Source: a virus. From it: a stretch of DNA of 33,733 nt. The stretch is taken from the IMG/VR virus record IMGVR_UViG_3300028785_000029, positions 1 to 33,733 of that record; one strand, written 5' to 3'. The translations under genes were made by a program, and so were the position numbers. A model generated the notes under the pieces. That model saw only the letters and a program-made list of their open reading frames with translations, had not been told where the DNA came from and did no database searches. Below, one piece after another: positions 1 to 33,733 of this stretch. Position 1 is the stretch's first letter. Every line of letters begins with the position of its first letter.

Positions 1-174
1 CTCGCCAATACACCCACCACTGGGTTCGGCAGCGTTAACACGCTCTCGCTCTACCTCAATGGCGTGCTGCTCGAAGCTGGTTCGGGCAACGATTACACGC
101 TCTCGGGCAGCACGATCACGGCTCTTTTGATCCCGCAAACCGGCGACAAGTTGCGCGCTTACTACATGAAGTGA
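1..174 (+). CDS. Phage appendage or tail-fibre protein, C-terminal fragment
   Basis: The reading frame is open from base 1 and ends at TGA 172-174, giving the last 57 residues of a gene that begins outside the window. The fragment has the pattern LYLNGVLLEAG, then DYTLSGSTIT, then a GDKLRAYY-type end. I recognise this arrangement as a beta-rich module common in phage fibres and appendages, where it usually closes the protein. It lies directly upstream of other fibre-like genes, which fits an appendage or tail-fibre gene of the N4 late region. The function of the missing part cannot be judged. It is too short for the usual ORF length cut-off but is clearly coding, in frame with a normal stop. 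Confidence 0.7.
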   Translation, partial: LANTPTTGFGSVNTLSLYLNGVLLEAGSGNDYTLSGSTITALLIPQTGDKLRAYYMK

Positions 175-186
175 GGTTGAGTTCGA

Positions 187-501
187 ATGGCACAGATTGA
201 TACCCGACATGAGGCGCTGCTCCGCTTGGTGCAGCGTCTCCAGAAGGAATACGGCGAGACTTCGATAGCGAATTTCGCTCTCGATGAGCAGCTCAACCAG
301 GCCGAGGCTCATATTCAGCATCTTCATGCGCTGGACGAAGAGAAGAACTCGACGATTACTGCCCTGTTCGCTCGCATCAAGCAGGCCGACGAAGACAACG
401 AATCCCTGCGCAAGCAGCTCGATCCCAAGCGGGGTGATCGCTTCGCTGGCCCTCGCAAGAAAGCAGCTGTTCGTGGCGCAGACCAAGATCAATCCGTCTG
501 A
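187..501 (+). CDS. Small coiled-coil protein upstream of the fibre gene
   Basis: This encodes 104 residues starting at ATG 187, with a GAGG sequence about 10 bases upstream, overlapping the end of the previous gene. Residues about 5 to 78 are rich in Glu, Gln, Leu and Asp with heptad-like spacing, so a coiled coil is likely. The last 25 residues are basic and of a different character (DPKRGDRFAGPRKKAAV). From about position 434 the +1 frame starts to look like a real protein and runs on as the fibre gene. So this may be a separate small protein (fibre chaperone or neck component) or the coiled-coil stem of the fibre joined by a frameshift. I do not recognise a named family. Confidence 0.6.
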   Translation: MAQIDTRHEALLRLVQRLQKEYGETSIANFALDEQLNQAEAHIQHLHALDEEKNSTITALFARIKQADEDNESLRKQLDPKRGDRFAGPRKKAAVRGADQDQSV

Positions 502-1441
502 TCAGATCCCGAGCGGATCTCTCACTCGGGCGATGCTGAATACGACTAACGCCGGGTCTGCGGTCATCGCTAAGGTGATCGCAGGCTGGGGTGTTGGGCT
601 GACTTCGACGGGAGCCGATAGTGGCACAGGCGATGTCACTCTCGGTCTGACCGGAGATGGCCTGGGTTCTCGGAACCATCTCCGAAATCCGACTTTCGTC
701 ATCAATCAGCGGGCTGTTTCCGGCACAGTTACACTTGCCGCAGGTGTCTATGGCCATGATGGCGTAAAAGCAGGCGCTTCAGGCTGCACTTATACGTTTT
801 CGGCCTCTGGCCTCGACACGACGCTGACGATTACGGCAGGTTCGCTGATTCTGCCCATCGAGTCGGTGTTTATCGAAGGTGGGTCTTACACACTCTCGCA
901 AGCGGGCACGGCTCATGCCCGTGTCTGGCAGGGCACTGGCACTACCGGCACAGGCTCCTATGTCGCTGCGCCTTTCACGGTCACAGGGCTCACCGTCAAC
1001 ACTCAAACGAACGTCGAGTTCACGACTGGAACTGTTCTACAACCGCAGTTCGAGGCTGGCTCTACGGCTACGAACTTCGAGCGTCGGATCATCACCGATG
1101 AATGGTCGCTCGCGCTGCGATACTATCTGTCGACCTATGCCGCAGGCGTGAAGCCCGGCACGGCTGGCGCTTCGCCCGCTTTTGCGGTCTTTGCTCAGAC
1201 TGCAATCAGCTATCTTGTTGTGTTCTCGGGGTTCTTTCCAATGCCGATGCACGCAAATCCGACCATTGTTATCTATTCGCCCAACAGCGGAGCTTCCGGG
1301 AATGTCTATGCAAACAATGCCGGCTCCGACCAGGCTGCTTATGTCTCTGGTTCCTCACGTTTTGGTCTCACGGTAAGTTTAAACGGTTCCAGCCTCACGG
1401 GTGGTTTCCAGATAAACTTCACCGCCAGTTCGGATATCTAA
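434..1441 (+). CDS. Receptor-binding tail fibre protein
   Basis: About 335 residues if translation begins at GTG 434. The start is uncertain because no clear ribosome-binding site is visible, and ATG 284 in the same frame lies where the other frame is clearly coding. The recognisable part begins RKQLFVAQTKINPSDQIPSG, followed by NPTFVINQR with a DG-containing stretch, a jelly-roll-like Gly/Thr/Ser-rich region, and LQPQFEAGSTATNFERR with LRYY. These last patterns are widespread at the C-terminal side of phage receptor-binding and fibre proteins (general family knowledge). It overlaps the coiled-coil gene at 187-501 by 68 bases in a different frame. The likely role is host surface recognition from the tail or appendages. 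The exact receptor cannot be inferred. Confidence 0.7.
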   Translation: MIASLALARKQLFVAQTKINPSDQIPSGSLTRAMLNTTNAGSAVIAKVIAGWGVGLTSTGADSGTGDVTLGLTGDGLGSRNHLRNPTFVINQRAVSGTVTLAAGVYGHDGVKAGASGCTYTFSASGLDTTLTITAGSLILPIESVFIEGGSYTLSQAGTAHARVWQGTGTTGTGSYVAAPFTVTGLTVNTQTNVEFTTGTVLQPQFEAGSTATNFERRIITDEWSLALRYYLSTYAAGVKPGTAGASPAFAVFAQTAISYLVVFSGFFPMPMHANPTIVIYSPNSGASGNVYANNAGSDQAAYVSGSSRFGLTVSLNGSSLTGGFQINFTASSDI

Positions 1442-1442
1442 A

Positions 1443-1835
1443 GTGTCTTATACCCTAATGGCCAACTCAACGTCTGTTCGACGCGACTCCGACAATGCAA
1501 TGATCCCCAATGATCCGGCCAATATCGACTGGGTGGCATATCAGACCTGGCTGGGGGCGGGAAATACACCCTCGCTAGCACCTTCAGCACCTGAACAAGT
1601 TCCGTCTTGTCAGCTTTGGCAATTGCAAGCTGTGTTGACTGCGGCGCAATGGGTTCTAGTGCAGAATGCGGTCGCAACGCTGAACAATCCTGCCGTCAGC
1701 GCCTTCTTTGCCCATGGTACGAACGTCATCCCGGCCAATTCGACAACGCTCGGGTCACTGGCGACAGCAATCGGCATCGATCCCTCGACACTGCCTACCT
1801 TGATCGCAGAAGCTGCTGCTATTGCTATCCCTTAA
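1443..1835 (+). CDS. Small fibre-associated protein with IPNDPAN...WLGAGNTP motif
   Basis: This gene starts with GTG 1443, one base after the TAA of the fibre gene, and encodes 130 residues; an internal ATG at 1458 is possible. Residues 21 to 43 contain IPNDPAN, then YQTWLGAGNTP. This signature is common in small phage proteins encoded next to fibre genes and at the ends of some fibres (known by pattern, not by function). The rest is helical and alanine-rich and ends with an AAAIAIP tail. Tight coupling to the fibre gene suggests it helps assemble or decorate the fibre. A hairpin follows closely at 1849-1877. Confidence 0.6.
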   Translation: MSYTLMANSTSVRRDSDNAMIPNDPANIDWVAYQTWLGAGNTPSLAPSAPEQVPSCQLWQLQAVLTAAQWVLVQNAVATLNNPAVSAFFAHGTNVIPANSTTLGSLATAIGIDPSTLPTLIAEAAAIAIP

Positions 1836-1848
1836 AGTAAACTCTAAG

Positions 1849-1877
1849 TAGGAGGAAGCAACAATAGCTTCCTCCTA
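1849..1877 (+). terminator. Perfect 11-bp hairpin after the fibre genes
   Basis: TAGGAGGAAGC at 1849-1859 and GCTTCCTCCTA at 1867-1877 are exact inverted repeats with a 7-base loop. The hairpin begins 13 bases after the stop codon of the preceding gene. It lacks a true T run (the sequence continues GTTGTATAT), so it may be a weak terminator, an RNA-processing site, or a stabiliser of the upstream mRNA 3' end. Confidence 0.6.
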
Positions 1878-1883
1878 GTTGTA

Positions 1884-1902
1884 TATAATGTCTATAATAG
1901 AC
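1884..1902 (+). promoter_or_regulatory. Double TATAAT promoter-like site with a palindrome
   Basis: Two exact TATAAT hexamers lie at 1884-1889 and 1893-1898 in a short AT-rich island of an otherwise GC-rich region. The second lies inside the palindrome GTCTATAATAGAC (1890-1902). No good -35 element is visible at 17 bases spacing. N4 late promoters are read by host sigma-70 polymerase with weak -35 boxes and activation by phage SSB, so this could be the late promoter for the gene at 1962 and the lysis and head genes. This is an inference from sequence only. Confidence 0.45.
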
Positions 1903-1961
1903 TACTGCATGTACACTGAGCCAGGTATAAGCCAATTGGCGCTCAGAGAAGGTACTGCACG

Positions 1962-3260
1962 ATGTCTGAAGACACTTGGACCCTCGGAGTCCTTTCCCCT
2001 CCGGCAAGCGATTTGGTCGTTGTTCCGAGCGATATTTCGCTCATTGAAGCGATTGCGGGGGTCGACTCGGCAGGCATCACTGTCGTCAACGTAAATCAGC
2101 TGCTTGGAGCACCCATTGGCCCGGCCAATGCTGTTCCGATGTATGACGCCTATTTGTCGCCTGTGACGACGGCTTGGACGAGCGCCACGGCCCTGAATAC
2201 GGCCTTTGTGGTCAATACTTCGGGCTACGACACGGTGATCTTCACGGCTGTCGGCGGTGCGACCGTTACAGGCGGCGCCATCACTTTTGAGGTTTATGAC
2301 GGCGCGAACTGGCTGCCCCTGAAGGCGGCTCGAACCGACTCGTATCTTACGGACTCGGTGTTCACCCTCTCGGCGAACTTCTCGAAAGCCTGGCAGCTCT
2401 CGGTTGCTGGCTTCCCTCAGGCCCGAGCCCGTCTGTCTACGGCTCTCACCGGAGCTGGAAGTCTTGGGTTGACGATGGCTGTTTCGTCGGCTCCGGACAC
2501 TTCGCTTGTGACCGTGGGTTTCGACCCGTCTTCTCCTTTGCCGGCTGGCACGAATGCTCTCGGCACTGTGATCGCTGAGTTGAGCGCTCCTCAAGCTACC
2601 GCGGATCAAGCTTCGGCTGCGATCACGGCGACCACCACGAGCGCGGCAGTCACGCCCACCTTCGGCGCCGAATATGAAGTCAACCAGGTCGTCACCGCTG
2701 TGACCGGCACTTCTCCGACGATGGATGTTGTTGTCGAAGAGTCCGAAGACGGCACGAACTGGTTTGACGTCTACCACTTCTCCCGAATCACGGCGGCTGG
2801 CGCTTATCGTTCGCCGAAGCTGATCATGAAGGGGACTCGACTTCGTGTTGTCGAGACGATCGGCGGCACCACGCCCTCGTTTACCCGGTCCAGGAACCGT
2901 CTTCAGGGCTCCTCGGGGATGGCTCAGTTCACTCGACGTATCTTCGATCGAGCGATCTCGCTCACCACGCTCTCGGCGACGACCACCACCACTTCCGGCA
3001 ATGCCCTGAATGTTCAGGACTGCCGCAATCTCTCGCTGACCATCAACATTGGCGCTGCGACGACTGCTCCGGCTTTGCAGCTCCAGGCTTCAGAGGATGG
3101 TGGCGCTTCCTGGTTCCTCATTGGTTCGCCTTTGCTCGCAGTCGCCTCGTCCACCGTCTCCATGACGCTCACCAACGTGAATTACGAGCTGGTCCGAGCC
3201 ATCGTCACCACGGCTGGAGCTACCGTCACTCCCGGTTACGTCGCCATCAAGGGCTTCTGA
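1962..3260 (+). CDS. Structural protein with three repeated beta domains
   Basis: This encodes 432 residues starting at ATG 1962, with GAAGG about 9 bases upstream. The protein is rich in Thr, Ala, Ser, Val and Gly and has no charged clusters, typical of an extracellular virion protein. Three similar sections each carry an acidic-Gly-x-x-Trp signature: DGANW (Trp117), DGTNW (Trp267) and DGGASW (Trp384), each followed by a hydrophobic strand. This looks like a triplicated immunoglobulin-like or jelly-roll domain. Possible roles are capsid decoration, appendage or tail component; the sequence does not decide between them. It is the first gene after the promoter-like site and lies one base before the endolysin gene. 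I do not recognise a named family. Confidence 0.65.
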   Translation: MSEDTWTLGVLSPPASDLVVVPSDISLIEAIAGVDSAGITVVNVNQLLGAPIGPANAVPMYDAYLSPVTTAWTSATALNTAFVVNTSGYDTVIFTAVGGATVTGGAITFEVYDGANWLPLKAARTDSYLTDSVFTLSANFSKAWQLSVAGFPQARARLSTALTGAGSLGLTMAVSSAPDTSLVTVGFDPSSPLPAGTNALGTVIAELSAPQATADQASAAITATTTSAAVTPTFGAEYEVNQVVTAVTGTSPTMDVVVEESEDGTNWFDVYHFSRITAAGAYRSPKLIMKGTRLRVVETIGGTTPSFTRSRNRLQGSSGMAQFTRRIFDRAISLTTLSATTTTTSGNALNVQDCRNLSLTINIGAATTAPALQLQASEDGGASWFLIGSPLLAVASSTVSMTLTNVNYELVRAIVTTAGATVTPGYVAIKGF

Positions 3261-3261
3261 A

Positions 3262-3963
3262 ATGGCTGATCTCGCCACGATTCTGCCGGTCACCCTCGCT
3301 TTTGAGGGTGGCTGGGCCGACAACCCGAAAGATCCGGGTGGAGCGACGATGAAGGGGATCACCTTCGCGACGTTCAAGCAGTTCTTCCCCGGAAGGACGG
3401 TCACCCAGCTTCGCGACATCTCGGATGCAGACGTTCAGCACATCTACGATGTCGGGTACTTCACGCCCATTTCAGGCTCTACGCTCACGCAAGGCGTGAG
3501 CATGGTGGCGTTTGACTACGGCGTCAATTCGGGCGTCAGTCGAGCCAAGAATGTCCTTGCCAGCACGAGCGCTCTCTCGGGAGTTCCTCGGGTCACGGCG
3601 ATTTCGAACGCTCGCCTCTCGTTTCTGCACGCTCTCAGCACCTGGAAGTATTTCGGCACTGACTGGGGTCGAAGGGTCGGTGAAGCTGAAGCCCAAGGCA
3701 TCAAGTGGGAGACGATCTCTCCTGCGGCTGCTTCGGTCACGATGAAGGCGTCTGCCACCACGGTTCGCAAGACTGCAACTGCCCATACGACTGTTGCGGT
3801 GGCTTCCACGGCCACGGTGCCCACGAGTTTCGCTGTTCCCACTCAGATTTCAACGACCACCGAGCTGATCATCTTCGGTGTCGTCATCGCTGTGGCGGCT
3901 GTCTTCGGGATCCTCGCTTTCCACAATTCCCAACGTGCCTCTGCTCTGGAGAAGGCTTCATGA
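3262..3963 (+). CDS. Endolysin: GH108-type N-acetylmuramidase with C-terminal membrane segment
   Basis: This encodes 233 residues. Residues 14 to 33 carry the GH108 active-site pattern FEGGWADNP...GGATMKGIT, with Glu15 the expected catalytic acid, and FDYGVNSG fits the following peptidoglycan-binding-3 region. The enzyme should cut the glycan strand of peptidoglycan to lyse the host; N4 gp61 is a muramidase of this kind. After residue about 155 there is an Ala/Thr/Val-rich linker, then a hydrophobic stretch at about 202-220 (LIIFGVVIAVAAVFGILAF) and a short polar tail. No N-terminal signal or signal-anchor is visible, so the membrane segment is at the opposite end from that of classic SAR endolysins. 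It overlaps the holin gene by ATGA. Confidence 0.88.
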   Translation: MADLATILPVTLAFEGGWADNPKDPGGATMKGITFATFKQFFPGRTVTQLRDISDADVQHIYDVGYFTPISGSTLTQGVSMVAFDYGVNSGVSRAKNVLASTSALSGVPRVTAISNARLSFLHALSTWKYFGTDWGRRVGEAEAQGIKWETISPAAASVTMKASATTVRKTATAHTTVAVASTATVPTSFAVPTQISTTTELIIFGVVIAVAAVFGILAFHNSQRASALEKAS

Positions 3964-4523
3964 ACGTCGCTCTCGATGACCTGAAGCCCATCGTCGATCT
4001 GCTGCTCACCAATGGTGTGCCGCTGCTGGCGAATATGCTCCTCCCCGGTGTTGGCGGCACGGTCGCAGCTGCTGTGATGCCCTCCTTGGTTCAAGCCTTT
4101 GGCCTGACCCCGGAAGCTTCAGTGTCTGATTTGGCGACAGCCATCCAGGCTGACCCGAATGCCGCCGCCAAACTGGCTGTGCTTCAGGAACGGCACGCTT
4201 CGCAGTTGGATTTCTCCAAGTCTGCGGTCGACGCCAACGAGGAAGCGATCAAGCTGGAGCCCTCGTTCTGGGGCCGGCTTTTCGTCGGTGGATGGCGGCC
4301 TGCTATGGGCTGGGTCGGCGTCTGGGCGGTCATCTATCAGATCGTCGCCTCGGCAACGAAGCTTCCCCTGATGCCGATCGAGATGTTCGGCACGGTGTTG
4401 GGTCTCTGGACTGGCTTGGCCGGTATCAGGGCGGTCGAGGCTGTCAAGGGTGTGGCTCGTAGCTCTCTCAGCGTGGTTCACGAGAATGCAATTGCCGCTG
4501 CTTTCGCCAAAAAGGTGAAATGA
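3960..4523 (+). CDS. Holin of the 3TM type
   Basis: This encodes 187 residues starting at ATG 3960, which overlaps the endolysin stop (ATGA). The N-terminal part (residues 10 to 45) is hydrophobic and glycine-rich, the middle is charged and helical, and the C-terminal half holds SFWGRLFVGGWRPAMGWVGVWAVIYQ, two hydrophobic segments and an amphipathic basic end (AAAFAKKVK). The pattern of FWGR plus WRP plus membrane segments resembles the 'holin of 3TMs, for gene-transfer release' family (PF11351). It would form membrane holes that give the muramidase access to the cell wall. The position between endolysin and another small membrane protein supports this. The call is by resemblance; no search was run. 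Confidence 0.75.
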   Translation: MNVALDDLKPIVDLLLTNGVPLLANMLLPGVGGTVAAAVMPSLVQAFGLTPEASVSDLATAIQADPNAAAKLAVLQERHASQLDFSKSAVDANEEAIKLEPSFWGRLFVGGWRPAMGWVGVWAVIYQIVASATKLPLMPIEMFGTVLGLWTGLAGIRAVEAVKGVARSSLSVVHENAIAAAFAKKVK

Positions 4524-4840
4524 AGATGGCGGTTGAGGCTGCGGGAGCAGACATCCCCAATTGGATCGTTGCTCTCGGAGTTGGCCTGGGATCAGCGATC
4601 ATCAGTGGCTTCTCAGGCTTCCTTGTTGGCCTCGTCAATCGTGGTCCAGCCATGCAGTTGGCCATCAATGCAGCTTTCGAGCCGCTTCTGGAGGGCTACA
4701 AGGCGAGGGTTTCTGAACTCATCGCCGAGATACACACCCTCCGATATGAGGTGAAAGAGCTCCAAGAGGCGCTGACCACAGCCAAGCAGGAACTCCACCT
4801 GGCTCGAACCAACGATACCCCGACTGGATTCGGCGTCTAA
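4520..4840 (+). CDS. Small membrane/coiled-coil protein of the lysis cassette (spanin-like?)
   Basis: This encodes 106 residues starting at ATG 4520 (ATGA overlap with the holin stop); ATG 4526 is an alternative start. Residues about 15 to 40 are one hydrophobic membrane segment rich in Gly and Ala, followed by a helical coiled-coil region ([19 protein letters not shown]) up to residue about 95. One N-terminal membrane segment plus a coiled coil is the layout of an inner-membrane spanin (Rz) and also of some antiholins. I looked for an embedded lipoprotein (Rz1) reading frame; the overlapping frame at 4533-4754 has no convincing lipobox. So it is third in the lysis block, with an uncertain role. 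Confidence 0.6.
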
Positions 4841-4850
4841 GGGACTCAAA

Positions 4851-7112
4851 ATGGATACCGGTGATGCAAACCAGGATACCCAGTTCCAGCTTGCTGAGGA
4901 CGTGGACACCAAGCTCACGAAATGGATAAACGAGCCGACTGTCGAGATCCTGAAGCGTGATCTGGAGTCGACTCGTAGTGCTCACGACGAGCACGTTGCC
5001 AAAGTCGACACTTGGACGGGTCTCTTGCATGGTCGGCATCATGGGGAGAAGCGTAATGGCCCCTATGAAGGCGAGAGTGAAGGTCGCCGAGAGAAAGCCC
5101 CCAAGGGGCGCTCCAAAGTCCAGCCGAAGCTCATTCGACGTCAAGCCGAGTGGCGCTATGCTGCGCTGAGTGAGCCTTTCCTTGGTTCGAACAAGCTCTT
5201 CAAGGTGGATCCTTGCACCTATGAAGACGCTGCTGCGGCCACTCAGAACGAACTCGTGCTGAATTGGCAGTTCCGAACCAAACTCAATCGCGTCAAGTTC
5301 GTTGATGACTACGTTCGATCGACGGTCGATGAGGGTACGTGCATCGTTCGAGTGGGCTGGAGGCGGCAGACTGTCCATATAAAGAAGACTGTGCCGGTCT
5401 GGGATCACTATGAAATCGACAATGAGCAAGATGCTCAGACCCTGAAGCAGGCTCTTGACCTCAAGCAGGAGAATCCGAGGGCCTACGAAGATCAGGTCCA
5501 TCCGGCTGTGAAAGCCGCTGTCGATCTTCACGAGGAGACCGGGACAGCCACCAAGGCCGTGCAGAATGGGACTGAGGAAGTCCCCCACGAAAAAGTCCTT
5601 CAGAACTTTCCGACTGTCGAAGTCCTCGATCCGCGGAACGTTTTCATCGATCCCTCGTGCAATGGAGACATCTCCAAGGCGCTCTTCTGCGTGATCACGT
5701 TCGAGACCTCGAAGTCTGAGCTTCTCAAAGAACCCAAGAAATACAAGAACCTCGACAAGGTGAACTGGTCGTCCAACGCCCCGGTCAGCGAGCCCAATCA
5801 CAGGACCCAGACCCCCAGTGAGTCGATGATGCTCGACACGATGCGCCGCAAGGTCGTCGCCTATGAGTATTGGGGCCTCTACGACATGAACAAAGACGGC
5901 GTTCTTGTGCCGTTTGTCGCTACCTGGATCGGATCCACTCTGGTCCGGATGGAGCCCAATCCCTATCCGGATGAGGGTCTCCCGATCGTTTTGGTCCCCT
6001 ATATGCCGGTGAAGCGTCACCTCTACGGTGAACCTGATGCGGCCCTGCTCGAGGACAATCAGGCGATCCTGGGTGCTGTGATGCGAGGCATGATCGACTT
6101 GCTCGGTCGCTCCGCCAATGGCCAGCAGGGCATTGCCAAGGGAATGCTCGATCCTCTGAACCGTCGTCGCTACGAGAACGGGCAGGACTACGAGTTCAAC
6201 CCGAATATGTCGCCGGCGAACGGCATTATCGAGCACAAGTACCCGGAATTGCCGCAGTCGGCTCTGTCCATGACGGCCATGGTGAACCAGGAAGCGGAAG
6301 CCCTCACAGGTGTGAAGAGCTTCTCCGGTGGCATCTCTGGTTCGGCCTACGGCTCTGTCGCCGCCAATGCCAAGTCTGCACTCGATGCAGCTGCTCTCCG
6401 TGAGATGGCGATTCTTCGTCGTTTGGCGAAGGGCATGGTCGACATTGGCACCAAGATCATTGGCATGAATGCCGTGTTCTTGTCCGACAAAGAGACGGTC
6501 ATGGTCACGAACGAGAAGTTCGTCGAGATCAGCCGTGAAGACCTCAAGGGCAACTTCGATCTCGATGTGGACATTTCCACGGCTGAAGTCGACGACGCCA
6601 AAGGCCAGGATCTGAGCTTCATGCTCCAGACTTGTGGCCCTGCGGCTGGCCCTGAGATCACGATGATGATCCTGGCCGAGATCGCCGAACTGAAGCGTAT
6701 GCCCGTCTTGGCTCAAAAGCTCCGCAACTTCAAACCGAGCCCTCCGCCTCCGCCTTCCCCGGAACAGCAGCAGATCACGCAACTCCAATTGCAGGCTGCC
6801 CAGCTCGCGGTTCAGAAACTTCAGGCCGAGATCGAACTGATCCAGTCCAAGGCAGGCATGGAAGACGCTCGCAAGGACAAGACCAATCTCGATTACGTCG
6901 AGCAAGAAACGGGCACGGCCCATGCTCGCGATATGGAGCTTCAGCAGGCTAATGCCCTAAGTCAGCAGCAGTTGGCTTCCACAAATGCAGAAGGTCAGCG
7001 GCATTTGGCGGTGACGAAGGCGCTCACTACTCCAACAAAGGAAGGAGAGAGCAAGCCTGATATTCATGCCGCCGTAGGTTATAATCATCTCGCGAAGACT
7101 ACTACGCTGTAA
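4851..7112 (+). CDS. Portal protein
   Basis: This encodes 753 residues starting at ATG 4851, with AAGGGA 7 bases upstream. Length and position (before scaffold and major capsid protein) match the N4-like portal (gp59). Recognisable parts are [18 protein letters not shown] near residue 85, the [14 protein letters not shown] region, [17 protein letters not shown], and [15 protein letters not shown], typical of portals of short-tailed phages of this type. The C-terminal 120 residues are proline-rich ([13 protein letters not shown]) and then glutamine-rich and strongly coiled-coil, probably the barrel/crown or a scaffold-contact region. It forms the dodecameric channel for DNA packaging and the neck attachment site. 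Confidence 0.92.
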
Positions 7113-7120
7113 GTTATGCT

Positions 7121-7175
7121 TTGACTTGGTTCGAAAATGTTTTAACAGTGCCCAAGTCAAGTCGAACTAAGTCAA
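7121..7175 (+). repeat. Inverted and direct repeats of TTGACTT in the portal/head gap
   Basis: TTGACTTGGTTCGA at 7121-7134 pairs with TCGAACTAAGTCAA at 7162-7175 with one G-T mismatch. A further direct copy of AAGTCAA lies at 7154-7160, 15 bases before the one at 7169-7175. So the gap between portal and the next gene holds three copies of a heptamer in two orientations. It could be a binding site for a regulator, a large hairpin, or the -35 part of a promoter (TTGACT at 7121). No clear -10 is seen at the standard distance. Confidence 0.5.
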
Positions 7176-7199
7176 CTTTCCCTCAAGGACCACTCAGAT

Positions 7200-7553
7200 A
7201 TGTCTGAAGTCGCTCAACTCGAGAACCAGCTCGAATTCAACAAGCACTTGCTCGAACAGAAGACCCGTGCGGAGCGTCTTGCTCGCAACATGGACTTCCG
7301 GAAGATCATCCTCGAAGGTTTCTGCCGTGACGATGCTGCTCGTTACGTTCAGGAGAGCGCTGATCCGTCCCTGAGTGCTGAGAATCGTGCCGATGCGCTC
7401 AATATGGCCCAGGCTTCTGGCCATCTGAAGCGCTACCTGAGCTTGCAGATCCAGATGGGCGGCATGGCCGATCGGAATATCGCCGACATCGAAGAGGCTC
7501 TCGTCGAGGCTCGTGCCTCCGAGGTCGAAGGCTCGGAAGGCGTCGAAGTCTGA
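7200..7553 (+). CDS. Small helical head-region protein
   Basis: This encodes 117 residues starting at ATG 7200 with AAGGA 10 bases upstream. The protein is helical and charged, with RAERLARNMDFRKIILEGFC and an N-terminal heptad-like stretch, and an acidic end (EGSEGVEV). A protein of this size with the FRKIILEGF...CRDDAARYV type of sequence is common between portal and scaffold in short-tailed phages, corresponding to the N4 gp58 position. Its function is not known to me; a structural or assembly role is likely. Its stop overlaps the scaffold start as TGATG, so the two are probably translationally coupled. Confidence 0.7.
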   Translation: MSEVAQLENQLEFNKHLLEQKTRAERLARNMDFRKIILEGFCRDDAARYVQESADPSLSAENRADALNMAQASGHLKRYLSLQIQMGGMADRNIADIEEALVEARASEVEGSEGVEV

Positions 7554-8767
7554 TGTCCGCTTCCGACCTTCTCAATATGTCCGATGAGGACTTTCTGAAA
7601 AACCCTCCCAAGTCGGAGGTTGTTGACCCTGTTGAGAAGGTCGATGCCGCAGTGGTTGCGCCACTGACGGAGGCGGCTGAACCGGTTGTCACCACCCAAG
7701 CTGAGCCGGTTCAGCCGCCTAAAGGCAAAGACGACAAGGTCATTGTCCCTCCCGCGAAGGACAAGCCGACCGGGGTCGTCGAACCTGTTTCCGAAACCGT
7801 CGTTGAGACCAAACCCAAGCCGAAAGTCGTCAAGGCGAAGACCGCCGATGACGACGAGTCCGGCGAAGATGGAACCAACGGGGGTGAGGACGAAGGCGAG
7901 ACGGTCGACGGCAAAGAAGAAGCCGCTGGCGGTCCCGACTACGAGGCGCTCTACAAGCAGGTCATGCTGCCTTTCAAGGCGAATGGCCGCACCATCGAGC
8001 TCAAGACGCCGGATGAGGCGATCCAGCTCATGCAGATGGGCGCCAACTACACGAAGAAGATGCAGGAGCTGGTTCCGCACCGCAAAGTGCTGGCCATGCT
8101 CCAGAACAATGGGCTGATGGACGAGGGCAAGCTTACTTATCTGATTGATTTGGATAAGAAAAACCCCGAAGCGATCAAGAAGCTCATCAAGGAAGCCGGC
8201 CTCGACCCCCAGGAGATCGATACCTCCGTCGAGCCGGCCTATCGTGAAGGCAATCACCGAGTCAGTGATGATGAAGTCGCTTTCCACTCGGCTCTGGAGG
8301 ACATGAAGTCCACTCCGGATCGTGTGGGAACTCTCAAGGTCATCAACGATAATTGGGATCAGGCCAGTAAGGACGCTCTCTGGAAGTCGCCCGACATTAT
8401 GTCGATCATCCACGGCCAGCGCGAGACCGGTGTCTACGACCGAATCGCTGCTGAGGTGCATCGTCGCCAGACTCTCGGATCCATTCCGACAAGTGTTCCT
8501 TTTCTCCAAGCCTACAAGGTTGTGGGAGATCAGATGACGGCGGCGGACGCCTTCAAGGATCTGATTTCCAAGCCTGTTCCCCCGGCCAAAACCCCAGTTG
8601 TGGTGGCCACTCGTGTCGCGGCTCCCAAGCCTGCGTTGACGAATGGCGCCCGAGCTGCGGCTGCGTCCACCACCCGACAGGCCCCTGCTGCTTCTGCGAA
8701 GGTCGCCTCGAACCCGCTCGCTATGAGCGACGAGGACTTTCTGAAGCAAATGGCTGGCCGTGTCTGA
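7553..8767 (+). CDS. Capsid scaffold protein with the same motif at both ends
   Basis: This encodes 404 residues. The first 130 residues are disordered, rich in Pro, Val, Lys, Glu and Asp, typical of a scaffold; the central part is helical (residues about 130 to 290), followed by an Ala/Pro/Val-rich region. Position directly before the major capsid gene (N4 gp57 position) supports scaffold. The motif MSDEDFLK occurs at residues 9-16 and again at 391-398, near both ends of the protein. Scaffold proteins bind the inner shell, release and leave the head, so short terminal motifs may be capsid-contact signals. No protease domain is seen. The start codon overlaps the previous stop. Confidence 0.85.
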   Translation: MSASDLLNMSDEDFLKNPPKSEVVDPVEKVDAAVVAPLTEAAEPVVTTQAEPVQPPKGKDDKVIVPPAKDKPTGVVEPVSETVVETKPKPKVVKAKTADDDESGEDGTNGGEDEGETVDGKEEAAGGPDYEALYKQVMLPFKANGRTIELKTPDEAIQLMQMGANYTKKMQELVPHRKVLAMLQNNGLMDEGKLTYLIDLDKKNPEAIKKLIKEAGLDPQEIDTSVEPAYREGNHRVSDDEVAFHSALEDMKSTPDRVGTLKVINDNWDQASKDALWKSPDIMSIIHGQRETGVYDRIAAEVHRRQTLGSIPTSVPFLQAYKVVGDQMTAADAFKDLISKPVPPAKTPVVVATRVAAPKPALTNGARAAAASTTRQAPAASAKVASNPLAMSDEDFLKQMAGRV

Positions 8768-8788
8768 CCTTTGAAAGCGCTCTAAGTC

Positions 8789-9991
8789 ATGTTGAACTAT
8801 ATCCCCAGCCTCGCGGATGGCGGCGTCATCGACTCCGGCAACACGCCCAATCAGTTGCAGCCCTGGTTCTACCTCAAGAAGGCGATCATCACCGCCCGAA
8901 AGGACCAGTATTTCATGCCGTTGGCCAACACGGTCAACATGCCGAAGCACTTCGGCAAGACCATCAAGGTCTACAACTACGTTCCCCTGCTCGACGACCG
9001 CAACGTCAACAACCAGGGCCTCGACGCGAACGGCTCTACCATCGCCAACGGCAATCTCTATGGCTCTTCGCGAGACGTCGGCACGATCAACACGAAGCTC
9101 CCGGCGCTGACCGAAGATGGCGGCCGAGTGAACCGAGTCGGCTTCACCCGTCTGTCGGTCCAGGGCTCCCTGTTCAAGTTCGGTTTCTTCACCGAGTTCA
9201 CCCAGGAATCGCTCGACTTCGACACCGACGAAGAGCTGATGGACCACCTGGCGACCGAACTGATGAACGGCGCCGTCCAGTTGACGGAAGCGGTGCTTCA
9301 GCGTGACTTGCTCGCTTCGGCGGGCGTGATCCTCTTCGCTGGTTCGGCTGTGTCGCAGGCGACGGTTTCGGGCGAAGGCGCTACGCCTTCGATCGTCTCC
9401 TACAAGAACCTGATGCGCCTCGACCTGGTGCTGACGAACAACCGCACTCCGAAGCAGACCACGGTCATCACCGGTTCCCGGATGATCGACACGAAGACGA
9501 TCCCTGCGGCTCGTGTGATGTTCGTCGGCGGCGATGTCGTGCCCCTGCTCAAGGGCATGACGGATCTGTTCGGCAACAGCGCCTTCATCTCGGTCCAGCA
9601 TTACGCTGACGCCGGCACGATCCTGAATGGCGAGATCGGCTCGATCGACAACTTCCGCATCGTGCAGGTGCCGGAAATGCTCCACTACGCCGGCGCCGGC
9701 GCTGCTGTCGGGACGAACCCCGGCTACCAGAGCACCTCGGTGTCGGGCACTTACCACTACGACGTCTTCCCGATGCTCGTGTTGGGCGACGACAGCTGGA
9801 CGACCATCGGTTTCCAGACGGACGGCAAGACGGTGAAGTTCGCCGTTCAGACGAAGATGCCGGGCAGGGACAACCTGACCAAGCTCGATCCCTACGGCGA
9901 GACCGGGTTCAGCTCGATCAAGTGGTACTACGGCATCCTGATCAAGCGGCCCGAGCGCATGGGCATCATCTACACCGTCGCTCCGATCTAA
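8789..9991 (+). CDS. Major capsid protein (N4 gp56 family)
   Basis: This encodes 400 residues starting at ATG 8789. The sequence matches the N4-gp56-type major capsid family in size and pattern: an N-terminal [20 protein letters not shown], then [41 protein letters not shown], and a C-terminal [12 protein letters not shown]. The fold is expected to be HK97-like. The DNA here is the richest in GC and C-ending codons in the window, consistent with strong expression. No good ribosome-binding site is visible before ATG (only GAAAG), which is odd for such an abundant protein. A strong terminator follows at 10010. Confidence 0.95.
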
Positions 9992-10009
9992 TCGACGGCC
10001 ACACAACAG

Positions 10010-10037
10010 AGGGAGAGCTTCGGCTCTCCCTTTCTTT
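10010..10037 (+). terminator. Intrinsic terminator after the major capsid gene
   Basis: AGGGAGAGC (10010-10018) and GCTCTCCCT (10023-10031) form a perfect 9-bp stem closed by a UUCG tetraloop, followed by a T-rich tract (TTCTTT). This is a textbook factor-independent terminator just after the capsid gene. It would allow capsid mRNA to be made in excess of the downstream internal-protein genes. Confidence 0.9.
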
Positions 10038-10054
10038 CCTGAACACAATCCTCA

Positions 10055-10753
10055 GTGAGTACCGAGAATCCCATGAATGACGAGAACCAGGGCAACGATA
10101 CCTCCGGCGAACCGAAGGTGAGCGAGACTCCCGAAGGTATGGGCAGCGATGAGCTGACTGTGCTGAAGCAACGTGCGAAGCTCATGGGGCTGGTTTTCTC
10201 GAACAACATCGGCATTCAGGCGCTTCGCCAGAAGATCGAAGCCAAGATGGCCGGCGAAATTGTGACTGCCGACGCTGAAGCGGACAATGCGCCTGCTCAG
10301 GCGAATCCTCTCACCGGCGAAGATCCGGTCAAGGACGTGAACCCGGTCACCGGCAAGCCGCTGACGACTCGGGAGATCCTCATGCGGGACCAAATGAAGC
10401 TGGTGCGGCTTCGCATCACCAACATGGACCCGAAGAAGAAAGAGCTTCCCGGCGAGATCCTCACGGTCGGTAACGAATTCCTCGGCACGGTCTCGAAGTA
10501 CATTCCCTTCGGCGAAGTGACCGACAACGGCTACCATGTGCCGTTCATCCTCTACACGATGATGAAGGATCGGAAGTTCCTGAACATTCGCACCACGAAG
10601 ACTGCGAACGGTCAGTCGAAGGTCTCCCAAAATTGGGCGAGCGAGTTCGCTCTGGAGATCCTTCCTCCCCTCACGCGGTCCGAACTCGACAAGCTCGCCA
10701 CGGCCCAGGCTGCTGCCGGCGTCTTCGCTGGGGCCAACGAAGAGTCGCTCTGA
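10055..10753 (+). CDS. Virion-region protein with LEM/HeH-like motif
   Basis: This encodes 232 residues from GTG 10055; ATG 10073 in frame is an alternative start of 226 residues. The first 30 residues are acidic and disordered. Residues about 33 to 65 carry LMGLVFSNNIGIQALRQKIE, the pattern of an HeH/LEM-like helix-turn-helix often found in phage virion genes near the capsid. The rest, beginning about residue 105 with LTTREILMRDQMKLVRLRI, is a compact conserved-looking domain. It is in the position of N4 gp55. The function is unknown to me; DNA or protein binding inside the head is plausible. It lies between two strong terminators, so it may form its own transcription unit or be read by leakage. 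Confidence 0.7.
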   Translation: MSTENPMNDENQGNDTSGEPKVSETPEGMGSDELTVLKQRAKLMGLVFSNNIGIQALRQKIEAKMAGEIVTADAEADNAPAQANPLTGEDPVKDVNPVTGKPLTTREILMRDQMKLVRLRITNMDPKKKELPGEILTVGNEFLGTVSKYIPFGEVTDNGYHVPFILYTMMKDRKFLNIRTTKTANGQSKVSQNWASEFALEILPPLTRSELDKLATAQAAAGVFAGANEESL

Positions 10754-10776
10754 CCTTCTGAGTTCGAGTGTTTATT

Positions 10777-10817
10777 GGCCCACTTGGTTCCAAAAAGAGC
10801 CAGTGGGCCTTTCTTTT
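10777..10817 (+). terminator. Intrinsic terminator after the LEM-like gene
   Basis: GGCCCACT(T)GG at 10777-10787 pairs with CC-AGTGGGCC at 10800-10809 (10 bp with one bulged T) across a loop of about 12 bases, followed by TTTCTTTT. It is a strong terminator signature. It lies 23 bases after the upstream stop codon and 15 bases before the next start. Confidence 0.88.
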
Positions 10818-10831
10818 AAGGGCCGCAGCAC

Positions 10832-11542
10832 ATGACGAACACGACCGACACCGTAGACCTCGCCACGATCAATCCGGTCGACATCACGTCTTCGCTTTTC
10901 CAGCTTCCGGAGCTGGGAACGGATACGATGTATGCTGCCGTTCAGCCCATGAACATCTCGCGGGTGACTACGGGTTCCGTGGGCGGAACTGGCGCTTTCG
11001 ACCAGCTGATGGCTGGAATGAAAGCCCAGCTCAAGCACGAGTACGAGAACAACCGGATCACCGGTGCTGAATACACGAAGGCTTTCACGGACCTCACGGC
11101 TGCTGCGATGCAAACCGCGGTGCAGTTCGTGCTTGGCGCTGACGCCAGCTTCTGGAGCTCGCAGACGGCTCAAATCCAGGCGATCACAGGGCGTATCGCC
11201 ATGGAAACTGCTCGCTTTACCTACCAGAACATCTTGCCGGCTCAGTTCGCTCTTGTCGCCGAACAGGGTGATGCGCAACGGGCTCAGACTTCGGACACTC
11301 GCTTGGATGGCGTTCCCATTGCTGGCGTCATGGGCGCTCAGGAAGCTCTCTACAAGCAGCAGATCATCTCCTACCAGCGAGATGCCGAGGTGAAGGCTGC
11401 GAAGATCTTCACGGATGCCTGGATCACCCAGAAAACGATCGATGACGGCCTTCTCCCGCCCAACGGCTTCACGAATGACTCCGTGAACCTGGTGCTCACC
11501 TCGATCATGTCCAACAACGGCTTTGGCGCCCCCGTTGCCTAA
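10832..11542 (+). CDS. Helical virion protein (N4 gp54 position)
   Basis: This encodes 236 residues starting at ATG 10832 with a GGG-containing upstream region. The protein is helical, with GAEYTKAFTDLTAAAMQTAV and the C-terminal block SYQRDAEVKAAKIFTDAWIT followed by IDDGLLPP. The C-terminal pattern (QRDAEVKAAKIF..AWI) is one I have seen in virion proteins of large podovirus-like phages, usually in a neck or internal-protein cluster. The expected role is structural. It directly precedes the large ejected-protein genes and is separated from the next start by 14 bases. Confidence 0.6.
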   Translation: MTNTTDTVDLATINPVDITSSLFQLPELGTDTMYAAVQPMNISRVTTGSVGGTGAFDQLMAGMKAQLKHEYENNRITGAEYTKAFTDLTAAAMQTAVQFVLGADASFWSSQTAQIQAITGRIAMETARFTYQNILPAQFALVAEQGDAQRAQTSDTRLDGVPIAGVMGAQEALYKQQIISYQRDAEVKAAKIFTDAWITQKTIDDGLLPPNGFTNDSVNLVLTSIMSNNGFGAPVA

Positions 11543-11556
11543 GGGGCTTTGAACCA

Positions 11557-13929
11557 ATGAGCTTCTGGAGCGACTTTTTTAGTCCGACGAAGACGATCAG
11601 CGTGTCGTCTACCGTCTATAATCTGGCTGGTGACGTCAATAAGAGGCCGAATTTCCTCGATACGACGACGCTGGGGGCTGTGCTTTCCGATAGCGATCAG
11701 TCGATCACCGAGCAGCTCCAGAACGCTTACATCAATGGTCCTGGCATCCAGCTTCGAGGCTTTTCGAGGTGGGCTCGGGACTTTGGCTACGATGACTTGG
11801 TGGGCATTTCAACCACGCCTCTGAGCCTCACTTCGGCTCTTGACCCGACAGTTCTGAAGCCTTTGCTTCCGCCTCCTCCGGCTGGCCAAAGTCTGGTCAT
11901 CCAAGCAAGCTCGATCGGGCAGTTTGATTTCACCTTCTGGGTCAACGAGTTCATGGTCGAGAATTATCCGACCCTCCTGAACACGGCCTACACCTGCGAT
12001 CTCAACGGAAGCACCGGCGTCGTCACGATCACTTTCGCAGACACGACGACGACCACATTCACGCTTCCCCCTTTCGACGCCACTGCCCAGTATCTCTATG
12101 TCGCCTACAACTATGGGATCCCTGGCACCCCTGGTTCTCCAGAGATCCCTGCGACTGTCGGGCCTCCTCCGACTCCGGATATTCCGGCAGTGCCTTATGT
12201 CCCAGACACTTGGACCCAGGTGCTGTTTCTCGCTTACAAGCAGGGCTCGGGAAATCCTGCGTTCGATGCGCTCTTCACGGCGACCTCGGACACTGGTCTC
12301 TTTTTTCCCTATATCCCCATCATGGTGGACAAGAACTTCATCTCGGCTTCCTACATGCCGGATGTCTACACGCAGGCGAAGAAGGCGGTTACGAAGTCGC
12401 TCAACGCCAAATATGACGACATCGTCACCAAGATCAAAGCAAACGCCAATGTCGGCGACATCGATTACGCTTACATTGTGTTCGGCGTCTCGCTGAACGT
12501 GGCTGAGAACGCCTGTCGAAACTACATCTACCAGTTCTTTCTCGACATTATGCAAGGGCTCAATCTCTCGAACAGCGAGTTCCAGGACTGGCAAGCAGCT
12601 TATGCTGTGGCTGCTGCGTCGATGGCAACCTGGGCAGAGTGGCAAGTCGCTCAGAGCGACAGCACCAACCCGCTTTATGGGACTGCAAGTCCCACTGTGG
12701 TGCCATACCCTGCTGCTCCGAGCTACTCTGTGCAGGTGGCGAGCACGAACGATGCCATCTTGAACTACAACATGACGATCTCGTGGGCCGGTCTCAATGA
12801 GACAACGGGCTCGGGACAGCTCATGAACGAGCTGGGAGTTCCGGCAAAGGCTGGTGAGTTCTGGTTCGAGAACACTTCGAACACCTTTGTCAGCGCTCCA
12901 GCCTGGGTGAATGCTGCCATTGGTTCGCTTCCCACCACGCAGGAGCAGACCCACACTCGCTTGTACTGGCAAGTCGACTCGAACAGCTGGCGTGCGCTCG
13001 ATATTTACAACCTGACCCACACCAATGCCATCTATGGCGGCAAGACGGTGGTCACGACAGCCATTGCTGCACTCTCAGATAGCTCTGAGAGCCCCTTCAT
13101 TATCCCTTTGAACGAAGAGATCTATGCCTCGATGTCGCTCATTACGAGCACACAGATGGCAACGGCTTGCTGTTTCTTGGTCTTCAACAGTTACACCGTT
13201 GTGACTGCGCCTTGGTACACAGCTGGCTGGTTCAAAGTGCTTTTGATCGTCGTGGTGATCGCCCTCTCGGTGGCTACGGGAGGTCTGGGCATTGGCGCTG
13301 GAGGTTTGCTCGGCACGAACCTCTCTGTGGGTATGTCCCTTGGGCTCTCAGGCACCGCGGCTGCGATCGTCGGAGCCGTTGCGAATGCTCTGGCAGCCAT
13401 CGTGCTCGTGCAGCTGATCCAAGTAGGGTCCACAGACCTTTTTGGACCTCAGCTCGGCGCAATCATTGGAGCTATCGCCGGGATCGTCGCCCTGCAAGTG
13501 GGAACGGCCCTTGCCATGGGCACGACTCCCTCTGCCCTTCTGGGTCAGATGCTTCAGCCCACCAATTTGCTGAAGCTCACCGAGTCTGCGGGCAATGGCT
13601 TCGCTCAAGTTCTGCAAGGCGATGCTCAAAAGATACAAGCCTCGACACAAACGATGGAAGCCCAGTATAATGCGGCTGACGCACAGGTCGAGGCCCAATA
13701 TACCGCTATGTTTGGGGCGGGTGGTGGAGCTGACCTGGCAATCAATCCCCTATCGCTGACCGACGTCAACTTGCCAAACGTGCCCAACTCGACAATCGTC
13801 GCTGAGGCGCCTTCGAACTTCTTAAACAGAACTTTGATGACCGGAAGTGATGTCTGTAACCTCTCAATGAGTTACATCAGCAACTTCTGCGATGCGAACC
13901 TTAGCACCACTCTCCCGAATATGACCTGA
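11557..13929 (+). CDS. Large internal or ejected virion protein with a hydrophobic glycine-rich region
   Basis: This encodes 790 residues starting at ATG 11557, with AAGGGG 9 bases upstream. The N-terminal region (residues 1 to 190) begins MSFWSDFFSP and is mixed alpha/beta. Residues about 188 to 223 are proline-rich (GIPGTPGSPEIPATVGPPP). A long hydrophobic, glycine-rich region at about 553 to 655 (KVLLIVVVIALSVATGGLG and following segments) can form several membrane or amphipathic helices. The C-terminal part has a coiled-coil segment rich in Gln and Ala. Order matches N4 gp53, an internal virion protein. A pore-forming role during DNA and polymerase ejection is plausible but inferred. Confidence 0.7.
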   Translation: MSFWSDFFSPTKTISVSSTVYNLAGDVNKRPNFLDTTTLGAVLSDSDQSITEQLQNAYINGPGIQLRGFSRWARDFGYDDLVGISTTPLSLTSALDPTVLKPLLPPPPAGQSLVIQASSIGQFDFTFWVNEFMVENYPTLLNTAYTCDLNGSTGVVTITFADTTTTTFTLPPFDATAQYLYVAYNYGIPGTPGSPEIPATVGPPPTPDIPAVPYVPDTWTQVLFLAYKQGSGNPAFDALFTATSDTGLFFPYIPIMVDKNFISASYMPDVYTQAKKAVTKSLNAKYDDIVTKIKANANVGDIDYAYIVFGVSLNVAENACRNYIYQFFLDIMQGLNLSNSEFQDWQAAYAVAAASMATWAEWQVAQSDSTNPLYGTASPTVVPYPAAPSYSVQVASTNDAILNYNMTISWAGLNETTGSGQLMNELGVPAKAGEFWFENTSNTFVSAPAWVNAAIGSLPTTQEQTHTRLYWQVDSNSWRALDIYNLTHTNAIYGGKTVVTTAIAALSDSSESPFIIPLNEEIYASMSLITSTQMATACCFLVFNSYTVVTAPWYTAGWFKVLLIVVVIALSVATGGLGIGAGGLLGTNLSVGMSLGLSGTAAAIVGAVANALAAIVLVQLIQVGSTDLFGPQLGAIIGAIAGIVALQVGTALAMGTTPSALLGQMLQPTNLLKLTESAGNGFAQVLQGDAQKIQASTQTMEAQYNAADAQVEAQYTAMFGAGGGADLAINPLSLTDVNLPNVPNSTIVAEAPSNFLNRTLMTGSDVCNLSMSYISNFCDANLSTTLPNMT

Positions 13930-13940
13930 AAGAGCCCCTG

Positions 13941-14414
13941 ATGGCCGATGCGACTTACAATGTGACGGGTGCTCAGCTGGCCGGTTTGGGGATCTCTCCT
14001 GATCAGCTTGCCACACTCACTGCGTCTCCTACGGCGACAGCGACTGCTGCGGCTCCCACGGGTCTTGCTGGAATTGGAGGCTCTGCTTCGGGTCTCGGTT
14101 CTAATCTTGGAGTGGGCGGTGCAAGCGGCGCCGGTTTCAATACGGGTCTGGGTCTGAACGTCGGCACGGGACAGCTCGCCCTCGGCGGCCTTTCGACGCT
14201 CGGCAATCTCTGGACTGCGTGGAATGCCACGCAGCTCGCCCAGAAGAGCTTTGATTTCAACAAGCAGCTCGCCAGCGACAACTATTCGAACCAGGCAGGC
14301 GCCTACAATACGAACCTGAACAACATCGCGAGCTCTCGGGCGAAGATGGAGAATCAGAGTCCGGGCCAAGAGCAGGCTTACGTGAACGCGAACCAGCTCA
14401 AGACGACCGTCTGA
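13941..14414 (+). CDS. Small glycine-rich internal virion protein
   Basis: This encodes 157 residues starting at ATG 13941. The first 90 residues are low-complexity Gly/Ala/Thr/Leu (GLGSNLGVGGASGAG), and the C-terminal part is helical (LWTAWNATQLAQKSFDFNKQ then NYSNQAGAYNTNLNN). This layout, a Gly-rich front and an Asn/Gln-rich helical end with an FDFNKQ-type motif, is seen in small internal proteins of podoviruses (T7 gp14-like and N4 gp52-like). It may help the larger ejected proteins cross the envelope. It lies 11 bases after the previous stop and 13 before the next start, so it is probably co-transcribed with them. Confidence 0.65.
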   Translation: MADATYNVTGAQLAGLGISPDQLATLTASPTATATAAAPTGLAGIGGSASGLGSNLGVGGASGAGFNTGLGLNVGTGQLALGGLSTLGNLWTAWNATQLAQKSFDFNKQLASDNYSNQAGAYNTNLNNIASSRAKMENQSPGQEQAYVNANQLKTTV

Positions 14415-14427
14415 GAGGACCATCTCC

Positions 14428-16248
14428 ATGCCCACCCTGACCTGGCGTGATGTCGCCGCACCGGATTTCAACACTTCTCTCGGGGCTACGGCTCTTGCTG
14501 GGAGGTCGCTAAACAATGCTTTTGGCGGTCTGAGCGACAGTCTGGGCAAGTTCCACGACTGGCAACAGCAGCAAGCTGCGAGCGCTCTCGCCAACAACGA
14601 AGTTCAGTACCCGGATGCTCAGTCTCAGGCTGCTGCTGCTGCCGGTGGAGCTTTGTTCAATGGCGTCGACCGGTCCAATCTGACTCCCGATGCGCTCAAA
14701 GGCGTCGACAGTCGGGCTACGACGCTCCTCAACAATGCCATGACGCAGGCTCAGTTGCCCTATGCCGGGGATCTAGCCAAGGCGAACGTGAACTCGATCA
14801 ATGCTGGCACCGGTCAGACGAACCTGAACACCAAGATTACGGGCAACAACTACGACGATCTGAACTCGGCTGCGAAAGTTACGGCCCAGATCACGCCCCA
14901 AGCGACGAACTTCGACGAAGCCAGCGCTCTCTTGGAAGCCCAGCGAGGTTCGCTCACCCCTGGAGCCTATTCCCGAGCCATGGAGGCTCTTCAGTCGAAG
15001 TATGCTCCGGGTGCGGCTGGTAATCCCAATGGAGCAGCTGGTGCGATTGCAGGCGCTGCCGGTGGCACCTCTGGTTCAGGAAACCTGATCTCCGACAATG
15101 CAGGCTTCATTGCGTCTATTCCGCCTGGGCCTTACGACCAGACTCGCAACTATGTGAACAAAATCGTCCCGAATCTTCCCGATCTGTCCGGCATGGACAA
15201 TGACGCGAAGGCTGCGGCGATCATGAGCGCTTTGAAGAACCAGGAGTCCTCTGGGCAGCAAATCGATCCGAAGACTGGTCAGACGATCACCTCGTCGAAG
15301 GGGGCAAAAGGTATCGCCCAGGTGATGCCTGCGACGTTTGCAGAGTTGAAGGCTGCCCATCCTGACATCAAGGGGGACATCAACGACCAAGCGTCAAATG
15401 AGCTTGCAGGTCAGTATTACCTCAAAGACCAGCTGGATCACTACAACGGCAACGTCCCCCAGGCGCTTGCTGCCTACAATGCTGGCCCTCATGCCGTTGA
15501 TAAGTGGTTGGCGAACTCCCCCAATGCGATGCTCGAAGCCGAGCGTAATGCACAGATGCAAGCGACGGCTCTCACCAGCAAAGCAGGCCAGTTCGTCGGG
15601 CAGAATACGGCTCCAGGCATTGCCGGCCAGTACACTGAGCTCCAAAAAGACAATACGCCGATGGCGGATGTCGTGGCAGGCCTTAAGGGTCAGAAAGACG
15701 GGCAGTTTTCGACCATCGATCCGGATTTGATCCGGAATCCTCTGAACAAGATCTTGGACTACGCCGCCCAAGCCAAAGTACCCATGAACCCTGCGACTGC
15801 GGCGGCGCTACTCAACCGCTATGGAAGCTATGCCGAAGGCGGTTGGCTCCATGGAAACCCCGGCCGAAACAGCATCAACCTGAACGATGCCGGTGTGAAA
15901 GCCGAGATCGCCAATATGGCTGATCCGGATGGCTTGGCCACGAAGTCTGTCCAGAACAACGCTGCAACGGCGCTCTCTCAGAGTGTTCAGGCTGCACAGG
16001 CCCAACAGCAAGCTGCTTTTGCGGCGGTGCAACAGGGTCAGCAGCGAGCGGCTCTTCATCCGGACTATGCGGGGCTCCCGGCTCTCCAGACGAAGTACAA
16101 CCGTGCAAAAGAGCTGCTCTCTATAGCTGTAGGCAACCTCCAGAAGCAGAAATTGGTGCCGACCTATCCTGGTCGTCCTGGTTCGAGCAACGCTGCCTCG
16201 GCGATCTCTGGAGCGGTGGCTCCCGCTTCGAACGGCTTCAACAACTAA
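14428..16248 (+). CDS. Internal virion protein with lytic transglycosylase domain
   Basis: This encodes 606 residues starting at ATG 14428, with AGAGGA 8 bases upstream. Residues about 262 to 360 form a soluble lytic transglycosylase (SLT) domain: the ALKNQESSG region with catalytic Glu273, then KGIAQVMPATF, then ALAAYNAGP. This enzyme cleaves peptidoglycan without water, producing an anhydro sugar. The flanks are Ala/Gln/Asn-rich helical regions. As in T7 gp16, where an ejected protein carries an SLT domain, it likely opens a small hole in the cell wall for DNA and polymerase entry. It sits in the N4 gp51 position just before the virion polymerase. So this phage has two wall hydrolases: this one for entry and the GH108 muramidase for exit. 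Confidence 0.85.
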   Translation: MPTLTWRDVAAPDFNTSLGATALAGRSLNNAFGGLSDSLGKFHDWQQQQAASALANNEVQYPDAQSQAAAAAGGALFNGVDRSNLTPDALKGVDSRATTLLNNAMTQAQLPYAGDLAKANVNSINAGTGQTNLNTKITGNNYDDLNSAAKVTAQITPQATNFDEASALLEAQRGSLTPGAYSRAMEALQSKYAPGAAGNPNGAAGAIAGAAGGTSGSGNLISDNAGFIASIPPGPYDQTRNYVNKIVPNLPDLSGMDNDAKAAAIMSALKNQESSGQQIDPKTGQTITSSKGAKGIAQVMPATFAELKAAHPDIKGDINDQASNELAGQYYLKDQLDHYNGNVPQALAAYNAGPHAVDKWLANSPNAMLEAERNAQMQATALTSKAGQFVGQNTAPGIAGQYTELQKDNTPMADVVAGLKGQKDGQFSTIDPDLIRNPLNKILDYAAQAKVPMNPATAAALLNRYGSYAEGGWLHGNPGRNSINLNDAGVKAEIANMADPDGLATKSVQNNAATALSQSVQAAQAQQQAAFAAVQQGQQRAALHPDYAGLPALQTKYNRAKELLSIAVGNLQKQKLVPTYPGRPGSSNAASAISGAVAPASNGFNN

Positions 16249-16250
16249 GT

Positions 16251-16306
16251 TATATCTAAATTGTAGTGAGTATATCTAGGAGGGCCTCGTGCAAACGGGG
16301 CCTTCT
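16251..16306 (+). promoter_or_regulatory. TATATCTA direct repeats and hairpin before the virion polymerase gene
   Basis: TATATCTA occurs at 16251-16258 and 16271-16278, 20 bases apart, in an AT-rich island. It is followed at once by a hairpin with arms 16279-16289 and 16296-16306 (11 bp with wobble pairs, loop TGCAAA). There is no T run after it. The paired repeats, two helical turns apart, could be operator or promoter elements, and the hairpin could be a weak terminator or leader structure controlling the giant gene that begins at 16366. Confidence 0.5.
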
Positions 16307-16365
16307 ATTCGTTGAAGTCAGCCTATAGGGTCTTCGCAATTGTACCCTCCGGGTTGGACTTACTC

Positions 16366-19300
16366 ATGGCGAACGTGTCGGATCTGCTCAGCTCTGCACT
16401 CGGGACGAATCCGTCCCCGGTGCCGGCTTTCTCAGGGTCCGCTCCTGCACCTGTCCCGACACCCGTTCCCACTCCTCTGGTGAAGCAGGCGGCTGTCGCT
16501 CAGGCTGCTCCTGAGAAGCAAGCCGAGGTTGCTGCGGCTTCTGACTCCAAGAAAGTCGATATGGGGGGTCTGCCGGATAAGCAGACGTTCCTGAATGCAG
16601 CGATTGCTCGCCGCACGGGATCGGGACTCAGTTCTGCGAACCCGGTCGAGAAGGATCTTGCGACCCTCGGACCCGACCAGATCATCCAGAAATATGGCCC
16701 TGAAGTCGGTCAGGGAATGCTCATTGGCTTGAACCAAGCAGGTGATGCTTACGATGGTCGAGCGACCAGCACTCCCGGTTCAATGCTCAAGGATGCTGCT
16801 CTCGGTCTCGGTCAGGGCGCTATCGCCATCGGTGGCTTGGCCACTGTGCCCCTTGCAGCAGCGGATCTCGGCTTCAATGCGGCTGGTGTGAACACTCACA
16901 TGGGCGTCTCCACCGCTCAGATGCTGAAGAATGCCAGCGATTATGTGGGTGGGTTCAAGTCGATCGGGCTTCAGAACCAGACGAGTGCGAATGAAGATCG
17001 CACAGCTCTCGATATGCGAGATAATGCTGCGGCTCAGGACACCCAGGACCAGGGTATCGCCCAGCAATACGTCGCTGACAAAGCCAATGGCGACAGTGAC
17101 TTCGTTGCAGGGGCGAAGATCCGGGCTCGAACCCTCGCTGGGATGGCTGAGAACTTCGGATCTGACGCCTACGATGCCGTGAAGAACACGGTCCAGAACC
17201 CTGCCCTCTTGGCGGACAACACCGCTCAGTTCGTTGGTTCGCTCATTGGGGCTGGCCCTACGGGCAAGACTTTCGGGGCTTTGAGCAAAGCAATCGTTCC
17301 CGAAGCGACTCGGCTCTCGATCGGTTCAGAGGCTGCGATTGCTCGTGAATTGGGTTTGCCTTCGGTTTCTCGAGCCGCTGACGCTATCGGCAAAGCTCTT
17401 CCCAACGAGATGCTCACCAGCATGGGCGCCGTGGAAGGCTCCAGCACCTATCAGAACACCTCGACCGACATCGCGAATACGGATCCCGCCGAGTTGGCGA
17501 AGACTTCGCCCATGTTCCGTGAGCTCGTTGCCGGTGGCATGAGTCCCGAAGATGCTCGCTACCAGGTGGCGAACAGGGCTGGTCTTCTTGCAGCGGCTGT
17601 GGCTGCCCCTCTTTCGATGGGTGTAGCCAAGGCCACCTCGATTGCTGACTTCGAGAAGCATCCTTTCTCGCTCAAGAGCTTTGCTCACGCTGGAGCCGAT
17701 CTCCTCAAAGAAACCGTGCATGAAGGTGGTCTCGGAGCGACGGACACGCTCTCGGAGAACATCGGCAAGCAACAGACAGCGAACCCCAACCAGGATCTCG
17801 GTGAGGGTGTTGCCCAGCAGACGGGTCTTGCGGCCTTGGGTGGCTTCGGTTCTGCGGCGATCACTCAGGCTCCTTCGCTCACTGGCACGCCTCTCAAGAT
17901 GGCCGGCAAAGCTGCCCTTTCCGGAGCTGGCACAGTAGGGAACGCTGCTCTTGGCCTCGTTGGTTCAGCGGCAGCGAAAGCTGCTGCGCCCGTCAAGGCT
18001 GCGACTGAGGCGGCTTCGCCTGTCTCGGATGCCCAAGTGGCTCACCAAGGGGCTGCCGTCCAAGCGACGATGAGCGATCCTATGGCAGCCGTGGCTTTGC
18101 ATGACGCAGTGCAGAAAAGCCCCGACTTCGCCCCTATTGCCGACAAGATCACCCAGTTGGGTCAGTTCGATCCCGAAGAGATCGCGAATTCGACCCTCCC
18201 TGAACCAGTGAAGAAGCAGCTGGCGGGTTCGGCCAATCGAGTCGACATGCTCCAGAAGCTTGCGAACATCGTCAACGACAAGGGTGTCACCACCCAAGAG
18301 GGGCTTTCGGCTGCTTCGTACCTCCATGATCAGATCGGGAAGTACCAAGCCCTCACCGAGAGCGATCCGGCAGGGTTCGAGGCTCTCCCGGATGACCACG
18401 TAGCGGGTCAGATCAACGAGCAATTCAATCAGCTGGCCGACAACATCCGGAGCAATCCGACTGTCTCCAAGGCGCTGACGCAAGTGTCTCAGCTCACCCA
18501 GGACCAAGTCGAGAAGCTCATCCAGCCGGTGACCCAAGAGAGCCTTCACACTCCTGAAGGCCAACAGAACATCGCCAATGCTGCGACGATCGCTTCTGAG
18601 GCCCCGGACAAGGGGAACCTTGAAGCGAACAAAGCGATCTTGGCGCATGTCGAGAACGGCGAAGTCAAACTGGAGCCGGATCAGCTCAAGGCTCTCCAGA
18701 GCTCTGTGGCGATCATGCAGGCTTCCCGAGAGGGAACTCTCGCCCAGCAGGCTGCCGGGCATGAGAGCCCCATGGGTTCCGTGACCCAAGACATTCTCAC
18801 CCGGTCTGGAGCCAAGGCAAACCAGGCTCGGTCTGCCACGTCTTATGCGCTGCGCATTTTCCAGTCGGTTCGATCGGGAGACATCGAGACTGCGAAGGCG
18901 CACCTCGCTGATTTCGGCGACTTCGTGCAGCACATGCAGAACAAAGCAGCGGCTTTGAACCAGCACTACGAGAACGGCGGCGGCGCCAAAGTCTCGAACC
19001 TCGCCATCAATCCGGAGTCTCGGGCCTGGTATCAGACCAAGGGCAACTTCGCCCAGAGCGTCAATCCCACCAATGCCAAGAGCGTCGAATACGCTCAACG
19101 GGTTTCGCTCGAAGCCAAGCAGGTTTCGGACATCTACAACGGTCTCTCGAAGGCTTTCCCCGAACTCGAAGGCGGCCAGAGCCAGAGCACCCCCTTGACC
19201 AAGAACCTTCAAGGGAAGGTCCAAGACGTGCTTGCTGAGCACAAAGCTGGCACCCGTGTTCAGCCTTCCCTGGTTCCAAACGCAGATCGTGCTCCCAAGC

Positions 19301-22300
19301 CCGTTCCGGCGATCACCAGGAACGAAAAGAGTGTGTCCAAAACCGAAGCGACACCGGTTTTGCTCCCCGAGCAAAACCAGGGAGCGGAGGAGGAGAAAAC
19401 CAAGCCCCAATCCGAAGCCGACGCGACACCCGCGAAGACTTCACAGACTGAGAAATCGACGGAGGCGCAGCCGGAGGAGCTTTCGAAGGATGTGAAGACA
19501 AGCGAGGGAGCGGAGGAAGCTCCTAAGACGATCCAGGAAGCCTACCCCAACTTGCACCAAGCAGGGGATGGGCCGGTCAAGAACTGGTTTGAGCACGCCT
19601 ATAAAGCCACCAAGGAGATCTCCAGCAGGATCTTCGGGGATCACTCGCCTGTCGAGACCGTCAAGAATGCTCTTCGATCCAATGACGCTCGTGTGGCGTT
19701 TGTGGGTGAGGACAAAATTCGGGGCACGCTCACCAAGCCCATGATCCGGACAGTCCAAGCCTATCTGGATTTTGCACCTCAGCTGATCGACACGCTGAAC
19801 GAGCGTTTCAACGCAAAGCTGGGCGAAAAGGGTCTCGCTGAGCGTCTGGTGAAGGGGGAACCCCTTAATCGCTGGACCGAGCTCAAGGCTTCGAACTTGG
19901 TCGAGCAGCAGGAAGATGGCTCATTCAAGTACAATCCGGCGATCGCCGGCCAGGCTGTCTTGGCAGGCCTCCAGTGGCTGCTGGTGTCGAACAATTATCG
20001 ATCCGACATGGATGCAGACCTGGTGAGTGCGCTCACTGGGATCCCCAGTGATCAGGCCGAGCGCCATGTAGGAATGCTCGATGTCGGGCTCTCGCCGGTG
20101 GAAGCCGTGCGTTCGCTCGCCAGCAAGATCGTAGATTTCTGGGGGGTCCAGAAAAACCCCAACGTCGACAAGGCCTACACTGACGGTATCGCTCAAGCGA
20201 TGGCAACTGAGGTGCTCAGGGCTCTCGAAGAGACTGTGATCGACAAGTCCCAGCCCAAGGGCGAGCAGGGGCTTCTTCAGCGGCTGCGTTTCGTGATCGA
20301 TGGGGATAGCGTCTCTCCCTTGGCCTATGGCGAAGAGACCAAGAAGCGCACTCTCCAGAGGCTCGTTTCGAACCTGGATCGAGGCAACGCCTCGAAAGAT
20401 ACCCAAGATCCGCTCTTTCAGAACCCGAATTTGATCGAACAGACTGTGCTCACCGAGCCCAAAGAGCGGGACTATTACGCCGACGACAAGATCCCGGTGG
20501 CAAAGACCCAGATGCGAAATCTTGTGGTGCCTCTGACAAGCACCCAGCGTTCCATGATCAAGGTCGCTCAGGGGGTCGAGCACTTCCTGAACATGGAACT
20601 GTTCCAGCTTTACAATGCGCTAGGGGAGAAGGGGCTTCTATCGCTCTTCGGGGCTGGCGACACTGATCGGCCTCTGAATACTCAGCACAAGCTCACTCTT
20701 GAGGGTCAGAACCAGACGATACGCTCGGCTTGGCGCACTCTTTCGGGACGTGTGGCTGACATGAACACGTTTGGTCAGGAGCTGGGGAAGATCCCCATGC
20801 GTTATGCCTTCAACGTGTCGAGTGTGGGACGTCTTCAGATGCTGGGGGCTGATAATCCCCAGGCTTCGAAGCTGGTCCGAGAGATCGTGCTTCCGACTTG
20901 GAGCACGCTCGATCTGACTGATCCCGACCAGGAGACGCTATTCAAGACCGCCATCGCCCAGGCTCTTGGGGTCAAGATCCACGCTAACAGCACGGAAACG
21001 AACCTCGCCAAGGTCGAAGCTCAACTGAACGGCGCATTTGCCGGTACGTTGCAGCTGCTTACTGAGCATCTCAACGATGAACGGCTCCCTGACGGCGCTA
21101 TAGAGCGCATCCAGAGCGAGTTCCAGGCTGCGGGGGAGGACCTTACCCCTAACGCTCTTCATGCTCTTCAGGAATGGGCTCGATCCCAGACTGTGGGCGA
21201 CAAGGGTCGCACTGCGTTTCGTACCGGGATTTATCTCGAGGCTGACGGAGTGACGAACGGGATCGTCAACGCTATCCATATGCTCACCACCACAGGTTTC
21301 ACGGGAGACCAGATCGGAAATCTGGCCAAAGGGGGAATGTTCTTCAACGGTCCCACCACGATGAACGAGCATCGGGCGGGGGACAGCGTAGATCTCTATT
21401 CGGTGGCTGCGAACAAGCTCCAGAGCAGTGCAAACTCGCTTTACAGGAATGCCCCTGAAGCCGTCAAAACTCAGGCCGATCACCTCTACAAGCTGATGAA
21501 CCTGCTCTTGCCGAAGGTCGACTTCGACCTTAGCACAGGCACGCTCTCTGTGGATCGTGGCGTCACCAAGAACCCGATGACGATCACCGTCTATGGGTCT
21601 GGAGCCAATGGCATCGCTGCAAAGATCACGGACATGCTCGCTGAACAGGTCTACGAGCGTCTCTCTCGTGTGGCTGGAGCGGACAAAGAAGTCTCTTTTG
21701 CTGAGGCAATGTTTGGAGACTCCACCGGTGAAGGCCATGATGACCGGCTCGATGCCTTTGACAAGGCCCTCAACGGAATTCTGACCACCAAAGTGGGAGG
21801 AGATCCTTCCGGAGGCAAAGCTCTCTCAGAGATCAACCCCGAGAAGTTCGTCTTTGACAAGAAGCAGATGGCTTCGATCCAAGAGCATGTGCTCAGTCTC
21901 TTCGTCGATCCGATGCGAGATGGGATCACCGAGACTCTAGGCCAGTCCTTCATGGACTCGACCAAGCTTGTGCAACGGTCCACGCAGGCTCAGTCGATCG
22001 TGCTTGAGCATCTGTTCACCCAGAAGGTGAAAGAGGCTGTCGCTCAGCGGGCTGAGAATGACCCGACCTGGCGTAAGGGAGACTTTCTGTCGGAGAATGC
22101 CCTCAAAGGCATTTTGCAAGACCTGCTCAAGACCATGCCCCTGATCGACACAGGAGAGCAGCGCTTCTTCCCGGTCAAGAACAACACGAGTGAGTTCGAC
22201 CAGATCCTCGCCAAGAGCCTTGATGGCAAGCTGGGCACTCCGGCTGAAGTGAATGGCCCTTCGGACTCGGGAGTGAAGGGCGGAGCCATGCTTAATATCG

Positions 22301-25300
22301 GCATGGGTGACGGAGCCATGATCCAGCACATGCTGAACAATGGCGCTCGTGGTCTCCCTGTGTTCGACGGCTTCAATTTCGCTCTCGATCATGTCCTCGA
22401 AGGGAGCCAGAAAGCGAACGAGGCTGCTTCTGAGTCCTGGAAGGGGAACCCTCTCCGGGCTGTGCTGGAGAGCTTCGAGCCCTTCTTGAAGTCGATCAGT
22501 TCAGAGATGCTCGACAAAAACGAAAAGATGAAAGACGCCCTCATCAAAGCGCTCTTTCCCCAGGCCGAGCGCAAAAATGCGACTTCCACTGGTGTGATCG
22601 CTATTCTGGAGGGTTTCCGAGATGAACTCTCGGATGGCGCCAACGTCGTGGACGCCCGACACCAGGTGCTCGGCGAGCACCAGTTCTACGTTGACCAGAT
22701 GGCCGGGGCTCAGAGTCCCTACCTGAACAAGGGTATTCCCCTTTCTGGTTCGCCTGAAGAGATCGCCAGCAAACTCAACAATCGGCTGGCTGAAGTCCTC
22801 AAAGCCAAAAGCGATAAACCGGCCCTCGTGGTAATGACGCCGACCGATCTTGACTTGGGCATTGCCCAGTCGGAGCTGTCCGCGGATCAACAGGACGTCT
22901 GGCAGCATATCAAGGCTGCTGGGGGACTGGATGGTTATCGGATTTTGTCTGGCACTCGCGCCCAGATCGACGAATATCGAGCCAACAATAACCTGCCGGC
23001 CATTGAACAGACTTCTCTCAAGTCTGCCAAGGGCTTGATCGATCCAGGCAGCAAGATGATCTACCTCGTCGGATCGAGCGCTGAGACGATGCTGCATGAG
23101 GCTGTCCACGCTGCTACTTTCAATACGATCCTGACCCACTACGAAGGGGGCGATCTAGGGAAACGAGCCAGTGAGATCACTGGTTCTGTGAACCGGCTCG
23201 AAGCCCTCATGAGGCAGTTTCTGAGCCCGGAATTCTCAGAAATTGGCGTAAAAGCTGGAGATAGTTTCTTCAACGCTTCGAAGGCTGTCCGAGACGCTCT
23301 GGCCCAGAAGACTCCTCTGGGGAAAGCCACGGCCCTGAATGAGTTCATGGCGTGGACGCTGGCCAACAAAGAACTCACGGGAGCCCTCAAAAACACCCAA
23401 GCCACCGGCTTGGCCAAGATCGCTTCGGACGTCTGGCAGGCGATCAAGACCCTCGTGTTCGGCAAGAACCAGGCTCTCCATGTCGGGGACGATATGTTCT
23501 CGAATCTGCTCTTCAATTCGGCTGTGGTCATGCAGGCTCAGCCCACGATCGCCGACCTCAATAGGTCTGTGACGCTCTTCCAGAACCCGTCTTACGGCAC
23601 GGACGATCGCCTTAGTGCGCTCAATGTGCAATTCGACAAGATCTTCGGCCGCTTCATGAATGTGAGCGACCCGGTGCAGGCCACGAACCGATCGATTGCC
23701 GTCCAGCAAGCGTCGGTCTCGTCGTTCAAACTGGCGAATCTCGCAGAACTGAGCGGCTTCAACGGGATGTCGCTTCAGGCTCACAAAGCGTTCCATGCGA
23801 TTGTGCAGGCGCTCTCCCTGGAGATGAGCCTCTCGCCCACTTCGATGGCTATCGCTGAGGGGCTCTTCCGGCACGCCATGAAGCAGCTCACCCCCGATAT
23901 GCTCATCGACCAAAGCGATCCCGACAGGGTTCGGGCCGAGAGCATGGCCAACTCGAAGTTCAATTTCCTGCTGGGCAATCTGGGCACCGAAACTGATAAA
24001 TCGGGACGCTCTTCGCTGTTGCCCGTCTTCATGGCTCTGGCCACGGTCGATGACGACTTCAGGGATGCTCTGAGCTTTCTAGATCTGCCTAAGTCCGAAA
24101 AGAGCCATGAGAAAGGCTCTCTCTCTGAGCGTTTCGAGGCTCGCCTTTCGAACCTGGCCCAGCAGGGCCTGGACTCGCTCTCGGATCGCATGGGCGGAGT
24201 GGGCAACTCCAAGAACGTCCAGCAAGCGATCGACGCTCTCACCCAGCATGTAGCGAGGGAGGCGTCAGACACTGCGTCTTTGATGAGTCAAATCAATCAG
24301 ATCGCTTCTGCCCCGAACAAGGGGATCAACATCTTGAACGACGGGGTTGTGAACCTCCTCGACAGGGCGAGCGATGTGCTCCTCCAGGGCGCTGACAAAG
24401 TCAAAGCGAGCACGAGCAATTCGCTCGTCCAAAAGGGCGCCGAGGCTGTGAAGCTCTTTGCCAATATGGCGACAGCCGAGAAAGCCCGAGGGCTCCAGGA
24501 ATGGGCCAGCGGAATCAATAACAATGTCAAGGGCTGGAAGCCCCTGACAGAAGCTGTGGGCGAAATCATTGGCCGTTCGGCGAGCAATGCCAGCGTCTAC
24601 GACATGATCAAGACTGTCCGGGCGATCATCCAAAATGCTCGCCAGCAGTTCGTGGATCACGTCCCGCAGATGTTCGAGAAGCAGTTTACCCAGAGGATGA
24701 CCAAAACCGAGTGGAGCGCCCTGCATATGGGCGTCGCCAAGACGGATCTCTCGGCCCTGACGGAAGCGCATTCGCACGAAGACGTGCTCAAAATGCTGAG
24801 CAATCCCAAGGCTCGAAGTTCTGTGATCCAGGGTCTGGAGACCCAGCTCGAAAAGGAAGATCCCCGCTACTGGGCGCTCGTCAAAGCCAAAGCCGAGCAG
24901 CTCGCCACCCACATGACGTCGGGGGCCATTGGCAGGAACCTCTTGCGCAATGCCGATGCGATTGCTCGTCTCCTGGGCGAGAACCACTCCATGAGCCGAC
25001 CTGCGCCCACGGAAGCCTATGTGAAAGCGCTCGACCAGCTGATCTCGCTCTATGCCCTGAACAAGCTCGCTCCCGAGACGCAGGCGCATCTCTCTTCCTT
25101 GGTTCAAAGCGAAGCCGAGGGCATGAAGTTCGTGCTTGCCTATGTGAACAACCTTCGTCTGGAGGAGAAAGCCAAGTCCCTGGGCATGGCCAAGTTCAAT
25201 AGTTACAAGGGCTTCGTGCCTATGAACCAGAAAGCCGGGATGAGCATTGTCGTCGCCAAAGACAGCGATTCGCCGGCTCTTCTCGCCAAGAGCATGATCC

Positions 25301-26970
25301 GGATTGCCGACTACAAAGGCTCGAAAGCCGAGGGGAACCACGAGAGCAAGGGCTACTACTACCAGCCGGCAGCAGGCCGGGCTGCGTTCACCCAGGGCAC
25401 GCTGCAATCCATTCACCACACGGCCGGAGGCGTGGATCTTCAGACCGGGCAAACCACAGGTGTGACGGCAGGGCTCATTACGAACCCGGTCACCGTCGAC
25501 AAGATTGCTCGGCAGCTTTCGAGGGAGGGTAAAGCCACTTCCGAGAACCTCGTGCCGTTGTACAACGACTCCGGGAAGGTGGTCGCCTTCGAGCGGAGCG
25601 TCGATCCCAGCCAGCTTGCGCGTCTCGGGCTAGATGACAACCTTGCCAGGATGGCGGGCGTCTGGCGGGGTCGCCAGGTCGAAGAAGCGGTGGCTCACAA
25701 GTTCAACACCGAGCTGATCGACAAGATGCACGAGATGTACAAGAGCGACATCCAGAAGAGCGCTGCGAACAAGTCGCAATATGTGAACCTGTTCGATCCG
25801 AAGTCCTACGACAACGATGCGCCTACGAGGCAGGCTGTCTCGCTCATGTCGCCGCAGACGAAGGCCTACATCAAGAGCGTTTTCGGCAACAAGTTCATGG
25901 TGCGCCGGGACATGATCAATGACTCGATCGGCTACCACAAGGCGAGCATTGGTGACGCTTGGACCGGGAATTCCCGATGGTCTCCCGAGACACTCGATGT
26001 TGTAAAGAACATCTCGATGGCGATCTGGGGCAACAAAGCCTACGCGAACCTCGTGAATTCCGAAGGTGTGTGGAAAGAAGCCGTCAAAGAGGTCAAGTCG
26101 ATCATTATGATCAAGAGCTTGCTCATGCCGGCAGTGAACCTTGCGGCTGATACTTTTCAGCTCATGGGTCGTGGAGTGCCACTGGCGACGATTGCCAAGA
26201 GCACTCCCCAGAAACTCTCCGAGATCAACGCCCATGTGAAGGGCAAGCTTCGCAAAATGGATGCCGAGGGTGAGCTCTTCGCTGCTCAGGGAGCCAAGAA
26301 CTACAACAAAGTCCAGAAGCTCAAGGCTGAGATCCAGTCGATCAACGACAGTGATCGTCGTCTGTCGATCTGGCCCCTCATCAAGGCTGGTGAGTTCGGA
26401 ATGGTCGCCGACGTAGGCAACTCAAGAGGTGACCTGGCCCTCACAGGAGGCAGGTTGCAGGAGTTCATGGAGGGTTTGACGAGCAAACTCCCCGAGGCAG
26501 TGCGAACTGCCGGCAACTATGCCCTCATCGGGGAAGACACGCCCCTTTATCAGGGCATCCAGAAGTCGATGGAGTACGGCGATTTCATCATGAAAGCGCT
26601 CTACTACGACCACTTGATGAAGAAGCCGGGCATGACGAGCCAGAAAGCGCTAGGCGAGGTCAGCGAAGAGTTCGTGAACTTCGATCGGTCTCAGGGACGT
26701 TTCCGCGGTTCTCTGGAAGAGCTGGGGCTTGCATGGTTCTACAACTATAAGCTGCGAAGCGCGAAGATCGCTCTGTCGGTGGTTCGGGATAATCCCGTCC
26801 ACACACTGCTGGGATCTCTTGGACCCTTCTCAAGCACCGTGGGCGTCGAGAACTTCCTCGGCGACAACGTGTTCGGCAAGGCGTTGGAGGGTAACCTCCT
26901 GCACTCGATCGGCCCAGGCATGATGCTCAGGGCTCCGATGATGCACCCTCTGGCTCAGCTGCTGCATTGA
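16366..26970 (+). CDS. Giant virion-encapsidated RNA polymerase (N4 gp50 type)
   Basis: This encodes 3,534 residues from ATG 16366. An upstream in-frame TTG (16312) is less likely, as the extra 18 residues overlap the leader. N4 vRNAP is about 3,500 residues. Single-subunit polymerase motifs are visible: SSVGR at 1485-1489 (T/DxxGR motif), EADGVTNG with catalytic Asp1627 (motif A), RGVTKNP...VYG with Arg1731, Lys1735 and Tyr1743 (motif B, with T7-like spacing), and VFDGF with Asp2001 (motif C). A charged low-complexity linker (about 975 to 1060) separates the N-terminal domain from the core. C-terminal to the core lies an HEAVH motif at 2244-2248. The polymerase is packed in the head, ejected with DNA and transcribes early genes. 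A terminator follows the stop. No strong ribosome-binding site is seen. Confidence 0.95.
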   Translation: MANVSDLLSSALGTNPSPVPAFSGSAPAPVPTPVPTPLVKQAAVAQAAPEKQAEVAAASDSKKVDMGGLPDKQTFLNAAIARRTGSGLSSANPVEKDLATLGPDQIIQKYGPEVGQGMLIGLNQAGDAYDGRATSTPGSMLKDAALGLGQGAIAIGGLATVPLAAADLGFNAAGVNTHMGVSTAQMLKNASDYVGGFKSIGLQNQTSANEDRTALDMRDNAAAQDTQDQGIAQQYVADKANGDSDFVAGAKIRARTLAGMAENFGSDAYDAVKNTVQNPALLADNTAQFVGSLIGAGPTGKTFGALSKAIVPEATRLSIGSEAAIARELGLPSVSRAADAIGKALPNEMLTSMGAVEGSSTYQNTSTDIANTDPAELAKTSPMFRELVAGGMSPEDARYQVANRAGLLAAAVAAPLSMGVAKATSIADFEKHPFSLKSFAHAGADLLKETVHEGGLGATDTLSENIGKQQTANPNQDLGEGVAQQTGLAALGGFGSAAITQAPSLTGTPLKMAGKAALSGAGTVGNAALGLVGSAAAKAAAPVKAATEAASPVSDAQVAHQGAAVQATMSDPMAAVALHDAVQKSPDFAPIADKITQLGQFDPEEIANSTLPEPVKKQLAGSANRVDMLQKLANIVNDKGVTTQEGLSAASYLHDQIGKYQALTESDPAGFEALPDDHVAGQINEQFNQLADNIRSNPTVSKALTQVSQLTQDQVEKLIQPVTQESLHTPEGQQNIANAATIASEAPDKGNLEANKAILAHVENGEVKLEPDQLKALQSSVAIMQASREGTLAQQAAGHESPMGSVTQDILTRSGAKANQARSATSYALRIFQSVRSGDIETAKAHLADFGDFVQHMQNKAAALNQHYENGGGAKVSNLAINPESRAWYQTKGNFAQSVNPTNAKSVEYAQRVSLEAKQVSDIYNGLSKAFPELEGGQSQSTPLTKNLQGKVQDVLAEHKAGTRVQPSLVPNADRAPKPVPAITRNEKSVSKTEATPVLLPEQNQGAEEEKTKPQSEADATPAKTSQTEKSTEAQPEELSKDVKTSEGAEEAPKTIQEAYPNLHQAGDGPVKNWFEHAYKATKEISSRIFGDHSPVETVKNALRSNDARVAFVGEDKIRGTLTKPMIRTVQAYLDFAPQLIDTLNERFNAKLGEKGLAERLVKGEPLNRWTELKASNLVEQQEDGSFKYNPAIAGQAVLAGLQWLLVSNNYRSDMDADLVSALTGIPSDQAERHVGMLDVGLSPVEAVRSLASKIVDFWGVQKNPNVDKAYTDGIAQAMATEVLRALEETVIDKSQPKGEQGLLQRLRFVIDGDSVSPLAYGEETKKRTLQRLVSNLDRGNASKDTQDPLFQNPNLIEQTVLTEPKERDYYADDKIPVAKTQMRNLVVPLTSTQRSMIKVAQGVEHFLNMELFQLYNALGEKGLLSLFGAGDTDRPLNTQHKLTLEGQNQTIRSAWRTLSGRVADMNTFGQELGKIPMRYAFNVSSVGRLQMLGADNPQASKLVREIVLPTWSTLDLTDPDQETLFKTAIAQALGVKIHANSTETNLAKVEAQLNGAFAGTLQLLTEHLNDERLPDGAIERIQSEFQAAGEDLTPNALHALQEWARSQTVGDKGRTAFRTGIYLEADGVTNGIVNAIHMLTTTGFTGDQIGNLAKGGMFFNGPTTMNEHRAGDSVDLYSVAANKLQSSANSLYRNAPEAVKTQADHLYKLMNLLLPKVDFDLSTGTLSVDRGVTKNPMTITVYGSGANGIAAKITDMLAEQVYERLSRVAGADKEVSFAEAMFGDSTGEGHDDRLDAFDKALNGILTTKVGGDPSGGKALSEINPEKFVFDKKQMASIQEHVLSLFVDPMRDGITETLGQSFMDSTKLVQRSTQAQSIVLEHLFTQKVKEAVAQRAENDPTWRKGDFLSENALKGILQDLLKTMPLIDTGEQRFFPVKNNTSEFDQILAKSLDGKLGTPAEVNGPSDSGVKGGAMLNIGMGDGAMIQHMLNNGARGLPVFDGFNFALDHVLEGSQKANEAASESWKGNPLRAVLESFEPFLKSISSEMLDKNEKMKDALIKALFPQAERKNATSTGVIAILEGFRDELSDGANVVDARHQVLGEHQFYVDQMAGAQSPYLNKGIPLSGSPEEIASKLNNRLAEVLKAKSDKPALVVMTPTDLDLGIAQSELSADQQDVWQHIKAAGGLDGYRILSGTRAQIDEYRANNNLPAIEQTSLKSAKGLIDPGSKMIYLVGSSAETMLHEAVHAATFNTILTHYEGGDLGKRASEITGSVNRLEALMRQFLSPEFSEIGVKAGDSFFNASKAVRDALAQKTPLGKATALNEFMAWTLANKELTGALKNTQATGLAKIASDVWQAIKTLVFGKNQALHVGDDMFSNLLFNSAVVMQAQPTIADLNRSVTLFQNPSYGTDDRLSALNVQFDKIFGRFMNVSDPVQATNRSIAVQQASVSSFKLANLAELSGFNGMSLQAHKAFHAIVQALSLEMSLSPTSMAIAEGLFRHAMKQLTPDMLIDQSDPDRVRAESMANSKFNFLLGNLGTETDKSGRSSLLPVFMALATVDDDFRDALSFLDLPKSEKSHEKGSLSERFEARLSNLAQQGLDSLSDRMGGVGNSKNVQQAIDALTQHVAREASDTASLMSQINQIASAPNKGINILNDGVVNLLDRASDVLLQGADKVKASTSNSLVQKGAEAVKLFANMATAEKARGLQEWASGINNNVKGWKPLTEAVGEIIGRSASNASVYDMIKTVRAIIQNARQQFVDHVPQMFEKQFTQRMTKTEWSALHMGVAKTDLSALTEAHSHEDVLKMLSNPKARSSVIQGLETQLEKEDPRYWALVKAKAEQLATHMTSGAIGRNLLRNADAIARLLGENHSMSRPAPTEAYVKALDQLISLYALNKLAPETQAHLSSLVQSEAEGMKFVLAYVNNLRLEEKAKSLGMAKFNSYKGFVPMNQKAGMSIVVAKDSDSPALLAKSMIRIADYKGSKAEGNHESKGYYYQPAAGRAAFTQGTLQSIHHTAGGVDLQTGQTTGVTAGLITNPVTVDKIARQLSREGKATSENLVPLYNDSGKVVAFERSVDPSQLARLGLDDNLARMAGVWRGRQVEEAVAHKFNTELIDKMHEMYKSDIQKSAANKSQYVNLFDPKSYDNDAPTRQAVSLMSPQTKAYIKSVFGNKFMVRRDMINDSIGYHKASIGDAWTGNSRWSPETLDVVKNISMAIWGNKAYANLVNSEGVWKEAVKEVKSIIMIKSLLMPAVNLAADTFQLMGRGVPLATIAKSTPQKLSEINAHVKGKLRKMDAEGELFAAQGAKNYNKVQKLKAEIQSINDSDRRLSIWPLIKAGEFGMVADVGNSRGDLALTGGRLQEFMEGLTSKLPEAVRTAGNYALIGEDTPLYQGIQKSMEYGDFIMKALYYDHLMKKPGMTSQKALGEVSEEFVNFDRSQGRFRGSLEELGLAWFYNYKLRSAKIALSVVRDNPVHTLLGSLGPFSSTVGVENFLGDNVFGKALEGNLLHSIGPGMMLRAPMMHPLAQLLH

Positions 26971-26974
26971 CGTG

Positions 26975-27004
26975 AAAAAGGGGATGATTCCTCATCCCCT
27001 TTTT
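26975..27004. terminator. Bidirectional terminator between convergent late and middle genes
   Basis: AAAAAGGGGATGA (26975-26987) and TCATCCCCTTTTT (26992-27004) are perfect inverted repeats of 13 bp with a TTCC loop. Because the arm ends are A5 and T5, it gives a T run on both strands and can stop transcription from either side. It lies 4 bases after the virion polymerase stop on the plus strand and contains the stop codon of the minus-strand membrane protein. Confidence 0.95.
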
Positions 27005-27144
27005 GGCCTGAAGGTGAACCAGCAAAGCCCCAGAACTACGAGAATTCCGGCGATATATGGGGCCAATGCGATGATCACCGAAGTGATCATCAACATTGCG
27101 ATCACCACCAGCACCCCGATGATCAGGATGCCAATGTCGCCCAT
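26992..27144 (-). CDS. 50-residue membrane protein at the end of the middle operon
   Basis: This is a small minus-strand gene from ATG 27144-27142 to TGA 26994-26992, not previously listed because of its size. The start overlaps the upstream stop by one base (TGATG), indicating coupled translation. The product starts MGDIGILIIGVLVVIAMLM and continues with a second hydrophobic segment (VIIALAPYIAGILVVLGL), ending with a basic tail FRPKRG. Two membrane segments are likely. Its stop codon lies in the stem of the terminator. No family is recognised. It could be a membrane factor for superinfection or lysis timing, or an antiholin, but nothing in the sequence proves this. Confidence 0.7.
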   Translation of the reverse strand: MGDIGILIIGVLVVIAMLMITSVIIALAPYIAGILVVLGLCWFTFRPKRG

Positions 27145-27599
27145 CAGCTGTTTTTGGGCCGGCTCAGGCCCTTGAAGAGCGAACGAGCGCCGGAATTGGC
27201 AGGCGCCGCCTCAGTGTGAAGCGTCGTCGTCTCAGCAGTCGTCTCGGTCGAGTTGGCGCTCTGTCCCGACTCCTCGGCGACAGTCTCGACATCATTGCCA
27301 GTCTGCCCCTGGGATTCGTCGCTGACTTCGGTGGAAGCCTCGGGGGCCGGAACGACAACTGCCGAAGCAACGGTCTGAGAGCCGGTCCCGAAAGACGGGA
27401 AAGCCGGACGAGCAGCCGACTTCGGCTGAGCGATGACCGTCCCGATCGGCAGAATATCGATGACCGCTTTGAAGCCTTCGGCTCCGCGAGTCGCCGAGAG
27501 CTCGATGCCCATGGACATGCCATCGGCAACCTTGAGCTGACGGCCGACGTATTCCCGAATTGCCAATTCCAACTCGGTCTGAACCAAAGTAATCTGCAT
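27144..27599 (-). CDS. Conserved-looking phage protein with a disordered acidic tail
   Basis: This encodes 151 residues from ATG 27599, with a strong AAGGAGAT ribosome-binding site 6 bases upstream, the best in the region. Residues 1 to 58 form a compact alpha/beta domain (MQITLVQTELELAIREYVG, then FKAVIDILPIG). Residues about 70 to 135 are disordered, rich in Glu, Ser, Thr, Val. The end is basic and reads ARSLFKGLSRPKNS, and the SSB of this phage also ends in a similar ARKSLFG-type tail. The domain is not one I can name. Position after SSB and the resolvase suggests a role linked to DNA replication or late gene control. Confidence 0.6.
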   Translation of the reverse strand: MQITLVQTELELAIREYVGRQLKVADGMSMGIELSATRGAEGFKAVIDILPIGTVIAQPKSAARPAFPSFGTGSQTVASAVVVPAPEASTEVSDESQGQTGNDVETVAEESGQSANSTETTAETTTLHTEAAPANSGARSLFKGLSRPKNS

Positions 27600-27622
27600 G
27601 TGTATCTCCTTAGAGTTTGCGT

Positions 27623-28171
27623 TTAGACGTAAAGTTTTCTGAGATTCTGGAACAACGGCGTGTTTACGCCTGCGTGAATGGCCCCAAGAGCATCTGCAAC
27701 GTGTTCTGCTGCAAGTGTGATTTTCCCTCTATGCAGCGGGAAGTTCGCTCCTGGATACAGCGAAAGCGCCGAGGCGATCATGTCACCTTTGGTCGCATGG
27801 CCATTGCCAGTCATCGCCCTTTTCACCTCAGCCGCTGTGACTTCGATGATTTGAATACCTTGTGCCAGCATCGTTCCAAGAATGCCTACACAGAAGCCAT
27901 ATGACGCCATCGCTCGGGCTGACTGCGAACCTACGGGAACCTCAGCAAAGATGGCTTTAGCCCCTACTGATGCTTCCAAGACGGCTACAGCGAGCTGTTT
28001 CGTGGCGTCGAGATCCTTTGAGTTCTGCCGAACCTGCTTGTGGGTGATCCTTTCTGGCTCAATGACCTGAAGAAACACATCTTCAAGATACCCTGTCGTG
28101 AGGTCCAGGTTGCCTTTAGCAACCCCCCAGTGAGTGAGACTGGGGTCGAACCCCACAACAGAGATCTTCAT
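27623..28171 (-). CDS. RuvC-like Holliday junction resolvase
   Basis: This encodes 182 residues from ATG 28171, two bases after the SSB stop; a longer upstream frame overlaps SSB and is rejected. RNase H-like resolvase motifs are visible: GFDPS with Asp9, the IFAEVP region with Glu77, AAEVKRAMTGNGHATKGDM, and EHVADAL with His157 and Asp160. These four acidic/His positions match the RuvC active site. The enzyme would cut branched DNA (Holliday or replication junctions) before packaging. It lies in the replication operon with SSB and the P-loop ATPase, fitting a recombination-dependent replication scheme. Confidence 0.88.
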   Translation of the reverse strand: MKISVVGFDPSLTHWGVAKGNLDLTTGYLEDVFLQVIEPERITHKQVRQNSKDLDATKQLAVAVLEASVGAKAIFAEVPVGSQSARAMASYGFCVGILGTMLAQGIQIIEVTAAEVKRAMTGNGHATKGDMIASALSLYPGANFPLHRGKITLAAEHVADALGAIHAGVNTPLFQNLRKLYV

Positions 28172-28173
28172 GA

Positions 28174-28932
28174 TCAGGCCTTGGCGCCGAAGAGGCTCTT
28201 GCGAGCCGGAGCGCCATTGCCTGCCTGCGGAGGACCGGACTGAGTCCGACCACCCGGCTTGCCGGCCTGGCCACCGGCGCCGCCCTTGATCGACCGACGA
28301 TCGCGTTCCTTGCCCTTGTTGCGTTCGAGCCAGGCGTCCCAAAAGATCGCCGTTTCGAGACCCTGACGGGCTTCCGCCACGGTCATCTTCGATTCGGTGT
28401 GGAAGACCTTCTCGATCACGTTCGAGTTGCGGGTTTCGGCCGTGTCGACATAGCCGCCCTGGCCGTCCTTCTCGCTCTTGTTTTCGAGCTGCTTGACGAT
28501 GGCGAGCGAGAGCGACTGACCGAGAAGCTCCGTCAGGACGGGCACCGATTTCGGCACCTCCTTCTTCAGATCCTTGTCGTAGATCTTGACCATCTTGTCT
28601 TCGGCGCTCTGTTCCGCCAACGGCTTGCCGGTCGCGATGATGCAGATGTCTTCGATGGTGGTGAAGCCGGGCAGAGGCACCTTCTTGGTCTTGTCATCCT
28701 TGTTGATGAACCAGTTTTCGCCCTTCTTGTTCGTGATGTAGACGGTCTCGCGGTACTCCTTGCCGTTCGCCTCGAAAATGAGGGTCACGTTGCGAGCGCC
28801 CTGCTCCGACTGGCCGGCATAGGCCATCTTGATCGGACCCGTGTAGATGTCCGATTCCCAGACCGAAAAGCCGCCGAGACGATCCTGCGACTCTTCGAGG
28901 CCATCGGATTTCAGATTGCCGAAAAGACTCAT
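28174..28932 (-). CDS. ssb: Single-stranded DNA-binding protein (N4 gp45 type)
   Basis: This encodes 252 residues from ATG 28932; an in-frame GTG at 28971 would add 13 residues but lies in a hairpin and is less likely. N4 SSB is similar in size. The body has beta-rich blocks (GPIKMAYAGQSEQGARNVTL, then KEYRETVYITNKKGENWF and a long helical region), and the C-terminal part is a Gly/Lys/Arg/Gln-rich linker ending in ARKSLFGAKA. N4 SSB protects single strands in replication and recombination and activates host RNA polymerase at late promoters, partly through its C-terminus. The same double role is inferred here. The gene lies directly upstream of the resolvase and downstream of the ATPase in one operon. 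Confidence 0.85.
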   Translation of the reverse strand: MSLFGNLKSDGLEESQDRLGGFSVWESDIYTGPIKMAYAGQSEQGARNVTLIFEANGKEYRETVYITNKKGENWFINKDDKTKKVPLPGFTTIEDICIIATGKPLAEQSAEDKMVKIYDKDLKKEVPKSVPVLTELLGQSLSLAIVKQLENKSEKDGQGGYVDTAETRNSNVIEKVFHTESKMTVAEARQGLETAIFWDAWLERNKGKERDRRSIKGGAGGQAGKPGGRTQSGPPQAGNGAPARKSLFGAKA

Positions 28933-28956
28933 GTTCAGTGCTTCTTTCTTGTTGAA

Positions 28957-28971
28957 GTGGGACTCACCCAC
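28957..28971 (-). promoter_or_regulatory. Small hairpin in the SSB leader
   Basis: On the minus strand GTGGG-TGAGT-CCCAC forms a perfect 5-bp stem with a 5-base loop, 24 bases before the SSB ATG and 17 bases after the ATPase stop. It contains the alternative GTG start codon. It could affect SSB translation or be an SSB-responsive site, but a 5-bp hairpin can arise by chance. Confidence 0.3.
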
Positions 28972-28988
28972 GTTGAGTTGCGGGTAAA

Positions 28989-29732
28989 TTAAGACCCGTA
29001 GAAAGCTGTCAGGTGATCCAGGAGGATCTGACAGTCGTTGTCCATGTAGGTCTGGCTCTTGTCGAACAGACCCATGGGAGATCGGATCCTCTCTCCGATC
29101 GTGGACTTGGTCGGCCGAGTCTGGAACACATGCTTGTATCCCAGATCCCGCTCCTCGTCGGTGATGACCAGAAGGTTTGAAGCGTAAGGCTCCAAGTCCT
29201 TGATGGTCATCTTCTTGGTTCCGACCACCGTCGAGAAGTAGGATTCGACGCCGTTGTTCTTGAGCGAGCCCTTGATCGGCACGGAGGTCTTCATCTCCAT
29301 GGCCTTCTCGTCGAGCTCGTCTTTCACATGGGCAGTGATGATGACGGGCTTGCCGAAGCGGGTGACCTTCTCCTGCATCAGCGTCTTGAAGAACTGTGCG
29401 TAGTTGCTCCAGCCCTTCATCGTGTCCGCCGAATTCAGCACGTACTGCGTTTCCATCATATCCATGAGGAACGTCACCGAATCGAGGATGATCCCATCGG
29501 TCTTGGCGAGTGCAGTGTACGTGGCGTAGTCGAACGCTTCGTGGACCTGATAAGGGTCTTCGATGCGATAGGGCTGGAACTTGTTCTTGAACGGAAGCCG
29601 CTTTCCGGCCTCGGTGTTCAAGTGCATCCAGCGTTCTTGGTTCCGAATATTGCGTAGACTGGCGCTCTTGCCAGTGGCTGAAAACCCAACGACCAACACC
29701 AGCTGATCATTGATCTCTAAAACGTCAGACAT
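28989..29732 (-). CDS. RecA-like/Sak4-like P-loop ATPase (N4 gp43 position)
   Basis: This encodes 247 residues from ATG 29732, with GAGG just upstream. The P-loop GFSATGKS at residues 16-23 (Lys22, Ser23) and a Walker B-like KTDGIILDSVTFL (around residue 93) show an AAA_24/RecA-like ATPase. KPVIITAHVKDE is in the expected sensor position. Proteins of this type are found next to phage SSB and resolvase genes and include single-strand annealing recombinases of the Sak4 kind; which activity applies here cannot be decided. The upstream primase and downstream SSB support a role in replication or recombination. It lies in the N4 gp43 position of the operon. Confidence 0.85.
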   Translation of the reverse strand: MSDVLEINDQLVLVVGFSATGKSASLRNIRNQERWMHLNTEAGKRLPFKNKFQPYRIEDPYQVHEAFDYATYTALAKTDGIILDSVTFLMDMMETQYVLNSADTMKGWSNYAQFFKTLMQEKVTRFGKPVIITAHVKDELDEKAMEMKTSVPIKGSLKNNGVESYFSTVVGTKKMTIKDLEPYASNLLVITDEERDLGYKHVFQTRPTKSTIGERIRSPMGLFDKSQTYMDNDCQILLDHLTAFYGS

Positions 29733-29763
29733 ACGTCCTCACTTTGGGGCTTGAGACAGTGAG

Positions 29764-29788
29764 CCCCGAACCGAAATACGGCTCGGGG
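29764..29788 (-). terminator. Stable hairpin between the primase and ATPase genes
   Basis: CCCCGAACCG (29764-29773) and CGGCTCGGGG (29779-29788) pair with one wobble over 10 bp and an AAATA/TATTT loop. On the minus strand the hairpin lies six bases after the primase stop codon and is followed by CTCACTG, with no T run, so termination is weak or absent. It may be an attenuator or mRNA-processing site that separates primase from the ATPase/SSB part of the operon. On the plus strand it would be followed by TTTCTG, but no plus-strand gene needs it. Confidence 0.5.
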
Positions 29789-29794
29789 TTTCTG

Positions 29795-31969
29795 CTACGC
29801 AGCCAGGAGTTTCTGGTATCGCTTGCCCACGGTGACCATGATCGTGGAGTCGATCTCGTCGGCATCCATGGGATCCGAGAGCTTTTTGTTGAAGGCATGG
29901 ACTTGTCGACTGACAGTGACGAGATCCAGACCGCTGTCCAAGAGCGCCAAAGCGAACTTGACCATGTGGTTATTCCGACTCCCCGTGACGATCCGTTGAG
30001 CGAACCACCGCTCAAGGTTGTCGAGTGAAGCCACAGCCTTGAAGTCCTTCTTATGGGCTTCGTTCTTCGAGGTCTTGGGGATGAATGGAAGGACGTCGAA
30101 CAGGTCTCCATCCATGTTGTAGTGGTACTCACCACCCTCGAACGTCATCCACTTCTTGGACCGCTGGCTTGAACTCGCGTCGACATCGGCTGTCTTGAAG
30201 GGCAACCATGAGACGACCTCGTTCACCAGCTCCCCATACTCGTCTTTGTCGAGCTCAAGCCGATAATTGATCGGGATGATGAGCCTGAAGCGGTTCTCTT
30301 CGGGTGTGCTGCGCTTCGTCGTGTAGATGAAGTGCTTCACTTCCGTGAGAAGGCTGCGCACGAGGTCGACAGAGATGCCCCCATCCACGTCGAGCACGAG
30401 CATATTGAACCCAGGAACGACGTTCTCCTCGGCTCGGTGCTTGTTCTTGAAGTGATGGTTCGCCCAGTGCATGTCCTGCGCTTGGGTCAGCACATGAAGC
30501 TGATCGAAGGGAACAGGTTCCTCCGGGGGAGCATATTCGTAGGCCCAGTTGTCGCTGTACGAGAAGATCATGTCGTTGAGATCGGTCTCTTGCAGGGTTT
30601 CCCCCTTGTAGAACTCGATCCCGTCGACGAATGTCTTCTTGATGATGACGTTGTTCTTGTAGCCCCAGGCCGTAGCCAGGGTCATCATCTCGTTTCGCAG
30701 AGCGACACCCTTCTTGTAGAAGGGCAGAGCCTCGATCAAGTCCGCCTGAGTGAGGTCTTCACCACAGGTGGCGATGTACTTCGCCAGCTTCACATGGACT
30801 TTCTCGCGCTTGAGAATGGTGGTGAAGGCCACCCCAGACTCTTCGACGAGCAAGATCGCCTGTTGCAGATGAAGGAGTTCGATCTCGTTGCACTGATCGA
30901 TAAAGGCCAAGGCCCCTGCCAGTTTCAGCGCCTTGAAGTACCGATGCGATAGCTCGGCCTTCTGGATCTCGGCATGGTCAGGCATCAACTCGGCTGCCTG
31001 TTCGCAGGCAATCTTGTAGCTGACCAGGGCAGTGCCAACTTCCTTTTCGACGACCATCTTCCAGCCGAACATCCCTGGATCGGCGAGCGAATGGAAATGC
31101 GCTGCCCATCGCTGGATCGTCTCGTTGTTCTGTGGCTCCGTGAGGCGTTCGTAGATCTCTTCCGGGGACTGCGAATTGAACGCCTTGCGATCCTGCTGCC
31201 CGACGCCAAAGAGACAGCGACGAGCGTAGCCAGTCTCGAGGAACGAGTAGAACTGATCCTCGGTGATGCCTCCGTCGAAGAGCTTGGCCGGCGTCCCGAA
31301 CAGAAGCATGTTTGTGGGCGTCTTGCCGTCGAGCTCCTCGGTGCGCTCATTGTCCGCGGTGACCTTGGTCAGCTTGGCCTTGACCACGCCCTGATCATAG
31401 AGCTCCAGAAACAGATTGAGGATGTCGACCGAACCAATGAGGTTCGAACCGATCTCGTCGATCTGGAGATTGATGGAGCCACAGTTCGCCAAGAGCAGCT
31501 TGTGACGCAGCTGCTTGACCGCAGGAGGGGTGCCAGAGTCGAAGGTGTAGGCGAAGGCGCCAGTACGCTTGTATTCCTTCTGGACCTTCTCAAACTCCTC
31601 CTGGGGATCCGTGTTCTGGCGAACAGCCCGGTCATTGCCGATGACCCAGTGGTTTTGCTCGCTGATCACCGGCATCGTGTCCTCCAGGAAGCGCTTCTTG
31701 AAGCCCCTCATGAATTCGTTTTCGACGACGTTGACGCTGTGGCCTTTGCCAAAGCCCGAAGTGGCCAAGGCGAGAGCATAGATATTGACCGGGATGTCGC
31801 CCCTGTCCTTGGTGACGATGGTGGCCCGCATCGAGCTGGCCATCTTGCCCAGGAAGTAAGCGACTTCGCACCGGAAGAACCCACGATCCGTGTTCTGCGT
31901 CTTGTTGCAGAGCACCTCGACCAATTCTTCAATGGCCGGGTGGTGGGTGACACCAGTGAGGTCGATCAT
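29795..31969 (-). CDS. ATPase/AEP-type primase fusion (N4 gp42 type)
   Basis: This encodes 724 residues from ATG 31969, which overlaps the upstream stop as ATGA. The N-terminal half has a P-loop-like SGFGKGHS (residues 71-78, Lys75), but the residue after Lys is Gly rather than Ser/Thr, so it is a variant or non-standard site. The C-terminal part carries archaeo-eukaryotic primase motifs: LVLDVDGG with Asp527 and Asp529, ENRFRLIIP at about 559-565, and ADVD...RSKKW at about 594-607, followed by a PriCT-like helical end (SRNNHMVKFALALLDSG, then EIDSTIMVTVGKRY). It would make primers for replication, perhaps coupled to a helicase or loader function from the ATPase part. Confidence 0.8.
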   Translation of the reverse strand: MIDLTGVTHHPAIEELVEVLCNKTQNTDRGFFRCEVAYFLGKMASSMRATIVTKDRGDIPVNIYALALATSGFGKGHSVNVVENEFMRGFKKRFLEDTMPVISEQNHWVIGNDRAVRQNTDPQEEFEKVQKEYKRTGAFAYTFDSGTPPAVKQLRHKLLLANCGSINLQIDEIGSNLIGSVDILNLFLELYDQGVVKAKLTKVTADNERTEELDGKTPTNMLLFGTPAKLFDGGITEDQFYSFLETGYARRCLFGVGQQDRKAFNSQSPEEIYERLTEPQNNETIQRWAAHFHSLADPGMFGWKMVVEKEVGTALVSYKIACEQAAELMPDHAEIQKAELSHRYFKALKLAGALAFIDQCNEIELLHLQQAILLVEESGVAFTTILKREKVHVKLAKYIATCGEDLTQADLIEALPFYKKGVALRNEMMTLATAWGYKNNVIIKKTFVDGIEFYKGETLQETDLNDMIFSYSDNWAYEYAPPEEPVPFDQLHVLTQAQDMHWANHHFKNKHRAEENVVPGFNMLVLDVDGGISVDLVRSLLTEVKHFIYTTKRSTPEENRFRLIIPINYRLELDKDEYGELVNEVVSWLPFKTADVDASSSQRSKKWMTFEGGEYHYNMDGDLFDVLPFIPKTSKNEAHKKDFKAVASLDNLERWFAQRIVTGSRNNHMVKFALALLDSGLDLVTVSRQVHAFNKKLSDPMDADEIDSTIMVTVGKRYQKLLAA

Positions 31970-32952
31970 GGGGTGAAGTACCTGTCTTTTTGGGTGCAAA
32001 TGGCGAATGCCTCGCAGTAGCCGCATCGCTTTGGCTCACCGGGCACGGTTTTGATGATCCCTTGACCACCCTTCGACGTCTTGAAACTCAAGGCATCATT
32101 GAGGTTGTCGAAGTTCTTGGTCGAGCGACCAGAGGTCTTCATGGGGTCAGAATAGAATTTGAAGACCGGCTCCGAACGCCACAGCTCTTCGTCTGTGCAT
32201 TCGGGAAGGTTCGGTTCGGCGACTTCCTTATATTTATCGATGAGGGAAAGCTTGTGGCGAAGCCACTGCTCGGTCTCATCAAGAGATAGAAGAGAGATCT
32301 CCTTAAACTCAACCTTCTTTTGTGGGTAATTGGGATTTTGTTTGGCCTGCATCTTCTGCCAGTCGGTGAAGATGAAATTGATGCGGCCATAGTCCTCGGT
32401 GATCTTGCGAAGAGGTTGTCCGGCGTCCAGCCAGCGGTACAAACTCATCTGGAGTTTGTAGTCGTCGTCACGGCTTCCCAGGAGCCAGGCATAAGCGCTC
32501 GTGCTCTTCTGATCCTGGACAATGCCTTCGGTGACAAAGTCGAACTTGCCGCCGACCGTCCAACCGTCGATCTCTCGAAAGAGCCGTTGTTCCATGTAGA
32601 TCGGGATGATCTCGTTCGAGGCTCGGACTTCGTCGTCGGTGGGATTGATCCGCACCCGGTCGATCAGATGCTGGGGGTAGCCCAGGAGCTTGAGCGATCT
32701 TGCGTAACCATGGACCCAGGCTTTTTCAACCGAGTCGTGGAGAGCATGGCCCATCGAGCGAGCGATGAAGTCTTCGACATCGATCACGTTGTCGCCAACG
32801 TCCATGCGCCGGGGCAGCAAGATGTGCCGGAGCGGCTTCATGATCGAAGTCGCCGAGATGTACTTGTTGAACTTGCCGGCTTGAGAGTCGTATTCGTCGT
32901 GCAGGAGCCAGACGGCAAGAGCGAGACTGATGTCGGATCGATTGGTAATCAC
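31966..32952 (-). CDS. PD-(D/E)XK nuclease (RecB/Cas4-like)
   Basis: This encodes 328 residues if started at GTG 32952, which has AGGA 8 bases upstream. The longer reading frame starts at TTG 33000 inside a terminator stem and is less likely. The nuclease core GGKFDFVTEGIVQDQKST gives Asp138, Asp147 and Lys149, the D-(x)n-D-x-K signature. Near the C-terminus Cys310, Cys313 and Cys319 (CxxCx5C) match the cysteine spacing of the iron-sulfur clusters of Cas4 and AddB; the usual fourth upstream cysteine is not in the expected N-terminal position. The enzyme should degrade or process DNA ends. It is coupled to the primase by an ATGA overlap. It matches the N4 gp41 position. Confidence 0.82.
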   Translation of the reverse strand: MITNRSDISLALAVWLLHDEYDSQAGKFNKYISATSIMKPLRHILLPRRMDVGDNVIDVEDFIARSMGHALHDSVEKAWVHGYARSLKLLGYPQHLIDRVRINPTDDEVRASNEIIPIYMEQRLFREIDGWTVGGKFDFVTEGIVQDQKSTSAYAWLLGSRDDDYKLQMSLYRWLDAGQPLRKITEDYGRINFIFTDWQKMQAKQNPNYPQKKVEFKEISLLSLDETEQWLRHKLSLIDKYKEVAEPNLPECTDEELWRSEPVFKFYSDPMKTSGRSTKNFDNLNDALSFKTSKGGQGIIKTVPGEPKRCGYCEAFAICTQKDRYFTP

Positions 32953-32975
32953 TTGCGTTGTCCTGCGTTGAGCAT

Positions 32976-33014
32976 GAAAAAGGGACCACGGCCCGGTCAA
33001 AGGCTGTGATCCCT
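32976..33014 (-). terminator. Intrinsic terminator before the nuclease gene
   Basis: Read on the minus strand, AGGGATCACAGCC (33014-33002) pairs with GGCCGTGGTCCCT (32993-32981) over 13 bp with one mismatch and one wobble, and is followed by TTTT. It is a strong terminator signature between the small gene at 33029 and the nuclease gene. It would reduce transcription from the DNA polymerase gene into the primase/SSB block, so the downstream genes may have their own promoter or depend on antitermination. Confidence 0.82.
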
Positions 33015-33028
33015 ATGGGTTTCTTGGT

Positions 33029-33463
33029 TCAGACGTTGAGAGCGTCTTCGCTCTGCAACGCAGCGTCGGCAGACTGCTGATCGAGATCTTTGTTCACCGG
33101 TGCGTTGACCGGGGGACGTTCGACCAACACCATGCCTTCGGGGAGCTTGTTGAACTCGGCCTGCGTGAAGACGCCGAGGGGTATTGCCGCCGTGATCACC
33201 ACGTCGACGACGGTCAGCTTGATCTCGCTGCCGATCTTCTTGTGGAACTGGCCCTGGAGAGCCTGCTGCGCACGAGCAATGTGAGCGACTCCGAGTCGGC
33301 CATCGATACTCCGCACGACCGCATTGCAGGCCGCCGAGATCGGTGTCGGCTCTTCGCCGATCGTAAACACGATGTTGCCGGCGATGAGAAAGTAGTGCTC
33401 CAACACGTCCGCCGCTGCCGGAGCCTTGTGGTCAGGCTTCGGCTTCAATTTCGATTCACCCAT
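33029..33463 (-). CDS. Uncharacterised phage protein (N4 gp40 position)
   Basis: This encodes 144 residues from ATG 33463, with an AGGAAAA sequence about 7 bases upstream and 10 bases after the DNA polymerase stop. It is mixed alpha/beta with HYFLIAGNIVFTIGEEP at residues 23 to 39 and KLTVVDVVITAAIPLG at about 82 to 97, and an acidic, disordered C-terminal tail. No domain is recognised. Its place between DNA polymerase and the nuclease suggests a replication accessory protein. A terminator follows at 32976-33014. Confidence 0.6.
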   Translation of the reverse strand: MGESKLKPKPDHKAPAAADVLEHYFLIAGNIVFTIGEEPTPISAACNAVVRSIDGRLGVAHIARAQQALQGQFHKKIGSEIKLTVVDVVITAAIPLGVFTQAEFNKLPEGMVLVERPPVNAPVNKDLDQQSADAALQSEDALNV

Positions 33464-33473
33464 TTAGGTTTTC

Positions 33474-33733
33474 CTAGTTCGCCAGGGCTTTTTCGATGAT
33501 CCCTGGCAGTTGAGTTTCAGTGGCGCCATTCGGGATGTGGATCTCCTCAGCCCATGAAGGCCAGAAGATCGAAAGAGCACCACCAAGTTTCACTTCGTCA
33601 TGCCAGATGTCAGGATGATCCTGCCATTGGACTGCCTTGACCAAGTGTTCATTCACATAGGCGATAGCGCCTATGTCATCTCGAACCAGAGCATAACCGG
33701 CATCATGGATCTGAGCGCAGGGGCGAATATCGA
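33474..33733 (-). CDS. Family A DNA polymerase, C-terminal fragment (N4 gp39 type)
   Basis: The minus-strand frame is open from the window edge and stops at 33474; an apparent GTG at 33656 is not the real start. The 85 visible residues begin DIRPCAQIHDAGYAL. QIHDAG corresponds to motif C of family A polymerases (QVHDE-type), with the catalytic Asp that binds metal; here Ala replaces the usual Glu after Asp. The final 60 residues have the mixed helical end typical of this domain (VKAVQWQDHPDIWHDEVKLG). It is at the N4 gp39 position, just upstream of gp40- to gp45-like genes. The rest of the enzyme is beyond the window. Confidence 0.85.
   Translation of the reverse strand, partial: DIRPCAQIHDAGYALVRDDIGAIAYVNEHLVKAVQWQDHPDIWHDEVKLGGALSIFWPSWAEEIHIPNGATETQLPGIIEKALAN
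33655..33676. repeat. Perfect inverted repeat inside the DNA polymerase gene
   Basis: ACATAGGCG (33655-33663) and CGCCTATGT (33668-33676) are perfect inverted repeats with a 4-base ATAG centre, lying within the polymerase coding sequence after motif C. It may be chance, since the encoded residues (DDIGAIAYV) are unremarkable. Confidence 0.4.

What the first reader, a model, noticed from the sequence alone, without database searches (positions are those of the whole stretch)
22930..23400. Zinc-peptidase-like HExxH site embedded in the virion RNA polymerase
C-terminal to the polymerase core, residues 2244-2248 read HEAVH, preceded by a hydrophobic strand (KMIYLVGSS) and followed about 80 residues later by NEFMAW with Glu2326, a candidate third metal ligand as in gluzincins. 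HExxH placed after a beta strand in a helix is typical of an active metallopeptidase and of domains in other giant phage polyproteins. If real, the polymerase that enters the host carries its own protease, which could process the polyprotein after injection or attack a host target.
Basis: partly seen in the sequence, partly recalled or inferred. Interest (0 to 1): 0.7.

Follow-up and report, generated by a model that had tools for sequence, protein, structure and literature searches.

The report
Metalloprotease domain in phage injected polymerase
The giant RNA polymerase that this kind of phage injects into bacteria carries a zinc-protease-like domain whose active site is preserved in nearly all examined relatives; the domain has been in print since 2017, but I found no report of what, if anything, it cuts.

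Summary
The window holds an N4-like (Schitoviridae) virion RNA polymerase gene; HEAVH lies at 23095-23109 and the proposed third ligand Glu2326 at 23341-23343. The site is not chance. Among vRNAPs selected only by their polymerase core, 91 of 92 distinct sequences keep HExxH. Of 252 domain columns, only the two His and Glu of HExxH and the downstream Glu are invariant (90 loci; median pairwise identity 31%). AlphaFold2 models of the window domain and of a relative 19% identical to it show three strands, an HExxH helix and a Glu helix. After N4 vRNAP itself, the nearest solved folds are anthrax lethal factor chains (Z up to 7.7), as Iyer et al. 2017 already inferred by profile search. That paper describes this metallopeptidase in N4 vRNAP and proposes the same roles (self-processing, host targets); a 2025 cryo-EM preprint notes the motif. 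So the domain is already known. N4 vRNAP is reported as packaged unprocessed, which argues against constitutive self-cleavage; the recombinant protein was purified in EDTA, so its intactness is a weak test. Substrate unknown; I favour proteolysis after ejection. One contig (L231) lacks the whole domain.

The parts
16366..26970 (+). virion RNA polymerase (N4 gp50-like), 3534 aa from ATG 16366 (ORF open from TTG 16312; start not verified)
   Evidence: PF21894, PF21769, PF21867, PF21624; phrog_2206, residues 67-3551
20545..22704 (+). span of the Pfam vRNAP domain matches (ORF residues 1412-2131)
   Evidence: core relatives
22732..23586 (+). C1 domain as modelled (ORF residues 2141-2425), zincin-like metallopeptidase domain
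   Evidence: corresponds to N4 C1 (residues 2124-2375) of 9PNR/9PNT
23053..23079 (+). KMIYLVGSS, beta strand before the active helix
   Evidence: strand 109-113
23083..23085 (+). Glu2240 codon, four residues before HExxH; Glu in 91 of 92 rows that have the domain
   Evidence: N4 Glu2224
23095..23109 (+). HEAVH, His2244-Glu2245-xx-His2248: two predicted metal ligands and general base
23341..23343 (+). Glu2326 codon (in NEFMAW), predicted third metal ligand
   Evidence: (helix 195-211)
23587..26967 (+). C2 region of the vRNAP (mostly helical C-terminal part in N4)
   Evidence: domain description from PMC12633501

Best explanation
The stretch encodes the C1 domain of a Schitoviridae virion RNA polymerase: a zincin-type metallopeptidase domain in which His2244, His2248 and Glu2326 would hold Zn2+ and Glu2245 would act as general base. 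The site and its conservation are shown here; the fold is a prediction that agrees with the solved N4 homologue. Zinc binding and catalysis are inferred from the invariance of all four residues, including the Glu that only catalysis needs. The most likely mode of action, inferred only: the peptidase travels silent in the virion, refolds in the host after ejection, and then makes limited cuts, either in a host or co-ejected protein near the ejection complex or in its own chain at a regulated moment.
For: Only four of 252 domain columns are invariant in 90 core-selected loci (91 rows with the duplicate N4 record), and they are exactly H, E, H, E (median pairwise identity 31%, lowest 15%). Five distant named vRNAPs (ZC03, phi50-12, phCDa, VBP47, EcP1), three of them with no match to the C1 profile, each have a single HExxH 231-321 residues after the core match, with a Glu 58-81 residues later in an E[FLM]xA context picked by eye. 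Models at pLDDT 87.1 and 87.6 share the layout. VIA-align: N4 9pnt/9pnr Z 10.8-11.8, then lethal factor up to Z 7.6 and 7.7, with the first row outside the anthrax-toxin group (lethal factor, edema factor, Certhrax) at 4.0 and 4.9. Iyer 2017 reached the zincin/lethal factor assignment independently. A few members have weak matches to Tox-MPTase4 (best E 0.0094) and Peptidase_M91 (best E 0.035), 3 of 72 each. N4 vRNAP is ejected into the host (PMC12633501).
Against: I found no report of activity, zinc content or substrate (searches; open-licence papers only). N4 vRNAP is packaged unprocessed and the recombinant protein was not degraded. One contig, L231, encodes a vRNAP without the domain and has no C1 match elsewhere in its 39 kb record, so the domain may be dispensable. 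Metal-ligand distances could not be measured because the tools give no coordinates. Lethal factor Z values are below 8, which the tool warns can be a common arrangement, and Foldseek alone found no zincin other than N4 with confidence.
Confidence: 0.6

Rival explanations
1. Autoprocessing peptidase: C1 cuts its own chain, separating the polymerase from the inhibitory C-terminal part or from the membrane-bound N-terminal part, before packaging or after ejection.
For: C1 sits directly after the polymerase and a linker, and the C-terminal region inhibits transcription in N4 (PMC12633501). Iyer 2017 propose processing for polyvalent proteins, with P1 DdrB as a processed example.
Against: N4 vRNAP is packaged full length; recombinant protein expressed in E. 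coli shows no evidence of degradation, though EDTA was present from lysis on. The preprint explains switching by domain rearrangement, without cleavage.
Confidence: 0.22
2. Metal-binding but non-proteolytic domain: the site is kept for folding stability, refolding after ejection, packaging, or for holding the polymerase in its inhibited state.
For: The C-terminal region is reported as required for encapsidation (Iyer 2017, citing others; a 2015 review cites this as unpublished data) and contacts the polymerase in N4.
Against: A structural metal site does not need the HExxH Glu, yet Glu2245 is invariant. The N4 clasp residues Asp2012 and Arg2279 are not conserved (Asp in 13 and Arg in 19 of 93 rows; the alignment there is poor). 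L231 keeps the polymerase and C2 without C1.
Confidence: 0.15
3. Other HExxH chemistry, such as the alpha-ketoglutarate-dependent HExxH enzymes whose paper the N4 preprint cites beside zincins.
For: [quoted passage not shown]
Against: The nearest solved folds outside vRNAP are lethal factor chains and the third conserved residue is a Glu on a downstream helix, as in gluzincins. Not tested directly.
Confidence: 0.03
4. Chance motif in a non-enzymatic helical region.
For: Pfam gives no match at E up to 1 to the window domain.
Against: 0.063 HExxH expected per protein of this composition against one at the same place in 91 of 92 relatives.
Confidence: 0

Closest known systems
Zincin-like MPTase domain of N4-like virion RNA polymerases (Iyer, Burroughs, Anand, de Souza, Aravind 2017, PMC5512222)
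   Different: [quoted passage not shown] L231 here is a vRNAP without it. The window adds a further member only.
N4 gp50 C1 domain, 9PNR/9PNT (Bellis et al., preprint PMC12633501)
   Same: Homologous domain (N4 2124-2375) with HELVH; window model aligns at Z 10.8-10.9, 202-204 residues, rmsd 5.1-5.2.
   Different: 26% identity over the aligned residues. In the parts I read the preprint mentions the motif in one sentence and offers no enzymatic role; its protein was purified in EDTA.
Anthrax lethal factor catalytic domain (peptidase family M34, family number recalled)
   Same: Best solved fold outside vRNAPs in two models (Z up to 7.6 and 7.7).
   Different: 6-14% identity in those rows, no shared sequence profile found, no evidence of a shared substrate; 82 residues from HExxH to the third Glu here, longer than in lethal factor (recalled).
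RNAP-associated zincin fusions of crAss-like phages
   Same: A phage RNAP-associated protein annotated as fused to a zincin protease; one such BFVD entry is a weak fold match (rank 18, E 0.065).
   Different: Weak match only; polymerase type differs (recalled).

Membership tests
Schitoviridae virion RNA polymerase | N4 vRNAP polymerase domains and full-length family match | tested here: met
   PF21894 E 6.5e-53, PF21769 2.5e-30, PF21867 2.3e-27, PF21624 6.4e-08; phrog_2206 over residues 67-3551
Schitoviridae virion RNA polymerase | packaged in the virion and ejected into the host | not testable with these tools
   Stated for N4 (PMC12633501)
Zincin metallopeptidase superfamily (gluzincin type) | HExxH motif in a helix | tested here: met
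   HExxH in 91 of 92 core-selected relatives
Zincin metallopeptidase superfamily (gluzincin type) | third ligand Glu on a later helix | tested here: met
   Glu2326 column invariant and in helix 195-211; distance to the metal not measured
Zincin metallopeptidase superfamily (gluzincin type) | sheet of at least three strands before the active helix | tested here: met
   strands 70-74, 101-104, 109-113; 64-67, 92-95, 101-104 in the divergent model; predictions
Zincin metallopeptidase superfamily (gluzincin type) | bound zinc | not testable with these tools
   no coordinates or metal data available; a word beginning with zinc occurs once in the N4 preprint's held text, in 'zincin'
Zincin metallopeptidase superfamily (gluzincin type) | peptidase activity | not testable with these tools
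   no assay found in the searches
Anthrax lethal factor family | lethal factor fold | tested here: inconclusive
   Z up to 7.6 and 7.7 in two models, above the first rows outside the anthrax-toxin group (4.0 and 4.9), but below the tool's caution line of 8
Anthrax lethal factor family | family sequence profile | tested here: inconclusive
   Pfam scan of 72 members shows no such family among the 25 shown of 96; the most frequent match is a weak SprT-like one in 24 of 72 (best E 0.034)
Polyvalent-protein MPTase of phages | zincin fused within a giant multidomain phage protein | tested here: met
   extra HExxH domains in L074 and L179; fold matches to polyvalent phage proteins

The most novel reading that the evidence does not exclude
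The virion RNA polymerases of Schitoviridae are also injected proteases: a lethal-factor-like peptidase, constrained like an enzyme active site, is delivered into the host at the start of infection and cuts a host protein, so that transcription takeover and host proteolysis are carried by one chain. Some lineages carry a second zincin-like domain (L074, L179) and one has apparently lost it (L231).
Probability: 0.35. Interest if true: 0.7.

Novelty: already known. Interest (0 to 1): 0.3.

Why it matters
If the domain is an active protease, N4 vRNAP entry, a long-studied early event in phage infection, includes an enzyme with no known substrate. The one full-length preparation whose methods I could read was made in EDTA, so its activity could have been missed. 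It gives a defined substrate question in a model phage and laboratory host. The conservation result (only H, E, H, E invariant) makes an incidental role unlikely.

Tried and rejected
Chance motif: rejected by invariance. Clasp to the polymerase as the reason for conservation: N4 Asp2012/Arg2279 are not conserved, though the alignment there is poor. Sequence profiles for a named peptidase family: none for the window domain at E up to 1. Foldseek alone against the PDB found only N4 at E below 0.001, and I recognised no other zincin by title among the 50 rows shown; the lethal factor rows come from the VIA-align second look. A first single-sequence core search returned only two contigs, both 100% identical over the matched part, so alignment queries were used. 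The first relatives (74 loci) were fetched with patterns containing the motif itself and are not used for the conservation counts; the same holds for the 7 genome loci, all of them vRNAPs with the motif. L231 as chimera: no close relative was found; its upstream and downstream parts are 35-38% and 45-48% identical to their best relatives, so an assembly error is neither shown nor excluded; no second contig or phage with the deletion was found. In one search I first read the wrong column for the third Glu; one search corrects it. In one search the L179 row shows a Glu from inside its insertion; one search found this, and without L179 the four invariant columns are the same.

Papers: PMC12633501, abstract and outline, results part 1 of 3, the autoinhibition section, discussion, data availability, methods sections on purification, transcription and vitrification, and passages; PMC5512222, passages; PMC8472413, PMC10925440, PMC4496689, PMC10770324, PMC6992544, passages. 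Other papers only as search listings.

Full report
What is there. The window is part of an N4-like (Schitoviridae) phage: portal (4851-7112), major head protein (8789-9991), virion proteins, the virion RNA polymerase (16366-26970), then ssDNA-binding protein, primase and exonuclease genes on the minus strand. It is a 33,733-base virus record; the 361-aa stretch around the motif is 100% identical in the longer contig IMGVR_UViG_3300028873_000026. The finding lies in the vRNAP, just after the polymerase core.

Is it more than chance. Composition predicts 0.063 HExxH in a protein of this make-up. To avoid choosing relatives by the motif, I fetched vRNAPs with alignments of the polymerase core alone (best 80 of 188 and best 80 of 153 relatives kept, with overlap; the rest not examined). 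Of 97 ORFs with distinct downstream sequence, 92 run at least 350 aa past the core; 91 of the 92 have HExxH. Four of the five shorter ones end at once, and the fifth (L093; pSb-1 by record length and annotation) has HELVH just before a frame break. The exception is L231.

Column by column. The alignment has 93 rows: those 92 loci plus the N4 GenBank record, a duplicate of L086. L231 has no domain, and L179 carries an insertion that misaligns its third Glu (its own NEFMAW is there, 335 residues after HESIH). In the other 91 rows (90 loci and the duplicate) the only columns of the 252-residue C1 domain that never vary are N4 His2228, Glu2229, His2232 and Glu2310, i.e. window His2244, Glu2245, His2248 and Glu2326 (the same four with L179 in). 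Median pairwise identity in the domain is 31%, the lowest 15%. The N4 Glu2224 column (window Glu2240) is Glu in 91 of 92 rows, and the N4 Trp2314 column (window Trp2330) is Trp in 87 and Tyr in 5, L179 included. In an earlier set of 72 distinct sequences the same four, with Gly2223, Glu2240, Trp2330 and one Phe, were invariant in the modelled region. Some rows are close relatives of each other, so these are not 90 independent tests.

Very distant named phages. From the low ends of the lists (215 records; 234 records) I read ten records apart from N4 and pSb-1. G19, TR2, S5, KpCHEMY26 and Pollock keep HELVH or HELIH and, 72-79 residues later, KEFVAW or AEFIAW. ZC03, phi50-12, phCDa, VBP47 and EcP1 have exactly one HExxH each, 231-321 residues after the core match, and a Glu 58-81 residues later in an E[FLM]xA context (picked by eye). 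The C1 profile no longer recognises phi50-12, phCDa or VBP47 at E up to 10. The site outlives recognisable similarity of the domain around it.

Fold. AlphaFold2 on the window domain with 72 sequences gives pLDDT 87.1, pTM 0.83, with three strands, the HExxH helix 117-137 and the Glu2326 helix 195-211. A second model, of L228 (19% identical to the window, 21 sequences), gives pLDDT 87.6 and the same order of elements; six of its 21 rows (L115, L123, L124, L142, L147, L152) also stand in the first alignment, so the two models are not fully independent. Foldseek finds only N4 9pnt/9pnr with confidence. VIA-align gives N4 at Z 10.8-11.8 and then lethal factor chains at Z up to 7.6 (window) and 7.7 (L228), while the first row outside the anthrax-toxin group scores 4.0 and 4.9. 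Some of these rows match the lethal factor N-terminal domain, a non-catalytic relative of its catalytic domain (recalled). Z under 8 is to be read with care, and I could not measure ligand distances. Against predicted viral proteins the model finds vRNAPs and, more weakly, polyvalent phage proteins and a crAss-like RNAP-associated zincin.

What is known. Iyer et al. 2017 (passages) describe this domain in N4 gp50 (aa 2130-2448), unify it with zincins by profile search (lethal factor 4dv8), state that the later helix carries a Glu ligand, note that N4 vRNAP is packaged unprocessed, and propose processing in the head, processing after injection, or host targets. Bellis et al. 2025 (preprint) solved the N4 C-terminal region, call this part C1 and note the conserved HExxH; they report no evidence of degradation and an autoinhibitory effect of the C-terminal domain. 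PMC8472413 repeats the zincin assignment for N4 and extends it to Pectobacterium (Cbunavirus) phages (passages).

What this work adds. First, the four-column invariance and its persistence in vRNAPs beyond profile range. Second, a point on published data: full-length gp50 was lysed and purified in 0.5-1 mM EDTA with no zinc added; the transcription assay lists Mg but neither zinc nor EDTA, so that protein's intactness and its autoinhibition assay were seen without supplied zinc. Expression in E. coli before lysis still left it whole, which argues against fast constitutive self-cleavage. Third, a vRNAP without C1 (L231): polymerase core and C2 are present, with a short linker in place of the domain and no C1 match elsewhere in that 39 kb record. 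It is a single metagenomic contig. Fourth, the domain is modular: L074 has a second C1-like zincin N-terminal of the polymerase (HEMLH, NEFMAY), and L179 has another HExxH inserted between the HExxH helix and the Glu helix of C1. Five further vRNAPs have one more HExxH elsewhere (L171, L178, L200, L229, L232) without a C1 profile match there; some may be chance.

Mechanism. The invariance of the general-base Glu favours catalysis over a purely structural metal. Packaging at full length and ejection in N4 place its action after entry. Whether the substrate is host, co-ejected phage protein or vRNAP itself is open; I put most weight on limited proteolysis after ejection, with a host or co-ejected target somewhat ahead of self-cleavage.

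Noticed in passing
window 14428-16248 (+): The virion protein just upstream of the vRNAP (place of N4 gp51) carries a transglycosylase SLT domain (PF01464, E 7.7e-15). [quoted passage not shown]
   Followed up: partly
L231 (IMGVR_UViG_3300049933_000037), about nt 3100-3330: vRNAP ORF lacking the whole C1 metallopeptidase domain while keeping polymerase core and C2; single contig, assembly error not excluded.
   Followed up: partly
L179 (IMGVR_UViG_3300050196_000085): A second HExxH (HETIH) is inserted within C1, between the HExxH helix and the Glu helix: apparently a zincin-like domain nested in a zincin.
   Followed up: partly
L074 (IMGVR_UViG_3300002029_000014): Two C1-type zincin domains in one vRNAP, one before and one after the polymerase.
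   Followed up: partly
L254 (Shigella phage pSb-1, NC_023589.1), 597-11385: The vRNAP is annotated as three consecutive genes (gp103, gp102, gp101), the second break falling inside C1; sequencing error or real split not resolved.
   Followed up: no
L228 model versus PDB 8y6v_D: A chain of the jumbo phage PhiKZ capsid structure appears at Z 4.9 directly below the anthrax-toxin rows; weak, meaning unknown.
   Followed up: no
window 3262-3963 (+): Endolysin-like gene with a glycosyl hydrolase 108 domain (PF05838, E 7.8e-20).
   Followed up: no
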